Source: Burkholderia sp. BCC0322
Lineage (GTDB): Bacteria > Pseudomonadota > Gammaproteobacteria > Burkholderiales > Burkholderiaceae
Reading direction: 5' to 3'
NCBI RefSeq assembly: GCF_902833045.1
Contig: NZ_CADFDU010000004.1
Span: forward strand, 496,001-560,000
DNA length: 64,000 bases
Positions 1-64,000 of this stretch are shown one piece after another. The translations under genes were made by a program, and so were the position numbers. How positions within the stretch are numbered: the first letter of the stretch is position 1; every line of letters begins with the position of its first letter. The notes below the pieces were generated by a model, which did not search any database, was not told where the DNA came from, and saw nothing but the letters and a program-made list of their open reading frames with translations.

Positions 1-354
1 ACGACCGAGATGATGTCGCGTGGCTTCTCCACGCTGCCGAAGCCCGATTACAGCCCGGCCGAGGCGTTCGAGCATCTGGTGCACAACGACATCGAGATGC
101 TGGAGCTCTCGGAGATGGAAGGCCGCACCGTCGCGACGGGCGTCGTGCCTTATCCGCCCGGCATTCCGCTGCTGATGCCCGGCGAGAACGCGGGGCCGGC
201 CGACGGGCCGCTGCTCGGCTACCTGAAGGCGCTCGAGCAGTACGACCTGCGCTTCCCGGGCTTCACGCACGACACGCACGGTGTCGAAGTCGAGGATGGC
301 GTGTACCGGATCGCGTGCATCAAGCAGAAGCCGCGCGATACCAGCACGCGCTGA
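1..354 (+). CDS. Orn/Lys/Arg decarboxylase, C-terminal fragment (cut by window edge)
   Basis: The frame is open from base 1 to a TGA at 352-354 and gives about 117 residues with no start of its own, so the gene begins outside the window. The sequence matches the C-terminal domain of PLP-dependent basic amino acid decarboxylases (lysine, ornithine or arginine). It has the family signature of a Glu-rich helix followed by a VPYPPGIPLLMPGE-type strand, which lies at bases about 148-190. These cytoplasmic fold-type I enzymes release CO2 and make cadaverine, putrescine or agmatine. The PLP lysine lies upstream and is not visible, so substrate cannot be assigned. The neighbouring gene is convergent and a GC-rich hairpin separates them. 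Confidence 0.88.
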   Translation, partial: TTEMMSRGFSTLPKPDYSPAEAFEHLVHNDIEMLELSEMEGRTVATGVVPYPPGIPLLMPGENAGPADGPLLGYLKALEQYDLRFPGFTHDTHGVEVEDGVYRIACIKQKPRDTSTR

Positions 355-373
355 GTGCACCGAGCGCGCACGG

Positions 374-406
374 CGACGCCGCGCCGCCGCCCGGCGGCAG
401 GCGTCG
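374..406. terminator. GC-rich hairpin between convergent genes
   Basis: Two nested arms pair: CGACGCC (374-380) with GGCGTCG (400-406), and GCCGCC (383-388) with GGCGGC (393-398). The hairpin sits between the decarboxylase stop and the stop of the convergent TPR-like gene. No T-run follows on either strand, so it is a candidate bidirectional or Rho-assisted terminator rather than a classical intrinsic one. Confidence 0.45.
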
Positions 407-430
407 TCACTCGCAGCCGGCATCGGCCGT

Positions 431-1156
431 TCAGGCCGCCGGCTGCCCCTTCAGTTGGCCGACCCACTCGGCGAGCTGCGCCGCCCCCTCTTCGTCGAGC
501 TTGCCATCGAGTTCGCCGTACCACGACGCAATCGCGTCGGCCGGCTGCGTGGCCTTCAGGATCTCGAAGCTCTTCTCCAGGAACGACGAGAAGAGCGGAA
601 TGCCGCGCATGTAGAGGAAGGTCGAATCGGTGATGCGCACCTGCGCGTAGATGTCGCGCATCCATGCGAGATGCGGCAGCGCCTCGCGCAGGTGGCCGCT
701 CTGCATCAATGCGGAAATGAAGTTCACGCACGCGGCAACGTCGGACTGCTCGTGCGTGTCGTGATTGACCTGGGCAGCCTTCAGCAGCCACGCTTCGCCG
801 CGCTCCACTTCGCCGCACATCACCGACGTCGTCGCGAGCTGCAGCGCGTTGTGCGCGCTCGGCTCCCGCTCGAACAGCTTGAGCCAGTACGGGAAGGCTT
901 CCGGGTAGCGCGCCATCTCCGAGTACGCGAGCGCGCACAAGCGCGCCGCATCGGCCAGCCGCTCCACGTGCGGCAGGGCGCCCGCGATCGCGTCCATGGG
1001 CCGGCCCGCCTGGAACGCGGCCAGCGCGGGGGCGAGTTCGGGGGCGATGTCGGGCTCGCGCGACTCACCCGGTTCGGCACCGGCTCGCGTCGACGGCGCA
1101 GGCGACGACGCTTCCGCGCGCGATTTCTTTCCGAACAGCTTTCCCAGCAGGCCCAT
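431..1156 (-). CDS. TPR-like hypothetical protein
   Basis: This 241-residue protein starts MGLLGKLFGKK. That ATG at 1156 is chosen over an upstream in-frame ATG because AAGGAC lies about 7 bases before it. A short basic N-terminus is followed by an Ala/Pro/Ser-rich linker (about residues 12-40). The rest is all-helical with a repeated pattern of alternating small and aromatic residues resembling degenerate tetratricopeptide units. No catalytic motif or signal peptide is seen. A scaffolding or protein-interaction role is the most that can be inferred; the specific function is unknown. It is convergent with the decarboxylase and downstream of ftrA on the same strand, separated by about 140 bases. 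Confidence 0.7.
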   Translation of the reverse strand: MGLLGKLFGKKSRAEASSPAPSTRAGAEPGESREPDIAPELAPALAAFQAGRPMDAIAGALPHVERLADAARLCALAYSEMARYPEAFPYWLKLFEREPSAHNALQLATTSVMCGEVERGEAWLLKAAQVNHDTHEQSDVAACVNFISALMQSGHLREALPHLAWMRDIYAQVRITDSTFLYMRGIPLFSSFLEKSFEILKATQPADAIASWYGELDGKLDEEGAAQLAEWVGQLKGQPAA

Positions 1157-1296
1157 GATGGTGTCCTTGTCGTTATCGTCGTGCCGCATGAACGGCGCAA
1201 GCCGGCGACCACGCAACCGGCTTCTCTCAGTGATGCGCGATCTTACGCCACCGCGGTGTCATCCGAGGAGAGCGCCGCCAGGAACCGGTACCGCGC

Positions 1297-2271
1297 TCAA
1301 GCGTCCCGCGCGCCTTCGCCGCGACTCATCCCGCGCCGGTACGCGGCGGGGCTCGTCGCCGCGACGCGCCGGAAATGCCGGCGCAGCGATTCCTCGGAAC
1401 CGAACCCCGCTCGCGCCGCAACCTGCGCGAGCGACAGCCCGGGATGGGCTTCGAGCATGTCCTTCGCGACGTTCACGCGTTCGCGGATCAGCCACGCGAG
1501 CGGCGACATTCCCGTCGCGTCCGCGAACTGACGCTGCAGCGTGCGCGTGCTCATCGCGGCCTGTGCGGCAAGCGACGCGAGCGTGTGCGGCTCGGCCGCG
1601 TGCGCGCGCATCCAGTCGATCAGCTTCGCGAGCCGGTCGGTGCCGCCCGGCGCGACCGGGCGCGGCACGAACTGCGCCTGGCCGCCGTCACGATGCGGCG
1701 GCAGCACGAGGCGCTGCGCGACCCGGTTCGCGATCGCGCCGCCGTGATCGCGGCGCACGAGATGCAGCAGCATGTCGAGCCCCGCCGCCGATCCGGCCGA
1801 CGTGATCACCTGCCCTTCGTCGACGTACAGCGCATCGGGATTCACGCGCAGCGCCGGATAGCGCGCCTGCAGTTTCTCCGCATAACGCCAGTGGGTCGTC
1901 ACCGTGAGGCCGTCGAGCACGCCGGCCGCGGCCAGCACGAACACGCCCGAGCAGATCGAGCAGAGCCGCGCGCCGCGGCGATGCGCGGCCCGCAGTTTCT
2001 TCAGCAACGGTTCCGGCGGCAGCTCGTCCGGATCGCGCCAGCCGGGAATCACGATGGTATCGGCGCGATCGAGCGTCGCGAGCCGATACGGCGCGGCGAC
2101 CGTGATGCCGCCCGCCGCGCGCACGGGCCCCGGCTCGCTCGCGCAGACCGCGAAGCGATACCAGTCGACCCCGAGCTCGGGGCGTTCGAGGGCGAACAGT
2201 TCGACCACGCAGCCGAATTCGAACGTGCAGAGGCGGTCGTAGGCGAGCGCGACGACGAGATGGTTGTGCAT
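1297..2271 (-). CDS. ftrA: GlxA/FtrA-family transcriptional regulator (DJ-1/PfpI + AraC)
   Basis: The protein has 324 residues. Residues about 5-170 form a class I glutamine amidotransferase-like DJ-1/PfpI domain with the nucleophile-elbow motif CSICSGVF, which in these regulators is a ligand-sensing rather than catalytic module. Residues about 215-315 form an AraC/XylS DNA-binding domain with two helix-turn-helix motifs (LAAQAAMSTRTLQRQF and VAARAGFGSEESLRRHF). The architecture is that of FtrA/GlxA regulators. The gene is divergent from a rhodanese gene across 111 bases. The FtrA-rhodanese pairing recurs in Burkholderia and suggests FtrA controls the sulfurtransferase. The inducer is not evident from sequence. 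Confidence 0.9.
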   Translation of the reverse strand: MHNHLVVALAYDRLCTFEFGCVVELFALERPELGVDWYRFAVCASEPGPVRAAGGITVAAPYRLATLDRADTIVIPGWRDPDELPPEPLLKKLRAAHRRGARLCSICSGVFVLAAAGVLDGLTVTTHWRYAEKLQARYPALRVNPDALYVDEGQVITSAGSAAGLDMLLHLVRRDHGGAIANRVAQRLVLPPHRDGGQAQFVPRPVAPGGTDRLAKLIDWMRAHAAEPHTLASLAAQAAMSTRTLQRQFADATGMSPLAWLIRERVNVAKDMLEAHPGLSLAQVAARAGFGSEESLRRHFRRVAATSPAAYRRGMSRGEGARDA

Positions 2272-2382
2272 GGCGTGATGTTACCGGAACTTGTCGATCG
2301 CGCCACTGCCGCGAAACGGGCGGAACCGCGATACTGCCCCTCATTCCACCGCGTTCCGCACAACTTTCAGGAGAACTTTCCC

Positions 2383-2802
2383 ATGTCCTACGTCACCGAC
2401 GTGCCCGCCGCCGACAGCCCCGTCGCCCTCGCGCATTTCGAGGCATCGCTGCGCTTCGAGACCGATTGCTGGGACGTGCACGACGCGCTCGCGTCGGGTA
2501 CGCCCGATTTCGTGCTGCTCGACGTACGCGGCCCCGACCAGTTCGCCGCCGGCCACGTACCCGGCGCGCGCAACCTGCCGCGCCGCAAGATCATCGAGAG
2601 CAAGCTCGCCGGCTATCCGGCCGGCACGCTGTTCGTCGTCTATTGCGCGGGCCCGCACTGCAACGGCGCCGCACGCGCGGCGATCCAGCTCGCGCGCCTC
2701 GGCCGGCCGGTCAAGCTGATGATCGGCGGCGTGACGGGCTGGCTCGACGAAGGTTTCGCGCTGAGCAACGATGTGCAGCCGGCAGGCGCCGAAGCCGGCT
2801 GA
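2383..2802 (+). CDS. Rhodanese-like domain protein (sulfurtransferase)
   Basis: The protein has 139 residues and consists of a single rhodanese domain. AGGAGA at 2369-2374 precedes the ATG by 8 bases and fixes the start. The active-site loop is visible as CAGPHCNGA with a central cysteine (about residue 90), following the LLDVRGPDQFAAGHVPGA strand typical of the fold. Such proteins move sulfane sulfur from thiosulfate or persulfides to a thiophilic acceptor in the cytoplasm. The loop begins C-A-G-P-H, similar to other ftrA-linked rhodaneses. It is divergent from ftrA and probably controlled by it. The physiological sulfur acceptor cannot be told from sequence. Confidence 0.88.
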   Translation: MSYVTDVPAADSPVALAHFEASLRFETDCWDVHDALASGTPDFVLLDVRGPDQFAAGHVPGARNLPRRKIIESKLAGYPAGTLFVVYCAGPHCNGAARAAIQLARLGRPVKLMIGGVTGWLDEGFALSNDVQPAGAEAG

Positions 2803-2903
2803 TCGTCATTAAAAACGCAACAATCAATTGCCAGGGCGCGGCCTGCACGCAGACGGAAAAAGCGCGACAATCAGTCCCATTGCAGTTCGGATGGAGCAGC
2901 AAC

Positions 2904-3230
2904 ATGCAGAACGCAGTCCTGATTCAAGTGGCCGGTTCGGTCGCCGCGATCGCGATCTATTTTCTGCCGGCGGTCATTGCCGACCGGCGTGGCCGGCACG
3001 ACAAGCTGACGGTCGCGATGTTCAACGCGCTGTTCGGGTGGACCGGCATCGGCTGGCTGATGACGCTGTACTGGGCCTGCCAGCCGAACCCCCGCACCGA
3101 TGTCGCGCAGACGATCCTCGCGAAGCGCCGCGGTATCAGCATGCGAACCTTCTCGACCGGTCTCGTCGAACGCGTGCAACGCCGCGTCGCCGCCCAGGAA
3201 CAATGGGCGGAGAAGCAAGGCTGCCGTTAA
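2904..3230 (+). CDS. Superinfection-immunity-like small membrane protein
   Basis: The product has 108 residues. Two hydrophobic segments (about residues 5-25 and 42-60, the second rich in Gly and Trp) flank a short basic loop (ADRRGRHDK). This is the pattern of the superinfection immunity protein family (PF14373, related to T4 Imm), which in phage blocks DNA entry at the inner membrane. Many non-phage genomes carry such genes and no phage gene is nearby, so a chromosomal membrane-protein role is as likely as phage exclusion. The C-terminus is hydrophilic and helical. The start is the ATG at 2904, just before the first membrane segment. Confidence 0.68.
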   Translation: MQNAVLIQVAGSVAAIAIYFLPAVIADRRGRHDKLTVAMFNALFGWTGIGWLMTLYWACQPNPRTDVAQTILAKRRGISMRTFSTGLVERVQRRVAAQEQWAEKQGCR

Positions 3231-3245
3231 GTCCCGCTTTCCCCT

Positions 3246-4421
3246 TCACCGCGCCGCGCCGAACTTCGGCATCCTGACGTTGGTCGACGCACGGTAATGC
3301 CACGCCAGCCCGTCGCGCGGCGGTTCGCCGCCCGCACGCAGCCACGCCCCGAACGCCCCCGCCGTCACCGCCCGCGCGATCCGCTCGCCCGGGCAACCAT
3401 GCGGCCCCGTGCCGAAGCCGAAATTCGGCCCGGCCGCGCGCTCAGGCATGAACCGGTGCGGATCGCGATGCACGGCCGGGTCGCGATTCGCCGCGGCAAG
3501 CACGACGAGAATCGCGTCACCGGCTTCGACGGTCACGTCTTCGATCGTCGTGCGCGATGCGACGAAGCGGCGCGTGTTCTGCACCGGCGAATCGAAGCGC
3601 CCGACTTCGGCAACGAATGCGTCGAGCGCGGCATCGTCCGGAACGCCGCGCGCCGCGCTCGCTCCCGCGTCCCCGTTCCACGCCACCAGGGTATTGCCGA
3701 GCCACGCGGCGGTCGCCTCGCAGGTCTGCGACAGCAGCCCGACCAGATTCGCGACCAGCGCGCCGCTCGCGTGCCAGCCCGACGCACGGGCCGCCTGCTG
3801 CACCGCGGCGACGAGCGTGCCGTCATGGGCCTGCGTCTGCGCGACGCGCGCCGTCATCCGGTCGAGCAGCTGCCGCGCGGCGTCGCTCGCGCGAGCCAGT
3901 GCCGGGGCATCCGACAACGGCGAAAGCGCGGCGACGAAGTCGACGACCTGCGCCGCGATGTCGTCGAGCTGCGCCTCGTCGAAGCCGAGCAGATCGGCGA
4001 CCGCGCAGACGGGCACCGTCATGCACCACGCGTCCAGTGCGCCGGCATCGCCCGGCGCCGGCAAGCGCCGCGCGGCAATCCGCGTGGCACGGTCGCGCAA
4101 TGCAGCCGTGTCGATCGGCGCGAACGCCGTGCGCAGCGCCTGCTTCGGCACGTCGTGCCGCAACGCGCCGTCGTTCATGCGCACCAGCTCGCCGAACAGC
4201 GCGCCGGCCGTCGTGCCGCGCAACGCGGGCGGCACGGGTGCGTCCAGCGGGCGAACACGGCAGGCCGGATGGCCCAGCACGGCCGTCACGGCGGCCGCGC
4301 AGCTCGCGACCCACAGGCCGAGCGTGGCGTCGAACGCGAGCGGCGGCCCGTCGACGAGCGCCGCATAGTAGGGATAGGGATCGCGGTGCGTGACCGCTGC
4401 GATAGGATCGGTCGGGTTCAT
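3246..4421 (-). CDS. Cytochrome P450
   Basis: The protein has 391 residues, a normal length for a soluble bacterial P450. The heme-binding loop FGFGTGPHGCPGER places the axial cysteine at residue about 343, and the ERR-triad arginine region reads DSPVQNTRRF. It would hydroxylate or otherwise oxidise an organic substrate using electrons from a ferredoxin partner not encoded nearby. In the I helix the usual A-G-x-D/E-T-T reads Q-T-C-E-A-T: the acid is kept but the conserved threonine position is alanine, with a threonine one residue later. The start at 4421 excludes a low-quality N-terminal extension. The gene stands alone, convergent with the immunity-like gene. Substrate unknown. Confidence 0.88.
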   Translation of the reverse strand: MNPTDPIAAVTHRDPYPYYAALVDGPPLAFDATLGLWVASCAAAVTAVLGHPACRVRPLDAPVPPALRGTTAGALFGELVRMNDGALRHDVPKQALRTAFAPIDTAALRDRATRIAARRLPAPGDAGALDAWCMTVPVCAVADLLGFDEAQLDDIAAQVVDFVAALSPLSDAPALARASDAARQLLDRMTARVAQTQAHDGTLVAAVQQAARASGWHASGALVANLVGLLSQTCEATAAWLGNTLVAWNGDAGASAARGVPDDAALDAFVAEVGRFDSPVQNTRRFVASRTTIEDVTVEAGDAILVVLAAANRDPAVHRDPHRFMPERAAGPNFGFGTGPHGCPGERIARAVTAGAFGAWLRAGGEPPRDGLAWHYRASTNVRMPKFGAAR

Positions 4422-4522
4422 GCGGACAGTATCGGCGCAGCGCACCGCCGCATGTTTCGGGCCGACGTGAAATGTCGCGGCGCGGGTACCGGGCGTGGCT
4501 GCATCGCGACGACAGGTGCTTG

Positions 4523-4789
4523 TCAGGCAGCCGAGCGGCAGCGATGCGACTGCATGCGCAGGCGTACGCGCCCGGCCGAAATCGCGCGCGGCTCGGGCAC
4601 CACAGTGTCGTGAGGGAACATTTCCTGCCGGAATTCGCCGTTTTCGTCGAACCACTGGCAGATCAGCCAGTCGCCGTCGTCGAATACGACCGGCCCGGCA
4701 TAGGTGATGGTCATGCGCGGCCCGCCCGTCTTCAGCGTCACGACATCGCCGACACGAAACCTGATGCGTTGATTTTCTCGGTTCGTCAT
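4523..4789 (-). CDS. DUF2158-family small protein
   Basis: The protein has 88 residues. Residues about 10-65 match the DUF2158 family (YodC-like): a strand-rich domain beginning VGDVVTLKTGGPRMT, then GDWLICQWFDENGEFRQEMFP, with the conserved Gly-Pro and the C-x-W-F core. The family is widespread, often near mobile or toxin-antitoxin genes, and its function is unknown. The last 15 or so residues are Arg-rich and not part of the domain. The upstream sequence on this strand is distinctly AT-rich (TATATATCGATATTA at about 4806-4820) and probably holds the promoter. Confidence 0.75.
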   Translation of the reverse strand: MTNRENQRIRFRVGDVVTLKTGGPRMTITYAGPVVFDDGDWLICQWFDENGEFRQEMFPHDTVVPEPRAISAGRVRLRMQSHRCRSAA

Positions 4790-5128
4790 CGCTCTCTCAG
4801 CATTCTTATATATCGATATTACCGGCGGCTTACCAACCGTTGATTTGAAACGTGCCGCAGATTATCAATCAAAAAACCAGCCGGCAACTCCCGCGTTCAA
4901 AAAACATAGTGAACGGGGAAATGCAACAATGCGCGGCATCGACGCGCCCGGCGGACGCCCGATCGCCCTGTCCGGCGCGGCTTGCGCGCCGGCGAGGGTC
5001 GAACGGGCCAAATGCGGAGAATAGACGATGTATTTTACGTCGTCACCGACGTTTAATTCGGACGCGAAATCGATTGATTATTGTCAATCAAAATTTCAAT
5101 TGGAAACGATCCCACGATTTATTTACAC
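4790..5128. other. AT-rich intergenic stretch, no gene seen
   Basis: These 339 bases are far richer in A+T than the surroundings. They contain the probable promoter of the DUF2158 gene at the left end and a small inverted repeat, ACGTCG (5037-5042) and CGACGT (5047-5052). Open frames here have no recognisable product and unusual composition. Nothing else can be supported. Confidence 0.5.
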
Positions 5129-5989
5129 TCATTCTCCGAACAAATCCGGTGAATTATCCGGTGACGCAAACCAGCGGTTGATATTGCGCCCGGGCACGGC
5201 AGCTTGCGTAAATGTAAACGTGCCGTCCTGCGCCATCTCCTTCGCCGCGCGCAGGAATGCGCCAAGCGCGGCCCGCGCCAGCGCGCCGCCGACGCTCACG
5301 CGCTTCACGCCGAGCGCCGCCAGTGCGTCGAGGCTCAGCAAGCCGCCCTGCAGCCCCATCACCACGTTCACGGGCGCGCCGACCGCCTGCGTCACCGCCG
5401 CGATTTCGTCCGCATCCGTGATACCCGGCGCGTACAGCACGTCGGCGCCTGCGTCGCGATAGGCGACGAGCCGCGCGATCGTGTCGGCGAGGTCGTGGCG
5501 GCCATGCAGGTAGTTTTCGCAGCGCGCGGTCAGCGTGAACGGGAACGGCAGCGCGCGTGCCGCGTCGACGGCGGCCGCGATGCGCTCGATCGCCGCTTCG
5601 CGCGCATAGATCGGCGCGTCGGCGCGGCCCGTCGCGTCCTCGATCGAGCCGCCGACCGCGCCGGCCTCGGCCGCGAGCCGGATCGTTTCGGCCACCGTGT
5701 CGGGCGCGTCGCCGAAGCCGTTCTCAAGATCGGCGCTGACGGGCAGGCCGCCCGCGGCGACGATCTCGACGATGTGATCGAGCATCGCGTCGCGGTCGAT
5801 CGCATTGTCGGGCTGCCCCTTCGAAAACGCGTAGCCGGCACTCGTGGTCGCGAGCGCCTCGAAACCGGCCATCGCGAGCAGGCGCGCGGTGCCCGCGTCC
5901 CACGGGTTCGGGATGATGAAGGCGCCGGGGCGCGCATGCAGTGCGCGGAAGGCTTCGGCTTGGCGGGCTTGCTGGTCGGAAAGGGTCAT
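5129..5989 (-). CDS. Isocitrate lyase/PEP mutase superfamily protein
   Basis: The protein has 286 residues and a single alpha/beta barrel. The N-terminal strand has IPNPWDAGTARLLA, and the barrel carries SADLENGFGDAP and the acidic motif GGSIEDATG, which bind Mg2+ and an oxo-acid in this superfamily (PEP mutase, methylisocitrate lyase, oxaloacetate decarboxylase-like). The usual lyase motif K-K-C-G-H is absent, so isocitrate lyase activity is unlikely. A carboxyvinyl-carboxyphosphonate phosphorylmutase-like or oxaloacetate hydrolase-like C-C or C-P bond activity is plausible. The ATG at 5989 is preceded by GGAG. It stands alone between AT-rich DNA and the ankyrin gene. Confidence 0.82.
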   Translation of the reverse strand: MTLSDQQARQAEAFRALHARPGAFIIPNPWDAGTARLLAMAGFEALATTSAGYAFSKGQPDNAIDRDAMLDHIVEIVAAGGLPVSADLENGFGDAPDTVAETIRLAAEAGAVGGSIEDATGRADAPIYAREAAIERIAAAVDAARALPFPFTLTARCENYLHGRHDLADTIARLVAYRDAGADVLYAPGITDADEIAAVTQAVGAPVNVVMGLQGGLLSLDALAALGVKRVSVGGALARAALGAFLRAAKEMAQDGTFTFTQAAVPGRNINRWFASPDNSPDLFGE

Positions 5990-6112
5990 CGCGGACTCCG
6001 GAGGGACGTTGACGACCGAGCTTACGCCGCTCGTGCACGCGACGTTTCAGCGTTCGCCGAAATGTCGTCGTGCGACTTGAAAAACCCGGCACGGCGGCAG
6101 CCGCCGACGAGC

Positions 6113-6139
6113 GGGCCGGCGCCTACCCGTCGCCGGCCC
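6113..6139. terminator. 9-bp GC stem-loop after the ankyrin gene
   Basis: GGGCCGGCG (6113-6121) pairs perfectly with CGCCGGCCC (6131-6139) around a 9-base loop. It lies immediately downstream of the ankyrin gene stop on the minus strand. No T-run follows, so termination is an inference. Confidence 0.4.
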
Positions 6140-6147
6140 GCGGTCGT

Positions 6148-7815
6148 TCAGATCGATGCGCTCGGCCCGTCGTCGATGCCGAGCAATACGTCGGTCGCGG
6201 CCTCGGAGAAGCGCATCGCGCGACCGTCGATCAGCACGCCATCCGGATTCGACGGATCCCGCGTGGCATGCGGCACGCCGTGCGCGAGCAGCACCCGCGC
6301 GCAAGCCTCCCAGTCGGCCGCACCGGCATGCTCCGGTTCGTTGACGGATGCCCACGACAACGTGCCGAGCGCGTCGCTCCCGAACCCGTGCATGTCGCGC
6401 CAGCTCGCGCCGTGCGCGAGCAGGAACGCAAGCAGGTCCGCATCGCCGCGGAACACCGCGTGATTCAGCGCGCTCGCATCCCAGTCGCCGCCTCGCGCGG
6501 CGATCGGCCAGCCGAGTTCGACCATGACCTTCACGGCGTCGCGCGAACCCCACGCGGCAGCGTCCGGCAGCAACCGCAGCCGCTCGCCCGACAGCGCACC
6601 GGGCAGGTCGGGATGGCGCGCCTGGATGCGCCGCGCATCGTCGGCGTCGGCGCGCGCGCAGGCCGCCACGAACGCGTCCTGCGCATCGAGCGCCTCTTCC
6701 GCGCCGGCCGCACGCAACAACGCCTCGACATCGGGCAGCCCGGTCTGCATCGCCAGCCGGTACGCACTGACGCCTGCCGGGGTCCGCGCGCCGGGATCGG
6801 CGCCGGCCGCCAGCAGCGCGGCGACGTGGCGCGCCGAGCAGCGCACGCCGATCGCCCGCAACAACGGCGCGCCCCAGGTCTGCGCCAGCCCCGCTCCGGG
6901 CGGCTCGTTCGGATCGCCGCCATGCGCGAGCAGCAGTTCGAGCGCCTCTGCGTCACGCATGTCGAACGCACGCCGCAACGCATTCGTCCCGCCCACCCGC
7001 GCGCCGTGTTCGAGCAGCAGGCGCGTACAGGCCGGGTTCTCCACCGAGTGATACAGCGATTCGCCGTCGTTCGGATCGGCGCCGGCTTCCAGCAGCATGG
7101 CGGTGAGAACCGGATCGCGATTGACGCCCGCTGCGCCGTACAGGGCCGACAACGGGCCCGCGTCGTCGGGCTCGGCGAGCGAAGCCGGCGGAAAGCGGTT
7201 GCCGATCCGCTGGTTCGGATCGGCGCCGGCATCGAGCAGAAGACGCGCGCAGGCGCGCAGCCTGGCGGCAAACCCGGGAAGCTGCCCGAGCCGCGAATGC
7301 GTGACGGCGACCAGCGGCGGCAGCTTCAGCACGCCGCCGGCGCGCGCGATCCAGCCGGGATCGGCGGCCAGTGCCGCCTTCACCGCGTCGAGATCGCCGG
7401 CCGCGCATGCGACGGTCGGATCGCCCGCCACGAGATCGGGATGGTCGAGCAGCAATTTTGCGGCGACGCGCGGCCGGGGTGCGTCGAAGCCGCCGGTCAC
7501 GTCGCCGCCGTACGCCAGGTCGAGCCAGCGCCGGATCAGTTGCGACCGCGGTTGCCCCGCCAGCGCATGCGTTTCGACGAATGCGCCGAGATCGGCCCAT
7601 GAGGCAAAGCCGTACTCGCGCGCAATGCAGGATTGCGCGTCATGCAGGCGAAGCCCGAGCGCGCGCGCTTCGTCGTGCGTGCGGTTCGCGGCGGCAGGGA
7701 GAAACCGGACAAAGCGCGCGACGGCATCGGCGTCGCCTTGCCGGTACAGGCGCAGCAATGCCTTGGCCTGCTTTTTCAGATGATCGGGATTGGCCTTGGG
7801 CGGCAGCTTTTTCAT
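6148..7815 (-). CDS. Ankyrin-repeat protein
   Basis: The protein has 555 residues. The ATG at 7815 (MKKLPPKANPDHLKK) is preceded by GAGGA and is preferred over a longer reading that would run across the neighbouring GNAT gene. Residues about 1-75 are a helical head with LKKQAKALLRLYRQGD. From residue about 130 on there are many ankyrin-type units, seen as LLLDAGADPN, MLLEAGADPN, LLLAHGGDPN, ALLAAGADPG and FLLAHGAS. The repeats are a protein-binding scaffold. No signal peptide or catalytic domain is visible, so it is predicted cytoplasmic; partner unknown. The same head (N-D-H-L-K-K-Q-A-K) occurs in a family of bacterial ankyrin proteins of unknown role. Confidence 0.85.
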   Translation of the reverse strand: MKKLPPKANPDHLKKQAKALLRLYRQGDADAVARFVRFLPAAANRTHDEARALGLRLHDAQSCIAREYGFASWADLGAFVETHALAGQPRSQLIRRWLDLAYGGDVTGGFDAPRPRVAAKLLLDHPDLVAGDPTVACAAGDLDAVKAALAADPGWIARAGGVLKLPPLVAVTHSRLGQLPGFAARLRACARLLLDAGADPNQRIGNRFPPASLAEPDDAGPLSALYGAAGVNRDPVLTAMLLEAGADPNDGESLYHSVENPACTRLLLEHGARVGGTNALRRAFDMRDAEALELLLAHGGDPNEPPGAGLAQTWGAPLLRAIGVRCSARHVAALLAAGADPGARTPAGVSAYRLAMQTGLPDVEALLRAAGAEEALDAQDAFVAACARADADDARRIQARHPDLPGALSGERLRLLPDAAAWGSRDAVKVMVELGWPIAARGGDWDASALNHAVFRGDADLLAFLLAHGASWRDMHGFGSDALGTLSWASVNEPEHAGAADWEACARVLLAHGVPHATRDPSNPDGVLIDGRAMRFSEAATDVLLGIDDGPSASI

Positions 7816-8006
7816 GCGAATCCTCGTGCAGTCGTGGCCGAAGGTCCGCAATACCGCCAGCACAAAGGACAGGGGGAAAGCGAATTTGCTGCGACAGGTG
7901 GGTTCAACCCTTTCCGCGGACCCGGAAGCGACCTGCATCGCTGCCAGGTATCCTAGGCGACGGCCAGCGACCTCGTCAACCGTGCCGCGCCATGCGGCGG
8001 CGAGGC

Positions 8007-8432
8007 TCAGCCCGCGAGCTTCTTCGTCAGGAAAATGCGCGCGTGTCCGACCGGATAATCCGGCAACTCGCCGAAGCGGACATAGCCGCGCTTCTCGTAG
8101 AACGGCCGCGCCTGAAAGTCGAAGGTGTCGAGCCACGCGCTGTGGCAGCCGCGCGCGGCGGCTTCCGCCTCGGCCAGATCCATGATGCGCGTGCCCGCGC
8201 CCTGGCCGCGCGCGGCCTCGGGCACCACGAGCAGGTCGACATGCAGCCAGCCATACGCCGTGCTGCCCCACAGGCCGCCCACCACCGCGCCGTCGCCATC
8301 GGTCACGACCACGGCCAGCGGACGGGCATCGTTCGGGCTCGCCTGGCTTTCGTTGAACCGGACGAGCGGCGCGACGATCTGCTTGCGCACGTTCGCGTCG
8401 CCCGCGTCCGTCACCTCGTATGTGAACGTCAT
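8007..8432 (-). CDS. GNAT family N-acetyltransferase
   Basis: The 141-residue protein is one GNAT fold. The acetyl-CoA pyrophosphate-binding motif A is clear: HVDLLVVPEAARGQGAGTRIM, with the R-x-x-G-x-G/A core at about residue 75. The C-terminal substrate side ends with the strand-helix RPFYEKRGYVRFG typical of the family. It acetylates an amine, possibly a small molecule, in the cytoplasm. The start at MTFTYEV (8432) gives the standard length. It lies 55 bases downstream of the RpiR regulator on the same strand and may share its transcript. Substrate unknown. Confidence 0.88.
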   Translation of the reverse strand: MTFTYEVTDAGDANVRKQIVAPLVRFNESQASPNDARPLAVVVTDGDGAVVGGLWGSTAYGWLHVDLLVVPEAARGQGAGTRIMDLAEAEAAARGCHSAWLDTFDFQARPFYEKRGYVRFGELPDYPVGHARIFLTKKLAG

Positions 8433-8487
8433 CGGTTGAGTCCGCGTGAATCGAAAACAAGGAAAGGTTGCAGCCGTCCGTACCGCG

Positions 8488-9348
8488 TCAAACGACGTAA
8501 GCACCCTTCGCGTGCAGTTCCGCTTCCGTGCGCTCGAGCGCGGCGACCGCATCGCTGCCTTCGAGCGCCAGCAACTGCGCGACCAGCGTTTCGGCGATCG
8601 CGTGCGCGGCCACCAGTGACGGGAAGAACGACGGGCTGTCGTGCGCGAAGATCAGTTGCGCATCCGCGTGCAGTGCGATCGGCGACACCGCGCTGTCGGT
8701 GATCGCGACGATCCGGCTGCCCTGCGCCTTCGCGGCCTGTGCGACGCGCGTCGCTTCCGCCGAATACGGTGCAAAGCTGACGACGACGGTCACGCTCTGC
8801 TTCGCGATCGTCCGCAGCTCCATTTCGAGCGAACCGGCGACGCCGTTGAGCAGCGACACGGTCGGACGGAACAGCCGGTAGCCGTACACGAAGCCGAACG
8901 CGACCGGATAGCACGAGCGAAACCCCGCGACATGCACGTGCGACGCCTTGCGGATCAGTTTCGCGGCATCGGCGAGCGCGTGCTCGTTCTGCGCGGCGGT
9001 GGCCGACAGGTTGTGTTGTTGGGCGGCGAGCAGGTCGTGCGCGAGCGACGCCTTCGCGTCGGGCCGCACGAGCGAGCGCGCCCGCTGCGTGAGCGGCTCG
9101 GGGCGCGTGCGCACGCGTGCGACGCACAGGTCGCGCAGCTCGTTCCAGCCGGGGAAGCCGAATTGCTGCGCGAGCCGCACGAGCGATGCGGGCTGCACCT
9201 GTGCGCGCTGTGCGACCTTGCGCATCGACGAGGTGGCGACTTCGTCGGGATGATCGAGCAGGAAGGCGGCGCCCGCCTGGAATTGCGGGCTCAGCTCGGA
9301 AAATTGCGCCCGGATCCGGGACGCGAGTTCGTCGAAATTGGCGGCCAT
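8488..9348 (-). CDS. MurR/RpiR family transcriptional regulator
   Basis: The protein has 286 residues. The N-terminal 75 residues form the RpiR helix-turn-helix domain (SSMRKVAQRAQVQPASLVRLAQQFGF), and residues about 120-265 form a SIS sugar-phosphate-binding domain (VHVAGFRSCYPVAFGFVYGYRLF, then VVVSFAPYSAEATRVAQAA). Such regulators sense phosphosugars or related ligands and usually repress adjacent catabolic genes. No sugar pathway lies next to it here; the downstream neighbour on the same strand is a GNAT. The start at 9348 leaves 55 bases to the ygiW-like gene end. Confidence 0.88.
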   Translation of the reverse strand: MAANFDELASRIRAQFSELSPQFQAGAAFLLDHPDEVATSSMRKVAQRAQVQPASLVRLAQQFGFPGWNELRDLCVARVRTRPEPLTQRARSLVRPDAKASLAHDLLAAQQHNLSATAAQNEHALADAAKLIRKASHVHVAGFRSCYPVAFGFVYGYRLFRPTVSLLNGVAGSLEMELRTIAKQSVTVVVSFAPYSAEATRVAQAAKAQGSRIVAITDSAVSPIALHADAQLIFAHDSPSFFPSLVAAHAIAETLVAQLLALEGSDAVAALERTEAELHAKGAYVV

Positions 9349-9403
9349 CTTGGTGGGTACGGGAACCGGTCGTCCATGGTATCACCGGCCCCGCGCGCAC
9401 CGG

Positions 9404-9757
9404 TCAGCGCAGCACTTCGACGTGATCGGCGTCGACCTTCACGCTACCCGACCATTTGCGCTCGAATTCGCCGGTCACCTTCACTTCGTTCTTGTCGCTG
9501 ACGGGCTGGCCGGCCGCCCACAGCTTGTGGTCGATCTCGACGTGGATCGTGCCGGTCGCATCGGCGAATTCGTAATCCTCGCCGCCGACATGCTTGACGA
9601 TGCGGCCCTGCAACTGCACGTGCTGGTCGTCCTTGCCGTTCGCGAGCAGCTCCTTCACGGTCGTCGGGGTCAGCGCGGACGGCCCCGTATATTGCGCGTA
9701 GACGGCGGCGGGCAGCGTGGCGAGCGCAACCGTCAGGATTCTGGCCAGGTGTTTCAT
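9404..9757 (-). CDS. ygiW: YgiW/YdeI-family OB-fold stress protein, periplasmic
   Basis: The product has 117 residues. A signal peptide (MKHLARILTVALATLPAAVYAQ, cut near residue 22) directs it to the periplasm. The mature part is the BOF/OB-fold domain (PF04076): strands with TVKELLANGKDDQHVQLQGRIVKHVGGEDYEF, then a GTIHVEID strand, as in E. coli YgiW and Salmonella VisP. Those proteins bind cationic molecules or contribute to stress tolerance. It is divergent from a QseBC-like two-component system across 232 bases, the same arrangement as ygiW-qseBC in enterobacteria, suggesting it belongs to that regulon. The ATG at 9757 is the one that gives an intact signal peptide. Confidence 0.88.
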   Translation of the reverse strand: MKHLARILTVALATLPAAVYAQYTGPSALTPTTVKELLANGKDDQHVQLQGRIVKHVGGEDYEFADATGTIHVEIDHKLWAAGQPVSDKNEVKVTGEFERKWSGSVKVDADHVEVLR

Positions 9758-9815
9758 GATCGTGGTCCTCTTCTTCGATGTGACGCCGCGCCCCGATGAA
9801 CGCGACGGCCCCAGA

Positions 9816-9828
9816 TTACGGACCGTAA
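9816..9828. promoter_or_regulatory. 13-bp palindrome in the ygiW/qseB divergent region
   Basis: TTACGGACCGTAA is a perfect inverted repeat with a one-base centre. It lies 59 bases upstream of the ygiW start, where a regulator of that promoter could sit. No known factor is assigned. Confidence 0.4.
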
Positions 9829-9911
9829 GATTAAGCAAACCTGAAGGCCGCACCGAAGCGACACGGTGCCGCATCGGATGCCCGCCGACGCCCGCCGCGC
9901 GCCGCCCGCAT

Positions 9912-9944
9912 TTAAGGTGCGCCTAAGACACGGGCGCTTATCAT
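9912..9944 (+). promoter_or_regulatory. PmrA/QseB-type box and -10 of the two-component operon
   Basis: TTAAG (9912-9916) and CTAAG (9923-9927) are repeated with an 11-base start-to-start spacing, which read on the other strand is CTTAG-N6-CTTAA, the tandem half-site layout bound by PmrA/QseB-like OmpR-family regulators. A -10-like TATCAT follows at 9939-9944, 46 bases before the response regulator start. This placement over the -35 region is that of an activated, autoregulated promoter. The factor is inferred, not shown. Confidence 0.55.
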
Positions 9945-9989
9945 GGGAACCCCGGGCGCCACGGCGCCCCGTTGAAGAGACACCAATTC

Positions 9990-10652
9990 ATGCGCGTATT
10001 GCTCGTCGAGGACGATCCGCTGATCGGCAGCGGGCTCGAACAGGGGCTCAAACAGGAAGGCTTCGCGGTCGACTGGGTGAAGGACGGCGACGCCGCGTCG
10101 CTCGCGCTGCGCGCGACCGGCTACGGCCTGCTGCTGCTCGATCTCGGGCTGCCGAACCGCGACGGCCTGTCGGTGCTCGCCGCGCTGCGCCGCCGCGACG
10201 AAAACCTCCCCGCGATCATCATCACCGCGCGCGACGGCGTGCCCGACCGCATCGCAGGCCTCGACAGCGGGGCGGACGACTATCTCGTCAAGCCGTTCGA
10301 ACTCGACGAACTGCTCGCCCGTATCCGCGCCGTGAACCGCCGCCATGCGGGCCGCGCGCAGACGACCCTCGCGATCGGCCCGCTGCGGCTCGACCCCGTC
10401 AAGCACCTCGTCTGGCTCAATGACGACGAAGTGCCGCTGTCGCCGAAGGAGTTCGTGCTGCTGCACGAGCTGATGCGCGACCCGGGCGCGGTGATTTCGC
10501 GCGAGCAGTTCGAGGAGCGGCTGTACAGCTGGGGCGAGGAAATCGAGAGCAACGCCGTGCAAGTGCACATCCACAACCTGCGCAAGAAACTCGGCCACGA
10601 CATGATCCGCACGGTGCGCGGCGTCGGCTACCGGATCGGTGACGGCCCATGA
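9990..10652 (+). CDS. qseB: OmpR-family response regulator, QseB-like
   Basis: The protein has 220 residues. The receiver domain (about 1-115) has the acidic pair D8/D9, phospho-acceptor D51 in LLLLDLGLPNRDG, a switch T in ITARDG and the invariant lysine in DYLVKPFE. The winged-helix output domain (about 125-215) ends VHIHNLRKKLGHDMIRTVRGVGYRI, the classical PhoB/OmpR signature. Its stop overlaps the kinase start by four bases (ATGA), so the two are translationally coupled. Divergence from a ygiW-like gene supports a QseB/PmrA-type identity. A QseB-type box in its own promoter suggests autoregulation. The signal sensed in this organism is unknown. Confidence 0.87.
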   Translation: MRVLLVEDDPLIGSGLEQGLKQEGFAVDWVKDGDAASLALRATGYGLLLLDLGLPNRDGLSVLAALRRRDENLPAIIITARDGVPDRIAGLDSGADDYLVKPFELDELLARIRAVNRRHAGRAQTTLAIGPLRLDPVKHLVWLNDDEVPLSPKEFVLLHELMRDPGAVISREQFEERLYSWGEEIESNAVQVHIHNLRKKLGHDMIRTVRGVGYRIGDGP

Positions 10653-12025
10653 CGCGCATGCAACGCGCGATCGCGCGCTGGCGCAACGCATCGCTGCGGC
10701 GGCGCCTGCTGACGTGGCTGCTGCCGGCCGCATGCGTGATCGGCCTCGTCGCGAGCGCGGGCACCTACTGGGGCGCGCTGCGCGAGCTCGACGACCTGCT
10801 CGACGACCAGATGCGCAGCATGTCGAAGCAGATCGTCGTCGGTCCGAACGGCGAGCTGTCGTTCAGCAACCACGCCAACGGCAAGCACGGTTTCGAGGCG
10901 AGCGACCCCGACGCCGTGCTGCTGCAGGTCTGGCGCAACGGCACGCTCGTGTATTCGACCGACCGCGATTCGAAACTGCCGCCGCCCGAGCAGAAGGGCA
11001 TCGCAAGTGTCGACGTCGCCGGCCAGCCGTGGCGCACCTATGTGACCGAGCGCGGCGGCACGACGATCCGGCTCGCGCAGGCACGCCATGCCCGATGGGA
11101 AGCGATCGCGGGCATCGCCGTGCACCTGCTGTGGCCGGTGTTCTCGATGCTGCCGCTGCTCGCGATCGGCCTGTGGTTCGGCATCGGCGCGGGGTTGCGG
11201 CCGCTGCGCACGATTGCATCCGGCCTCAAGCGCAGGAATGCGAACAATCTGGAACCGGTCGACGTCGGCTCGATGCCGAACGAAGTCCGACCGCTCGCCG
11301 AAGCGATCAACGACCTGCTCGCGCGCCTCGACCGCTCGTTCACGCTGCAGCGTCACTTCATCGCCGACGCCGCACACGAGTTGCGCACGCCGATCATGGG
11401 CCTGTCGATCCAGTCGCAATTGCTGCGGCGCGCGGCCACCGCCGAAGAACGCGAGCACATCCTCGCACAGATCCAGGCAGGCACGACACGCCTCGGCCAC
11501 CTCGCCGAGCAGTTGCTGACGCTCGCGCGCCTCGAACCCGATGCGCAGGCGGCCGCCTCCGTGTCGGCCCCCGTCGATCTCGCCGCGCTGTGCCGGTCGG
11601 TGGTTTCGGATCGCACGCGCGTCGCCGACGCGCACCGGATCGATCTCGGCGCGATCGTGTCGACGCCCGTGATGACGTCGGGCAATGCGGACACGCTGCG
11701 CGTACTGCTGAACAACCTCGTCGACAACGCGATCCGCTATGCGGGCGACGGCGCGCGTGTCGATGTGTCTGCACGCATCGACGGCGCGACGCCCGTGCTC
11801 GAAGTCGCCGACGACGGCCCGGGGATCCCGGAGGCCGAACGCAACGACGTGTGGGAGCGCTTCTATCGCGGCGCCGGCGCGCAGGCCGTCACGTCGTCGG
11901 GCAGCGGGCTCGGGCTGTCGATCGTCAAGCGGATCGCCGAACAGCATCGCGCGACGGTTACACTCGGCACCACGCGCGGCGGGCGCGGGCTGACCGTCAC
12001 CGTGCGCTTTCCGCTGCCGGCCTGA
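10649..12025 (+). CDS. qseC: Sensor histidine kinase, QseC-like
   Basis: The protein has 458 residues. There are two membrane segments (about 20-42 and 152-182) enclosing a periplasmic sensor of roughly 110 residues, then a short HAMP-like region. The dimerisation/phosphoacceptor motif DAAHELRTPI puts the histidine at about residue 243. The ATPase lobe has an N box (LLNNLVDNAIRYAG), G1 (VADDGPGIP), an F box region (WERFYRG) and G2 (GSGLGLSIVKRI). Overlap with the upstream response regulator gene identifies its partner. In QseC relatives the periplasmic domain senses amines or metals; which applies here is not visible. Confidence 0.88.
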   Translation: MTRMQRAIARWRNASLRRRLLTWLLPAACVIGLVASAGTYWGALRELDDLLDDQMRSMSKQIVVGPNGELSFSNHANGKHGFEASDPDAVLLQVWRNGTLVYSTDRDSKLPPPEQKGIASVDVAGQPWRTYVTERGGTTIRLAQARHARWEAIAGIAVHLLWPVFSMLPLLAIGLWFGIGAGLRPLRTIASGLKRRNANNLEPVDVGSMPNEVRPLAEAINDLLARLDRSFTLQRHFIADAAHELRTPIMGLSIQSQLLRRAATAEEREHILAQIQAGTTRLGHLAEQLLTLARLEPDAQAAASVSAPVDLAALCRSVVSDRTRVADAHRIDLGAIVSTPVMTSGNADTLRVLLNNLVDNAIRYAGDGARVDVSARIDGATPVLEVADDGPGIPEAERNDVWERFYRGAGAQAVTSSGSGLGLSIVKRIAEQHRATVTLGTTRGGRGLTVTVRFPLPA

Positions 12026-12043
12026 CCCGCGCGCATCGCGCGG

Positions 12044-12119
12044 CTTGTCCACAGATTGTGTTGGCAAGCTTGTGGACAACCGTCCATTAACAGCACCAAG
12101 CCATTGATCGGAAAGGGTT
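12044..12119 (+). repeat. 76-bp intergenic repeat, copy R1
   Basis: First of nine gap-free copies. The left arm TTGTCCACAG and right arm TTGTGGACAA form the most symmetrical version of the element: ten-base arms paired around 15 bases. Arms resemble the DnaA-box consensus TTATCCACA with one mismatch. It starts 19 bases after the qseC-like stop. Just downstream, TTTGCCA (12118-12124) and TGGCAAA (12133-12139) form a separate small hairpin. Confidence 0.85.
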
Positions 12120-12200
12120 TGCCAGGCGTGCTTGGCAAATGCGCCAGCCCGGGTCAACCACGCATCTCGCTCAGCTGTCGTCGACGATTCGCTCGCAACA

Positions 12201-12238
12201 TTGACAACCAGTTGTCCATAACGTAAAGTGGTTGTCAA
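12201..12238. promoter_or_regulatory. Inverted repeats upstream of the MarR gene (candidate operator)
   Basis: GACAAC (12203-12208) and GTTGTC (12211-12216) form a compact palindrome with a two-base centre. TTGACAAC (12201-12208) also pairs with GTTGTCAA at 12231-12238. TTGACA could double as a -35 hexamer. The site ends 20 bases before the MarR ATG, the usual position for MarR autorepression. Binding by this MarR is an inference. Confidence 0.6.
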
Positions 12239-12257
12239 TTTATCCCGCGTATCGAAC

Positions 12258-12704
12258 ATGACGAAATCCGCGAAGCTGACCGCCGTCGCGCTGTCCGTAT
12301 TCCGCCTGAACGGCCTGCTGATCGAATGGGGCAACACGTTTGCCGGGCCCCACGGCCTGACCAGTGCACGCTGGCAGGTGCTTGGCGCCATCTCGCTCGC
12401 GCCGGAAGCCCCGAACATCCCGCAGATCGCCGATGCGATGGGCATCACGCGGCAGGCCGTGCTGAAACAGATCAACGTGCTGACCGACGAAGGGCTGGTT
12501 CAATCGCTGCCCAACCCGGCACACAAGCGCTCGCCCCTGTACGCGCTGACGCCTCGCGGCGAGGCGGCCTACCAGGCCGTGGTCGGGCAGTGGCAACAGC
12601 ATGTCCGCGACATCGCCGGCGACTTCAGTTCGGCTGACCTGGATGCGGCGATCCGCGTGCTGTCAGCGATGTCCAGCGCGCATGGCGCCGCTGCACCGAC
12701 GTGA
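12258..12704 (+). CDS. MarR-family transcriptional regulator
   Basis: The protein has 148 residues. The winged helix-turn-helix covers about residues 30-100: IPQIADAMGITRQAVLKQINVLTDEGLV is the recognition region and NPAHKRSPLYALTPRGE the wing, with the Ala-Tyr-Pro hinge typical of MarR. The ATG at 12258 is used because the possible upstream GTG (12228) lies inside the operator-like repeat. It precedes a small monooxygenase gene by 37 bases and probably forms an operon with it, repressing both until a phenolic or other aromatic ligand binds. The pair is bracketed by copies R1 and R2 of the 76-bp repeat. Confidence 0.85.
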   Translation: MTKSAKLTAVALSVFRLNGLLIEWGNTFAGPHGLTSARWQVLGAISLAPEAPNIPQIADAMGITRQAVLKQINVLTDEGLVQSLPNPAHKRSPLYALTPRGEAAYQAVVGQWQQHVRDIAGDFSSADLDAAIRVLSAMSSAHGAAAPT

Positions 12705-12741
12705 CCGCTCAACCGCTCCCCCCTCATCCGAAGGAGTTCCC

Positions 12742-13110
12742 ATGCCTCAATTCAAGCCGATGGATCCGGCTTTTCCGATCCAGCAACAGGTCGCCATCGA
12801 CGCGGAGCCGGTCGTCCTCGTCAACGTGTTCACGTTGGCCGCCGCCGACGAAGCCGACTTTCTCGCCGTGTGGAAGGACGACGCCGAATTCATGAAGCGG
12901 CAGCCGGGATTCATCTCGACCCAGCTGCATCGCGCGCTCGGCGACAGTCCGACCTACCTGAACTACGCGATCTGGGAATCGACCGCAGCGTTTCGCGCGG
13001 CCTTCACGCATCCGGAGTTCGTCGCCAAGCTGTCGGCCTATCCGTCGTCCGCCGTCGCGAGCCCTCACCTGTTCCAGAAAGTCGGTATGGCCGGTATCTG
13101 CACTGCGTGA
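12742..13110 (+). CDS. Antibiotic biosynthesis monooxygenase (ABM)-domain protein
   Basis: The 122-residue protein is one ferredoxin-like alpha-beta barrel of the ABM family: a strand VVLVNVFTLAAADEADFLAVWKDDAEFMKRQPGFIS, then helices and the strand YLNYAIWESTAAFRAAF. Members are cofactor-free monooxygenases or heme-degrading or quinol-forming enzymes, active as dimers in the cytoplasm. AAGGAG lies seven bases before the ATG. It follows the MarR gene closely, and this pairing suggests a response to a toxic aromatic or electrophile. The substrate is unknown. A GC hairpin and repeat copy R2 follow its stop. Confidence 0.83.
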   Translation: MPQFKPMDPAFPIQQQVAIDAEPVVLVNVFTLAAADEADFLAVWKDDAEFMKRQPGFISTQLHRALGDSPTYLNYAIWESTAAFRAAFTHPEFVAKLSAYPSSAVASPHLFQKVGMAGICTA

Positions 13111-13147
13111 GTGCACGCGTGAAGCGGGGCAACGCGTGGCATTCGCG

Positions 13148-13175
13148 GGGGTGTCGCGCGTCGCTCGCGCACCCC
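13148..13175 (+). terminator. Hairpin after the ABM gene
   Basis: GGGGTG (13148-13153) pairs with CACCCC (13170-13175) with further CGCG pairing inside. It begins 38 bases after the ABM stop and directly before repeat copy R2. There is no long T-run, so termination is only suggested. Confidence 0.4.
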
Positions 13176-13178
13176 GAC

Positions 13179-13254
13179 TTCTCCACAGAAAATGTTGGCA
13201 AGCTTGTGGATATCCTGCGCACCGCAACCCTAAGCCCTTGATCCGATGGACTTT
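13179..13254 (+). repeat. 76-bp intergenic repeat, copy R2
   Basis: Left arm TTCTCCACAG, conserved core ATGTTGGCAAGCTTGTGGAT, then TCCTGCGCA and the right block CCTAAGCCCTTGATC. Same orientation as every other copy. It lies 68 bases after the ABM stop. Confidence 0.85.
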
Positions 13255-13384
13255 GGCACGCGTGATGCAGACGAGGCCCCGGGGATGGCCATCGCATCCC
13301 CCGCGTCGCCGCACGACGCATCACAACGCCAAGACGATGCACGCCGCAGCCGGTTCTCGCACGTGCCCGCCATGCGCGGCGCAC

Positions 13385-13460
13385 TTACCCACAGATTTTG
13401 TTGGCAAGCTTGTGGATATCCTGCGCAAGCCTGCGCTAACCCGTTGATCGGACTACGGTT
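13385..13460 (+). repeat. 76-bp intergenic repeat, copy R3
   Basis: Left arm TTACCCACAG (two differences from the majority arm), identical core TGTTGGCAAGCTTGTGGATA, right block GCTAACCCGTTGATC. It lies 206 bases after the start of R2. Confidence 0.85.
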
Positions 13461-13675
13461 CATGCGCGGCGTCACGGTTGCGGCACCGTGCGGCCCGCGC
13501 AGGCGGACGATCCCCCGCAACAGCAGCGCATCGCCGTCGCCTTGACGCTCGCGCCTGCCTCGCGTCAAGATCACGCGAGCCGCACGCTGACGCGCATCGC
13601 CGGCTTCGCGCGACGGCTCAACGGCCTGGACGTTCCGCCGGTGCCGCACCACGACACCTCACTCCGAGGAAGACC

Positions 13676-13876
13676 ATGGAACACTTCACCGCGTGGCAAC
13701 TGGTCGTCTCACTCGTGCTCGTCGCCGTCGTCATCTATCCGTACGTCCGCATCGTCCGGCGTACCGGGCATTCGGGCTGGTGGGTCCTGACGATGTTCGT
13801 CCCGATCCTGAACTTCGTGATGTTGTGGGTGTTCGCGTTCGCGCGCTGGCCCACCGTCGATGATCGGCAGCCCTGA
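13676..13876 (+). CDS. Small two-segment membrane protein, unknown function
   Basis: The protein has 66 residues. Two hydrophobic segments (about residues 7-24 and 34-56) are joined by a basic turn (RIVRRTGHSGWW). The pattern resembles short inner-membrane proteins with a G-x-x-G-W-W turn found in many proteobacteria. Translation starts at the ATG at 13676, preceded by GAGGA about six bases upstream. Repeat copies R3 and R4 lie on either side, so it forms its own small module between repeats. Function unknown. Confidence 0.65.
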   Translation: MEHFTAWQLVVSLVLVAVVIYPYVRIVRRTGHSGWWVLTMFVPILNFVMLWVFAFARWPTVDDRQP

Positions 13877-13900
13877 CCGTCGTCACCACGGCTGCTCGGC

Positions 13901-13976
13901 TTGTCCACAGATTTTGTTGGCAAGCATGTGGATAGCCTGCGCATACCGCGACCAAGCGCTTGATCCGAAAGACTTT
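13901..13976 (+). repeat. 76-bp intergenic repeat, copy R4
   Basis: Left arm TTGTCCACAG, core TGTTGGCAAGCATGTGGATA, right block ACCAAGCGCTTGATC containing the perfect palindrome CAAGCGCTTG. A hairpin follows: TGCCGC (13982-13987) with GCGGCA (13995-14000). It starts 24 bases after the small membrane gene stop. Confidence 0.87.
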
Positions 13977-14072
13977 CTCCGTGCCGCTTCAAATGCGGCA
14001 CGCGGCCGGGAAAGCGCCGCTCACACGCCCGTTCGCCACGTGACGGAGCACCTTCCGCGCGTGCGAACCGGC

Positions 14073-14148
14073 TTGTCCACAGATTGTGTTGCCAAGCGTG
14101 TGGATAGCCTGCGCATACCGAGGCCAAGCGCTTGATCCGAAAGACTTT
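14073..14148 (+). repeat. 76-bp intergenic repeat, copy R5
   Basis: Nearly identical to R4, including CAAGCGCTTG and the following hairpin GCCGC (14155-14159) with GCGGC (14167-14171). The only core change is TTGCCAAGCG for TTGGCAAGCA. This pair is the clearest recent duplication in the set. Confidence 0.87.
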
Positions 14149-14210
14149 GTCCGCGCCGCTTCAAACGCGGCACGGCGGCCCGCGCCACGCCGGATGCGGC
14201 CGCGCGCGGG

Positions 14211-14286
14211 CTTGTCCACACTTTTTGTTGGCAAGCATGTGGATATCCTGAGCATGCGTGACCTAAGTCGTTGATCGCACAACGTT
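14211..14286 (+). repeat. 76-bp intergenic repeat, copy R6
   Basis: Left part CTTGTCCACA, with the usual arm-end G changed to C, core TTGTTGGCAAGCATGTGGAT, right block CCTAAGTCGTTGATC. It lies downstream of the minus-strand penA gene yet keeps the plus orientation. The 76-base alignment itself starts one base later than the annotated start. Confidence 0.83.
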
Positions 14287-14349
14287 TGATCACGCAGGTC
14301 ACGGCCGAGGCACGGCATGCATGCGGATCACACACGCCGCGCCACCCGC

Positions 14350-15291
14350 TCAACCGAATGCCCGGACCACGATGCGTGCGACCGACGCGATCACGTCGTC
14401 CTTCGCCCGCGCATCGGCACGCGCCTGCGTGTAGTACACGGCCAGCGCGATCGGCGCACCCGACGGCGACCACACGACACCCGCGTCGTTGGTGGTCCCG
14501 TAGTCGCCGGTGCCCGTCTTGTCGCCGACCGTCCATCCGGCCGGCACGCCCGCACGGAGTCGCTTGTCGCCGACCTTGTTGCCGCGCATCCACGCGACGA
14601 GCTGCGCACGCTGCGCGGGCGGCAGCGCATCGCCAACCATCAGCACGCGCATGCTCGCGGCCATCGCGGCCGGCGTCGTCGTGTCGCGCGGGTCGCCGGG
14701 CAGCGCGGTATTCAGTTCGGTCTCCCATCGATCGAGCCGGAACGTGTCGTCGCCGATCGAGCGCGCGTAGGCCGTCACCGCCGGCGGGCCGCCGAGCAGC
14801 TTCATCAGCAGGTTCGCGGCCGAGTTGTCGCTGTACTGGATCGCGGCCTCGCACAGCGCGGCAACCGTCATGCCCTCACCGACATGCTGTTCCGACACCG
14901 GCGAATAGTTGACGAGGTCGGCCCTGGTATACGTCACGCGCTGTTGCAGCAACGCGGGGCGCTCGACGCTCTGCGCCAGCACCGCCGCGCTCAGCATCGC
15001 CTTGAACGTGCTGCAGAACGGGAAGCGCTCGTCCTGGCGATGTGCCGCGCGCCGGCCGCTTGCGATGTCGATCGCGCACACGCCGAGGCGGCCGCCCGCG
15101 CTGCGTTCGAGCGCCGCCAGCGCATCGAACGCTTCCGCGTCGAGCGAGGCCGCCCCGACCGCGGCGGCGGCCTCGCTCGATGACGGGTCCGGTGCAGCCG
15201 TCTGCCGCGACGCGCACGCGGCGACGGTCAGGGCGAGCGGCGCTGTCGCAGCGGCCAGCAACAAGGTTCGACGTTTCGAAGAGTGGGTCAT
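14350..15291 (-). CDS. penA: Class A beta-lactamase, PenA/PenB family, Tat lipoprotein
   Basis: The protein has 313 residues and all class A motifs: S94-x-x-K97 in CSTFK (Ambler S70, K73, with Cys at 69), S154-D-N (S130), E190 in RWETELN (E166) and K258-T-G (K234). It hydrolyses beta-lactams by a serine acyl-enzyme in the periplasm. The N-terminus carries a twin-arginine signal (SSKRRTLLLAAATA) ending in a lipobox (LTVAAC, Cys26), consistent with the Tat-exported membrane-anchored PenA described in B. pseudomallei. It is divergent from penR, its AmpR-type regulator, across 128 bases. Triplets of a 76-bp direct repeat flank the pair on both sides. Confidence 0.95.
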   Translation of the reverse strand: MTHSSKRRTLLLAAATAPLALTVAACASRQTAAPDPSSSEAAAAVGAASLDAEAFDALAALERSAGGRLGVCAIDIASGRRAAHRQDERFPFCSTFKAMLSAAVLAQSVERPALLQQRVTYTRADLVNYSPVSEQHVGEGMTVAALCEAAIQYSDNSAANLLMKLLGGPPAVTAYARSIGDDTFRLDRWETELNTALPGDPRDTTTPAAMAASMRVLMVGDALPPAQRAQLVAWMRGNKVGDKRLRAGVPAGWTVGDKTGTGDYGTTNDAGVVWSPSGAPIALAVYYTQARADARAKDDVIASVARIVVRAFG

Positions 15292-15372
15292 GTCGGTTGT
15301 CTCGTGGAGGAATGTGAGCGAAAGGGGGTTGAACGCACCCGGCCGGCGAGACAGCACTATCGGGACTTTACG

Positions 15373-15389
15373 GTTGCCTGACAAGCAAC
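15373..15389. promoter_or_regulatory. T-N11-A inverted repeat in the penA/penR intergenic region
   Basis: GTTGC (15373-15377) and GCAAC (15385-15389) flank CTGACAA and contain the LysR-type T-N11-A signature. The site is 31 bases before the penR ATG and about 80 bases before the penA start, where a PenR/AmpR-type regulator would repress its own gene and activate penA. PenR binding is inferred from position and symmetry. Confidence 0.6.
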
Positions 15390-15419
15390 GATAATTGAGC
15401 GCTGACAAAAGAAATCCTT

Positions 15420-16310
15420 ATGACTAAGCTCCGCCCTCATCTTCCGCTCAATGCGCTGCGCGCGTTCGAATCGTCGGCGCGCCACCTGAACTTCACACGC
15501 GCCGGACTCGAGCTGAGCGTGACCCAGGCCGCGGTCAGCCAGCAGGTGCGTTCGCTGGAGGAGCGGCTCGGCTGCACGCTGTTCACGCGGCTGCCGCGCG
15601 GCCTCGGGCTCACCGACGAGGGGCGCGCGCTGCTGCCTGTGCTGAGCGACGCATTCAGCCGCATCGAGACGGTGCTCAAGCAGTTCGACGGCGGGCGCTT
15701 CCGCGAGGTACTGACGCTCGGCGTGGTCGGCACCTTTGCCATAGGCTGGCTAATGCCGCGCCTGAAACAGTTCGGCGATACGCACCCGTTCGTCGAGTTG
15801 CGGATGCGGACCAACAACAACGTCGTCGACCTCGCCGCCGAGGGCCTCGACTTCGCGATCCGCTTCGGGGAAGGCAACTGGCCGACGACGCGCAACGAGC
15901 GCCTGCTCGACGCGCCGCTGACCGCGCTGTGCGCGCCGGACATCGCGCGGCGGCTCGCACAACCGGCCGATCTCGCGAACGAAACGCTGCTGCGCTCGTA
16001 CCGCACCGACGAATGGCACGGCTGGTTCGATGCCGCGCAGCTCGCGCCGTGGGCGGTCAACGGGCCCGTGTTCGATTCGTCGCGGCTGATGGTCGAGGCT
16101 GCGATGCAGGGCGCGGGCGTCGCGCTCGCGCCGGCGTGCATGTTCGCGCGCGAATTGCAGCTCGGCCTGCTCGTGCGACCGCTCGACATCGACGTGCGCG
16201 CCGGCGGCTACTGGCTCACCTCGCTGAAGTCGAAGCCGCTCACGCCGGCGATGACGCTCTTTCGCGACTGGATCGTGGCCGAAGCGGCCGCCGCGGCGCC
16301 GGCCGAATGA
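15420..16310 (+). CDS. penR: LysR-type regulator PenR (AmpR-like)
   Basis: The protein has 296 residues. The N-terminal helix-turn-helix (LNFTRAGLELSVTQAAVSQQVRSLEERLG, residues about 23-51) and the two-part periplasmic-binding-like effector domain (about 95-290) are typical of AmpR: LTLGVVGTFAIGWLMPRL and NNNVVDLAAEGLDFAIRFGEGNWP match AmpR-type regulators that bind cell-wall muropeptides. It is divergent from penA, the standard arrangement for inducible beta-lactamases in Burkholderia. It should activate penA when beta-lactams release muropeptides. A T-N11-A site lies between the genes. Confidence 0.93.
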   Translation: MTKLRPHLPLNALRAFESSARHLNFTRAGLELSVTQAAVSQQVRSLEERLGCTLFTRLPRGLGLTDEGRALLPVLSDAFSRIETVLKQFDGGRFREVLTLGVVGTFAIGWLMPRLKQFGDTHPFVELRMRTNNNVVDLAAEGLDFAIRFGEGNWPTTRNERLLDAPLTALCAPDIARRLAQPADLANETLLRSYRTDEWHGWFDAAQLAPWAVNGPVFDSSRLMVEAAMQGAGVALAPACMFARELQLGLLVRPLDIDVRAGGYWLTSLKSKPLTPAMTLFRDWIVAEAAAAAPAE

Positions 16311-16320
16311 CACGGCCCGC

Positions 16321-16396
16321 TTGTCCACAGAAAGTGTTGGCAAGGATGTGGATATCCTGGGTACCCGGGACCTAAGCCCTTGATCGCGCACGAATT
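16321..16396 (+). repeat. 76-bp intergenic repeat, copy R7
   Basis: Left arm TTGTCCACAG, core GTGTTGGCAAGGATGTGGAT, right block CCTAAGCCCTTGATC. It starts 11 bases after the penR stop. Confidence 0.86.
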
Positions 16397-16496
16397 AGCG
16401 TGACGACGCAGACATCGGGCAGCCTGCATTCACGGGCTTCACGCGCCGGCCCCGAACGGCCCGATCGTCAACTGGCGCGACGCAATCGATTGCAAG

Positions 16497-16572
16497 TTGT
16501 CCACAGAATATGTTGGCAAGCCTGTGGATATCCCTCCGATGCGCCGCGTAACGCCCTGATGCAAAAGGGGAT
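16497..16572 (+). repeat. 76-bp intergenic repeat, copy R8
   Basis: Left arm TTGTCCACAG, core TGTTGGCAAGCCTGTGGATA. The right block (CGTAACGCCCTGATG) is the most diverged of the nine. Confidence 0.83.
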
Positions 16573-16659
16573 TCAATTCACGGACCTTGCGAGGTCAACC
16601 CTGTGGCAGCGCCGGTGCTTTCGCACGGGCCTCGCCGCACCCGGCCCGGGGCCGGACGG

Positions 16660-16735
16660 TTCTCCACAGATTGTGTTGGCAAGCTTGTGGATATCCTGCG
16701 CATCGGCCACCTAACTCATTGAGCGCACGGGGTTT
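16660..16735 (+). repeat. 76-bp intergenic repeat, copy R9
   Basis: Left arm TTCTCCACAG, core TGTTGGCAAGCTTGTGGATA, right block CCTAACTCATTGAGC. Last copy of the cluster; no further copies were seen to 64 kb. Confidence 0.85.
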
Positions 16736-16804
16736 TGTGCTTCATCTGCAGAATCGGGCAGCACCGGCGCGGCCCGTGCGGCGAGCGCCGGCGCCATCCG
16801 GGGA

Positions 16805-17056
16805 TCAATGCCGGTCGAGCCCGCCGCGCAATTCACTCGCCTTGTCGCGCAACGCCTCGTAGCCCGAGCGCGCATGCTCGGGCAGGTCGGGATCGCCGAT
16901 CAGCGCGCCGAGCGTTTCGATCAGGCTGAACAGGATGCCCTTCGCCGCGCCGACCGCGATGCTTTGCGATTCGATCGACTTGTGCAGGTGGTCGACCGCC
17001 GCTTCCAGGTTCTCGAGCTTGTGCTCGCTGTCGTCGGGCCGGTTGTCGGTCGTCAT
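16805..17056 (-). CDS. Small hypothetical helical protein
   Basis: The protein has 83 residues, hydrophilic and acidic at the N-terminus with a predicted helical body (HKLENLEAAVDHLHKSIESQ, then AAKGILFSLIETLGALIGDP). The heptad-like spacing of Leu in the first helix suggests a short coiled coil. No family recognised. The ATG at 17056 follows GAGG (TGCGGAGGTAGACG on the minus strand), a good ribosome site. It lies downstream of the debranching-enzyme gene region, about 95 bases beyond that gene's stop, on the same strand. Confidence 0.65.
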   Translation of the reverse strand: MTTDNRPDDSEHKLENLEAAVDHLHKSIESQSIAVGAAKGILFSLIETLGALIGDPDLPEHARSGYEALRDKASELRGGLDRH

Positions 17057-17151
17057 CGTCTACCTCCGCATCGTTCAAGGGTCATGTCACGATTCTATGC
17101 CGCGGCGCGCAAACGTGGCGCGACATCGCGCAACATTCGCGCCGCGCCGCG

Positions 17152-19374
17152 CTACAGCACCGCGACCACCTTCACCCCGCCCGGCTGCTCCGCCGACGCG
17201 ACGACCTGGCCGTCGACGCGGCGGAACGTGAGCGACACGGTTTCTTCGCCGACGCGCAACGCGTCGATCCGCAGCCAGTCGACGCCTTCCGGCAGCGCCG
17301 GGCGCTCGACGCGCACCTCGTGGCGCGACGCGTCGATGCTCACGCCGAGGCAGGCCTGCAGCATCATGAACGGCGCACCGGCCGCCCACGCCTGCGGCAG
17401 GCAAGCCACCGGATACGCGGTCGGCGGTTCGCCGCGCCGGCGCGGGAACCCGCAGAACAGCTCGGGCAGGCGCATCTCGAAACTCACCGCCGCCTCGAAC
17501 AGCGCGCGCAGCAGGTTCACCGCGGCGGTCTTGTCCCCGTAGCGCGCCAGCCCGCGCGCGATCAGCGCATTGTCGTGCGGCCACACCGAGCCGTTGTGAT
17601 ACGCCATCGGGTTGAAGCGCGGCTGGCCGGCCGCGAGCGTGCGGATGCCCCAGCCCGTCTGGAACAGCGTCGAGCCGAGCACGCCGGCGACCGCCGCGCC
17701 GCGCTCGGCGTCGGGCAGCCCGAACGCGAGCAGGTGGCCCGCGTTCGACGCGAACACGCGGCAGAGGTCGCCATGACCATCGAGCGCGATGCCGTAGAAA
17801 TTGCCTTCCGGCATCCAGAACAGCGCGTCGACCTGCTCGCGCAGCGTCTTCGCGCGCAACGCATAGCGGGTCGCATCGGCTGCGTGGCCACGCCGCTGCG
17901 AGCACACCGACATCGCATCGAGCGCCGCGCACGCATACGCCTGCACTTCGACGAGCGCGATCGGCCCATCCGGAAAGCGGCCGTCCGCGTGGAACACCGA
18001 ATCGTGGCTGTCCTTCCAGCCCTGGTTCGCGAGGCCGCGCTCCGACGTTCGCTGATAATCAAGCAGTCCGTAAGGATTGCGGTCGCACTTGTCGATCACC
18101 CATTGCGCGGCGCGCTCGAGCGCGGGCCACAGCTCGTCGATCAGCGCATCGTCGCCGGTGCGCTCGACATACGCGCCCGCGAGCACGATGAACAGCGGCG
18201 TCGTATCGACCCCGCCGTAGTACAGCGCGAACGGCACTTCACCCGTCGCGGCCATCTCGCTGCGGCGGAACTCGTGCATGATCTTGCCGGGCTCCGCATC
18301 GCGGAACGCGGAAGTCTCGCGCGCCTGATGCTCGGCCAGGAAGCGCAGCACGCCGCGCGCGAGCGACGGCTGCAGCCACAGCATCTGCAGCGACGTGATC
18401 ACCGCGTCGCGGCCGAACGGCGTCGAAAACCATGGAATGCCCGCATACGGGTACGGCCCCGTGTCGAGCTGCGTCGTGAGCAGCCCGAGATCCGCGAGCG
18501 AACGGTCGAGCCACGCATCGAACAGCGGATTGCCGGTGTTCACGCGCGCCGTCGATTCGCGCCGCGCGCGCATCTCGCGGTGCACGCCGACGAGCGCGGT
18601 GCGCAGCACGACGCGGCCACATCCCGGCCCTTCCGCATGCGCCGGGCCGAGCGTCGCATCGACGGTCAGGTAGATCGACACGCAGGCCTGCGCGGCGATC
18701 GTCAGCGTGTAATCGGCACGATCGACCGACAGCGCATCGGGCGCCGGCGAGAAATGCACGGTCACGTTGCGCTCGACGCCGTCGAGGCCGTCGTAGCGCA
18801 GCCGCACCGCGCCCGCGTCGACGCGCGGCGCCGCCACGGTGCCCCGCTTCGGGCGCTGCGTGCCGCGCACTTCGAACATGTCCTTGAAATCTGCCGCGAA
18901 CGACACCGACAGCGGCACCTCGGCTTCGCTCGCGCCGTAGTTCGTCAGCGTCAGCGCTTCGTAAAGCACGTCGCCCGCGAGCACGCGCATCCGCTCGATA
19001 TGGATCACGCCCTCCGGCGTTTCGTGGCCCCCGAGCGGCGGCAGCGGGCGATTCGTCAGGTGCGCGGTAAACGACGCGTTGTCGGCGCTCGTCGCGCCCG
19101 ACAGCAGCGACGGCGCTCGGCCGCCGAAGGTCAGGCGCCACTTCGACAGCACGCGCATGTCGTCGACGAACAGGCCGTCGTCATGGCCGCCGATGTCGCC
19201 GAGCGCGTCGCTGACCACGAACGCATCGCCGGATTTCAGGACGTACTGGTTGTTGCGCGCCAGTCCCTGCGGATCGGCTTCGGGCGCGATGAATGCGGGG
19301 CCCGACGTCGGGTTCGGGGCAACAGGCGCGACTTGCGGCGCCTGGGTCGTCGTGGCTTCAGCGTGATTCGGCAT
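17152..19374 (-). CDS. Amylo-alpha-1,6-glucosidase (glycogen debranching family)
   Basis: The protein has 740 residues. The N-terminal half (about 35-310) is the glycogen debranching N-terminal domain, starting FVVSDALGDIGGHDDGLFVDDMRVLSKWRL. The C-terminal half (about 320-720) is an alpha/alpha toroid with PYAGIPWFSTPFGRDAVITSLQ, where the acid Asp lies, and GWKDSHDSVF and NGSVWPHDNALIARGL near the active site. Such enzymes hydrolyse alpha-1,6 branches in alpha-glucans; many stand-alone bacterial members also appear in trehalose and glycogen loci. No signal peptide is seen, so it is cytoplasmic. The ATG at 19374 (MPNHAEATTT) excludes an implausible extension. No other glycan gene adjoins it. 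Confidence 0.88.
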   Translation of the reverse strand: MPNHAEATTTQAPQVAPVAPNPTSGPAFIAPEADPQGLARNNQYVLKSGDAFVVSDALGDIGGHDDGLFVDDMRVLSKWRLTFGGRAPSLLSGATSADNASFTAHLTNRPLPPLGGHETPEGVIHIERMRVLAGDVLYEALTLTNYGASEAEVPLSVSFAADFKDMFEVRGTQRPKRGTVAAPRVDAGAVRLRYDGLDGVERNVTVHFSPAPDALSVDRADYTLTIAAQACVSIYLTVDATLGPAHAEGPGCGRVVLRTALVGVHREMRARRESTARVNTGNPLFDAWLDRSLADLGLLTTQLDTGPYPYAGIPWFSTPFGRDAVITSLQMLWLQPSLARGVLRFLAEHQARETSAFRDAEPGKIMHEFRRSEMAATGEVPFALYYGGVDTTPLFIVLAGAYVERTGDDALIDELWPALERAAQWVIDKCDRNPYGLLDYQRTSERGLANQGWKDSHDSVFHADGRFPDGPIALVEVQAYACAALDAMSVCSQRRGHAADATRYALRAKTLREQVDALFWMPEGNFYGIALDGHGDLCRVFASNAGHLLAFGLPDAERGAAVAGVLGSTLFQTGWGIRTLAAGQPRFNPMAYHNGSVWPHDNALIARGLARYGDKTAAVNLLRALFEAAVSFEMRLPELFCGFPRRRGEPPTAYPVACLPQAWAAGAPFMMLQACLGVSIDASRHEVRVERPALPEGVDWLRIDALRVGEETVSLTFRRVDGQVVASAEQPGGVKVVAVL

Positions 19375-19526
19375 CGATGCTCCTGTGTCGGGTCGCAACG
19401 CGCGGCGCGTCGCGTGTTTCGCACAGGATAGGACAGAACGGGGGACGCGCGCAGCGACGATACCGACGCGATGGCCTGCGACGTTGCCGTCGCCGCATGC
19501 CATCGCGCGCGCACGTCAGGCGCCGG

Positions 19527-22500
19527 TCAGAACTTCCACAGGATGTTGCCGAGAATCGCGTTGTCGCGCACGCCGCTGCCGTACTGGCCGCTGTACGTGA
19601 GGCCGAGCGTCAGCCGCTTCGTGATGTTCGCGTCGATGCCGGCCTCGAGCACGGCGCTGTCGCGGGCAATCGGCACGCCCGATACCTGGAACGACGTGCC
19701 GCCATTCGTGAACGTGAACGCCGACGACGGACTCACGTTGCCGAACGCATGCCGCCAGCCGACCGTCCCGCGCGCGGTGAACGTGCCGCTCGCGATCGAG
19801 CCGAGTTGCGACGCCGCGCGCAAGCCGAGGGTCGAGAAGCCGACATGCGTCGTCTCGCCGCCCGCGCGCAGCGCGGCCGCGCCCCCGGTTTCCGTATAGC
19901 CGTCGGTATGCAGGTTCACATACGCGAGGCCCGCGAACGGTTCGATCGCCACGGGCCCGACCGGCAGCGCGTAGCCGATTTCGCCGAACACCTGCGCCGA
20001 ATTCGCGTCGTAGCCGGCCGAATCGTGATCGGTGAAGCCCGCGAAGCCCGGGGAACGGTCGCTGTTGATCCGGTACCACGTGTACGACGCGCCGCCGCGC
20101 ACGCCGAGTGCACCATACTGCGCACCGCCGTACAGCGACAGGTAGTAGCTGTTCACCGACGCCGACGAACTCTGGTCGTTGTCGAGCGAGCTGTGCGTGA
20201 CACCGGCGGCCAGGCCCGCACGCCACTTGTCGTTGAGCGCCATGTCGGCACCGGCGATGAAGCCCGTCATGCTGCGGTTGATCGTCGACGCGTTGCCGTC
20301 GCCGGTGAGCCGGCTGCGGCCGCCGAACGCCTGCCCCCAGACGACCGGCTGGTAAGGTGTGCCGCCGTAGCAGCCGTCGCGCGAGCCGATCCGGCGTTCC
20401 GGCGGCAGCGTCGGGTCGACCGCACCAGCCGTGTTGTCGCCGCACAAGGCCGCGCCGCCCGACGACAGCGCGGCGAGCGGGCCCGATCCGGGCGCGAGGC
20501 CCTGGCGGACACGATCGGTCACCGCGTCGCGCACATAGCGGCTGTCGAGCAGCAGCATGCTCTTCAGGCTTGCCTGCAGTTCGCCGTCGAGCAGCCCGTA
20601 GGCGCGGCGCGCGGTCGCCGCGTCGGTCGTCACCACGGCGTCGTACAGCGGGTTGCCCGCGCCGAGCCCGCCGAGCGCGGCCGCGACGGAGCGCTGGTTC
20701 GGCGTCGTCGCGACGTCGGGAAACGCGGTACCGTTCGAGACCAGCCGCAGGTACACGTGATCCGGATCGTAGCTGAGCGTCGGCGCGAGGAACGCATAGT
20801 TCGCATTTACCTGGCTGAACGTGCCCTGCACGCCCGACGATGCGGAGAGGATCGTATAGGTCGTGCTCGGCTGGTAGCCGCTCTGGTTCGCGAGCACCTG
20901 CACGGTGCCGCCGTTCAGCGTCGCCGTGCCGCCCGCCGCGAGGCTGCCGCTTTGCTGCGGCGTGGCCGCGACCTGGAACGTCGAGCCCGGCTGGAACGTG
21001 ACGTTGCCGCCCACGTTCAGCGCCGCGCCCGGCTGCGACGCGGCAGCCGTCGCGCCGCCCTGCACCACGAGGCCGCCGATCGTGCCGGTGCCCGTGACCG
21101 TCGCACCGTTCTGCACGGTCACGGTCGACTGGCCGAGCGAACCGTTGACGGCGAGCGTGCCCGCGCTGACCGTGGTCGGGCCGCTCAGCGTGCTGGTGCC
21201 CGTCAACGTCAGTTGCCCGCTGCCGGTCTGCGTCAGCGAGCCGGCACCGGACAGCACGCTTGCGATCGTCACGTTACCGGATTGATTGACGATCAGCGCG
21301 CCGTTGTCGACGACATTGCCTGCGATGCTGCCCGACGTGCCGCCGTTGCCGAGTTGCAGCGTGCCGCCTGCCGCGATCGTGGTACCGCCCGTGTACGTGT
21401 TGCTGCCGGTCAGCACCTGCATGCCGCTCGCCACCGTGACGCTGCCCGAGCCGCCGATCGTGCCGCCGAATGCGGTGCCGCCGCCGTTCAATGTCAATGC
21501 ATTCGTGCCGAGATTCACGCTGGTGCCGGCGCCGCCTGACAGCGCGCCGATCGCCTGCGCGCCCGTCGCGCCGCTCGCGTCGAAGGTCGCACCCGTGCCC
21601 GCGAGATTCACCGCGCCCGTCGCTGCGAGGCTGCCGCCCGCACCCAGCGCAAGCGTACTGCCACCGTTGATCGTCGTGCCGCCGGTGTATGTGTTCGCGC
21701 CCGTCAGTGTTTGCGTTCCGGTGCCTGCGACCGTCACGCTGCCCGCACCGCCGATCGTCCCGCCGAACGTGCCGGCACCGCTGCCGTTCAGTGTCAACGC
21801 ATTCGTGCCGAGGCTCACGCTGGTGCCCGCGCCGCCGGACAGCGTACCGATCGTCTGCGCACCCGTCGCGCCGCTCACGTCGAAGGTCGCACCCGTGCCC
21901 GCGAGATTCACCGCGCCCGTCGATGCGAGGCTGCCGCCCGCGCCCAGCGCCAACGTGCTGCCGCCGTTGACCGTCGTGCCGCCGGTATACGTATTTGCGC
22001 CCGTCAGCGTTTGCGTGCCCGTACCGGCCAGCGTCACACCACCGGTGCCGCCGATCGCGCCGCCGAATGTCCCGCCGCTACCGCTCAGCGTCAGCGCGTT
22101 GGCACCCAGGTTCACGTTCGTGCCGGTGCCACCGGACAGCGTGCCGATCGTCTGCGCGCCCGTCGCGCCGCTCAGGTTGAACGTCGCGCCTGCGCCAGCC
22201 AGATTCACCGCGCTGCCCGACGCGAGGCTGCCGCCCGCGCCGAGCGCGAGCGTGCTGCCACCGTTGATCGTCGTGCCGCCGCTGTAGGTGTTCGCACCCG
22301 TCAGCGTTTGCGTGCCGGCACCGGCGAACGTCACGCCGCCGGTGCCGCCGATCGCGCCACCGAAGGTCCCGCCGCTGCCGCTCAGCGTCAGCGCGTTGGC
22401 ACCCAGGTTCACGTTCGTGCCGGTGCCACCGGACAGCGTGCCGATCGTCTGCGCGCCCGTCGCGCCGCTCAGGTTGAACGTCGCGCCTGCGCCAGCCAGA

Positions 22501-25500
22501 TTCACCGCGCTGCCCGACGCGAGGCTGCCGCCCGCGCCCAGCGCCAACGTGCTGCCGCCGTTGATCGTCGTGCCGCCCGTGTACGTGTTCGCGCCCGTCA
22601 GTGTTTGCGTGCCGGCACCGGCGAACGTCACGCCGCCGGTGCCGCCGATCGCGCCACCGAAGGTCCCGCCGCTGCCGCTCAGCGTCAGCGCGTTGGCGCC
22701 CAGGTTCACGTTCGTGCCGGCCGCACCGGTCAGCGCACCGATCGTCTGCGCGCCCGATGCGCCGCCCAGGTTGAACGTCGCACCCGCGCCGGCCAGATTC
22801 ACCGCGCCGCTCGCCGCGAGGCTGCCGCCCGCACCCAGCGCGAGCGTGCTCCCGCCGTTGATCGTCGTGCCGCCCGTGTACGTGTTCGCGCCCGTCAGCG
22901 TTTGCGTGCCCGTACCGGCCAGCGTCAGGCCGCCGGCGCCGCCGATCGTCCCGCCGAACGTGCTAGCGCCGTTGCCGCTCAGCGTCAGCGCGTTGGTGCC
23001 CAGGTTCACGTTCGTTCCGGTCGCGCCGGTCAGCGCGCCGATCGTCTGCGCGCCCGATGCGCCGCTCAGGTTGAACGTCGCACCCGCGCCGGCCAGATTC
23101 ACCGCACTGCCCGACGCGAGGCTGCCGCCCGCACCCAGCGCCAACGTGCTGCCGCCGTTGATCGTCGTGCCGCCCGTGTACGTGTTCGCGCCCGTCAGTG
23201 TTTGCGTGCCGGCACCGGCGAACGTCACGCCGCCGGTGCCGCCGATCGCGCCACCGAAGGTCCCGCCGCTGCCGCTCAGCGTCAGCGCGTTGGCGCCCAG
23301 GTTCACGTTCGTGCCGGCCGCACCGGTCAGCGCACCGATCGTCTGCGCGCCCGATGCGCCGCCCAGGTTGAACGTCGCGCCCGCGCCTGCCAGATTCACC
23401 GCGCCGCTCGCTGCGAGGCTGCCGCCCGCGCCGAGCGCGAGCGTGCTCCCGCCGTTGATCGTCGTGCCGCCGGTGTAGGTGTTCGCGCCCGTCAGCGTTT
23501 GCGTGCCCGTACCGGCCAGCGTCACACTACCGGTGCCGCCGATCGCGCCGCCGAACGTGCCGCTGCCGCTGCCGTTCAGCGTCAGCGCATTCGCGCCGAG
23601 ATCGACGTTCGTGCCCGCCGCGCCCGACAGCGTACCGATCGTCTGCGCGCCCGATGCGCCGCTCAGGTTGAACGTCGCGCCCGCGCCGGCCAGATTCACC
23701 GCGCTGCCCGACGCGAGGCTGCCGCCCGCGCCCAGCGCGAGCGTGCTGCCACCGTTGATCGTCGTGCCGCCGGTGTAGGTGTTCGCACCCGTCAGCGTTT
23801 GCGTGCCGGCACCGGCGAACGTCACGCCGCCGGTGCCGCCGATCACGCCGCCGAAGGTGCCGCTGGCCGTGCCGCCGAGCGTCAGCCCGTTGCTGCCGAG
23901 GTTCACGTTCGTCCCGGCCGCGCCCGACAGCGCGCCGATCGTCTGCGCGCCCGATGCGCCGCTCACGTCGAATGCCGCCCCCGTGCCCGCGAGATTCACC
24001 GCGCCCGTCGACGCGAGGCTGCCGCCCGCACCCAGCGCGAGCGTGCTGCCGCCGTTGATTGTCGTGCCGCCTGTGTACGTGTTCGTACCCGTCAGCGTTT
24101 GCGTGCCCGTACCGGCCAGCGTCACACTACCGGTGCCGCCGATCGCGCCGCCGAACGTATGATTACCGCCGCCGCTCAACGTCAGTCCGTTGCCGCCCAG
24201 GTTCACGTTCGTACCGGCCGCGCCCGACAGCGCGCCGATCGTCTGCGCGCCCGATGCGCCGCTCAGGTTGAACGTCGCACCCGCGCCGGCGAGATTCACC
24301 GTGCCGCTCGCTGCAAGGCTGCCGCCCGCACCCAGCGCGAGCGTGCTCCCGCCGTTGATCGTCGTGCCGCCCGTGTACGTGTTCGCGCCCGTCAGCGTTT
24401 GCGTGCCCGTGCCCGCCAGCGTCAGGCCGCCCGTGCCGCCGATCGCGCCGCCGAAGGTGCCGCTGGCAGTCCCGCTCAGCGTCAGCCCGTTGCCGCCGAG
24501 GCTCACGTTCGTGCCGGCGACGCCGCTCAGCGCGCCGATCGTCTGCGTACCCGTTGCACCGCTCAGGTCGAGCGCCGCACCCGCGCCGGCCAGGTTCATC
24601 GCGCCGGTCGTCGCAAAGCTGCCGCCCGCGCCGAGCGCCAACGTGCCGGCGTTGATCGTCGTGCCGCCGGTGTAGGTGTTCGCGCCGGTCAGCGTGGTGG
24701 TCGCCGCGCCGTTCTTCACGAGGCTGCCCGCGCCGGCGATCGGGCCGCTCAACCCGAGCGCGTTGCTGCCGCCCACCGTGAGCGCCGCGCCCGTGCCGAG
24801 ATTGACCGCGTTGCCGACCGTCAGGCTCGCGTTCGTATCCAGCGTCGCGGCACCGCCGACGTTCAGCGCGCCGGTGCCGAGTGCCGAGCCGTTGCCGAGC
24901 ACGAGGCCGCCGCTGTTCAGGTTCGTGCCGCCGGTATAGGTATTCGCACCGTTCAGCGTCTGCGTGCCGGTGCCGGCCAGCGTCAGGCTGCCCGTGCCGC
25001 CGATCAGGCCGCTGAACGTGCCGCTGGCAGTCCCGCCCAGCGTCAGTGCGTTACCGCCAAGGTTGAGGTTCGTTCCCGCGACACCCGACAGCGCGCCGAA
25101 CGACTGCGCGCCCGTCGCGCCGCTCAGGTCGAGCGCCGCGCCCGCGCCGGCCAGGTTCACCGCGCCGGTCGTCGCGAAGCTGCCGCCCGTGCCGAGCGCG
25201 AGCGTGCCGCTGTTGATCGTCGTGGTGCCCGAGTACGTGTTCGCGCCGGTCAGCGTGGTGGTCGCCGCGCCGTTCTTCACGAGGTTGCCCGCGCCGGAGA
25301 TCCCACCGCTCAGCGCGAGGGCGTTGCTGCCGCCGAGCGTCAGCGTCGAGCCGGTACCGGCGAGATTGACCGCGTTGGCGACCGTCACGTTCGTATTCGT
25401 ATCGAGTGTCGCCGCGCCGCCGACGGTCAGCGCGCCGGTGCCGAGCGACGCGTTGTTGCCGAGCACGACGCTGCCGCTGTTCAGGTTCGTGCCGCCCGAG

Positions 25501-28112
25501 TAGGTGCTCGCGCCGTTCAATGTCTGCGTGCCGGTGCCCGCCAGCGTCAGGCCGCCGGTGCCGCCGATCGCGCCGCTGAACGTGCCGCTGGCCGTGCCGC
25601 CGAGCGTCAGCGCATTGCCGCCGAGGATCACGCTCGTACCCGCGGCGCCCGACAGTGCGCCGATCGCCTGCGCGCCGCCCGCGCTGATGTCGAGCGCCGC
25701 ACCGGCGTTGGCGAGATTCACCGTGCCCGTTGCCGCGAGACTGCCGCCCGTGCCGAGCGCCAGCGTGCCCGCGTTGATCGTCGTGCCGCCGGTGTAGGTG
25801 TTCGCACCGGTCAATGTCGTGGTCGCCGCGCCATTCTTCACGAGGCTGCCCGCGCCGGAAATCGCGCCGCGCAACCCGAGTGCGTTGCTGCCGCCGAGCG
25901 TCAGCGCGGCGCCCGTGCCCAGATCGATCGCGTTGCCGACCGACAGGTTCGTATTCGTATCGAGCGTCGCCGCGCCGCCGACGGTCAGCGCGCCGGTGCC
26001 GAGCGCCGAGCCGTTGCCGAGCACGAGCCCGCCGGCATTCAGCGTCGTGCCGCCCGTATAGGTGTTCGCGCCGGACAGCGTCACCGCCGCCGCGCCGTTC
26101 TTCACGAGACCGCCGCCGCCGGCGATCACGCCGCCCAGGCCGAGACCGGTGCTGCCGCCCAGCGTCAGCGTGGTGCCCGTCGCGATATTGACGCCGTTCG
26201 CGAGCGACACGTTGGTGGTCGCATCGAGCGTCGACGAACCGTTCACGTTCACCGCGCCGGCGCCGAGCGACGTATTGCTGCCGACGACGAGGTTGCCGCC
26301 GTTCAGGTTCGTGCCGCCCGTATACGTGTTCGTGCCCGTCAGCGTTTGCGTGCCGGTGCCTGACAGCGTGACGCTGCCCGCCCCGCCGATCGTGCCGGCA
26401 TAGGTCGCATTGACGCTGCCGTCGAGCGTCAGCGAATTGCCGCCGAGGCTCACGTTCGTACCGGCCGCGCCCGCCAGCGCGCCGATCGTCTGTGCGCCCG
26501 ACGCGTTGCTCATGTCGAACGTCGCGCCCCCGCCGGTCAGGTTGACCGTGCCCGTCGCCGACAGACTGCCGCCCGCGCCCAGCGCGAGCGTCCCGCTGTT
26601 GATCGTCGTGTCGCCGGTGTAGGTGTTCGCGCCGGTCAGCGTGGTCGTCGCCGCGCCGTTCTTCACGAGGCCGCCGTTTCCACTGATCGTGCCGGCCAGC
26701 CCGAGATCGTTGCTGCCGCCGATCGTCAGCGTCGAGCCCGTGGCGAGATTGACCGTGTTGTTGAGCGTCACGTTTGCGCTCGTGTCGATCGACGCGTTCG
26801 TATTGACGTTCAGCGCACCCGTGCCAAGCGACGTATTGTTGCCGACGACCAGACCGCCGCCGTTCAGGTTCGTGCCGCCCGTGTACGCGTTCGCACCGGA
26901 CAGCGTCAGCGTGCCGCCATCGTTCTTCGTCAGCGCGCCGACGCCCGACACCGTGCCCGACAGCGTGACCCCGGTCGCGCCCTGCACCGTCATCCCGCCG
27001 CCGGTGAGCGTCACGTTGTTGGCGACGTTGAGCCCTGTCGTACCCGCCTGCAGCGCACCGCCATTGGCCGTGATGTTCCCGGTGCCGAGCGACGCGTTGT
27101 TGTTGATGATCGCGACGCCGCCGTTCAGCGTCGCGTCCTGCGCGGTGGACGCACCGTTGATCGTCCAGTTGCCGCTGTTGACGTCGAGGTGGTTGAAGTT
27201 GATGTAGTTGTTGGCCGCGATCGTGCCGTTCGCGGTGGCACCCTGCTGCAGATTGAGCGTGTTGTTGCCGCCCGCGCCGCCGTCGACGACGCCAGTCGCG
27301 GCCACGCCGAGCGTGACCGGGCCGACCGTAATGTTGAACGCGCTGCCGGTGCCGCCCGCCGTGTTGACCGACGAACCGGTCACGGCATTGAACGTGTTGG
27401 TGCTGTTCGCGCCCATCGACACGCCGCCGTTGATCGTTCCCGAGTTGGTAAACGTATTGCCCTGCCCGGGCGTGCCGTTCGTGTCGAACGAGACGCGGCC
27501 ATTGATCGTTCCGCTGTTCGACATATTGACCTGGCCGCCGCCGTAGGCGGCGACCACGGGCGCGTCCGCGCCGACGAGGGTCGCACCGACCAGCGGGTTG
27601 GACCCGATCGTGCCGGTGTTCGTGATGTTCGACGTGCCGCCCGTGCCGTTCTGGACCGACAGCGCCATGCCCGTCACACCGCTGATCGCCACGCCGGTCG
27701 AGCCGTTCATCGTGCCGTTGTTGGTCACGGTCGTCGTGCTCGCCGCCGCGTTGCCGACCACGGCCCCGCTCGACAGCACGCCGAGCCCCGAGCCGAGCGC
27801 GGAAGGATCGATCGTGCCGTTGTTGGTCAGCCTGACGCCGTTGCCGGTCAACGACATCGCCGTGCCGCCGACGCCGAGCAGCACGCCGACGCTCCCGCCG
27901 GGGTTGACCGTCGCGTTCAGGTTGTTCGCGCTGTTCGCGTAACTGGGAGCCAGCGGGTTCGCGACGCCGGAACAGGTCACCGTGGTGCCTGCCGTGCTGC
28001 AGGTCGCCTGGGCGGGAACGATGCCCGCGCCGGACAGCGCCAGGAAAACCCCCGTGGGCAACAGCAATCTCGGAAACGGCTCGCCGGTTTTTTTCGAACG
28101 CGCAAGATTCAT
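19527..28112 (-). CDS. Giant PATR-repeat autotransporter (type Va), 2861 residues
   Basis: This is the largest gene here. A signal peptide ends near AQA at residue 36. The passenger has a filamentous Gly/Ala/Thr/Asn-rich N-terminal part, then about 20 passenger-associated transport repeats (PF12951-like), each with a GANTYTGGTTINGGSTL-type strand, forming a long beta-helix. Ten consecutive copies are nearly identical with a period near 300 bases. From residue about 2590 the sequence is an autotransporter beta-barrel (VWGQAFGGRSRLTG to the end), closing with the C-terminal aromatic LWKF. Secretion is to the cell surface, where an adhesin or biofilm role is likely. GAGGGA lies five bases before the ATG. 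No protease motif was recognised. Confidence 0.92.
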   Translation of the reverse strand: MNLARSKKTGEPFPRLLLPTGVFLALSGAGIVPAQATCSTAGTTVTCSGVANPLAPSYANSANNLNATVNPGGSVGVLLGVGGTAMSLTGNGVRLTNNGTIDPSALGSGLGVLSSGAVVGNAAASTTTVTNNGTMNGSTGVAISGVTGMALSVQNGTGGTSNITNTGTIGSNPLVGATLVGADAPVVAAYGGGQVNMSNSGTINGRVSFDTNGTPGQGNTFTNSGTINGGVSMGANSTNTFNAVTGSSVNTAGGTGSAFNITVGPVTLGVAATGVVDGGAGGNNTLNLQQGATANGTIAANNYINFNHLDVNSGNWTINGASTAQDATLNGGVAIINNNASLGTGNITANGGALQAGTTGLNVANNVTLTGGGMTVQGATGVTLSGTVSGVGALTKNDGGTLTLSGANAYTGGTNLNGGGLVVGNNTSLGTGALNVNTNASIDTSANVTLNNTVNLATGSTLTIGGSNDLGLAGTISGNGGLVKNGAATTTLTGANTYTGDTTINSGTLALGAGGSLSATGTVNLTGGGATFDMSNASGAQTIGALAGAAGTNVSLGGNSLTLDGSVNATYAGTIGGAGSVTLSGTGTQTLTGTNTYTGGTNLNGGNLVVGSNTSLGAGAVNVNGSSTLDATTNVSLANGVNIATGTTLTLGGSTGLGLGGVIAGGGGLVKNGAAAVTLSGANTYTGGTTLNAGGLVLGNGSALGTGALTVGGAATLDTNTNLSVGNAIDLGTGAALTLGGSNALGLRGAISGAGSLVKNGAATTTLTGANTYTGGTTINAGTLALGTGGSLAATGTVNLANAGAALDISAGGAQAIGALSGAAGTSVILGGNALTLGGTASGTFSGAIGGTGGLTLAGTGTQTLNGASTYSGGTNLNSGSVVLGNNASLGTGALTVGGAATLDTNTNVTVANAVNLAGTGSTLTLGGSNALALSGGISGAGNLVKNGAATTTLTGANTYSGTTTINSGTLALGTGGSFATTGAVNLAGAGAALDLSGATGAQSFGALSGVAGTNLNLGGNALTLGGTASGTFSGLIGGTGSLTLAGTGTQTLNGANTYTGGTNLNSGGLVLGNGSALGTGALNVGGAATLDTNASLTVGNAVNLGTGAALTVGGSNALGLSGPIAGAGSLVKNGAATTTLTGANTYTGGTTINAGTLALGAGGSFATTGAMNLAGAGAALDLSGATGTQTIGALSGVAGTNVSLGGNGLTLSGTASGTFGGAIGGTGGLTLAGTGTQTLTGANTYTGGTTINGGSTLALGAGGSLAASGTVNLAGAGATFNLSGASGAQTIGALSGAAGTNVNLGGNGLTLSGGGNHTFGGAIGGTGSVTLAGTGTQTLTGTNTYTGGTTINGGSTLALGAGGSLASTGAVNLAGTGAAFDVSGASGAQTIGALSGAAGTNVNLGSNGLTLGGTASGTFGGVIGGTGGVTFAGAGTQTLTGANTYTGGTTINGGSTLALGAGGSLASGSAVNLAGAGATFNLSGASGAQTIGTLSGAAGTNVDLGANALTLNGSGSGTFGGAIGGTGSVTLAGTGTQTLTGANTYTGGTTINGGSTLALGAGGSLAASGAVNLAGAGATFNLGGASGAQTIGALTGAAGTNVNLGANALTLSGSGGTFGGAIGGTGGVTFAGAGTQTLTGANTYTGGTTINGGSTLALGAGGSLASGSAVNLAGAGATFNLSGASGAQTIGALTGATGTNVNLGTNALTLSGNGASTFGGTIGGAGGLTLAGTGTQTLTGANTYTGGTTINGGSTLALGAGGSLAASGAVNLAGAGATFNLGGASGAQTIGALTGAAGTNVNLGANALTLSGSGGTFGGAIGGTGGVTFAGAGTQTLTGANTYTGGTTINGGSTLALGAGGSLASGSAVNLAGAGATFNLSGATGAQTIGTLSGGTGTNVNLGANALTLSGSGGTFGGAIGGTGGVTFAGAGTQTLTGANTYSGGTTINGGSTLALGAGGSLASGSAVNLAGAGATFNLSGATGAQTIGTLSGGTGTNVNLGANALTLSGSGGTFGGAIGGTGGVTLAGTGTQTLTGANTYTGGTTVNGGSTLALGAGGSLASTGAVNLAGTGATFDVSGATGAQTIGTLSGGAGTSVSLGTNALTLNGSGAGTFGGTIGGAGSVTVAGTGTQTLTGANTYTGGTTINGGSTLALGAGGSLAATGAVNLAGTGATFDASGATGAQAIGALSGGAGTSVNLGTNALTLNGGGTAFGGTIGGSGSVTVASGMQVLTGSNTYTGGTTIAAGGTLQLGNGGTSGSIAGNVVDNGALIVNQSGNVTIASVLSGAGSLTQTGSGQLTLTGTSTLSGPTTVSAGTLAVNGSLGQSTVTVQNGATVTGTGTIGGLVVQGGATAAASQPGAALNVGGNVTFQPGSTFQVAATPQQSGSLAAGGTATLNGGTVQVLANQSGYQPSTTYTILSASSGVQGTFSQVNANYAFLAPTLSYDPDHVYLRLVSNGTAFPDVATTPNQRSVAAALGGLGAGNPLYDAVVTTDAATARRAYGLLDGELQASLKSMLLLDSRYVRDAVTDRVRQGLAPGSGPLAALSSGGAALCGDNTAGAVDPTLPPERRIGSRDGCYGGTPYQPVVWGQAFGGRSRLTGDGNASTINRSMTGFIAGADMALNDKWRAGLAAGVTHSSLDNDQSSSASVNSYYLSLYGGAQYGALGVRGGASYTWYRINSDRSPGFAGFTDHDSAGYDANSAQVFGEIGYALPVGPVAIEPFAGLAYVNLHTDGYTETGGAAALRAGGETTHVGFSTLGLRAASQLGSIASGTFTARGTVGWRHAFGNVSPSSAFTFTNGGTSFQVSGVPIARDSAVLEAGIDANITKRLTLGLTYSGQYGSGVRDNAILGNILWKF
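21430..24415 (-). repeat. Ten near-identical ~300-bp tandem repeats within the autotransporter gene
   Basis: The sequence CCGTTGATCGTCGTGCC, or a one-base variant, recurs at about 21664, 21964, 22261, 22558, 22855, 23155, 23452, 23752, 24052 and 24352. Each marks one 99-100 residue passenger unit beginning TINGGSTLALGAGGSLA. Flanking units (to about 26900) are more diverged PATR copies. The periods are all multiples of three, so unit gain or loss keeps the frame. Confidence 0.9.
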
Positions 28113-28787
28113 GCTTTCCCTCGCTTTTCACTTTGGTATTGGTATTGCGCCCACGCCCGACGGCACGCAGCAGAAAATCACGGACAATAGCGTGCCCGCC
28201 GGCGATCGCAATGCGACGTCGACTTATTCACGGATGAATTTTTGATAAACCCCGGGTTGCGAACGCGAAGCTAGTCGAAAGACATGATGGCGGCCCCTGA
28301 TTTTATGCAGCGACTTTCTGGTTGATTTGGTTCCTGCCCCGCTTTTGTCAGACAAGACTATATCAAAGTCCAGCCGTTTTCCAGTCGATTTTTACCCATC
28401 AGATCAACGCCAAACGAGCGTGCATTTCTTACCCGCCGTTGCGTGTATGGCAGTAGCATTCAGCAGTTTTTCTGCGGGTTTATTTTGATCTTTCGCAAAA
28501 ACATCTGAATCGACGCATCCGTGGAAACGCTAACATACGGCCTTGATTCAAGAAACGTGAATTTTGCGGTGCGATATTTTCATTCCAGGAAACCGCCGAC
28601 ATCGATAATAAGCATCCATTTAATAATCAAACAGAAACCGGATTTTCACGTGCCCGGAAAAATCGCTTCGAATTCCGTCTTGCATCAGACCTGAAACGCG
28701 AATCGTTATCGCGGGTCCGGCGTGAAGCGGCACGAAGGAAGGTCGGAGAAAATCAGACACCGGGGGCGTTCGCCCCCGTGCATCGCG
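28113..28787. other. AT-rich region upstream of the autotransporter, no gene seen
   Basis: These 675 bases lie between the autotransporter start and the 3' end of the YdcF-like gene. From about 28240 to 28720 the DNA is clearly AT-rich against a GC-rich background. No convincing open frame is present. It should contain the autotransporter promoter and any regulator or silencer sites; H-NS-type silencing is possible but not shown. Confidence 0.6.
28761..28778 (-). terminator. Intrinsic terminator of the YdcF-like gene
   Basis: CGGGGGCG (28761-28768) and CGCCCCCG (28771-28778) form an 8-bp GC stem with a two-base centre, nine bases past the gene end. Reading on the minus strand, GATTTTC follows the stem within about ten bases. 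Confidence 0.6.
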
Positions 28788-29498
28788 TTACGAAAACAGG
28801 CTCATCAGGTAAAGCATCGGCCGGAACGAGACCGGCCGCGCATCGGGATTCACCCACAGGCGCATCGCATACACCGCGTAGGCCGGCACTTCGCGCCAGC
28901 TCGAATAGACATCGCGCAACTGGAAGCGGCGCGGATATGCGGCGTAGATGTTCTCCCGCGCGATGCCGACGCGCTCGAACGCGAGGCGCGCCCGTGCAAG
29001 ATGGTAGTACTGACTGACGATCAGCACGCGCGACAGGCGGTGCGCCTGCAGGTACGCAAGCGTGTGCTGCGCGGTCGCGAGCGTGTTGTCGCCCTGGTCG
29101 TCGACCGTGATCCGGTCGGCCGGCACGCCGCGCGCCACGAGATAGTCGCGCATGGCCGTCGCTTCGTTCAGCCCGGGGCCGTCGATCGCGCCGCTGACCA
29201 GAAACGCCGGGCACTGCCCCGTGCGGTAGCAGCGCACGCCGACGTCGAGCCGGGCCGCGAGCACGGGCTTCGGCACGCCCTTCTCGTCGAGTGCGTTGCC
29301 GAAGATCACGGCGACGTCGGCCGGCTCGCTCGGCATCCGCATCCCGTACGCGACGAGCACGACTGCCGCGGCAACCCAGATGCACGCGACGATGGCCAGC
29401 ACGCGGCCAACTCGGGCCGCAAAGCCCCGTTTGGATTGGTATTTCAAGGTTCTTGATCTCTCAGGTCGTCGGGCGTACCGGCTGGCCCCGCCCAGCAT
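28788..29498 (-). CDS. YdcF/SanA-like DUF218 membrane-anchored protein
   Basis: The protein has 236 residues. An N-terminal membrane segment (LAIVACIWVAAAVVLVAYG, about residues 33-52) is followed by a DUF218 Rossmann-like domain with PADVAVIFGNALDEKGVPK, VSGAIDGPGLNEATAMRDYL and the conserved DDQGDNTLATAQHTL and VSQYYHLARARLAF. The family includes SanA and ElyC, linked to envelope integrity and vancomycin barrier function. A TTG at 29447 (LKYQSKRGF), closer to the membrane segment, is an alternative start. It lies downstream of the MreB-like gene on the same strand, and an envelope role fits that context. Confidence 0.85.
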   Translation of the reverse strand: MLGGASRYARRPERSRTLKYQSKRGFAARVGRVLAIVACIWVAAAVVLVAYGMRMPSEPADVAVIFGNALDEKGVPKPVLAARLDVGVRCYRTGQCPAFLVSGAIDGPGLNEATAMRDYLVARGVPADRITVDDQGDNTLATAQHTLAYLQAHRLSRVLIVSQYYHLARARLAFERVGIARENIYAAYPRRFQLRDVYSSWREVPAYAVYAMRLWVNPDARPVSFRPMLYLMSLFS

Positions 29499-29682
29499 GG
29501 GCGCGTAACGCTAGCACGGCACGCTCGCGTGCGTCCACGCTGCGGATCGAGACGGGACTGTTACCGACCTTTCGGCGAGACGATCGACGAAGCGTGCCCG
29601 GAAAGGCGGGTCGGCCTTACGGAGATCGAAAGAATGGAAATGGCGCCGCAACACGGCGGTGCCCGGCCTGGCCCGAACCGCG

Positions 29683-30723
29683 TCAATCGACCTGGCACAT
29701 CGTGAGCCGCCCCATCGCCTCGCCCGCACCGCGCACCGCGCAGGTGGCCGGCTCGTCGGCGATCCGGGCGACGAGCCCCGTCTCGTCGTACAGCAGGCGC
29801 TCGAGATCCGCGAGCAGCGCACCGCCGCCCGTCAGCACCACGCCACGATTCGCGATGTCGGTCACGAGCTCGGCCGGCGCGTTCTCCAGCACCGACTTCA
29901 CCGCGCCGATCACCTGCTTGAGCGGCGCGGCCAGCGCGTCCGCCACGTCGTGGTTGGACAGCTCGATCGAGCGCGGCAGGCCGTCGCCGACACCCCGCCC
30001 GACCGCGCGCGTCGACCTGCGCGGCACCGCGCTGGTGGCCGAGCCGATCGTCTGCTTGACGTGCTCGGCCGTCTGTTCGCCGAGCAGCACGCCATACAGG
30101 TTGCGCACATGGTTGACGATCGCCGCGTCGAACTGGTTGCCGCCCACGCGAATCGCTTCACGGTAGACGATGCCGCCGAGCGCGATCACCGCGACTTCGG
30201 TCGTCCCGCCGCCGATATCGACGACCATCGAGCCCACCGGCTCGGTCACCGGCAGGCCCGCGCCGAGCCCGGCCGCCAGCGATTCCTCGATCAGTTCGAC
30301 CTCCGATACACCCGCGGCGAACGCGGCCTCGCGGAGCGCGCGGCGCTCGACGGCCGTCGCATCGGACGGCACGCACAACGTGACCTCGACGCGGCGGCCG
30401 AAGCGCGAACGCGTGCGCGACATGTCGATGAAGCTGCGGATCATCTGCTCGGCTGCGTGCGCGTCGGCGATCACGCCGTGCCGCATCGGCCGCACGGCTT
30501 CGAGATGCCCCGGTTCGCGGCCGAGCAGCGCCTTCGCGAGCTCGCCGACGGCCTCGAGCGTCGGCCGCGCGTCGGTCGCACCGGCGCCGGCCTTGCGGAA
30601 GCAGACGACCGACGGCTGGTTCAGCACCACCCCGCGTTCATGCGTATAAATCCGCGTACTCGCCGTTCCGGGATCGATCGCAACGGGTTGCGCAAACAAC
30701 TTTCCGAACAGCGGTGTCGACAT
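29683..30723 (-). CDS. MreB-like actin homologue (second copy)
   Basis: The protein has 346 residues, the normal MreB length, with the actin-fold nucleotide motifs: phosphate 1 at AIDPGTASTRIYTH, phosphate 2 at VDIGGGTTEVAVIALGG, and the adenosine loop VVLTGGGALLADLE. MreB filaments direct cell-wall elongation at the inner membrane. The first loop reads D-P-G-T-A-S-T-R where canonical MreB has D-L-G-T-A-N-T, and no mreC or mreD follows, so this is probably a paralogue of the housekeeping MreB encoded elsewhere. It is divergent from a patatin gene across 271 bases and lies upstream of an envelope-type DUF218 gene. Confidence 0.85.
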   Translation of the reverse strand: MSTPLFGKLFAQPVAIDPGTASTRIYTHERGVVLNQPSVVCFRKAGAGATDARPTLEAVGELAKALLGREPGHLEAVRPMRHGVIADAHAAEQMIRSFIDMSRTRSRFGRRVEVTLCVPSDATAVERRALREAAFAAGVSEVELIEESLAAGLGAGLPVTEPVGSMVVDIGGGTTEVAVIALGGIVYREAIRVGGNQFDAAIVNHVRNLYGVLLGEQTAEHVKQTIGSATSAVPRRSTRAVGRGVGDGLPRSIELSNHDVADALAAPLKQVIGAVKSVLENAPAELVTDIANRGVVLTGGGALLADLERLLYDETGLVARIADEPATCAVRGAGEAMGRLTMCQVD

Positions 30724-30994
30724 ATCAAACCTTTGTAATCGAACAGGCCAGGGCAGCCGGGCCGCATTTCCGCGGCCCGTCCATGCCGCCCCATCACGAA
30801 CTTAGCGGCAAATCGTTCCGATACTTTAGGCAATTCCGATGATTTTTTCGCGACTGAATTGTCAAAAGTGCCGTTCCGGACGCATCCGGCTACGCAACAG
30901 CCGCTCGCATTGCGCCTGTAAAACACGGTAATCTCTCGGTCTTGCCTGCTCCCGGCAGGCCTCAGACGCCCGATCACGCCAGGTATTTTCCACC

Positions 30995-33391
30995 ATGACA
31001 GCGACCGTTTCCTTCCGCTGGGCGCGGTTGCGCCCGCTTTGCACGACGCTCGTCGCCTTCTGGTGCTGCACGGTCGCCGCGCAACCGCTGCCGGCCACCG
31101 GCTCCGCCGCCGCGGCCCCGGCCGCTGCCGCCAGCGCGCCGGCTGCGGCGCCCGCGCCAGCCGGGCACACCTGCGAAGCCGACGGCGGCCCGGCCGGCCG
31201 GCCGTCGATCGGCCTCGTGCTGTCCGGCGGCGGCGCGCGCGGCTATGCGCACCTCGGCGTCCTCAAGGTGCTGGAGGACAACCGCATCCCGATCGACTGC
31301 ATCGCCGGCACCAGCATGGGCGCCGTGGTCGGCGGCCTGTACGCGAGCGGCATGGCCGCCGGCGAGATGCAGCAGCGGCTGTCGGAGGTCAACCTCGCGG
31401 ACATCGCGTTCGACGTGACGGAGCGCGCGGACCTGCCGCAAACCAGCCGCGAGGACGAGCGCCTGTACATCAACGGGCTGACGCTCGGCTTCGGCAAGAA
31501 AGGCGTGAAGGCGCCGGTCGGCCTCGTGCAGGGCAACCGGCTGCAGGCGCTGCTCGCGAGATGGACCGCCGCCGTGCCGACCAACCAGCCGTTCGACCGC
31601 CTGCCGATCCCGTTCCATGCGGTCGCGACCGACCTGCAGACGGGCCAGATGGTGGTGCTCGACCACGGCTCGCTGCCGCTCGCGATCCGCGCGAGCATGG
31701 CGATGCCGGGCCTGTTCGCGCCGGCCGAGATCAACGGGCGCGCGCTCGTGGACGGCGGGCTCGTCAGCAACCTGCCCGTCGACACCGCGCGGCAGATGGG
31801 CGCGAACGTCGTGATCGCGGTCGACATCGGCTCGCAACTGCGCCCGCTCGACGCGCTCGCGTCGCCCGCCGACGTGATGCAGCAGATGGTCGGCATCCTG
31901 ATCCGCCAGAACGTGACCGCGCAGCGCAAGCAGCTCGACGCGCAGGACGTGCTGCTCACGCCGGACCTCGGCTCGCTCGCGTTCACCGACTTCCAGAACG
32001 CGAAGCAGGCGATCGCCGCCGGCGCGGCCGCCGCGACCGCGGCGCTGCCGAAGCTGCAACGCTTCGCGCTCACGCCGGAACAGTACGCGGCCTACCGGTC
32101 GGCGCACGCGCAGCCGCTGCCGCCGCCGATCCGGATCACGCGCATCGACATCAAGACCAGCGGCGGCGTGCCGAAGCGGGTCGTCAGCAACGCGCTGCAC
32201 GTGAAGCCCGGCGACACCTACGATCCGGATACCGTCAGCCAGGATCTGCTCGGGCTCACGACGGGCGGCAACTTCGAGAGCGTCACGCAGCAGATCGTGA
32301 GCCACGGCGACGAAAACGTGCTCGAGATCAACGCGCGCGAAAAATACTGGGGGCCGAATTTCCTGCTGTTCGGGCTCGGCATGTCGAGCAGCTCGACCGA
32401 CGAGGGCGGCTTCCGCCTGCACGTCGGCTACCGGCGGCCGTGGCTCACCGAATCGGGGCTCGAATTCCGCGCGGACACGACGATCGGCAGCGACCTGCAA
32501 TCGGCGCGCATCGAGTTCCGCCAGCCGCTGTCGATGGCGTACGGCGTCTATCTGTCGCCGTACGCGGAATACCAGCGCCGCTACGCGAACCTGTACGACG
32601 ACAGCGGCAACGTGAAGATCACGCAGTACCTGATGCAGACCGCGCGCGCCGGGCTCGATCTCGGCCTGCCGATTGCGCGGCTCGGCGATTTCCGCATCGG
32701 GATCGGTTATGTGACCGGGCACGGCTCGCCGACCTACAACCTGCCGTTCGACGACGGCGACGGCCAGGCGCTGCTGTGGCCAAGCTTCACGTCGCAGGCG
32801 CTGACCGCGCGCGCGCGGCTCGTCATCGACCAGCTCGACGATCCGCTGTTCCCGCGCAAGGGCTATTTCACCGAGCTGCGCGTCGAACGCTCGCTGGTGT
32901 CGCGCAACGGGGGGTCGGCGTCGGAGTTCGACGACAGCATCAACAACGCGCCCTACACCGAGATCTACGGCAAGGCGATGGTTGCGCAGCAGTTCGGCCG
33001 GCACAGCGTCAGCGCGACGATCGAAGGCGGCAAGAGCATCGGCGGCACCAACCTGATCAACGCGTTCAACTTCACGCTCGGCGGTTTTCAGCATCTGTCC
33101 GCGTATGCGGCCGACCAGCTGAACGGCAACGAGCTCGCGTACGCGCAGGTGACCTACATGAACCAGCTGATGACGTTCAACGCATCGCCGATCAAGGCGC
33201 TGTCGGTGGGCGCCAGCGCGGAAGTCGGCAACGTCTGGTCGAGCGGCCAGCAGATCGGCGGCGGCGCGCTCAAGCAGAGCTATACGTTCTTCACGAGCCT
33301 GTCGACCGCATTCGGGCCTGTCTACATCGGCGTAGCGCTCGCGCCCAGCGGCCGCCGCAACTTCTACCTGCAGCTCGGCCGCACGTACTGA
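30995..33391 (+). CDS. Patatin-like phospholipase with Omp85 barrel (type Vd, PlpD-like)
   Basis: The protein has 798 residues. After a signal peptide (about 1-29) and an Ala/Pro-rich linker comes a patatin domain: oxyanion GGGARG (about 78-83), nucleophile Ser107 in GTSMG, and catalytic Asp253 in DGG. Residues about 377-450 form one POTRA domain and about 455-798 a 16-strand Omp85-type barrel ending in aromatic YLQLGRTY. This is the layout of the type Vd autotransporter PlpD of Pseudomonas, a lipase or phospholipase A1 delivered across the outer membrane. It is divergent from the mreB-like gene. An 11-bp stem follows the stop. Confidence 0.92.
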   Translation: MTATVSFRWARLRPLCTTLVAFWCCTVAAQPLPATGSAAAAPAAAASAPAAAPAPAGHTCEADGGPAGRPSIGLVLSGGGARGYAHLGVLKVLEDNRIPIDCIAGTSMGAVVGGLYASGMAAGEMQQRLSEVNLADIAFDVTERADLPQTSREDERLYINGLTLGFGKKGVKAPVGLVQGNRLQALLARWTAAVPTNQPFDRLPIPFHAVATDLQTGQMVVLDHGSLPLAIRASMAMPGLFAPAEINGRALVDGGLVSNLPVDTARQMGANVVIAVDIGSQLRPLDALASPADVMQQMVGILIRQNVTAQRKQLDAQDVLLTPDLGSLAFTDFQNAKQAIAAGAAAATAALPKLQRFALTPEQYAAYRSAHAQPLPPPIRITRIDIKTSGGVPKRVVSNALHVKPGDTYDPDTVSQDLLGLTTGGNFESVTQQIVSHGDENVLEINAREKYWGPNFLLFGLGMSSSSTDEGGFRLHVGYRRPWLTESGLEFRADTTIGSDLQSARIEFRQPLSMAYGVYLSPYAEYQRRYANLYDDSGNVKITQYLMQTARAGLDLGLPIARLGDFRIGIGYVTGHGSPTYNLPFDDGDGQALLWPSFTSQALTARARLVIDQLDDPLFPRKGYFTELRVERSLVSRNGGSASEFDDSINNAPYTEIYGKAMVAQQFGRHSVSATIEGGKSIGGTNLINAFNFTLGGFQHLSAYAADQLNGNELAYAQVTYMNQLMTFNASPIKALSVGASAEVGNVWSSGQQIGGGALKQSYTFFTSLSTAFGPVYIGVALAPSGRRNFYLQLGRTY

Positions 33392-33397
33392 GCGTGC

Positions 33398-33423
33398 GCG
33401 GATGCCGCTTCGGCGGCATCCGC
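33398..33423. terminator. 11-bp perfect stem with TTCG loop between convergent genes
   Basis: GCGGATGCCGC (33398-33408), loop TTCG, then GCGGCATCCGC (33413-33423). It lies between the patatin stop and the convergent azoR stop and can serve both strands. Stable UUCG tetraloop; no T-run on the plus side. Confidence 0.7.
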
Positions 33424-33448
33424 GTCTGCCTCGCGCCGCCCGCCTGGA

Positions 33449-34072
33449 TCAGAACTCCGCCGCCATCGCGACCGCGCGCGCTTGCGCCCGCTCGATGCTG
33501 TCGCTTGCCCGCGCACTCCACGTGTGTTCGACGGTCAGGCTTCTGACCTCGCTCACGCCGATGAACCTCAACCAGAATTCGATGTAGTCGGCCTGGTACT
33601 GGAACCCGGGGTTGTCGGCGCCCGCGCCGGTTTCCCGGCTTTGCCCGCGAACATGGATCACCAGCGCGCGCGGAATTTCCAGCAGCGGCGCGTATGCGTT
33701 GCCGTCGAACGTAAACAGCATGTTGCGCTGGCTGACGAGATCGATCAGTTGCTTGAGCTTGTACGGATAGCCGAAATTCCACATCGGCACGCCGACGACG
33801 ATCCGGTCCGCCTCCTGAAAACGCTTCACGAGCGACTGGATTCGCCGCCAGATCGACTGCTCGGCCTCGTCCATCGGCGCGTTTGCGACGCCCTTGTACT
33901 TGGCGCCGATCGCGTCGCTGCCAAAATCCGGCAAGTCTTCTTCCCAGACATTCAGCGTATCGACGTCGAGCGTTGCGCCCGTCTCCCGGTACGCATCGAC
34001 AAAGGTATTGGCAACCGCGATCGAAGCCGACCTGGCGCCGCGAGGAGAAGACACGATATTCAAAAGCCGCAT
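33449..34072 (-). CDS. azoR: FMN-dependent NADH-azoreductase
   Basis: The protein has 207 residues and the flavodoxin-like fold of AzoR. The N-terminal phosphate-binding loop reads IVSSPRGARSASIAVA, the substrate and FMN loop reads VPMWNFGYPYKLKQLID, and FDGNAYAPLLE and HVRGQSRETGAG follow. The enzyme reduces azo bonds and quinones with NADH, working as a dimer in the cytoplasm. It is convergent with the patatin gene. A 12-bp palindrome lies about 120 bases upstream of the ATG. Confidence 0.9.
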   Translation of the reverse strand: MRLLNIVSSPRGARSASIAVANTFVDAYRETGATLDVDTLNVWEEDLPDFGSDAIGAKYKGVANAPMDEAEQSIWRRIQSLVKRFQEADRIVVGVPMWNFGYPYKLKQLIDLVSQRNMLFTFDGNAYAPLLEIPRALVIHVRGQSRETGAGADNPGFQYQADYIEFWLRFIGVSEVRSLTVEHTWSARASDSIERAQARAVAMAAEF

Positions 34073-34190
34073 GATGTGAGACCCGGACAGGAATGCATGA
34101 TCAACGAGGCGGCCGGCGTGGCGGCCCCGGCTTCACTGCTGCGTCGCGGGCCGCAGGTCTTCATTGTCATGGATCGGCCCGCCCATATAG

Positions 34191-34202
34191 TTGCAATTGC
34201 AA
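34191..34202. promoter_or_regulatory. 12-bp palindrome TTGCAATTGCAA upstream of azoR
   Basis: TTGCAATTGCAA is perfectly symmetrical and AT-rich within GC-rich DNA, 119 bases upstream of the azoR start and on the far side of the rstB stop. It may bind a quinone-responsive regulator of azoR. Factor unknown. Confidence 0.4.
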
Positions 34203-34365
34203 TCGTAATGCAAAGCGCGCACGCGCGGCAACCGAATCGTCACGCGATTGCGGTGCGGGAAAGGTACGGCGTGAATGACCGGCGACGCACTCGAATCCGG
34301 CGCGCGCGGCTGCGTGCTGTCGTGCTGCTGTGACCGTCGAGGCTCGGCGCCCGTGCGGCGACTCG

Positions 34366-35496
34366 CTAGACCGGCCAGCTGATCTCGAAGCGCGCGCCGC
34401 CGAGTTCGACGGGATCGACGACCGCGATCCGGCCGTTGTGCGCATGGAGCACCTGCCGCGTGATCGACAGGCCAAGGCCATAGCCGCCGGTGCGGCGGTC
34501 GAGGCGTACGAATGCGTCGAAGATCCGCTCGCGTTCGCTCTCCGGCACGCCGGGGCCGTCGTCCTCGACGAAGATCCCGATATTGCCGTGCACGAGCGAG
34601 ATCCCGACGACGATCCGCGATTTCGCGTACTTGCTCGCGTTGCGCAACAGGTTGCGCATCGCATACGACATCAGCCGCCGGTCCATCTTCACGCGCAGAT
34701 CCGACGCGATCGCGATGCGCGACTCGATCGCGCGCTCCGGATACAGCAGCTGCGCATCGTTGACCTGATGCTCGAACCACGCGACGGGGGCCGTCATCTC
34801 GAGGTTCGACTGCAGCGAGCTGTATTCGAGCCGCGCGTACGTGAGGCTCATGTCGATCAGCTCTTCAAGCTCGGTCACGTCCTGCGCGATGCTCTCGAGC
34901 GCACCCTGGTATTCGGCCGCGGAACCCGGTTCGCGCAGCATTTCGAGCGCGAAGCGCACACGTGCGAGCGGCGTGCGCAGCTCGTGCGAGATGCCGTTCG
35001 TCAGATCGCGCTGCGCGGCGATCAGCCGTTCCATGCGCATCGCGAGCGCATTCAGCGTCCGCGCGAGCGGGCCGATGATCACGCTGTGCGATTCGCGCGC
35101 GCGCGTGTTGAAGCGCCCGCCCGTGAAATCGATCGCGCGCTCGCGCACCATCACGAGATCCGACCACACCGGCCGCATCCACCGGTACGCCGCGAGCGCG
35201 GGTGCGGCGAACACGAACACGAGCACGATCCAGATGTCGCCGGGCAGCGAATCGAACGCATGCCACACGACCTGCGGCGACAATTCGACGCACAGCGCGA
35301 GTGCCGGCACGAGCGCGGTCAGCAGCACGAGGCCGAGTAGATGCAGGTAGGTGCGCACGTAAAGGCGCGACCAGCTCGGGATGCGATCGGCGCGCGTATC
35401 GGTCCACGCGCGGCGGAAATGCAGCCAGCGCCATTTGACGTAGCGCAGCGTCGGCAGCGGCGGTGCATCGGGGTGCGAACGGGTTCGTCGGATCAT
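34366..35496 (-). CDS. rstB: Sensor histidine kinase, RstB-like
   Basis: The protein has 376 residues. Two membrane segments (about 50-70 and 88-106) enclose only about 18 periplasmic residues, so the sensor is in or near the membrane. A HAMP-like segment follows, then the phosphoacceptor H171 in GISHELRTPLARV, N box MRNLLRNASKYAKSR, G1 VEDDGPGVP and G2 GGYGLGLSITRQV. The gene lies 64 bases after the RstA-like regulator on the same strand. The pair resembles RstAB and related acid- or cation-responsive systems. It would phosphorylate RstA; the stimulus is not known. Confidence 0.87.
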   Translation of the reverse strand: MIRRTRSHPDAPPLPTLRYVKWRWLHFRRAWTDTRADRIPSWSRLYVRTYLHLLGLVLLTALVPALALCVELSPQVVWHAFDSLPGDIWIVLVFVFAAPALAAYRWMRPVWSDLVMVRERAIDFTGGRFNTRARESHSVIIGPLARTLNALAMRMERLIAAQRDLTNGISHELRTPLARVRFALEMLREPGSAAEYQGALESIAQDVTELEELIDMSLTYARLEYSSLQSNLEMTAPVAWFEHQVNDAQLLYPERAIESRIAIASDLRVKMDRRLMSYAMRNLLRNASKYAKSRIVVGISLVHGNIGIFVEDDGPGVPESERERIFDAFVRLDRRTGGYGLGLSITRQVLHAHNGRIAVVDPVELGGARFEISWPV

Positions 35497-35560
35497 CTCG
35501 GCTCCCGGCCGGCGGGTGGAATGCCCGCGCGAAACATGACGGCGTCGTACGAACGCCGAG

Positions 35561-36271
35561 TCATTCCCACGCGTGCTTGCTGAATTGATAGCCCTTGCTG
35601 CGGATCGTCTTGATCCGCTGCGGGTTGCTCGCGTCGTCGCGCAGCTTGCGGCGCAGCTTCGAGATGCGCCCGTCGATCGTGCGGTCGAGGCCGTCGAACT
35701 CGACGCCGCGCAACTGCAGCATCAGGTCGTCGCGGCTGACGACTTCGCCCGCATGGCACACGAGCGCCCACAACAGGTCGAATTCGGCCGACGTCAGGTC
35801 GGGCGTGCTGCCGTCGGGCAGCACGACGGAGCGGTCGGTGCGGTCGATCGAGAACTTGCCGAACGCGTAGCGCTCGGGCTGCGGCGCGGCGCTCTCGGCC
35901 GCGCGCGCGGGCGCACGGCGCAGTTGGGCCTTGATCCGCGCGAGCAGGATGCGCGGCTCGACCGGCTTGTGTACGTAGTCGTCCGCACCGAACTCGAGGC
36001 CGAGCAGTTCATCGAACGGCTCGTCGCGCGCCGTCACCATGATGATCACGCCGTCGTACTGCTTGCGCGCCTCGCGGCAGATTTCGAAGCCGTCCTTGCC
36101 CGGCAGGTTCACGTCGAGAATGACGAGATCGGGACGAATGGACAGGATCGCCGGCACCGCGGCGTCACCATGCAGCACAGTGTCGACTTCATAGTCGTTC
36201 TTGCGCAGGTAGCCGGCGATCAGCGTGGACAGGCGGGTATCGTCTTCGACGAGCAGGATGCGAAAAGACAT
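35561..36271 (-). CDS. rstA: OmpR-family response regulator, RstA-like
   Basis: The protein has 236 residues. The receiver domain has D10/D11, phospho-acceptor D53 in ILDVNLPGKDG, T in MVTARDE and the lysine in HKPVEP. The linker (PARAAESAAPQPE) is Ala-rich. The winged-helix output domain ends ISKLRRKLRDDASNPQRIKTIRSKGYQF. The ATG at 36271 (MSFRILLVEDD) is used; an in-frame ATG at 36289 is possible but has no better ribosome site. It precedes the kinase gene in one operon and is divergent from the glutaminase gene across 219 bases. Confidence 0.88.
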   Translation of the reverse strand: MSFRILLVEDDTRLSTLIAGYLRKNDYEVDTVLHGDAAVPAILSIRPDLVILDVNLPGKDGFEICREARKQYDGVIIMVTARDEPFDELLGLEFGADDYVHKPVEPRILLARIKAQLRRAPARAAESAAPQPERYAFGKFSIDRTDRSVVLPDGSTPDLTSAEFDLLWALVCHAGEVVSRDDLMLQLRGVEFDGLDRTIDGRISKLRRKLRDDASNPQRIKTIRSKGYQFSKHAWE

Positions 36272-36490
36272 GGGCAGCGGTCGGGTCATCGGAGAAGCCG
36301 CGGCGGCGCCGGCCGGTGCCGGACGCCGGCCGTTGGCCGAAACGTACCGCATGATACTGCGCCCGCAGATTGGCTGTTCAGCGGTCTTGAAAATAAGGGT
36401 GCGATATCGTCCGCGCTTGACGAATCGGCGCCGGGACGGTTCCATACGGGCTCGCCGGAATCCCGGCCGCTTACCTACCCGCCTGACTCG

Positions 36491-37405
36491 ATGAATTACC
36501 AGACTATCCTCGAACGCATCCATACCGAACTCACCCCCTGGATTGGCCGGGGACGGGTTGCCGACTACATTCCCGAGCTCGCGAAAGTGCCCGCCGACAA
36601 GTTCGGGATGGCCGTCGTGACGCTGGACGGAAACGTTTGCACGGTGGGCGACGCGTACGAGCGCTTCTCGATCCAGAGCATCTCGAAGCTGTTTGCGTGC
36701 ACGCTCGCCTTCCAGCTGCTGGGCGACGCGCTGTGGGAGCGGGTCGGACGCGAGCCGTCCGGCACCGCGTTCAATTCGCTGGTGCAGCTCGAAAGCGAGC
36801 GCGGCAAGCCGCGCAACCCGTTCATCAACGCCGGCGCGCTGGTCGTCACCGACGTGCTGTGCCGCCGCTTCGTGCGGGCCGAGACGGCGCTCGTCGAATT
36901 CGTGCGGCGGCTGATCGGCGCGAACGACATCGACTACGATTCGCGCGTCGCGCAGTCGGAGCTGCAGCACGCGGAGCGCAACCGCGCGATGGCGCACTTC
37001 ATGGCGAGCTTCGGCAACATGCAGATGCCGCCCGACACGGTGATCGACGCGTACTGCCGCCAGTGCGCGATCACGATGAACTGCGTCGAGCTGGCGCGCG
37101 CCGCGCTGTTCCTTGCGAACGGCGGCGTCGCGCCGGTCACCGGCGAGCGGATCGTCGATTCGAGTTCCGCGAAAAGGCTGTCGGCGCTGATGCTGACCTG
37201 CGGCACCTACGATGCGGCCGGCGATTTCGTGTATCGCGTCGGACTGCCCGCGAAAAGCGGTGTCGGCGGCGGCATCGTCGCGGTGCTGCCCGGCGAGATG
37301 GCCGTGTGCGTGTGGGCGCCGGGGCTCGATGCGAACGGGAACTCGCTGGCGGGGACGCTGGCGCTGGAGTGGTTGACGACTTATTCGGGGCGGTCGATTT
37401 TTTGA
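36491..37405 (+). CDS. glsA: Glutaminase A
   Basis: The protein has 304 residues, the full length of GlsA-type glutaminases, which fold like serine beta-lactamases. The active-site S63-I-S-K66 appears in RFSIQSISKLFA, and PRNPFINAGALVVTD and SGVGGGIVAVLPGEMAVCVW complete the pocket. It converts glutamine to glutamate and ammonia in the cytoplasm and often contributes to acid tolerance. Its divergent neighbour is RstAB, which in other bacteria is linked to acid response, so shared regulation is plausible. The ATG at 36491 lies in a leaderless-looking context with no strong ribosome site. Confidence 0.93.
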   Translation: MNYQTILERIHTELTPWIGRGRVADYIPELAKVPADKFGMAVVTLDGNVCTVGDAYERFSIQSISKLFACTLAFQLLGDALWERVGREPSGTAFNSLVQLESERGKPRNPFINAGALVVTDVLCRRFVRAETALVEFVRRLIGANDIDYDSRVAQSELQHAERNRAMAHFMASFGNMQMPPDTVIDAYCRQCAITMNCVELARAALFLANGGVAPVTGERIVDSSSAKRLSALMLTCGTYDAAGDFVYRVGLPAKSGVGGGIVAVLPGEMAVCVWAPGLDANGNSLAGTLALEWLTTYSGRSIF

Positions 37406-37541
37406 GGCGGCGGAGTCGGGCGTGCCTCATCTGACGCAATGCCGGCAGGTGAATCTCGGCGCGCTCAACGGAAAACTCGCCATTCGACAGCAATCGACCC
37501 CACCGAGACATGCACCGGTTCACACAACGAGACCACGAAAA

Positions 37542-37919
37542 ATGAAAATAGTCCTCGTCGCTTCATTATTAGGAATGTCATTGCTTGCTCAAACGTCACC
37601 TGCCTTCGCGGATAGTGACAACGGGAAAAAGATCTTCCTGGCGAGATGTGCCATGTGCCACGGAGCAGATGCCAAAGGAACAGGACCATTGGCCAATAAA
37701 AGCAACCCACCCACGCCCGATCTTACGACGCCCGCCTTCAAAAAACGACTCAACGATTATCCGGGCGTTATTGTCTCGTCAGTCATCCTTCGTCCAAACG
37801 GGGACCTGATTCCAAAAACGCTGCGAGAAAATGGCGTAAAACTGCCACCCCACCCCTGGACGGTCAAGGATTTTCGCGATTTGAATCAATACATGAGCGG
37901 ATTGATTTTAAATAAATGA
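37542..37919 (+). CDS. Small periplasmic c-type cytochrome (atypical)
   Basis: The protein has 125 residues. A signal peptide (about 1-23, ending AFADS) precedes a class I-like cytochrome c domain with the heme motif CAMCH (about residues 36-40) and a C-terminal helix DFRDLNQYMSGLIL. It should transfer electrons in the periplasm. No methionine lies between the heme motif and the final helix where the distal ligand is expected; only a histidine in LPPHPW (about residue 102) is available. Base composition is much more AT-rich than neighbours, indicating recent acquisition. It stands alone after glsA. Confidence 0.8.
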   Translation: MKIVLVASLLGMSLLAQTSPAFADSDNGKKIFLARCAMCHGADAKGTGPLANKSNPPTPDLTTPAFKKRLNDYPGVIVSSVILRPNGDLIPKTLRENGVKLPPHPWTVKDFRDLNQYMSGLILNK

Positions 37920-38118
37920 ATACCTTGATGCGAGTTCATATTGCCGGAATGCCGCCGGGATCACCCAGATCCTGACACGAGGCTACGAGCCGCGAGCATC
38001 CGGGCCCGGTTTTGCCCGCAGTCGGTTTCGCGCACTGGGGATCGGCAAGTTCCGCCGGCTCTGGCCCGTGCCGCTCTGCGACCTGCGCCGGCCGGCAAGT
38101 GCCGGCCCGATCGCACGA

Positions 38119-38532
38119 TCATGCAGCCGTGCCATCAGAATGGAACACGGTTGCAGACGCGAGTTCGATATCCGTCGGCACTTCGAATTCCTTTTTCATG
38201 AAGTCGAACATGGCAGGCGATACCTCGAACGAAAACGTTTCGCCCTGTGCCGCATTCCTGGTCAGGACACGACCGCGACGAATGTCATGCGGTGCGGCGA
38301 CAAAGTGCAGTTCACTCGAAATGCCGGCGTCCCGGGCGCGTTCGGCAAACGCCGAACGATTTCGCGCCTTCATGAAACCGAGATCCAGAACGACGTTCCC
38401 GCCATTTTTGGCGATCTGTTCGGCCGTGCCCCAGATCGAGAAACGCGTTGCGCCGGACAAGGCCGCGAGCGTCCGCGCGTCAGTAGACTTGCCGGCACCT
38501 TGCGGCCCGAAAACGATTGGTACCGCTGCCAT
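38119..38532 (-). CDS. P-loop ATPase/kinase-like protein, probably internally deleted
   Basis: The 137-residue product begins with a Walker A loop, VPIVFGPQGAGKST (about residues 5-18). In the family of small AAA/zeta-toxin-like kinases a conserved acidic stretch of about 30-35 residues, with an invariant Asp and a Trp-rich helix, follows the RFSI strand. Here RFSI runs straight into WGTAEQIAKNGGNVVLDLGF, so that stretch is missing while the frame stays open to the normal C-terminus (FEVSPAMFDFMKKEFEVP). The catalytic Asp is therefore probably lost. AAGGGG precedes the ATG. Likely an inactive or altered remnant of a nucleotide or polyol kinase. Confidence 0.7.
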   Translation of the reverse strand: MAAVPIVFGPQGAGKSTDARTLAALSGATRFSIWGTAEQIAKNGGNVVLDLGFMKARNRSAFAERARDAGISSELHFVAAPHDIRRGRVLTRNAAQGETFSFEVSPAMFDFMKKEFEVPTDIELASATVFHSDGTAA

Positions 38533-38592
38533 GAAATCCCCTTCCTCGAGGTCGAGCGCCGTCGCGGCGCCTTGTCATGGTTCTCGGCTCGG

Positions 38593-38979
38593 TCACTCGG
38601 CCGGCGCGAAATTCAGCTCGACGCCATTGCCTGCCGGATCGCGGAAGAAAATCTGCACCTGGCCGGTGAGCGGAACGTGGGCACGCGTGAACGCCACCTG
38701 GGCGTCGGTCAGATGACGCGCCATTTCGTCGGCGTCCGCACAGGAGAACGCAACATGATCGAACGTATTGGCAACGTTTGACGGACGCGACTCGCCCGGC
38801 CGCGCTTCCGACAGATGCAACACGGCCTGCGTGCCCGCATACAACCAGTACCCGAAGCGCTCGAACGGCGGACGAAACCCTTCCCGCAAGCCGACGATGT
38901 CGACGTAGAAATCGCGAAGCGAATCGAGTGTCTGCCGATCCGCCCGCAAATTGTAGTGACTGAATCCGGTAACTGGCAT
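38593..38979 (-). CDS. VOC (glyoxalase/bleomycin resistance/dioxygenase) superfamily protein
   Basis: The protein has 128 residues and the paired beta-alpha-beta-beta-beta modules of the vicinal oxygen chelate fold. Metal-ligand candidates are His8 in SHYNL, His75 in FDHVAFSCAD and Glu124 in GNGVELNFAP, in the order expected for metal-binding VOC enzymes. The activity could be a lyase, dioxygenase or antibiotic-binding role. ATG at 38979 gives the standard N-terminus. The upstream neighbour on this strand is non-coding; the following gene on the same strand is the deleted P-loop gene. Confidence 0.82.
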   Translation of the reverse strand: MPVTGFSHYNLRADRQTLDSLRDFYVDIVGLREGFRPPFERFGYWLYAGTQAVLHLSEARPGESRPSNVANTFDHVAFSCADADEMARHLTDAQVAFTRAHVPLTGQVQIFFRDPAGNGVELNFAPAE

Positions 38980-39313
38980 GACGTTTAGCTCGTGTTGGCG
39001 CAACGTGACAGAAAATGGCATCGCGCCGGGCATTGCCGCTTCGGGCACGCTCCGCGCGAAAACGGCAAGCCGGCAGGGGCGAGCAATCGCGGCCGACCAT
39101 CGACATGGACATCGCACTGCCGCGAACGACCGTGGGTCGATAAAGCGCACGCCAGTATATTGCGGCGGCGCAAGGACGTGGCGCCGGTTTGGCGGGGATG
39201 GCCGCGCGACGCGGCAAAACGCCCCTACGAAAATCGCATCGGCAAGCGCCCCGATTTTCCGGTACAAATCGGGCACGCTGAAATTCCCCGCGCGCAATCG
39301 GAGACTCTCGTTC
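38980..39313. other. Divergent intergenic region, no gene seen
   Basis: These 334 bases separate the VOC gene and the isochorismatase-fold gene, which point away from each other. Both promoters should lie here, but no repeat, operator or consensus promoter stands out. Confidence 0.45.
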
Positions 39314-39949
39314 ATGACTCGGCAAAACGCACCGGATATCGCAACGGTAACCCCCACGACTCCCGGCGACAGCCCATCCGCGCCGATTCCCGCCATCGTG
39401 CCGTCAAGCACCGCGCTGCTCGTCATGCATTACCAGACCGACATCCTCGGCCTCTTCCCGTCCGTCGCGCCCGGGTTGCTCGCCAATACGCGCCGGCTCT
39501 GCGACGCGGCCCGGGCAAGCGGCATCGGCGTCTGGTTCGCGAACCTCCGGTTCAGCCCCGGCTATCCGGAAGTCAGCCCGCGCAACAAGAACGGCCAGGG
39601 CATCAAGCAGCTCGGCCTCTTCGTCGACGACGGCCCGTCGCCGGAACTCGGCCGGCAGCCCGACGAGCCGCTGATCGTTGCGCACCGCGCCAGCGTGTTC
39701 TTCGGCACCGATCTGCAGGCGCGGCTGGTTGAACACGGTGTCGATTCGCTGATCATGGTCGGCATCGCGTCGACGGGCGTCATGCTGTCGTCGATCGCCC
39801 ACGCGAGCGACGCGGACTTCCGCCTGTACACGGTCAAGGACTGCTGTTACGACCCGGACCCGGTGGTGCATGAGCACCTGTTCTCCACCGCGTTCGAATC
39901 GCGCACGACGGTACTGTCGCTCGCGGACGCATTGCAGTTGATCGAGTAA
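39314..39949 (+). CDS. Isochorismatase-fold (cysteine hydrolase-like) protein lacking the usual triad
   Basis: The protein has 211 residues. After a Pro/Thr-rich N-terminal stretch (about 1-30) comes an isochorismatase-like Rossmann domain. The cysteine hydrolase triad is Asp in the first strand, Lys before the S-x-F-x-G-T-D-L motif and Cys after G-x-A-T. Here the first strand reads LLVMHYQTD with His at the Asp position, AHRASVFFGTDL lacks the Lys, and GIASTGVMLSS has Val where Cys is expected. The fold is intact but ordinary cysteine hydrolase activity is unlikely. Some family members of this type are known. It stands alone. Confidence 0.83.
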   Translation: MTRQNAPDIATVTPTTPGDSPSAPIPAIVPSSTALLVMHYQTDILGLFPSVAPGLLANTRRLCDAARASGIGVWFANLRFSPGYPEVSPRNKNGQGIKQLGLFVDDGPSPELGRQPDEPLIVAHRASVFFGTDLQARLVEHGVDSLIMVGIASTGVMLSSIAHASDADFRLYTVKDCCYDPDPVVHEHLFSTAFESRTTVLSLADALQLIE

Positions 39950-40012
39950 ACCAGCGCACGCGCGAGCGTGACAGGCCAGCGGCTTCACGCGAATCGGCCC
40001 GCGGAATAACAC

Positions 40013-40687
40013 CTACCGGGCCGTTCCGATCCCTTTCAGGATGAGGTCGACGCCGGCCACGAACTGCTCGCGCTCGTCGTGCGCGGCCAGTTGCGCCGCC
40101 ACCTTGCGCACGAACGGATAGTCCGCGGGATCGAGTTGCGTCCACCGGCCGGCGACGGCCGCGACGATCTCCGGCTGCGCCGGATCGCGCGGATGCAGGC
40201 GGGCGCCGGCCGCGTACTGGCCGGCCAGCCCGAAGATGTAGTGCATCAGCGCGGACGCCGCGTTGAATTGCGCGGGCTCCGGCACGCCCAGCGCCTGCAG
40301 ATGCCCGCCGACGCTTTCGAGAATCCGCAGCACCGCGTCCTGCCACGGCGCGCGGAACAATTGCGCGCCCACCCACGGATGTGCGCGGAACGCATCGAAC
40401 AGACGCAACGCGACACGACGGATCGCCTCCGCCGCATCGCCGTCAGGCGTCGTCGACTCGTCCGCCATCGCGCCCGCGATCACCCGATCCGCGGCCGCGG
40501 CGAGCAGGTCGTGCTTGTCGGCGACATACCAGTAGATCGCGCCGCTTCCGGTCGCCAGATGCGCGGCAAGCGTGCGAAACGTCAGTGCGCCTTCGCCGTC
40601 GTTGTCCAGGATGTCGATCGCGGCATCGACGATCCGCTCTTTCGACAGCGCGTCGGCGCGTCGCTCGGTTCGGTTCCGGGTTGTCAT
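40013..40687 (-). CDS. TetR-family repressor, next to a FAD monooxygenase
   Basis: The protein has 224 residues. The N-terminal TetR DNA-binding domain (about 13-60) contains LTFRTLAAHLATGSGAIYWYVADKHDLLAAAADRV, where the conserved ring-Tyr and Lys sit. The C-terminal ligand domain is of TetR_C type. The ATG at 40687 gives MTTRNRTERRADALSKERI, the usual short basic arm. It is divergent from the FAD monooxygenase gene with two identical palindromes between them. It likely represses both until an aromatic or antibiotic ligand binds. Confidence 0.88.
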   Translation of the reverse strand: MTTRNRTERRADALSKERIVDAAIDILDNDGEGALTFRTLAAHLATGSGAIYWYVADKHDLLAAAADRVIAGAMADESTTPDGDAAEAIRRVALRLFDAFRAHPWVGAQLFRAPWQDAVLRILESVGGHLQALGVPEPAQFNAASALMHYIFGLAGQYAAGARLHPRDPAQPEIVAAVAGRWTQLDPADYPFVRKVAAQLAAHDEREQFVAGVDLILKGIGTAR

Positions 40688-40697
40688 GCGCGGTAGC

Positions 40698-40748
40698 TTG
40701 ACACACCTGGAACAACGTTCCAATATCTCGAAATGGAACGGCGTTCCA
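40698..40748. promoter_or_regulatory. Twin TetR operators overlapping a promoter
   Basis: TGGAACAACGTTCCA (40708-40722) and TGGAACGGCGTTCCA (40734-40748) are two copies of one 15-bp palindrome, TGGAAC-N3-GTTCCA, 26 bases apart centre to centre. TTGACA at 40698-40703 is a -35 candidate and the first operator covers the spacer. Two-site control of the divergent tetR and monooxygenase promoters is the natural reading. Confidence 0.75.
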
Positions 40749-40836
40749 CATCATTCCCATTCCTGGCGCACGCCCGCAGTCAGGTGCGGCCCTTCTTACC
40801 GACATCGGCCCGCCCTGGCCGGAAACCGAGCCCTCG

Positions 40837-42366
40837 ATGACCCAGCCCGTTACCCATGATGTCCTGATTGCCGGCGCCGGCCCTGTCGGCCTCTTTCTCG
40901 CGTGCGAGTTGCGCCTTGCCGGCCTGTCGGTGCTGGTGGTCGAGCAGGCCGGCGATCCGGCCTCTCCGCTGAAGCGGCTGCCGTTCGGCATGCGCGGCTT
41001 GTCGGCGCCCACCCTCGAAGCGTTCTATCGTCGTGGCCTGCTCGACGACATCACGATGCCGCCCGGTACATTCGACACCGCGCACTGGATGAAGCAATCG
41101 CGCCGCCCGGGCGGCCATTTCGCCGGCATCCCGTTCTTCCATGACCGCATCGATACATCCCGATGGCCGTACCGCCTGCCCGGCCCGGCCGACACGCCCA
41201 TGCCGACCGATCTCGAACGCGTCGAAACCGCGTTGGCCGCCCGCGCGAACGCGACGGGCGTCGAGATCCGACGCGGCATCCGCGTCGAGGGCTTCGACCA
41301 GTCGGACGACGACGATGCGGTCACGCTGCACGCAAGCGGCAACGCGTGGCGCGGACGCTGGCTCGTCGGCTGCGACGGCGGCCGCAGCACGGTCCGCAAG
41401 GCCGGCGGCTTCACGTTCGCCGGCACCGATCCCGAATTCACCGGCTACACGATCGAGGTCGAACTCGCCGATCCCGGCGCGCTGCAGCCCGGCCGTCACT
41501 ACACCGCCACCGGCATGTATACGTACACGCCGCCCGGGACCATCGCGATGGTCGAATTCGACGGCGGCGCGTTCCACCGGCGCGGGCCGGTCCTGCTCGA
41601 TCATGCGCAGGCGGTGTTGCGCCGCGTGTCCGGCACCGGCGTCACGCTGACGGCGCTGCGGCTCGCCACCACGTGGACGGACCGCGCGCACCAGGCGAGC
41701 ACCTATCGCAACGGCCGCGTGCTGCTCGCGGGCGACGCCGCGCACATCCACTCGCCGCTCGGCGGCCAGGGGCTCAACCTTGGGATCGGCGACGCGATGA
41801 ATCTCGGCTGGAAGCTGGCCGCCACGATTCGCGGCGACGCGCCGGCCGGCCTGCTCGACAGCTATACGGACGAGCGGCATCCGGTGGGTGCCAGCGTACT
41901 CGACTGGTCGCGCGCGCAGGTCGCGCTGATGCGGCCGGCCCGGAGTTCGCGCGCGCTCGAGGCGATCGTCCGCGATCTGGTCGACACGCGCGACGGCGCG
42001 ACTTACTTCGCCGAGCGTGTATGGGGGATGTCCGTTGCGTACGATCTCGGCGGCGGCCATCCGCTCGTGGGGCGCAGCGTTCCCGACTTCGAACTGGTCG
42101 ACGGAACCCGGCTCGGCGAACACGTCACGCACGGCAAAGGTGTGCTGCTGGACTTCGATGGCGGAGGGCCGTTTCAGGCGCTCGCCAATCGCTGGCGCGA
42201 CCGGATCGCCTATCTCGCCGGCGATGCGAAAGACCGGTTGGGATTGCGCGCCGTGCTCGTGCGGCCCGACGGTGTCGTCGCGTGGGCCGGTGACGAAGCT
42301 GCAAACGCCGACGAAGCCGCGCACGCTGCAACGCGATGGTTCGGCAAGCCCTGCGCCACGCGTTGA
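40837..42366 (+). CDS. Class A FAD-dependent aromatic monooxygenase
   Basis: The protein has 509 residues. The dinucleotide-binding motif is GAGPVGLFLACELRLAG (about 13-29), followed by the NADPH/FAD motif WLVGCDGGRSTVRKAGG (about 174-190) and RVLLAGDAAHIHSPLGGQGLNLGIGDA (about 291-317). A C-terminal thioredoxin-like extension (FELVDGTRLGEHV) is typical of the PgaE/Rox group, which hydroxylates polyketides, rifampicin or phenols. The enzyme uses NAD(P)H and O2 in the cytoplasm. It is under the divergent TetR repressor, suggesting detoxification of an inducing aromatic compound. The desaturase gene follows after 91 bases on the same strand. Confidence 0.9.
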   Translation: MTQPVTHDVLIAGAGPVGLFLACELRLAGLSVLVVEQAGDPASPLKRLPFGMRGLSAPTLEAFYRRGLLDDITMPPGTFDTAHWMKQSRRPGGHFAGIPFFHDRIDTSRWPYRLPGPADTPMPTDLERVETALAARANATGVEIRRGIRVEGFDQSDDDDAVTLHASGNAWRGRWLVGCDGGRSTVRKAGGFTFAGTDPEFTGYTIEVELADPGALQPGRHYTATGMYTYTPPGTIAMVEFDGGAFHRRGPVLLDHAQAVLRRVSGTGVTLTALRLATTWTDRAHQASTYRNGRVLLAGDAAHIHSPLGGQGLNLGIGDAMNLGWKLAATIRGDAPAGLLDSYTDERHPVGASVLDWSRAQVALMRPARSSRALEAIVRDLVDTRDGATYFAERVWGMSVAYDLGGGHPLVGRSVPDFELVDGTRLGEHVTHGKGVLLDFDGGGPFQALANRWRDRIAYLAGDAKDRLGLRAVLVRPDGVVAWAGDEAANADEAAHAATRWFGKPCATR

Positions 42367-42457
42367 ATGCGGCCGCTCGTCACCTGGGGAATCCGGTGTA
42401 TATTGCCGACCGATACGCCTGCATGCGCGCCGTCGCCGGTGCGCCCGACCTCATCGA

Positions 42458-43411
42458 ATGCCCACGCCATCCGCCCTGCCGACCCCTGCCGAACTGAACC
42501 GCACGCTGCCGTTCGCAGCCGGCGCGCGGCCGTGGCGGCTCGTGCGCTATGCGTGCATCGACTGGCTCGGCATCCTGCTGTGCTGGGCCGCGATCCGCTT
42601 CGTGCCGAATCCGTTCGTCCATGTCGCAGCCGTGTTGCTGATCGCGGGCCGGCTGCAGGCATTCGGCGTGATCCTGCACGATGCCTGCCATCTCCCGATG
42701 CGGCGCATGACGCTGCCGCTGGCGCTCGTCGAAGCGCTCGCCGGCTGGACGATCGGTTCGTCGATCGCCGCGATGCGCTATCACCACCTGCGTCATCACC
42801 GTGCGGTCGGCACCGCCGAGGATCCGTACCTGCACCGGCTGGCCGCGCGCGGCGGCTGGGTGCAGCGCGTGATGATGCTGCGCGGCGCGCTGCTGCCGGT
42901 CTGGTGGCCGCTGCGCGCGCTGATGGCGCCGCTTGCGCTCGCGTGGCCCGCGTTCCGGCCGTGGTATGCGCGCGGCTTCATGCAGGACCGCTCGCGCCAG
43001 GATCTGCGCCGTCACCCTGAAGTCATCGCATGCGCGCGCGCCGACCTGCCGCATTGTGCGGGCTATCTGCTCGCGATTGCGGCCGTCGTGCACTGGGATC
43101 TGCCGTTCTTCACTTACTACGGACTGCCGTGGATCGTCGGCGGCATCATGAACGCGAACCGCGTGCTGCTCGAACACCAGCACGTCGAGATCGACGAACG
43201 CGCGCCGGAATCGATCTGGCGGATGACACGCACGATGACGTTCGGCTGGATCGGCAAGCTGGTGCTGTATCCGCGCAACATCGGCTATCACCAGGTGCAT
43301 CACGCGTATCCGGCGCTCGCGCTCGAACATCTGCCGGCCGTGCACCGCTACCTGACGGACGGCGCCGCATTCGCGCCGCCCGCACCCGGCCAGGCCGGCT
43401 CCACACGCTAG
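42458..43411 (+). CDS. Membrane fatty acid desaturase/hydroxylase, di-iron
   Basis: The protein has 317 residues and several hydrophobic segments. The three histidine boxes of the membrane di-iron desaturase family are HDACH (74-78), HHLRHH (109-114) and HQVHH (278-282). These bind two irons that activate O2 to introduce a double bond or hydroxyl into an acyl chain at the inner membrane; electron donors are a ferredoxin or cytochrome b5-type reductase not encoded nearby. It lies 91 bases after the monooxygenase gene and is convergent with the Rieske gene across 21 bases, opening the lipid-modification block. Confidence 0.88.
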   Translation: MPTPSALPTPAELNRTLPFAAGARPWRLVRYACIDWLGILLCWAAIRFVPNPFVHVAAVLLIAGRLQAFGVILHDACHLPMRRMTLPLALVEALAGWTIGSSIAAMRYHHLRHHRAVGTAEDPYLHRLAARGGWVQRVMMLRGALLPVWWPLRALMAPLALAWPAFRPWYARGFMQDRSRQDLRRHPEVIACARADLPHCAGYLLAIAAVVHWDLPFFTYYGLPWIVGGIMNANRVLLEHQHVEIDERAPESIWRMTRTMTFGWIGKLVLYPRNIGYHQVHHAYPALALEHLPAVHRYLTDGAAFAPPAPGQAGSTR

Positions 43412-43432
43412 CCGCCCTGCGTCGCGCGGCGC

Positions 43433-44581
43433 CTACAGCTCGAAGCGCATCACCTTTTCGCCGCACTGCGCGGCCGGCAGCGGCTCGTCGCGCTTCACCG
43501 CATCGAGCAGCCGGTCGATCGCGACATGCACGATGTCGGCGCGCACGTTATGCGGACGGAAGCCCGGCGCGTTGTCGAGGCCCTGCCGGTGCGCGCGCAT
43601 GATCCGCACATCCTGCTGGATCACGAGATGCGTGTACAGGTTCAGCAGCGGACGCAGCGCGCGCAACATCCAGCGCGGCAGCCGGAAGCGATACGCGATG
43701 TACGTGTAGACGCGCGAGCGGCGCGCATCGATCGGCGTGATCTGGCTGACGATCAGGAAACCGGAACGTTCGCCCCACAGATAGTCGCAGCGCGTCACGT
43801 TCGGCGCGATGAAGCGGTCGATGTGCGCGAGCGGCACGCGATCGGGGTTCGTGAGCCAGTCGAGACAGAAGCCGATCTTGTCGTCGCCGTCGTGATACGT
43901 GACGGCGACGCTGTCCGGAGTCGTCGCGACCGTCGCTTCCATCGCCTGGCCACGGCTGCTGCGGAAGATCCCGTCGTGCACGAATACCGTATGCGGCACG
44001 TCCATGAAGTTCTGCGCGAGCATCGCGATGTCGCCGTCGAACGTGTTCACCATGAAGTACGACTGCCACGGCGCGACGTCGCAAAACGGCATCCGGAAAA
44101 TCGCGCGCGCCGACGGATCGCCCGTGCCGAGATACACCCACACGAGCCCGTCGAGCAACCGCACGGGCAGCGTGCGCTGCCGGAACGGATAGCGGCCGGG
44201 CGTGCCGGTCGCCTGCGTGCCGTCGATGCTCGGCACGTGGACGACCTGACCTTCGCCGTCGTAGCGCCAGCCGTGATACGGGCACACGAGCGTGTCGCGG
44301 TAGACCTTGCCGGCCGATAGCCGCGTGCCGCGATGCACGCACTGGTCGATCAGCGCGGCGACGCGGCCGTCGCGTTGCCGGAACAGCACGATGCCGGTAT
44401 CGAGGATCCGCACGCCGAGCGGCTTGTCACGCGGGAGTTCGCGTTCGGTGCAGGCGACGAACCATTGCTCGTGCAGGCCGTCGGCCGGCGGTGCAGGCTC
44501 GCGCGAGCCCGCCGCATCGTGCGACGGGCAATCCTGCCCGCATCCGCGTGGTTCGATCATGTCGTTCATCGCGTCATTCAT
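43433..44581 (-). CDS. Rieske-type aromatic-ring-hydroxylating oxygenase, alpha subunit
   Basis: The protein has 382 residues. The Rieske [2Fe-2S] motif has Cys81-x-His83 (CVHRG) and Cys100-x-x-His103 (CPYHGW). The mononuclear iron site follows: Asp194 and His197 in NFMDVPHTVFVH, with His202 six residues on. The enzyme would add O2 to a substrate in the cytoplasm; no ferredoxin or beta subunit is encoded here, so it may work with host reductases as single-component Rieske oxygenases do. The gene overlaps the GH3 gene by eight bases, so it is translationally coupled. Substrate unknown; a modified lipid or amide is inferred from context. Confidence 0.9.
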   Translation of the reverse strand: MNDAMNDMIEPRGCGQDCPSHDAAGSREPAPPADGLHEQWFVACTERELPRDKPLGVRILDTGIVLFRQRDGRVAALIDQCVHRGTRLSAGKVYRDTLVCPYHGWRYDGEGQVVHVPSIDGTQATGTPGRYPFRQRTLPVRLLDGLVWVYLGTGDPSARAIFRMPFCDVAPWQSYFMVNTFDGDIAMLAQNFMDVPHTVFVHDGIFRSSRGQAMEATVATTPDSVAVTYHDGDDKIGFCLDWLTNPDRVPLAHIDRFIAPNVTRCDYLWGERSGFLIVSQITPIDARRSRVYTYIAYRFRLPRWMLRALRPLLNLYTHLVIQQDVRIMRAHRQGLDNAPGFRPHNVRADIVHVAIDRLLDAVKRDEPLPAAQCGEKVMRFEL

Positions 44582-46172
44582 TCGTCATCGCCAGCAGCGC
44601 ATCGGCCACCGGCAGCCGCGTCACGAGTGCGCACGGCTTCACGTCGCCCGCACGGATGCCGGCCCGTTCGGCCGCCTGTTGCAGCAGGTCGCCGAGCCGC
44701 TCCGGCGAGCGGCCCAGCCGTCGTACGCGCAGCGTGCCGAGCTGGCCGAGGCGGCGTGCGTGCGCATAGTGGAACGCCTGCACCAGTCCGGTCTCGACGG
44801 CTGCACACATGGCGCCGGCCGCGTCGTCGCCGATCTCGCCGGCGACGCACAGCACGTAATGCGGCAGCCCTTCTTTCGCGACACACGGCACGATGCACGC
44901 GCCGACTTCGCCATGCTGCCCGCGCGCGCGATTCAGCGCATCAGCCGCCATCCGTTCGTCGAGCTTCTCGCCGACGAGATCGGCGCTCGCCGCCGCGCGC
45001 CCGACGAACGCAATGCGCGGCGTGCGCGCGGTCATGCCGACCACGCGCACGCGATCGCCGAGTGCATAGCGATACAGGCCACCGCCGGTAGTCAGCAGCA
45101 CCTGCGCCTCGTCGCCGGGTCGCAGCCCTTCGACGTCGCACACGCTGCCGTCGTCGCGCACGAACTCAAGGTAGTGGCTGCCGATCGCTAGCGGGCAACC
45201 GTCACCGGCGCCGAACGGAATGCTCGCGACGCCTTCCGTCGCGAACAGCCCCTTCGGCAGCCATTGCACCTGCGGAAACCGCACGCGCAACGCGTCGGCG
45301 TAATGCTTGCTCGGGCCGTCCAGCCAGCAGCTCACGGCGGCCAGGCGCGGCCACAGCGCACGGCAGTCGCCATCCCCGATCGCACCGCGCAGCGCCGCGC
45401 GGCGGTCGGCCGGCAACGACGCCTCGACCCATGCGAGATCGCATGCGCTGCCCGCATCGTCGCGGTCGAACAGCGGGCGCAGCACGCTCGTCAGGAAGGT
45501 CGGGCTCCATACGCTGATGAACGCGAGCGCTTCGTCCGCGACGAGCGCGCGCAGCGTCTCGCGCCGCCACGTCGCCGCGTTGCCGGTCAGCGGCGGCACG
45601 AGCAGCGTCGACGCGAGCGCGGCCGCGCTGCTGTCGCCGAGGTAGTCGAGATCGCTCGCCGAGCCGACCGGAATCCCGTTGGGCGCAACACCCGGCGCCT
45701 GCAGCGGCGGCGACATCGACCAGTACGCACGCCCCTCGCAGAGCGCCGGACAAGCGCGATACATGTCGGCCAGCCATACGATCATCGCGGCCTGCAGTTC
45801 GCGCAGGAACGCGGGCGTATAAGGAATCCGCTTCTGGTGCGCGGTACTGCCGCTGGTCCGTTCGAGGAACACCGGGCGCTCGGCGGTCAGCACCGGTTCC
45901 GTTTCGTGCGACACGCGATCGAGCCACGGCAGGAAATCGGCGGCCGCCTGCACGGGCACGCGCTCACGGAACTGCGCGGGGCCATCGATCCGGTCGAAGC
46001 CGAACCGGCGGCCGAACGCCGTATCGCGGTTCGCGGCGAGCAGCGCCATGAGCCGCCGCGCCTGCGCATCGCCCGGCGCTTCGAGGCCGGCCTGCCAGCG
46101 ATCGAGGTCCGGCCGCGCGGCGCGCGCGAACGTGCGCCATGCGTCGAACGGGCTGCGCGCTGGAGCGTCCAT
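44574..46172 (-). CDS. GH3-family acyl-adenylating amide synthetase
   Basis: The protein has 532 residues and the GH3 auxin-responsive promoter family fold. The ATP-binding motif is ERTSGSTAHQKRIPYT (about 104-119), and the Tyr-containing motif TGGGLYRYALGDRVRVVG marks the second ATP motif. In plants GH3 enzymes make acyl-AMP and conjugate it to an amino acid; bacterial members are rare and few have known substrates. The gene begins one base inside the desaturase stop (TGATG) and overlaps the Rieske gene by eight bases, so all three are coupled. It probably joins the desaturated acid to an amine. Confidence 0.85.
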   Translation of the reverse strand: MDAPARSPFDAWRTFARAARPDLDRWQAGLEAPGDAQARRLMALLAANRDTAFGRRFGFDRIDGPAQFRERVPVQAAADFLPWLDRVSHETEPVLTAERPVFLERTSGSTAHQKRIPYTPAFLRELQAAMIVWLADMYRACPALCEGRAYWSMSPPLQAPGVAPNGIPVGSASDLDYLGDSSAAALASTLLVPPLTGNAATWRRETLRALVADEALAFISVWSPTFLTSVLRPLFDRDDAGSACDLAWVEASLPADRRAALRGAIGDGDCRALWPRLAAVSCWLDGPSKHYADALRVRFPQVQWLPKGLFATEGVASIPFGAGDGCPLAIGSHYLEFVRDDGSVCDVEGLRPGDEAQVLLTTGGGLYRYALGDRVRVVGMTARTPRIAFVGRAAASADLVGEKLDERMAADALNRARGQHGEVGACIVPCVAKEGLPHYVLCVAGEIGDDAAGAMCAAVETGLVQAFHYAHARRLGQLGTLRVRRLGRSPERLGDLLQQAAERAGIRAGDVKPCALVTRLPVADALLAMTNE

Positions 46173-47110
46173 CAGAAATAGGTCTTGTCGAGTTGCGCGA
46201 GATCGTCGGGCAGCCGGCGCGGCGGCGCGAAGATCGTGAGCCAGCCGTACCACAGCGGCCGCGTCTCGCGCAGGTCCGACACCGCGTGCATGTCCTGCCA
46301 GCGCAGCGCGGGGCGGCGATGATGCGTGAGGTTGTAGTTGAAGTTCAGCAACAGCCAGCGCACCGGCGTCGGCGCGCGCATGTTGTACGTGCCTTCGACG
46401 ACGTCGAGCGGCGTGCGCATGTGGTACACCCACTGCAGCGACGACCACGAGAACGCGAACGCGACATACGCGACCAGCACCGCCGACACCGACCAGTCGA
46501 GCAGCCAGCCGGCCAGCAGCCATGCACCGACTGCGGCGAGCGCCTCGTAGCGGATGCGCCGGAAATCGGCCGTCGTGAATTCCTTGAACGCGGCCGCGTA
46601 GGTGTTGTCGTCGCCGCGCGCGGCGAGCCGCTGCATCGTTCGGCCGGGCACCAGTGCGAGCACGAAGCTGCCGACAAAACCGCCGAGCCAGATGCCGCCG
46701 AGGATCGCGGCGTAGTATTCGATGCACTTGCGCAGCAGCGATTCGTCCGCGGTCGCGAAATCCGCTCGCTCGGCGCGCGTGCGGTTGCGCACGTGATGGC
46801 CGAGATGGTTCACGTGAATGAGCGTCGCGGCCGCGCCGAACATCGTGGACGCCCACCACATCATCATATAATTCGCGATCGGCCGGCGATGCCCGAACCC
46901 GTGGAAGGTTTCGTGCATCATCGAGAACACGCCCTGCATCACGAGGCAGAACGGCACGAGCGCGAGCCACTTGATCGCGCCAATGCCGGTATGCGAGAGC
47001 CAGGTGAGCATACCGGCCCACACCGCGCTCTGCAGCGCGAGCACGAGCAGGTTCGCACGGTCGTAACGTCGGGTCTGCGCGGCAGCGGCTTGCGCACTCG
47101 GTCGGTTCAT
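46172..47110 (-). CDS. Membrane fatty acid desaturase, di-iron
   Basis: The protein has 312 residues. Histidine boxes: HETFH (66-70), HLGHH (102-106) and the terminal NYNLTHHRRP (about 258-267). Membrane segments surround them. As first gene of the overlapping three-gene unit (desaturase, GH3, Rieske) it likely produces the unsaturated acyl group processed by the later enzymes. The intergenic region to the divergent ferritin-like gene is 95 bases and must hold both promoters. Regiochemistry of the double bond cannot be read from sequence. Confidence 0.87.
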   Translation of the reverse strand: MNRPSAQAAAAQTRRYDRANLLVLALQSAVWAGMLTWLSHTGIGAIKWLALVPFCLVMQGVFSMMHETFHGFGHRRPIANYMMMWWASTMFGAAATLIHVNHLGHHVRNRTRAERADFATADESLLRKCIEYYAAILGGIWLGGFVGSFVLALVPGRTMQRLAARGDDNTYAAAFKEFTTADFRRIRYEALAAVGAWLLAGWLLDWSVSAVLVAYVAFAFSWSSLQWVYHMRTPLDVVEGTYNMRAPTPVRWLLLNFNYNLTHHRRPALRWQDMHAVSDLRETRPLWYGWLTIFAPPRRLPDDLAQLDKTYF

Positions 47111-47205
47111 GGCTCGGAATGGCGGTTGTTTGCACGGGAGGATACAACAGATGCGTCAGCCGCCGGTAACGGCCCGCGCCCCTTCCCTGACGGGGCGGAA
47201 CTAGC

Positions 47206-48093
47206 ATGCGGCCGTTTCGCCGCGCGCCCGCCGACCGCACCGCGTCGCGCATGCCGACCCGCGACGTGCGCTTCGCTATCGACGCACGCATTCCGCGCTT
47301 CTGGTATCGCGGCGCGTGCCATGTCACGCGCTTCTTCGACGCGTTTTCCGTGATGTTTCCGCTCGGCGAGCGCTTCTTCATCGAAAGCGTGCGGCCGTTT
47401 CGCGACCGGGTTGGCGGCGACGCGGCGCTCGCGGCCGACGTCGATGCGTTCGTGCGGCAGGAAGCATCGCATATCCGCGTGCACCGGCTCTACAACGCGC
47501 GCCTCGCGTCGCAGCGGGTGCCGGTCGACGCGCTCGAAGCGCTGCTCGAGAAACGCCAGCGCAATGCCGCGCGGCAGGTATCGCCCGTCACGCGGCTCGC
47601 GCTGACCGCGTGCCTCGAGCACTACACGACGATCCTCGCGCACCGGCTGCTGAGCGACCCGGCGATCCTCGACGGCGCCGATCCGACGATGGCGGCCGTA
47701 TGGCGCTGGCATGCAATCGAGGAAACCGAGCACAAGACGGTCGCGTTCGACGTGTTCGAGGCGGCCATGCCGAACGCGGCGCGGCGCTATGTGGTGCGCT
47801 GCGCGGCCATGCTCGGGATCTCCGTCTACTTCGTGATCGACCTGATCTATTTCGTGCACCGCCTCGTCGCCGTCGACGGGCAGACCTGGAACCTGCGCGG
47901 CTGGCTGCAACTGCTGCGCTGGCTGTTCGTCGCGCCGGGCATCTTCACGCGCGTGATGCCGATGTGGCTGTGCTGGTTCTCGCCGCGCTTCCATCCCGAT
48001 CGCCTCGACAGCGACGCGGCGCTGCGCGCGGCACGCGCCGCGCTCGCACCGTACCTGGCCGGCGCCGAACGCGAACCGGAGTCGCACGCATGA
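47206..48093 (+). CDS. PF10118-type predicted metal-dependent hydrolase (ferritin-like)
   Basis: The protein has 295 residues. The all-helical domain carries a set of carboxylate and histidine residues spaced as in ferritin-like di-iron proteins: Glu55 (ERFFIE), Glu86 and His89 (QEASHIRVH), Glu138-His139 (CLEHYTT), and Glu172 with Glu175-His176 (HAIEETEHK). The family is annotated as a predicted metal-dependent hydrolase but activity is largely uncharacterised; an oxygenase role is equally possible. A start at 47251 (MPTRDVRFAI) would remove an Arg-rich leader. It overlaps the following hydrolase gene by four bases (ATGA). Confidence 0.82.
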   Translation: MRPFRRAPADRTASRMPTRDVRFAIDARIPRFWYRGACHVTRFFDAFSVMFPLGERFFIESVRPFRDRVGGDAALAADVDAFVRQEASHIRVHRLYNARLASQRVPVDALEALLEKRQRNAARQVSPVTRLALTACLEHYTTILAHRLLSDPAILDGADPTMAAVWRWHAIEETEHKTVAFDVFEAAMPNAARRYVVRCAAMLGISVYFVIDLIYFVHRLVAVDGQTWNLRGWLQLLRWLFVAPGIFTRVMPMWLCWFSPRFHPDRLDSDAALRAARAALAPYLAGAEREPESHA

Positions 48094-48989
48094 CACGCGC
48101 GCCGTGGACGCCCGACGGGTTCGACGACTGGCGGCGCCACTATCCGGCAACGCCGTTCGCGCGGGCCGCGGCGAACCTCGACCGAACCGATGCGTTCATC
48201 GACGGCTGGACGCGGCGCACCGCCCGCCTGCCGTTGACGACGACGGTCGTGCTCGTCGCCGGGCTGTATTCGGAATGGCTGCCCGGCTGCAATCGCGGGG
48301 CGCGGCAAACGCTCGGCGCGGCCGGCTATCGCGTGCTGACGGTGCCGGTGCGATCCGCGCGCGGCGTGTTCGATCAGGGCGCGCATATCGGGACGTACCT
48401 GCGCACGCACCTGCCGGCCGGCGGCGAATTCGTCGCGCTCGCGCACAGCAAGGGCGGCATCGACACGCTCGCCGCGCTCGTCGGCGATCCGGCGCTGGCC
48501 GCGCGTTGCGCGGGCCTCGCGCTCATGCAGCCGCCGTGCGGCCCGTCCGCGATCGTCGATACGATCTTCCGACACGGCATCGCGCCGCATGCGGCCGCGC
48601 CGTGGCCTGACCGCATCGCGCGCCGCATGCTGCGCACGCGCTGGGCCGACGCCGGCACGCGCGACATCAGCAGCCGGCGCGATCCGCGCGTCGGCGCCAT
48701 GCTTGCCGCGCTGCCGCGCGACCTCCATCTCGTGCATGGCGTGAGCTGGTCCGTCGAGGCATCCACGCGCTTCGATTCGCATCATGGGCGGCTGAACGGG
48801 CATCGTCCCGGCTGCGCGCACGACGGACAGTTCTATCTCGAACACCAGGTGATGGCCGGCATCCGGCAGGTCTGCCTGCCGCGGCTCGACCACGGCCAGC
48901 CCGTGCTCGGCGGGCTCGGCTTCGACGCCGGCCGCTTCTGGCTCGCGCTCGCCGACCTGCTGCACGTCACGCGCGCTCAGACCAGGTAG
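48090..48989 (+). CDS. Alpha/beta hydrolase
   Basis: The protein has 299 residues. After an Arg-rich N-terminus comes a hydrolase core: VVLVAGLYSEWLPG near the oxyanion strand, the nucleophile elbow FVALAHSKGGIDTL with Ser at about residue 119, and later Asp/His candidates in RFDSHHGRL and LPRLDHGQPVL. It would hydrolyse an ester, lipid or thioester in the cytoplasm. It shares an operon with the PF10118 gene and ends in a 13-bp overlap with the convergent GNAT gene. A thioesterase-like role for the lipid block is plausible. Confidence 0.82.
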   Translation: MTRAPWTPDGFDDWRRHYPATPFARAAANLDRTDAFIDGWTRRTARLPLTTTVVLVAGLYSEWLPGCNRGARQTLGAAGYRVLTVPVRSARGVFDQGAHIGTYLRTHLPAGGEFVALAHSKGGIDTLAALVGDPALAARCAGLALMQPPCGPSAIVDTIFRHGIAPHAAAPWPDRIARRMLRTRWADAGTRDISSRRDPRVGAMLAALPRDLHLVHGVSWSVEASTRFDSHHGRLNGHRPGCAHDGQFYLEHQVMAGIRQVCLPRLDHGQPVLGGLGFDAGRFWLALADLLHVTRAQTR

Positions 48990-50092
48990 ATCTCGAAGCC
49001 CGGCACGCGGCCGGCCAGCAGGCCGTCGATCGGTGCGGCCGGCTCGCCGGTCGACAGTGTATAGAGATCCATCGGCGTACGCGCCGCGTAGTAGCGCGCA
49101 AGCGCCGGCCGGAGCGGATCGCCGTCGTACAGGCACAACTGCATCAGCGCATGACTGTTGCGCACGCGCAGCCACGCGGCATCGAGCAGCGCCGCGAACA
49201 CGGACGGATCGCGGTCGCGCACCTGCAGGTGCGTCAGGTAGACGTCGCGCAACGGCTCGCCGGGCGCGGCGATACGCGGGCGGCGCAATGCGGGCGCGAC
49301 TGCATTGAATGCGGCACGGACCGCCTGCAGCGGCAACGGCAGCCGTTCGAGCACGATCCGTTTGATATCGCCGGCATCCCACGGCGCGACGCAGCCGAGC
49401 AGGTTGTCGTGCGCATCGAGCGCCAGCAGGAACGCGCCGATGCCGAACGACGGCCACGTGTCGAGCCGGCGCGCGAATTCGTCCGCGGAGAACACGCCGC
49501 CAAACGGCTGGCGGCACGATTCGGCATCGAGAAACGCGCGCAGTGCGTCCGCATGATGCGGCTGCGCCTCGACGATCCGCACGCCCGGCACGCTGCGCGG
49601 CGCCGACGACAGCCCGCGCTGCGCATAGATCGACACGTTCTCGTAGCCGTGCCAGTGCGCGAAACGCAGCCGATTCTCGCGCCGCGATCGTGCCAACGAC
49701 TGCACCGCGAGCCGGTTGTCGCGGATCATGCAGCAATACGCATGCTGCACGCCGGCGTCGGCGCGCAGCGTCGCGAAGCGTTCGCGCACCGAGTCGGTCC
49801 ACTCGCGCGACAGCCGCCGGTCGGGCATCAGCCGCAGGTCGCCGAGATAGGCGACCGGCTGCGCGCGTTCGCCGAGATAGCCGTCGCGCACGACGAGGCT
49901 CGCGAGCCCCTTCAGCGACGCGCGCTCATCCTCCGCGAGCCAGACCTCGTGATGCGGCGCGTGGCAGCGATGCAGCGCGAAGTAGTCGGGCGCGCGATCG
50001 AAGCGCAGCGGCAGGCTGCCCTGCATCGCATGGCGGGACTGGAAATCGAGGATGCGCGCGTTGTCGGCCGGATGCGCGAGTCGGATCCGCAT
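48977..50092 (-). CDS. GNAT-fold acyltransferase, two-domain
   Basis: The protein has 371 residues and appears to hold two GNAT-like modules. In the first, VAYLGDLRLMPDRRLSREWTDSVRERFATL has the R-x-x-x-x-W pattern of the CoA loop; the second (about 190-370) has ADEFARRLDTWPSFGIGAFLLALD and RDVYLTHLQVRDRDPSVFAALL. The fold transfers acyl groups from CoA or ACP to amines. The preceding gene encodes a related protein, and eight bases separate them, so they are one unit. An N-acyltransferase step in the lipid pathway is inferred. Confidence 0.75.
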   Translation of the reverse strand: MRIRLAHPADNARILDFQSRHAMQGSLPLRFDRAPDYFALHRCHAPHHEVWLAEDERASLKGLASLVVRDGYLGERAQPVAYLGDLRLMPDRRLSREWTDSVRERFATLRADAGVQHAYCCMIRDNRLAVQSLARSRRENRLRFAHWHGYENVSIYAQRGLSSAPRSVPGVRIVEAQPHHADALRAFLDAESCRQPFGGVFSADEFARRLDTWPSFGIGAFLLALDAHDNLLGCVAPWDAGDIKRIVLERLPLPLQAVRAAFNAVAPALRRPRIAAPGEPLRDVYLTHLQVRDRDPSVFAALLDAAWLRVRNSHALMQLCLYDGDPLRPALARYYAARTPMDLYTLSTGEPAAPIDGLLAGRVPGFEIYLV

Positions 50093-50099
50093 GCGCGGC

Positions 50100-50810
50100 T
50101 CACCTGCCGTCGAACAGCCGGCGCGCGAGCGGCCGCAGGTTCGACGCCGACAGTTCGCACAGGCACACGAGCTCGTCGCCCTGCGCATAGCCGGGGTTGC
50201 GTGCGAGGAAATAGTCGACGTCGGCCAGCCGTCGGTGCGCGGCCGGCACCTCCGCGAGCGCGGGCGTGAGCCGGCCCTGCGGCGTGTCGAACGACAGCAG
50301 GCCGGTAGCGGAATCGTACGCGTGCCCGTAGCGGCTCGCGGCCAGGTAATCCATCAGGTCCTGCGTGGCCGGTGCGGTCAGGTTGTCGGCACGCGGCGCG
50401 TAGTCGCGCGCGAACGCGCGCAGGTAGCGATAGGTGCGATGCCCCTTGCAGATCAGGAACCAGTACAGCGGCACGGCGGGCGCCTGCCGCCACACGTCGC
50501 CCGCGTGGCGGATCCACGCGAACGCGAGATGCTGCGTGCCCCAATGCGCGGGATCGATGATCGTATCGCCGGAAAAGATCACGCGGATCGACGCGCCGCG
50601 CCAGCGTGTCTCGTACTGCTTGAGCGTCGAGAAGCCCTGGATCGCGCCGCCGCCGTCGCGCAGCACGATGCAGTGTGTCTTGTCGCCGAGGTCGCGGTCG
50701 AACTGCGCACGAACCGTGTCGCAATAGGACGCCGCATACAACGAGAACATCCGGTCGATGTCGTCCGGGCCCAGGGCCGTTCGTTCGACGGCGGTGGCAC
50801 GCAACTCCAT
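50100..50810 (-). CDS. GNAT-like acyltransferase
   Basis: The protein has 236 residues. AGGAGG seven bases before the ATG at 50810 sets the start. The body resembles an acyl-CoA N-acyltransferase: IDRMFSLYAASYCDTVRAQFDRDLGDKTHCIVLRD, GAIQGFSTLKQY and a strand-helix with IIDPAHWGTQHLAFAWIRHAG. Members of this fold acylate amines, including amino acids and phospholipid headgroups. It is co-transcribed with the two-domain GNAT and divergent from the PAP2-desaturase fusion. Substrate unknown. Confidence 0.72.
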   Translation of the reverse strand: MELRATAVERTALGPDDIDRMFSLYAASYCDTVRAQFDRDLGDKTHCIVLRDGGGAIQGFSTLKQYETRWRGASIRVIFSGDTIIDPAHWGTQHLAFAWIRHAGDVWRQAPAVPLYWFLICKGHRTYRYLRAFARDYAPRADNLTAPATQDLMDYLAASRYGHAYDSATGLLSFDTPQGRLTPALAEVPAAHRRLADVDYFLARNPGYAQGDELVCLCELSASNLRPLARRLFDGR

Positions 50811-50871
50811 CGGCTCCTCCTGCAAGACTGAACAGCTTGCTATGATAGCCCGTCACCCGCCCGCTCCCGCC

Positions 50872-52332
50872 ATGTCCCACGCCGTTTTCCGCCAGGATGC
50901 GAACGACGCGCCGATTGCCCGGCCATGGCTGCTGCTCGCCGCCTATCTCGTCGTGACGGGTGCGTTCTACGCATTCGTCACGCACCTGCCGCTCGGGCCG
51001 GTCACGCTCATTCCGGCGAGCGCGCTCGATCGCGCGGTTCCGCTGCTGCCCGGCACCGTACCGCTCTACCTCAGCTACCTGCTCGCGATGCCCGCGCTCG
51101 TCTGGCTCGGGCGCGGCCGCGCATGGCTGCTGCCGGCGTTCTTCGCCGGCGCGCTCGCGGCCGGTGTTTGCCTCGTGTGCCATCTGCTGCATCCGACCGC
51201 CGTCGCATGGCCGCCCGCTCATGACGGCTGGATCGCATGGCTGCAGCGAATCGATGCGCCGCTTGCCGCATCGCCGAGCGGGCACGTCGCGCTGCCGGTC
51301 GCGATCGCGATCGTGCTGCTGGCGCTCCGGCAACGCTCAGCCGTGCTGTTCGCCGCGTGGAGCGCGCTGCTGATGGTGACGGTACTGACCACCGGCCAGC
51401 ATCGCGCCGCCGATGTCGCATGGGGCAGCACGACCGGTATCGCGGCCGGCACGTTCACGCTCGCGTTGCTGCGCGTCAAGGTCGACCTGCGCACGGTGGC
51501 GGCCGCACTGCTCGAATGGGCGTGCATCGTCGTTGCGATCCGCGTGGCCGTCGCGCTCGGCGCGTGGTACCTGTATGCGCTTGCGGTGCTCGTCGTCGCG
51601 ACGCGGCAGCATGCGCTGTTCATCCTGTATCACGACGCGACCCACTATCACCTCACGCGCCGTCGCGGTTTCAACGACTTCCTGATCAACGTCGCAATCG
51701 GCGTGCCGGGGCTCGTCCCCGTCGAGTTCTACCGGCCGCTGCATCTCGCGCATCACCGGCATCTCGGCACCGCGCAGGATCCGGAGCGCCGGTTTCTCTA
51801 TCACGGCCAGCCGTGGCGGTTCCGGCCGCTCGACGCGTGGCCGCTCGCGCGGCAGTTGCTCGGCGATCTGTTCGTGCTGAACATGGTGCGCAACATGGCG
51901 GCATTTCGGCGCGCGGGCGGGCAGAACACGCGGCTCGGCCTGCCGTTCCAGGCGGCCGCGGCCGTATGGGCGGTGATCGTCGCGCTGCTCGTGTGGGCCT
52001 GTTCCGCGCGAACGATCCTGCTGGTCGCGGCGCTGTGGTTCGTGCCGCTGCTCACGCTGTCGGTGCTGCTGCAGAAGATCCGCAGCATGGCCGAGCACAG
52101 CGGCGGCCCGCAGGCCACGCCCGGCTGGGCCGACTGGACGTATTCGTGGCGCACGGGCTGGATCGGCCGCGTGTTCGTGTGGCCATATCACATCAACCTG
52201 CATCTGCAACATCACCGGAACCCGGCCGTGCCGTGGCATGCGCTGCCCGACGCTATCGACGCACACGAGCCGCAGCTCGACGCACCGGAGCTGGCCCGGC
52301 TGCTGTGGTCGGGCATCCCGCCGAAGCCGTGA
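50872..52332 (+). CDS. PAP2-like phosphatase fused to a membrane di-iron desaturase
   Basis: The protein has 486 residues. The N-terminal domain (about 15-200) is a PAP2-like membrane lipid phosphatase or phosphotransferase: PSGH (135-138) and H177-x-x-x-D181 in TTGQHRAADVAWG are its active-site pieces, while the usual K-x6-R-P motif is not evident. The C-terminal domain (about 210-460) has the three desaturase histidine boxes HDATH (254-258), HLAHH (291-295) and HLQHH (444-448). Fusing lipid headgroup hydrolysis to acyl desaturation is unusual. A start at 50842 is possible, but TATGAT there looks like a -10 element. It is divergent from the GNAT pair. Confidence 0.85.
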   Translation: MSHAVFRQDANDAPIARPWLLLAAYLVVTGAFYAFVTHLPLGPVTLIPASALDRAVPLLPGTVPLYLSYLLAMPALVWLGRGRAWLLPAFFAGALAAGVCLVCHLLHPTAVAWPPAHDGWIAWLQRIDAPLAASPSGHVALPVAIAIVLLALRQRSAVLFAAWSALLMVTVLTTGQHRAADVAWGSTTGIAAGTFTLALLRVKVDLRTVAAALLEWACIVVAIRVAVALGAWYLYALAVLVVATRQHALFILYHDATHYHLTRRRGFNDFLINVAIGVPGLVPVEFYRPLHLAHHRHLGTAQDPERRFLYHGQPWRFRPLDAWPLARQLLGDLFVLNMVRNMAAFRRAGGQNTRLGLPFQAAAAVWAVIVALLVWACSARTILLVAALWFVPLLTLSVLLQKIRSMAEHSGGPQATPGWADWTYSWRTGWIGRVFVWPYHINLHLQHHRNPAVPWHALPDAIDAHEPQLDAPELARLLWSGIPPKP

Positions 52333-52378
52333 CCGGCGACGGCGTGCGCGATGTCGCGCGCCGTCGCCCCCTGCCCCG

Positions 52379-53110
52379 TTACTTCGCGATGTACACGCCC
52401 GACGTCGGGCACGTGCCCTGCGTATTGCCGTCCGTCACGAGCGATGCGGCGCTCGGGAATTGCGCGGTCGCATTGGTCTTCACCGCGATCCACGCTTCGG
52501 TGAAGTAGCTGACGCCATTCGTCTTCGTGCACTTCAGCGACACCGCGCTGCGCGTATTGCTGCCGAATGCGCCTTCGAACGCCGACAGCAGCTGGTTACG
52601 CGTGACCGTCTTGCCCGCGTTCGCCTGCAGGAACGTGTTGAACGACGTGTTGCCGAGCCGGCTGATCATGCCGGACGCCTGGTTCCAGTACGCATCGGGC
52701 GTCGCCGAGTTCGAGCAGGTGCCGTGCTTGAACCACTCGTGCTTGTCGAGGCACGACGCGACGCCCGGCATGTACGTCGCGAGCGTGTTGCGAGTCGCGC
52801 TGCTGATCGGATACGCATCCATGCTGCACCACTGGTGCGCGTTGTCGAGGTCGATGTCGTTCTGCGGCACGCCGCAGTAGAACGGCTGGTTGCCGTCGTA
52901 GTTGTTCGGCCACAGGCCATGCAGCGACAGGCTCGTCGCCGCGTACGTGCCGGCGAGGTTCGTGCATTCGGGCGTGTCGTGCGACGCGCAGAAGCCGGGC
53001 TCCCACGACGCGGCGAGCAACAGGTAGTCGTAGCTGGTCTGCGCGGCGGCGTGCAGTGAAGCGGAAGCGACGGCGAGTGCGGCAGCGGCGCGGGCGAGCG
53101 TCTTGAGCAT
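52379..53110 (-). CDS. Ribonuclease T2 family, secreted
   Basis: The protein has 243 residues. A signal peptide (MLKTLARAAAALAVASASLHAAAQ) directs it to the periplasm. The two conserved active-site segments are SLHGLWPNN with His64 (CAS-1) and KHEWFKHGTC with His124, Glu125 and His129 (CAS-2). Eight cysteines are present, enough for four disulfides as in this family. It cleaves single-stranded RNA through a 2',3'-cyclic phosphate and may scavenge RNA as a nutrient. It ends 46 bases from the convergent fusion gene. The long 5' spacer carries no other gene. Confidence 0.92.
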   Translation of the reverse strand: MLKTLARAAAALAVASASLHAAAQTSYDYLLLAASWEPGFCASHDTPECTNLAGTYAATSLSLHGLWPNNYDGNQPFYCGVPQNDIDLDNAHQWCSMDAYPISSATRNTLATYMPGVASCLDKHEWFKHGTCSNSATPDAYWNQASGMISRLGNTSFNTFLQANAGKTVTRNQLLSAFEGAFGSNTRSAVSLKCTKTNGVSYFTEAWIAVKTNATAQFPSAASLVTDGNTQGTCPTSGVYIAK

Positions 53111-53377
53111 GGCGTTTCCTCGGAAAAGGCTTGCGGTCGCGGGATGCGCCGCAAGGTTGTCGAATGTCTGTCCGCGATTGTTGCCGACGCAACATGGCAC
53201 GAATGTGAAGGTGGACGAAAGAACTCGCGGTGCGGCGCGGGCCTCGCCGGTCGCCCGCACGCTGGGCAAGCCGATGCGGATCAGGCCGGCCACGATCGTG
53301 CGCGACTGACCGCCCGGTGCCACCGCGGACATCGCACTATCGACACCGGCTCGCGCACGCATGCGGCACGCCGCCCG

Positions 53378-53956
53378 TCACGATCCGGCGCCCAGCTGCG
53401 TGCACGCGCGTGTGATCGATTCGGGGCCTTCGAGCGCGAGGATCTGCCACACGCCGATGCTGACGCGCTGGCGCGCCGCCGTCGACGCATCGGCCAGCAA
53501 CGCCTCGACGCGCGGTGCGGCTTCCGGCGCCTGCTGCTTCAGCGCCGCGTGATGTCGCGCGCGCGACGCCGGCTCCGATTCGTACACGTCGCACAGGCGC
53601 ACCATGCCGGCGAGGCCGGCAAGGTCGTCGTCCTTGTCGATCGCACCCGGCACGACCGGTGCGAGCCCCTTGCGCTCCGCGGCCGGCAGCTTGTTGCGCG
53701 CGCCTTCGTCGATCGACGTGGCGGATGCCGGCGGCAGGCCGCCGATCGCCGCGACGATCCGGCTGCCTGCGGCAATCATGTCGCCCTGGCACTCGATCTT
53801 CTCGGCGGCCGCGACGTTCGAGCAGAACGACACCGACGTCCGGTACACGTCGTCGCTCATGCGCGGCACTTCGTCCACGCTCGCCTGCGCGAAGCCGGCG
53901 CTGGTCAGCGCCAGCGCGGCGGGAATCAGGATGCGGAATGCGCTCGTCTTGTTCAT
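53378..53956 (-). CDS. Predicted periplasmic protein, unknown function
   Basis: The protein has 192 residues. An N-terminal signal (MNKTSAFRILIPAALALTSAGFAQA) precedes an Ala/Asp/Glu-rich helical body. Cysteines are at SFCSN, IECQG, RLCDV and TRACT, two pairs that could form disulfides. No family recognised; no metal or catalytic motif was found. It lies upstream of the RNase T2 gene and downstream of the HdeD-like gene on the same strand, with about 95 bases before its start. Function unknown. Confidence 0.68.
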   Translation of the reverse strand: MNKTSAFRILIPAALALTSAGFAQASVDEVPRMSDDVYRTSVSFCSNVAAAEKIECQGDMIAAGSRIVAAIGGLPPASATSIDEGARNKLPAAERKGLAPVVPGAIDKDDDLAGLAGMVRLCDVYESEPASRARHHAALKQQAPEAAPRVEALLADASTAARQRVSIGVWQILALEGPESITRACTQLGAGS

Positions 53957-54052
53957 TGTTGTTTGCGTATGGGGGTTCTCGTGGCGGGCAACATCGCGCG
54001 ACCGCGCGGTGGCAGCCGCAGTGACGCCGGGCCCGCGCCCGGCGGCACGCGA

Positions 54053-55456
54053 TCACTTCATCGACGCAGCCTCCGATCCGCCGGGCGACAGCGCCGCGTT
54101 GTCCTGCTCGCGCCACGTGCGGCGCGACACCATGATCGCCTTCACGGCCGAGCGCGCGACCTTCCACCACGCGAACGGCCGCGGATCGGCGAGCATGCTG
54201 AGCGCGCGTGCATAGTCGAGCGTGAGCCCGGGGGTCCATGCCATCGTCACCGCGCGCTTGCGGATCTGCGCGGCGACCCACAGCTCCGGCGTGAGCAGCA
54301 ACCGCACGAACGCGCCCCACCCGGCGCGCGCGCCCTTCAACCGCCACACCGCACCGTCGAGCGCGGCTTCCAGCGCGTTCGATACCGTGCTCGAACAGTT
54401 GCGGTGCGTCAGGTTGTACGTTGCGTCCTGCCGGTACGACGACCAGAAGGCGTCCAGCTTCGCCGGATCGTAGTTGCGGATCCGCACGCGTACGGTCGAC
54501 GGGCACCACGCCTTCGACTCGGTTGCGTAGTCGGGCTGGAACAGCCCCGGCACGTCGTTTTCGGGTGTCGCGCGCAGGATGCGCGTGAATTCGTCCGGAG
54601 AACGATCGATTTCGACACCCGGATACAGGCTGATATAGATGCCCTCGGGCGCCTCCAGCGCCGCGTGCCCGGTCGAGATCACGCCGTTCACGTCCACCGC
54701 CGCGATATAGCGGTCGATCACCGGATAGCGCTGCGCTTCGGCCTTCGACGTGCCGGTCGGCGTCCACACGTGCACGGTGAGCGCGTGCTCGCCGTCGGCC
54801 GGCGGGCCGTCCCATTCGGACTGCGCGACATGCGGCCGGTCGCGCGTATCGTCGAGATCCGGCGCGAGCGCCGGCGCCGGCGATGCCGCGAACGCCGGAT
54901 TGCGCGTCAGCCGCCGCACGCGCGCGGCGAGGCTCAGCATGTGCATCCCGCCGAACATCAGCAGCAGGCCGAGGCAGTACGGCACGGTGCCCACGTAGTG
55001 CGTCGGGTACGGCTGATAGAAGAAGATTGCCAGCAGGATCTCGACGACGCCCCATGCGAATGCGACGTTCCAGCGGCGATAGCGCACCATCCACGCTGCC
55101 GTGCACTGCAGCAGCCCGTCGACGAGAAACAGCGTGCCGAAGATCATCGACAGCAGGAAATGGCCGTGGTGATGCCCCGCGAACACGAGCCCGGCGGCAA
55201 CCACGACCACGATCCCCTTCACGTAGCGCAGGATGCGCTGCCCGCCGACGCCGCTGCCGGCCACCGCGAGCGTCGCGAGCCCCTCGATCAGGAACAGCCA
55301 CGCAAAGATCTGGATCGGGAAGTGCAGCGCGCCGTCGAGCGCATCGACGAAGATCACGACGCCTGCGACGACCCACACCCAGCCGAGCACGGTCAGCCCG
55401 CGCCAGCGGGTGCGCAAGTATTCGATGCCCAGCAGCAGCAAGACCAGCCGTACCAT
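54053..55456 (-). CDS. HdeD-like membrane domain fused to permuted papain-like domain
   Basis: The protein has 467 residues. The first 180 or so form six hydrophobic segments in HdeD/DUF308 style (WVWVVAGVVIFVDALDGALHF and repeats). After a hydrophilic linker (about 185-225) comes a soluble domain with GVISTGHAALEAPEGIYISLYPG, placing His264, and THRNCSSTVSNALEAAL, placing Cys354. The order His then Cys, with the N-C-S-S-T helix, fits a permuted papain-like or LRAT/NlpC-like peptidase or acyltransferase fold. An envelope stress function is likely: HdeD relatives act in acid resistance. The linked catalytic domain is unusual. Confidence 0.75.
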   Translation of the reverse strand: MVRLVLLLLGIEYLRTRWRGLTVLGWVWVVAGVVIFVDALDGALHFPIQIFAWLFLIEGLATLAVAGSGVGGQRILRYVKGIVVVVAAGLVFAGHHHGHFLLSMIFGTLFLVDGLLQCTAAWMVRYRRWNVAFAWGVVEILLAIFFYQPYPTHYVGTVPYCLGLLLMFGGMHMLSLAARVRRLTRNPAFAASPAPALAPDLDDTRDRPHVAQSEWDGPPADGEHALTVHVWTPTGTSKAEAQRYPVIDRYIAAVDVNGVISTGHAALEAPEGIYISLYPGVEIDRSPDEFTRILRATPENDVPGLFQPDYATESKAWCPSTVRVRIRNYDPAKLDAFWSSYRQDATYNLTHRNCSSTVSNALEAALDGAVWRLKGARAGWGAFVRLLLTPELWVAAQIRKRAVTMAWTPGLTLDYARALSMLADPRPFAWWKVARSAVKAIMVSRRTWREQDNAALSPGGSEAASMK

Positions 55457-55803
55457 CGCGCCCTCTCGTCATTTTTCGGGAAACGCGCTGGTCACGCGTT
55501 TCCTGTCGTTTCGACCGAGCATCGTGCGACGCGCAAGCCGAAAGGCGGTAATTCGTACCGGCGCGTCATGCGTCGACATGACCGTTGGCGGCCGGAATCC
55601 CCCCGCACTGGCCGAATCATAAGATATGGCGGAGACGCTTGAAAGCACGACCGTACCGTTGTCGGCACCGTGCGGGCAGCGGCCACCGACTGCTGCCGTG
55701 GCAGATACCCCGTTCGACAACGCGCGGCGGATACGCGAGAATCCGGCTTCCGAGGGCGAAAGCCACTGAACTGAACCGAGCCGCACCAGACGGGACAACA
55801 ACA
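55457..55803. other. Divergent intergenic region, no gene seen
   Basis: These 347 bases separate the HdeD-fusion start from the Tat-lipoprotein start. Promoters for both must lie here. No repeat or operator stands out. Confidence 0.45.
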
Positions 55804-56463
55804 ATGACCGCATCGATCACGCGCCGGCGCCTGCTGGCCGCCGGCGTGGCCGCCAGCAGCCTCGCGCTGTCGGGCTGCTTCACGCCGAAGCTGTACAAGG
55901 ACGACGCATACAGCGAATACGTATCCGGATTCATGATTTCCGAGGACGGCAAGAAACTGGTCGTCCTCGGCATGCGCTACCACTACATCTTCGATCTGCC
56001 GGCCCAATTGCGGCCGGTACTGCTGTCCGGCTACCGGAAATCGCTGCACACGACGTTCGCCGGCTTCCATGCGAGCGGCGGCAGCGTCACCGGCCACTAC
56101 CGGATCGTGTTGCCGAAGGACGCGTCGGACGACGATCGACAGGCGGCCGCCGCCGACGGATTCGTCGCCGAACCAGCCGGTCTCGTGCTCGAAGGCGACA
56201 TCGACGGCAAACGCTACTCGACGGAAGGCTTCGCCGCGAAGGACAAAGGCGTCACGCAGCCGTTCAACAAGCAGTACTCGGTGTACATCCAGGAATCGCC
56301 GTCCGTCGTCGGCATGGGCCTGCGAATTCTCGCCACGCCGATCACCGTTGCGGCCGACGGCGTGCTCGTGCTGGGCGGCATCGTGCTCGTGCTGGGCGGC
56401 ATCGTGCTCGTGCCGTTCGCGGCCATCGCGATCCACGCAAACGGCGGCCTGCGGATCATGTAA
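55804..56463 (+). CDS. Twin-arginine lipoprotein of unknown function
   Basis: The protein has 219 residues. The N-terminus has a twin-arginine motif (ITRRRLLAAGVAASSLALSGC) and a lipobox with Cys at about residue 24, so it is predicted as an exported, lipid-anchored protein. The middle is a mixed alpha/beta domain (KKLVVLGMRYHYIFDLPAQ) and the C-terminus has a hydrophobic Gly/Val-rich segment (VLVLGGIVLVLGGIVLVPFAAIAI). That segment arises from a tandem DNA duplication of 21 bases. No family recognised. It is divergent from the HdeD fusion gene. Confidence 0.72.
   Translation: MTASITRRRLLAAGVAASSLALSGCFTPKLYKDDAYSEYVSGFMISEDGKKLVVLGMRYHYIFDLPAQLRPVLLSGYRKSLHTTFAGFHASGGSVTGHYRIVLPKDASDDDRQAAAADGFVAEPAGLVLEGDIDGKRYSTEGFAAKDKGVTQPFNKQYSVYIQESPSVVGMGLRILATPITVAADGVLVLGGIVLVLGGIVLVPFAAIAIHANGGLRIM
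56362..56403 (+). repeat. 21-bp tandem duplication inside the lipoprotein gene
   Basis: GTGCTCGTGCTGGGCGGCAT plus C occurs twice in a row (56362-56382 and 56383-56403) and then begins a third time. It adds seven residues (VLVLGGI) to the C-terminal membrane segment and keeps frame, so copy number could vary between strains. Confidence 0.85.
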
Positions 56464-56547
56464 CGGCGCGCGCGGTGCGCCTGCCGTGCCAGCGTCGACA
56501 GCCCGAGTCACGCGAGCGCACACAACGACCGCAACCGGAGCATCGCC

Positions 56548-57114
56548 ATGACCGGATCACCGCTTCACACGCCCCCGCTCGGCCCGCAACTCAAGCGCTG
56601 GCGCGCGCTGCATCGCGTCAAGCAAAGCCATGCGGCCGAACTGTTCGGCGTGGCGCAATCGACGATCTCGCGCTGGGAAGCCGGCATTCAGCAGATGTCG
56701 CCCGACGAGCGCGCGACCGCCGAGCGGCTGCTCGCCGCGCGCCTCGATTCCGCGGGCGACTACGCACTCGCGCGGCTCATCGCGGGCAGCGCGGGCCGCA
56801 TGCATCTCGTGTGCGACCTCACGCACCGCCTGCTCGCTTGTTCGCCCGCGCGCGCGGCCGAATTCTCGCAGCCGCTGCCGATGCTGCTCGGCGCGTCGCT
56901 GTGGCGCTACGCGACGCCGGAGATCGTCCGCATGGAAGCCGCGCTCGACACGCTCGGCTGGCACGACCATGCAGGGCCGCCGAGCGTCGAATTCGACACC
57001 GGCGCGAATGCGTCGCATGTCGTGCCGATCCGCGGCAGCGTGTGCCGATGGACACGGATGACGCTGTCGGATGGCTCGGCCGCGCGGCTCGTCGAGACGC
57101 TCCAGGATGCGTGA
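56548..57114 (+). CDS. XRE-family helix-turn-helix regulator
   Basis: The protein has 188 residues. The N-terminal HTH (LKRWRALHRVKQSHAAELFGVAQSTISRWEAGIQQMSPDE, about residues 15-54) is a clear Cro/C1-type DNA-binding domain. The remaining 130 residues form an unassigned, probably ligand- or protein-binding domain with a conserved-looking segment HVVPIRGSVCRWTRM. It follows the lipoprotein gene on the same strand by 84 bases. Target unknown. Confidence 0.82.
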   Translation: MTGSPLHTPPLGPQLKRWRALHRVKQSHAAELFGVAQSTISRWEAGIQQMSPDERATAERLLAARLDSAGDYALARLIAGSAGRMHLVCDLTHRLLACSPARAAEFSQPLPMLLGASLWRYATPEIVRMEAALDTLGWHDHAGPPSVEFDTGANASHVVPIRGSVCRWTRMTLSDGSAARLVETLQDA

Positions 57115-57230
57115 TTGCGGGGTCGCGATGAAGAACCGCACGCCGGCAACGGCACGGCTGCTTCGACGTGTCCGGCACGCAACGCAAAAGATGCGAACGT
57201 AAAGGGCGGCACGCCCAGGGGACATGCCAC

Positions 57231-57440
57231 ATGCCGACGGATGTCATGCGAGAACTCGTGATCATCGCGTTCATTGTCTATACGGGCGCCGCCGTGCTGG
57301 TCGCGCTTCGCTCGGGGGTGGCGAACGCCGGTGGCAGGCGCGTGGCGCGCCGCAGCAGCCCCTACCTGTTCACCCTGATCGTCGTTGTACAGACGGGCTT
57401 CTTCGCCCTGTTCTGCTGGGCCGGGCTTTTCGCGAGGTAG
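57231..57440 (+). CDS. Small two-segment membrane protein
   Basis: The protein has 69 residues when started at the ATG at 57231. Two hydrophobic segments (about residues 7-26 and 45-66: LVIIAFIVYTGAAVLVAL and LFTLIVVVQTGFFALFCWAG) are joined by a basic loop (GGRRVARRSS). AGGGGA lies about 11 bases before the ATG. No family recognised; membrane topology suggests both ends in the cytoplasm or both outside. It lies between the XRE gene and the HD-domain gene. Confidence 0.6.
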   Translation: MPTDVMRELVIIAFIVYTGAAVLVALRSGVANAGGRRVARRSSPYLFTLIVVVQTGFFALFCWAGLFAR

Positions 57441-57547
57441 GCGCGCGACGAAGCGCCCCGATCCCGCACACACCACGCATATTTCATGCGTGGACGAACC
57501 GCGCCCACCCGCACTACGCTTGGCGGCTCATCGCAAGGACGCCGACC

Positions 57548-58129
57548 ATGCCCCCCGATACGATCCACGCGCGGCTCGCTTTCCTGCGCGAAGCCGAACG
57601 CATGAAGGATGTACTGCGCAGCGGCTACACGTCGTCCGGGCGAGCGGAAAGCACGGCCGAGCACAGCTGGCGGCTGTGCCTGATGGCGCTCGTGTTCGCG
57701 GACGCGCTGCCCGGCATCGACACGCTGAAGCTGCTGAAGCTGTGCGTCGTCCACGATCTCGGCGAGGCGCTGCACGGCGACATCCCCGCGATCGAACAGG
57801 CCGCGCACCCGGACAAAAGCGCGCACGAACGCGACGACCTGCTGACGCTGACCGCGCCGCTCGACGCCGCCCCGCGCGACGAGATCGTCGCTCTGTGGGA
57901 TGAATACGAGGCGGCGGCTACGCCGGAAGCGCGCGCGGCAAAGGCGCTCGACAAGCTCGAAACGATCCTGCAGCACAACCAGGGCTGCAATCCGCCCGAC
58001 TTCGACTACGCATTCAATCTCGGCTACGGTCACCGCTACACCGACGCCGCGCCGCTGTTCAGCGCGATCCGCGACATCGTCGACACCGACACGCAACGCC
58101 GGATCGACGCGGGCGGACCGCACGCGTAA
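57548..58129 (+). CDS. HD-domain hydrolase, YfbR-like 5'-nucleotidase family
   Basis: The protein has 193 residues. The HD superfamily metal ligands are visible: His in AEHSWRLCLMALVF (about 38) and His-Asp in CVVHDLGEALHGDIP (about 68-69), then a distal Asp in KALDKLETILQHNQG (about 137). The order and spacing match HD_3 proteins such as YfbR, which removes phosphate from deoxynucleoside monophosphates. It works in the cytoplasm on nucleotides, probably balancing pool sizes. It stands alone upstream of the macAB region. Confidence 0.83.
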   Translation: MPPDTIHARLAFLREAERMKDVLRSGYTSSGRAESTAEHSWRLCLMALVFADALPGIDTLKLLKLCVVHDLGEALHGDIPAIEQAAHPDKSAHERDDLLTLTAPLDAAPRDEIVALWDEYEAAATPEARAAKALDKLETILQHNQGCNPPDFDYAFNLGYGHRYTDAAPLFSAIRDIVDTDTQRRIDAGGPHA

Positions 58130-58463
58130 GCGCGCGGGATCGGGCGCTCGTCGCCGCGCAGCGCTAACGCACGCAAACGCACGCCGCACCATACGCGCGG
58201 GGCTTCACCCGCCGTTCTCCCGGATCGCAACGATGACGCCGCACGGCCCCTGTTCCCGTGCGGCGTTCGCACAATTCAGCACAATTTCCACACGATTTGG
58301 CGTGATTTCCTCGCTTACCATGAGCGGCTGATTCGACTCGGCACGCCCGCGCGATGCGCACGCGGATACCGTCGCGGGCAACCCGCCCGACAGGCGACGC
58401 CGACCGGATCGTCCCGCCCGGCCGCACGCATCGCCGGCACCGCTTGATCCTCGCCGCACGCTC
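58130..58463. other. Intergenic region upstream of macA with phased repeats
   Basis: These 334 bases hold no gene. The main feature is a set of ten- to eleven-base spaced AT-rich half-sites at 58271-58310. The rest is GC-rich with no further signal. Confidence 0.45.
58271..58310 (+). promoter_or_regulatory. Phased half-sites upstream of macA (candidate response-regulator box)
   Basis: ACAATT occurs at 58271 and 58281, followed by ACGATTT at 58292 and TGATTT at 58303, so four similar half-sites recur every ten to eleven bases, one helical turn. Tandem phased half-sites are typical of OmpR-family activators. They lie about 155-193 bases before the macA ATG. The factor is not identified. Confidence 0.45.
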
Positions 58464-59657
58464 ATGACTCAGAAGACCCATCGCCGCCGGCGCATTGTGC
58501 TGGCTTCCCTCGCCGTCGTCGCGATCGCCGCCGGCGTCACGCTGAAGGCCTGCGCGCCCGACAAGCATCCGCAATACCTGTCCGCGCCCGTCACGCGCGG
58601 CGATCTCGAGAACGCGGTGCTCGCGACCGGCGCGCTGCAGGCGTTCAAGCAGGTCGACGTCGGCGCGCAGGTATCGGGACAATTGAAGTCGCTGAAGGTC
58701 AAGCTCGGCGACAAGGTCACGAAGGGCCAGTGGCTCGCCGAGATCGATCCCGTGATCTCGGAAAACGCGCTGCGCCAGGCGCGCGCCAGCGAGGATAGCC
58801 TGCGCGCGCAACAGCAATCGACCGCCGCGCAACTCACGCAAGCGGAACTCGCGTTCCGGCGCCAGCAGGCGATGCTGCCCGACGACGCGACGTCGCGCGA
58901 ATCGTTCGAGGCCGCACGCGCGACGCTCGATGTGCAGCGCGCGACGCTCGCGTCCCTCGCCGCGCAGATCCGCTCGGCCCGCATCCAGATCGAGACCGCG
59001 CAGGCCAACCTCGGCTACACGCGCATCGTCGCACCGATCGACGGCGAGGTCGTCGCGGTCGTCACGCAGGAAGGCCAGACCGTGATCGCGCAGCAACAGG
59101 CGCCGGTGATCCTGAAGCTCGCCGATCTCGACACGATGACCGTGAAGGCGCAGGTGTCGGAAGCCGACGTGATCCGCGTGAGCGCCGGCCAGACCGCGTA
59201 TTTCACGATCCTCGGCGAACCGGACAAGCGCCACTACGGCAAGCTGCGCGCGATCGAGCCGGCGCCGCAGAACTACGCCGAAGCGCAGAGCGCGCTCGGC
59301 GGCGGCGCGGGCGGCGGCACGAAGCCGAACTCGGCCGTGTTCTACAACGCGCTGTTCGAAGTGCCGAATCCCGAGCATCGGCTGCGCATCTCGATGACCG
59401 CGCAAGTCAACATCGTGCTCGGCAACGCGCGCAATGCGCTCAGCATTCCGGCGGCCGCGCTCGGCGAAAAACGCAAGGACGGCACCTACGCGGTGCGCGT
59501 GCTGCGCGCCGACGGCAGCACGGAAACGCGCAGCGTCCGCATCGGCATCAACAACAACGTGCGCGTCGAAGTGCTGGCCGGTCTGAAGGACGGCGAGCGC
59601 GTCGTGATCGGCGAAGCGGCCGGGGACGACCATGCGCCGCTGTCGGACGTGGTGTGA
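58464..59657 (+). CDS. macA: MacA-type periplasmic adaptor of an ABC efflux pump
   Basis: The protein has 397 residues. One N-terminal membrane segment (about 11-30) anchors a periplasmic adaptor: lipoyl/beta-barrel portions (VTRGDLENAVLATGALQAFKQVDVGAQVSGQLKSL, then GYTRIVAPIDGEVVAVVTQEGQTV) flank an alpha-helical hairpin (about 95-180). C-terminal NNNVRVEVLAGLKDGERVVIG is the membrane-proximal domain. It joins MacB to an outer membrane channel. Its stop lies two bases before the macB start codon, so they are co-translated. Substrates in relatives include macrolides, peptides and siderophores. Confidence 0.92.
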   Translation: MTQKTHRRRRIVLASLAVVAIAAGVTLKACAPDKHPQYLSAPVTRGDLENAVLATGALQAFKQVDVGAQVSGQLKSLKVKLGDKVTKGQWLAEIDPVISENALRQARASEDSLRAQQQSTAAQLTQAELAFRRQQAMLPDDATSRESFEAARATLDVQRATLASLAAQIRSARIQIETAQANLGYTRIVAPIDGEVVAVVTQEGQTVIAQQQAPVILKLADLDTMTVKAQVSEADVIRVSAGQTAYFTILGEPDKRHYGKLRAIEPAPQNYAEAQSALGGGAGGGTKPNSAVFYNALFEVPNPEHRLRISMTAQVNIVLGNARNALSIPAAALGEKRKDGTYAVRVLRADGSTETRSVRIGINNNVRVEVLAGLKDGERVVIGEAAGDDHAPLSDVV

Positions 59658-59659
59658 CG

Positions 59660-61732
59660 ATGAGCCAGCCCCTGCTGAAACTCGCGGCCGTCACCCGACG
59701 CTTTCCGGCCGGCGACAAGGATGTCGTTGTCCTGAACAATGTCAACCTGTCGATCCACGCGGGCGAGATCGTCGCGATCGTCGGCGCGTCGGGCTCCGGG
59801 AAGTCGACGCTGATGAACATCCTCGGCTGCCTCGATCACCCGAGCGAAGGCACCTACACGGTCGGCGGACGCGACACGCACATGCTCGACACCGACGAGC
59901 TCGCGCAACTGCGCCGCGAACACTTCGGCTTCGTGTTCCAGCGCTACCACCTGCTGCCGCACGTCGACGCCGTCGCGAACCTCGAAATGCCCGCGATCTA
60001 TGCCGGCACGCCGCGCGCCGAGCGGCACGCACGCGCCCGCGAGCTGCTCGCGCGCCTCGGGCTCGCGGATCGCGCGCACCATCGCCCCGGGCAACTGTCC
60101 GGTGGCCAGCAGCAGCGCGTGAGCATCGCGCGTGCGCTGATGAACGGCGGCCAGGTGATCCTCGCCGACGAACCGACCGGCGCGCTCGACACGAAAAGCG
60201 GCCAGGACGTGATCCGCATCCTGCACGAGCTGAACGCGCTCGGCCATACGATCGTCATCGTCACGCACGACAAGGCCGTCGCGCGCCATGCGAAGCGCAT
60301 CATCGAGATCAGCGACGGCGAGATCGTCGCCGACCGGCCGAACCGGCACTATGCGGAAGCCCTCGCGGAAGCGGGCGCGGACGCGGCAGACGCTGAGGAA
60401 GCGACCGAAGCTGCAGCCGGCGAATCACCCGCACGCGGTCGCCACGACACGCCGCCGCCCGCAGCCGTCGACACCGATGCGCGTTCCGACATCGATACCG
60501 ACAACGGCACCCGCACGCGACGCTTCGCCGCCGGCTCCGGCCGCTTCGCCGAGGCCTGCCGGATGGCGTCGATCGCGCTCGTGTCGCACCGGTTGCGCAC
60601 GCTGCTGACGATGCTCGGCATCATCATCGGCATCACGTCGGTCGTGTCGATCGTCGCGATCGGCGAAGGCGCGAAGCGCTACATGCTCGACGAGATCGGC
60701 AGCATCGGCACGAACACGATCAACCTCTATCCGGGCACCGACTGGGGCGACAGCCGCGCCGACACGATCCAGACGCTCGTGCCCGCCGATGTCGCCGCGC
60801 TCGCCGAGCAGCCGTACGTCGACAGCGCGACGCCCGAAACGTCGCGCACGCTGCTGCTGCGCTACCGCAACATCGACGTGAACGCGCTCGTGAGCGGCGT
60901 CGGCGACCGCTTCTTCCAGGCGCGCGGGATGCGTTTCGCGCTGGGTGTCGCGTTCGACGAGGACGCGGTACGCCGCCAGGCGCAGGTGGCCGTGATCGAC
61001 CAGAACACGCGCCGCAAGCTGTTCGGCGCGACGCGCAACCCGATCGGCGAAGTGATCCTGGTCGACAACGTGCCGTGCGTCGTGATCGGCGTGACGGCCG
61101 ACAAGAAGAGCGCGTTCGGCAGCGTGAAGAGCCTGAACGTGTGGGTGCCGTACACGACCGCGAGCGGGCGTCTCTTCGGGCAGCGCTATCTCGACAGCAT
61201 CACCGTGCGCGTGCGTGACGGGCAGCCGAGCGCCGCCGCCGAGAAAAGCCTCGAAAAGCTGATGACCCAGCGCCACGGCCGCAAGGACTTCTTCACGTAC
61301 AACATGGACAGCGTGGTGAAGACCGTCGAGAAGACCGGCCAGTCGCTCACCTTGCTGCTGTCGCTGATCGCCGTGATCTCGCTCGTCGTCGGCGGGATCG
61401 GCGTGATGAACATCATGCTGGTGTCGGTCACCGAGCGCACGCGCGAAATCGGCATCCGGATGGCGGTCGGCGCGCGCCAGTCCGACATCCTGCAGCAGTT
61501 CCTCGTCGAAGCCGTGCTCGTCTGCCTGCTCGGCGGCACGATCGGCATCGCGCTGTCGTTCGGGCTCGGCGCGCTGTTCTCGATGTTCGTCGCGCAGTGG
61601 AAGATGGTGTTCTCGGCCGGCGCGATCGTGACCGCGTTCGTCTGCTCGACGCTCACCGGTGTGATCTTCGGCTTCATGCCCGCGCGCAACGCGTCGCGGC
61701 TCGATCCGATCGATGCGCTCGCGCGCGACTGA
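59660..61732 (+). CDS. macB: MacB-type ABC transporter, ATPase plus FtsX-like permease
   Basis: The protein has 690 residues. The N-terminal ATPase has Walker A GASGSGKST (42-50), signature LSGGQQQR (about 142-149) and Walker B VILADEPTGALD. After a linker (about 230-300), the permease has a first membrane segment at TLLTMLGIIIGITSVVSIVAI, a large periplasmic domain, and three membrane segments at the C-terminus. MacB powers tripartite export by a mechanotransmission cycle. It starts at ATG 59660, two bases after the macA stop; a GTG three codons earlier is possible. The NodT-type outer membrane factor follows after 13 bases. Confidence 0.93.
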   Translation: MSQPLLKLAAVTRRFPAGDKDVVVLNNVNLSIHAGEIVAIVGASGSGKSTLMNILGCLDHPSEGTYTVGGRDTHMLDTDELAQLRREHFGFVFQRYHLLPHVDAVANLEMPAIYAGTPRAERHARARELLARLGLADRAHHRPGQLSGGQQQRVSIARALMNGGQVILADEPTGALDTKSGQDVIRILHELNALGHTIVIVTHDKAVARHAKRIIEISDGEIVADRPNRHYAEALAEAGADAADAEEATEAAAGESPARGRHDTPPPAAVDTDARSDIDTDNGTRTRRFAAGSGRFAEACRMASIALVSHRLRTLLTMLGIIIGITSVVSIVAIGEGAKRYMLDEIGSIGTNTINLYPGTDWGDSRADTIQTLVPADVAALAEQPYVDSATPETSRTLLLRYRNIDVNALVSGVGDRFFQARGMRFALGVAFDEDAVRRQAQVAVIDQNTRRKLFGATRNPIGEVILVDNVPCVVIGVTADKKSAFGSVKSLNVWVPYTTASGRLFGQRYLDSITVRVRDGQPSAAAEKSLEKLMTQRHGRKDFFTYNMDSVVKTVEKTGQSLTLLLSLIAVISLVVGGIGVMNIMLVSVTERTREIGIRMAVGARQSDILQQFLVEAVLVCLLGGTIGIALSFGLGALFSMFVAQWKMVFSAGAIVTAFVCSTLTGVIFGFMPARNASRLDPIDALARD

Positions 61733-61745
61733 CGCAAGGCCTGCC

Positions 61746-63119
61746 ATGACGCATTCCTCACCGCTTCACCGCCTGGGCGCATTCGCGTGCGCGGCCGCAT
61801 TGCTCGCCGGCTGTGCGGGTGCGCGCCATGAACCGCTGCCCGCCGTCGCGATGCCCGCGAACTGGGCAGCACCGGTCGCGGCCGGCGCACCGGCCACGAC
61901 GCGCGACTGGTGGCGCAGCTTCGGCGATCCGCAGCTCGACGCGCTGATCGACGACGCGCTGCGCGCCAACAACGACCTCGCGATCGCCGCGATCCGCGTG
62001 TACCGCGCGCAACTGCAGGCCGGGCTCGCCGACACGAACCTGACGCCCGCCGTATCGCTCGGCGCGAACGGCGCCGTGTCGCGCACGCTCGATACGCACC
62101 GGACGAGCCGGACGAGCGGCGTGACCGGCTCGCTCAGCTATGAAATCGACCTGTGGGGCCGGCTGGCCGCGCTGCGCGACGCCGCACGCTGGGAGGCCGA
62201 CGCGACGGCCGCCGATCTCGAGGCCGCGCGGCTGTCGCTGATCGGCACGACGGCATCGCTGTACTGGCAGATCGGCTATCTGAACCGGCAGATCGCGCTC
62301 GGCGACGCGAACATCGCGTATGCGGTCCGCACGCTCGCGATCGTCCGGTCGCGGCACGCGGCCGGTGCCGTGTCGGGGCTCGACCTTGCGCAGGCCGAAC
62401 AGAGCCTCGCCGCGCAGCGCGCAGCGCAGACGCAACTGATCCAGCAGCGCACCGAGAACCGCCACGCCCTCGCAATCCTGTTCGACCGGCCGCCTCAGCA
62501 ACGCGCGGCGGAACCGTCGGCACTGCCCGATGCGGCACCGCCGGACGTGGCGGCCGGCCTGCCGGCGAGCCTGCTCGGCCGGCGCCCCGACCTGCGCGCG
62601 GCGGAATTCCGGCTGCGCGAGTCGCTCGCGCAGATCGACGCGACGCGCACGAGCTTCTACCCAACCTTCACGCTGACCGGCCAGGCCGGCACGTCGAGCA
62701 CGAGCCTCGAGCGCGTGCTCGCGAATCCGGTCGGCACGCTCGGGCTCGGCCTGGCACTGCCGTTCATCCAGTGGAACACGATGCAGCTGCAGATCAAGGT
62801 ATCGAAGACACAGTACGAGGAAGCCGTGGTCGGATTCCGCCAGAAGCTCTACACGGCGCTCGCGGAAGTCGAGAACGCGCTGTCGGCGCGCGTGCAGCTC
62901 GAACGCGAAGCCGAACAGCGCGCGCTGTCGCTGGCCCAGGCGCAGCGCGCCGAGCGGCTTGCCGCCGCGCGCTTCGCAGCCGGCGCGACCGCCGTGCAGC
63001 CATGGCTCGACCAGCAGCGGCTGCTGCGGGACGCGCAAAGCGCCGACGCGCAAACGCGCCTGAACCGGCTCAACAACCAGATGACGCTGTACCGCGCGCT
63101 CGGCGGCGGGACGTCCTGA
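61746..63119 (+). CDS. NodT-family outer membrane factor lipoprotein
   Basis: The protein has 457 residues. A lipoprotein signal ends LLAGC (Cys at residue 23). Two tandem outer-membrane-efflux domains contain the repeated coiled-coil hairpins expected of TolC-like proteins, with QPLDALI-like DPQLDALIDDAL near the start and FYPTFTLTGQAGTSSTSLERVL and FIQWNTMQLQIKVSKTQYEEAVVGF in the second half. It forms the trimeric outer membrane channel for MacAB. Third gene of the operon, 13 bases after macB. Confidence 0.92.
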   Translation: MTHSSPLHRLGAFACAAALLAGCAGARHEPLPAVAMPANWAAPVAAGAPATTRDWWRSFGDPQLDALIDDALRANNDLAIAAIRVYRAQLQAGLADTNLTPAVSLGANGAVSRTLDTHRTSRTSGVTGSLSYEIDLWGRLAALRDAARWEADATAADLEAARLSLIGTTASLYWQIGYLNRQIALGDANIAYAVRTLAIVRSRHAAGAVSGLDLAQAEQSLAAQRAAQTQLIQQRTENRHALAILFDRPPQQRAAEPSALPDAAPPDVAAGLPASLLGRRPDLRAAEFRLRESLAQIDATRTSFYPTFTLTGQAGTSSTSLERVLANPVGTLGLGLALPFIQWNTMQLQIKVSKTQYEEAVVGFRQKLYTALAEVENALSARVQLEREAEQRALSLAQAQRAERLAAARFAAGATAVQPWLDQQRLLRDAQSADAQTRLNRLNNQMTLYRALGGGTS

Positions 63120-63170
63120 CCGCGGCGCGCACCGGGCCGGCCGCGCCAGCCGTACCAGCCGCGCGCGGCA

Positions 63171-64000
63171 TCATTCGCACACGGGTGCCCCGCGCCGCGC
63201 CGGTGCGAACGCCACCGCGCTCGCCGTCGCGAGCACAGCCACGCCCGCCGCGCCGTACATCATCACCCAACCGAATCCGTGCACGAGCGCCGCGTGCAGC
63301 GCCGCGCCGGTCGGGTCGGCCTGCGCGAGCGCCGGTGCGATCTCGTGCAGCGCGTCGGTTCGGCCGGATGCGATTTCCTGCGCGAGCCGGCGCAGCGCCG
63401 CGTCGCCGATCGTGCCCGCGATACCGGCCTTCAGGCTCGCGACGATTCCCGCGACCAGCACGAAGCCCATCGCCGCGATGTTCAGCGCGAGCGAGATCAT
63501 CCGCGCGCTCATGTCGATACCCGACGCCATTCCGGCACGCGAGCTCGGCACCGCACCCGTGGTGGTATTGGTCACGGGCGTGTTCGTGAGCCCGAGCCCG
63601 ATGCCGGCGATCACGCAGCCGGGCAGCATCGTGATCCAGCTTGCATGGTCGGCCGCGCTGCCGATCCGCATCAGCGCGAAACCCGCCGCGATCGTGAACA
63701 GGCCGCCCGGGATCACGACGCCCGGCCCGTAGCGCAACGCGAGCCGTTCGCCAAGCGGCGGCGCGACCAGCGTCGGCAACGTGTACGCGAGCAACGCGAG
63801 GCCGGCCGTCACGCTGTCGTAGCCGAGCGCGACCTGGAACCAGATCGGCAGGTAGATCATGAACGGCCAGAAGCTGAAGTTCATCCCCATCGAACCGAAG
63901 ATCGCGCCGGTAAACGCGCGAATCCGGAATACCGAGAAGTCGAACATCGGCCGCGCGCTGGCGCGTTCCGCGATGAAGAAGCCGACCAGCGCCAGCATGG
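63171..64000 (-). CDS. MFS transporter, DHA2-like, 3' part (cut by window edge)
   Basis: The C-terminal 275 residues of a major facilitator transporter are present and the 5' end lies beyond base 64000. At least six membrane segments are seen, including FTGAIFGSMGMNFSFWPFMIYLPIWFQ, VTAGLALLAYTLPTLVAPPL, LPGCVIAGIGLGLTNTPVTN and FVLVAGIVASLKAGI. The loop LTNTPVTNTTTGAVPSSRAGMASGI is the DHA2-family motif between segments. Such 14-segment pumps export drugs or biocides with proton exchange. It is convergent with the NodT-type gene across 51 bases and is not part of that operon. Substrate unknown. Confidence 0.88.
   Translation of the reverse strand, partial: MLALVGFFIAERASARPMFDFSVFRIRAFTGAIFGSMGMNFSFWPFMIYLPIWFQVALGYDSVTAGLALLAYTLPTLVAPPLGERLALRYGPGVVIPGGLFTIAAGFALMRIGSAADHASWITMLPGCVIAGIGLGLTNTPVTNTTTGAVPSSRAGMASGIDMSARMISLALNIAAMGFVLVAGIVASLKAGIAGTIGDAALRRLAQEIASGRTDALHEIAPALAQADPTGAALHAALVHGFGWVMMYGAAGVAVLATASAVAFAPARRGAPVCE

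What the first reader, a model, noticed from the sequence alone, without database searches (positions are those of the whole stretch)
42458..52332. Nine-gene lipid-modifying block with desaturases, GH3 synthetase, Rieske oxygenase and a PAP2-desaturase fusion
Seen: three membrane di-iron desaturase domains, one Rieske oxygenase, one GH3-fold enzyme, two GNAT-fold proteins, one PF10118 ferritin-like protein, one alpha/beta hydrolase and one fused PAP2-like domain lie together in five short units with overlaps of 1, 4, 8 and 13 bases. Known: GH3 enzymes adenylate acids and form amides; GNATs transfer acyl groups; desaturases act on acyl chains; PAP2 enzymes act on lipid phosphates. Inference: the block makes an unsaturated, oxidised fatty amide or amino-lipid. 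It contains no ACP, PKS, NRPS or FAAL, unlike polyyne or lipopeptide clusters. I know of no described pathway with this set.
Basis: partly seen in the sequence, partly recalled or inferred. Interest (0 to 1): 0.82.

Follow-up and report, generated by a model that had tools for sequence, protein, structure and literature searches.

The report
Nine-gene acyl-amide biosynthesis cassette, product unknown
A compact set of nine Burkholderia genes is inherited as one unit and belongs to a wider, apparently undescribed family of bacterial pathways that seem to build and oxidise a small acyl-amide molecule without the usual peptide or polyketide assembly lines.

Summary
Nine genes lie at 42,458-52,332 in five strand runs with the stated overlaps. 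The block is one unit. All nine genes recur in order in 9 of 65 Burkholderia genomes; six others carry an eight-gene version (57-72% identical) at another place, and Robbsia carries eight. In 8 of 8 examined genomes that lack it at this site the flanks adjoin; 3 of the 8 keep a decayed end of the last gene, so it was lost there.

Distant clusters suggest the core: a single-GNAT protein, a GH3 synthetase and a tandem-GNAT protein. Around it the oxidising enzymes change (Rieske and di-iron enzymes, B12 radical SAMs, P450). A PAP2 protein recurs, and two clusters carry efflux-pump genes.

Most likely this is a PKS- and NRPS-free pathway for an oxidised acyl-amide specialised metabolite. "Lipid-modifying" is only partly supported: membrane di-iron enzymes also act on amino acids, and the GH3 fails the model of the lipid enzyme OlsH. 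A membrane aminolipid remains the main rival. I found no described pathway with this set in the library searched. The product is unknown.

The parts
42458..43411 (+). des1: membrane di-iron desaturase/hydroxylase, 317 aa; present in the 9 close Burkholderia carriers and Robbsia, not found next to the eight-gene version
   Evidence: PF00487 E 5.9e-31; His boxes HDACH, HLRHH, HQVHH; presence table
43433..44581 (-). Rieske non-haem iron oxygenase, 382 aa
   Evidence: PF00355 E 2.2e-25; CxH..CxxH and D-x2-H-x4-H (DVPHTVFVH) kept; nearest solved relatives DdmC 5.8e-25 and SxtDIOX/SxtT 5.7e-17/1.3e-16
44574..46172 (-). GH3-type acyl-acid amido synthetase, 532 aa
   Evidence: PF03321 E 1.9e-30; profile hits plant GH3.12 (4EPM) E 4.7e-31; motifs TSGST..K, ATEG, GLYRYxLGD
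46172..47110 (-). des2: membrane di-iron desaturase, 312 aa; relatives recur in several distant clusters
   Evidence: PF00487 E 2.4e-26; relatives in L037, L038, L039, L042 and L046, L049, L050
47251..48093 (+). PF10118 ferritin-like metalloprotein, 280 aa (a start at 47206 is also possible); not detected in Robbsia or in the distant clusters examined
   Evidence: PF10118 E 1.8e-78, weak AurF match 2.5e-4; presence
48090..48989 (+). alpha/beta hydrolase, 299 aa; not detected in the distant clusters examined
   Evidence: No Pfam match; profile hits carboxylesterase 5D8M E 9.9e-7; HSKGG invariant in 8 of 8
48977..50092 (-). GNAT1: probably tandem GNAT-fold acyltransferase, 371 aa; part of the core trio
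   Evidence: AlphaFold model (poor) and structural matches; homologues weakly match Acetyltransf_9
50100..50810 (-). GNAT2: single GNAT-fold acyltransferase, 236 aa; part of the core trio, directly beside GH3 in distant clusters
50842..52332 (+). PAP2-like domain fused to a membrane di-iron desaturase domain, 496 aa (start uncertain: 50842 or 50872)
   Evidence: PF00487 E 1.7e-31, PF01569 E 2.7e-4 below cut-off; PSGH and HxxxD conserved; stand-alone PAP2 in sister clusters
42356..52327 (.). Presence/absence cassette: the stretch missing from the tightest comparable empty site (L054)
   Evidence: In L054 window 42355 and 52328 lie 19 bases apart; in L056 window 42345 and 52294 lie 53 bases apart; six other empty sites also lack window 39.9-42.4 kb

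Best explanation
The nine genes are one accessory biosynthetic cassette. Its core (GNAT2, GH3, GNAT1) builds an acyl-amide scaffold: the GH3 enzyme adenylates a carboxylic acid and couples it to an amine, and the GNAT proteins acylate the same or a second amine from acyl-CoA or acyl-ACP. The Rieske oxygenase, three membrane di-iron enzymes and the PF10118 metalloprotein then hydroxylate or desaturate the scaffold, the PAP2 domain removes or transfers a phosphate carried on it, and the hydrolase trims, acylates or releases it. The end product is probably a secreted specialised metabolite rather than a bulk membrane lipid. Shown: gene content, folds, catalytic motifs, co-inheritance, a recurring trio and changing tailoring sets. 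Inferred: every substrate, the order of steps, the product and its export.
For: Co-inheritance: nine genes without stops in 9 of 65 Burkholderia genomes; eight genes in 6 more and in Robbsia. Presence/absence cassette: 8 of 8 examined sites without it. Purifying selection on all nine genes. Core trio: a GNAT2 profile search hit 5 genomes besides G001 among 398 sampled; 5 of 5 have GH3 beside it, 4 of 5 also the tandem GNAT, but two of the five (L049, L050) are 99% identical over the cluster, so they count as one. Of 15 GH3-hit genomes besides G001 among 369 sampled, 9 were fetched with wider flanks: GNAT2 in 6 of 9, tandem GNAT in 6 of 9. GH3 motifs intact. Changing tailoring sets: Rieske plus an UnbU/UnbV-like fusion plus desaturases, with radical SAM and P450 alongside (L037); two B12 radical SAMs plus Rieske plus desaturase (L042, L049/L050); five radical SAMs plus one desaturase (Citrobacter plasmid). 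A PAP2 protein recurs in L037, L041, L042, L046, L049 and L050, and a SurE gene (a phosphatase family; recalled) in A. baumannii. HlyD, MFS and OEP pump genes beside the core in A. baumannii, HlyD and MFS in L052.
Against: No transporter lies in the Burkholderia block itself, so export is inferred from two relatives. No substrate is known for any of the nine proteins. The GNAT1 model is poor (pLDDT 53.5). The trio is not universal among GH3 loci: L041 has GH3 and the tandem GNAT but no GNAT2; L051 has GNAT2 and GH3 but no tandem GNAT; L044 and L045 hold a weaker GH3 with neither. The hydrolase and PF10118 genes were not detected in the distant clusters, so what is said of them rests on Burkholderia and, for the hydrolase, Robbsia alone. 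GH3 could make an ester or thioester instead of an amide. GH3 with an alpha/beta hydrolase is also the make-up of the OlsH/OlsI lipid pathway. A split into five strand runs is unusual for a single pathway.
Confidence: 0.52

Rival explanations
1. The block makes or remodels a membrane aminolipid, in the manner of OlsH/OlsI (a GH3 enzyme couples a fatty acid to an amino acid, an alpha/beta hydrolase adds a second acyl chain), with desaturases and the Rieske enzyme modifying the acyl chains in place.
For: GH3-like OlsH forms N-acyl ornithine and the alpha/beta hydrolase OlsI O-acylates it in planctomycetes (PMC12493201, abstract, passages and section 8); this block also has a GH3 and an alpha/beta hydrolase. 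Three membrane desaturase domains and a PAP2-like domain are typical of lipid enzymes. The Rieske protein's best NCBIfam match is a sterol monooxygenase, far below cut-off (79.8 against 600 bits).
Against: The GH3 fails the OlsH model (37.5 against 620 bits); whether the hydrolase resembles OlsI was not tested. The block is absent from most Burkholderia genomes (50 of 65 have neither version). Two relatives of the core sit with efflux-pump genes, and the hydrolase was not detected in distant clusters.
Confidence: 0.28
2. A catabolic or detoxification block: Rieske oxygenase, di-iron enzymes, hydrolase and acetyltransferases degrade or acylate an environmental compound.
For: The nearest solved Rieske relative is dicamba O-demethylase DdmC (E 5.8e-25). 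The block lies beside a FAD monooxygenase and TetR gene.
Against: The FAD monooxygenase and TetR region also occurs at L054 and L056 without the block, and several carriers lack it, so it is not part of the block. A GH3 synthetase, a GNAT pair and a PAP2 protein look biosynthetic or conjugating. Sister clusters carry B12 radical SAMs and, in one, P450.
Confidence: 0.12
3. A plant-hormone mimic pathway: desaturation and oxidation of a fatty acid followed by GH3 conjugation to an amino acid, as in plant jasmonoyl-isoleucine.
For: Plant GH3 proteins (GH3.12, GH3.6, JAR1 and others) are the solved relatives found. Robbsia andropogonis, a carrier, is a plant pathogen (recalled).
Against: No lipoxygenase- or allene oxide cyclase-like domain was listed for the nine proteins. 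The core trio also occurs in an A. baumannii record from a human sample and on a plasmid from a gull cloaca isolate. GH3 enzymes differ widely in substrate (recalled).
Confidence: 0.05

Closest known systems
OlsH/OlsI ornithine-lipid pathway of planctomycetes (PMC12493201)
   Same: A bacterial GH3-like enzyme that forms an amide from a fatty acid and an amine, with an alpha/beta hydrolase (the O-acyltransferase OlsI) in the same operon
   Different: The GH3 here is far below the OlsH model score; the block here has two GNATs, a Rieske enzyme, three di-iron domains and a PAP2 domain, while the passages give a three-gene operon OlsH-OlsG-OlsI
afc cluster for AFC-BC11 in the Burkholderia cepacia complex (PMC12186527)
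   Same: Burkholderia cluster for an N-acyl product with several desaturase-like enzymes and no classical modular NRPS; AfcC, membrane-embedded and with a modelled di-iron centre, acts on a lysine residue
   Different: afc has 25 genes with a carrier protein, adenylation domain, fatty acyl-AMP ligase and KAS III-like enzymes; no such domain was listed for the nine proteins here, and GH3, Rieske and PAP2 do not occur in the paper's main text
Guanitoxin GntB and the Rieske oxygenases SxtT and SxtDIOX (saxitoxin-type; recalled)
   Same: Same enzyme superfamilies: GntB is the best NCBIfam match of two di-iron proteins; SxtDIOX and SxtT come after DdmC among solved Rieske relatives
   Different: GntB scores far below cut-off; no amidinotransferase, PLP-enzyme or PKS domain was listed for the block
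Plant GH3 acyl-acid amido synthetases (JAR1, GH3.12)
   Same: Nucleotide-binding motifs and near full-length profile match
   Different: Distant relatives; bacterial gene context of GNATs and oxidases

Membership tests
GH3 acyl-acid amido synthetases | GH3 domain above the Pfam cut-off | tested here: met
   PF03321 106.6 bits against 23.6; PF23571 47.1 against 23.6; PF23572 20.5, just below 23.6
GH3 acyl-acid amido synthetases | Three nucleotide-binding motifs (SSGTS...K, YGSSE-like, GLYRYxLGD) | tested here: met
   TSGSTAHQK, ATEG and GLYRYALGD; T106, G108, K114, T312, E313, G365, R368, Y369 and D373 invariant in 14 of 14; reference motifs from PMC12493201 passages. The second motif keeps only its end
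GH3 acyl-acid amido synthetases | ATP-dependent amide formation | not testable with these tools
   Needs an enzyme assay
OlsH lyso-ornithine lipid synthetase | NCBIfam OlsH model score at or above cut-off | tested here: not met
   37.5 bits against 620, residues 32-128 only
OlsH lyso-ornithine lipid synthetase | OlsI alpha/beta-hydrolase O-acyltransferase partner in the operon | tested here: inconclusive
   OlsI is an alpha/beta hydrolase; such a protein is in the block but on the other strand, and no OlsI sequence was compared
afc (AFC-BC11) lipopeptide cluster | Carrier protein, adenylation domain, FAAL, KAS III-like enzyme | tested here: not met
   None listed for the nine proteins in Pfam at E<=1
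Membrane di-iron FA_desaturase superfamily (three proteins) | PF00487 above cut-off and three His boxes | tested here: met
   108.6, 93.5 and 110.3 bits against 29.7; His boxes (in des2 the third box is NLTHH)
GntB arginine hydroxylase | NCBIfam model score at or above cut-off | tested here: not met
   35.5 (des1) and 84.3 (PAP2-des) bits against 380; no match for des2
GNAT acyltransferases: GNAT2 | GNAT fold | tested here: met
GNAT acyltransferases: GNAT1 | GNAT fold, two copies | tested here: inconclusive
PAP2 phosphatase superfamily | Pfam PAP2 above cut-off | tested here: not met
   21.1 against 27.2 bits
PAP2 phosphatase superfamily | Catalytic motifs PSGH and SRx5Hx3D (recalled) | tested here: inconclusive
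   PSGH (P[SC][GL]H in the nine) and HxxxD kept; the SR pair is not kept here or in the stand-alone sister proteins
Rieske oxygenases | CxH-CxxH cluster site and D-x2-H-x4-H iron site | tested here: met
   Aligned; Pfam Rieske 88.8 bits

The most novel reading that the evidence does not exclude
GNAT-GH3-GNAT is the core of a so far undescribed class of biosynthetic pathways, independent of PKS, NRPS and carrier proteins, found in Burkholderia, Robbsia, Citrobacter, Acinetobacter and other Pseudomonadota, in which O2-dependent (Rieske, di-iron, P450) and B12 radical-SAM tailoring sets replace one another around the same amide-forming scaffold.
Probability: 0.5. Interest if true: 0.78.

Novelty: new variant of a known kind. 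Interest (0 to 1): 0.62.

Why it matters
If right, a whole class of small-molecule pathways lies outside the enzyme signatures usually used to find them (PKS, NRPS, terpene, RiPP; what the usual finders detect is recalled, not tested). The GNAT-GH3-GNAT trio gives a simple search handle. The same scaffold surrounded by oxygen-dependent enzymes in Burkholderia and mainly by radical-SAM enzymes on a Citrobacter plasmid would be a natural experiment in exchanging one oxidation chemistry for the other. It would also extend bacterial GH3 enzymes, in the one characterised case I read of tied to ornithine lipids, to specialised metabolism.

Tried and rejected
Considered and dropped: (1) the ornithine-lipid enzyme OlsH as a direct match (37.5 against 620 bits); its wider logic (GH3 plus alpha/beta hydrolase) is kept as rival 1. 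(2) The afc/AFC-BC11 cluster: different gene set. (3) Upstream FAD monooxygenase and TetR as part of the block: the region occurs without the block at L054 and L056 and is missing beside several carriers. (4) A recent mobile insertion: no long repeat at the two ends (longest exact match 13 bases, direct or inverted), GC 69-71% like the rest of the window, no tRNA in the window, and 3 of 8 sites without the block keep a decayed 3' end of the PAP2-desaturase gene, which points to loss. (5) An enediyne link through the UnbU/UnbV-like fusion in L037-L039: Pfam domains of L037 only, two paper searches gave nothing useful, and no such gene lies in the Burkholderia block; kept as a loose observation. 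(6) An E. coli carrier: no megablast match to the Citrobacter cluster in 5,426 E. coli genomes (needs roughly 85% identity). (7) Solved relatives by sequence of GNAT2 (E<=1), the PAP2-desaturase protein (E<=0.5) and PF10118 (E<=0.1): none. Paper searches; the absence of a described pathway rests on these and on an open-licence library only. Not done: comparison with an AfcC, OlsI or OlsH sequence, a GH3 tree, searches outside Pseudomonadota (no handle), wider fetches of the 6 remaining GH3-hit genomes (G102, G144, G233, G248, G306, G434).


Full report
WHAT IS THERE. The window is 68.5% GC and its closest relatives are Burkholderia. The nine genes are at the stated place: des1 42458-43411 (+), Rieske 43433-44581 (-), GH3 44574-46172 (-), des2 46172-47110 (-), PF10118 47251-48093 (+), alpha/beta hydrolase 48090-48989 (+), GNAT1 48977-50092 (-), GNAT2 50100-50810 (-), PAP2-desaturase 50842-52332 (+). 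Overlaps of 1, 8, 4 and 13 bases are as described. Pfam confirms three FA_desaturase domains, Rieske, GH3 and PF10118 clearly. The PAP2 match is below cut-off but its PSGH and HxxxD motifs align with stand-alone PAP2 proteins of sister clusters. The hydrolase and both GNATs match no Pfam family. A profile hit to carboxylesterase 5D8M supports the hydrolase. Structure models support the GNATs: the smaller is a single GNAT; the larger is most likely a tandem GNAT, but its model is of low confidence (pLDDT 53.5) and the tandem structures listed fit only at rmsd 11-13.

ONE UNIT. In 65 Burkholderia genomes the GH3 profile finds 9 close copies (1110 bits or more), 6 copies at 684-707 bits and 2 weak matches at 84 bits. 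All 9 close carriers have all nine genes at 81-99% identity without stops. All 6 others have eight genes (no des1) at 57-72%. Robbsia andropogonis has eight (no PF10118) at 64-74%; its Rieske match includes one stop before the conserved domain, where the gene probably starts later. The eight-gene version lies at another place: RNase T2, the right-hand flank of the block, is on another contig or more than 600 kb away in 6 of 6. dN/dS against L001 is about 0.06-0.25 for the nine genes. In the family Burkholderiaceae, 12 of 299 sampled genomes have GNAT2, and all 12 handles were already known from the genus search or as Robbsia.

EMPTY SITES. RNase T2 is found in 54 of 65 genomes, among them the 9 close carriers. 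I fetched 8 of the 45 others, mostly ones with high RNase T2 identity. In 8 of 8 the flanks adjoin: in L054 window 42355 and 52328 lie 19 bases apart, in L056 42345 and 52294 lie 53 apart, and in six others window 39.9-40.0 kb lies 31-132 bases from window 52.2-52.4 kb, so these also lack the FAD monooxygenase and TetR genes. The two tight sites bound the cassette to the nine genes. L055, L056 and L061 keep the last 67, 39 and 109 bases of the PAP2-desaturase gene in decayed form; the other five keep at most a few bases. The simplest reading is an old accessory cassette that was lost several times.

DISTANT RELATIVES SHOW THE CORE. A GH3 profile search of 369 genomes of the class hit 15 besides G001. 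I fetched 9 of those 15 with wider flanks. GNAT2 is present in 6 of 9 (L037, L038, L039, L040, L042, L043) and the tandem GNAT in 6 of 9 (L037, L038, L039, L041, L042, L043); L040 ends soon after GH3; L044 and L045, with weaker GH3 proteins, have neither. A GNAT2 profile search of 398 genomes of the phylum hit 5 besides G001; 5 of 5 have GH3 beside it and 4 of 5 the tandem GNAT; two of the five, L049 and L050, are 99.2% identical over 10.3 kb. In the plasmid collection (72,556 records) GNAT2 matched 12 records. Three were opened: a Citrobacter portucalensis plasmid and an A. baumannii record hold the trio; the Azospirillum record has a GNAT2-like gene without GH3 in the 20.7 kb fetched. The second A. 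baumannii record, not opened, has GH3 directly after GNAT2.

TAILORING SETS CHANGE. L037 and L038 hold Rieske, an unknown 220-aa protein, GNAT2, GH3, tandem GNAT, a fusion of an RnfD-like membrane domain with FG-GAP/UnbV repeats, a desaturase, an unknown 320-aa protein, a SnoaL-like protein and des2 (Pfam run on L037); in L037 a converging PAP2, radical-SAM and P450 set follows. L042, L049 and L050 hold GNAT2, GH3, two radical SAMs (B12-binding in L042) and tandem GNAT, with Rieske, the 320-aa protein, SnoaL-like, des2 and PAP2 genes. The Citrobacter plasmid has GNAT2, GH3, tandem GNAT, five radical SAMs, PAP2, a SnoaL-like protein and one desaturase. In A. baumannii the trio lies among HlyD, MFS, outer-membrane efflux and SurE genes; in L052 it is followed by HlyD and MFS genes.

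HOW IT PROBABLY WORKS. Shown: folds, motifs, linkage. The GH3 keeps the nucleotide-binding motifs, so acid adenylation followed by amide formation is the best guess for the scaffold. The GNATs would add acyl groups from CoA or ACP. The Rieske protein keeps both iron sites, and the di-iron enzymes keep their His boxes, so they should be active oxidases. A recurring PAP2 protein, with SurE in A. baumannii, suggests a phosphorylated intermediate. Export is suggested by pump genes in two relatives. All substrates are unknown. The word 'lipid' should be held loosely: the membrane di-iron enzyme AfcC acts on lysine in AFC-BC11 (PMC12186527, passages and section 8; not compared in sequence with the enzymes here) and, by its NCBIfam name, GntB acts on arginine. 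Against this, the OlsH pathway pairs a GH3 with an alpha/beta hydrolase O-acyltransferase, as this block might.

KNOWN OR NEW. The nearest described bacterial GH3 pathway I found is OlsH/OlsI (PMC12493201, abstract, passages and section 8); the GH3 here fails that model. That paper reports GH3-like proteins across bacterial phyla and calls for study of their functions. Searches of the open-licence library for GH3 with Rieske, desaturase, GNAT, radical SAM, Acinetobacter or Burkholderia terms found no description of this set (listings only). I rate it a new variant of a known kind (a specialised-metabolite gene cluster) with an unusual core.

LIMITS. Genomes were sampled, one per species and mostly unnamed. 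Relations outside Pseudomonadota were not searched. The structure models used five closely related sequences each. No product is known.

Noticed in passing
L055, L056, L061: Decayed 3' ends of the PAP2-desaturase gene at sites that lack the block: loss of an ancestral cassette rather than recent gain.
   Followed up: yes
L037:5315-8074, L038:12337-15072, L039:7017-9728: A protein of about 900 aa in sister operons joins an RnfD/NQR2-like membrane domain to FG-GAP and ASPIC/UnbV repeats (Pfam on L037; homologues by blastp), a pair recalled from enediyne clusters as UnbU and UnbV; its role is unknown.
   Followed up: partly
L046 (Citrobacter portucalensis plasmid NZ_CP134684.1, 51417-63512): A trio cluster with five radical SAM genes on a mobilizable IncF-type plasmid; no near match in 5,426 E. 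coli genomes or in other records of the plasmid collection.
   Followed up: partly
L047 (A. baumannii NZ_CP064203.1 1501884-1522558): GNAT2-GH3-tandem GNAT among HlyD, MFS, outer-membrane efflux and SurE genes; the record is labelled a plasmid but is 4 Mb, so probably a chromosome.
   Followed up: partly
L005 12.8-16.1 kb; L005 1740-2534; L034 1169-1963: Apparent transposase genes (judged from the translations) lie between Rieske and des1 in B. paludis; L005 and L034 also carry a second PF10118 gene, about 63% identical to that of the block, beside RNase T2.
   Followed up: no
window 19527-28112 (-): A 2861-aa open frame with 18 passenger-associated-transport repeats (PATR), an autotransporter-like surface protein.
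   Followed up: no
L028 961-7565: VgrG-, Tle3- and Tla3-type VI secretion genes next to the eight-gene cluster; a similar run is in L029, L030, L031 and L032 but not in the fetched part of L027.
   Followed up: partly
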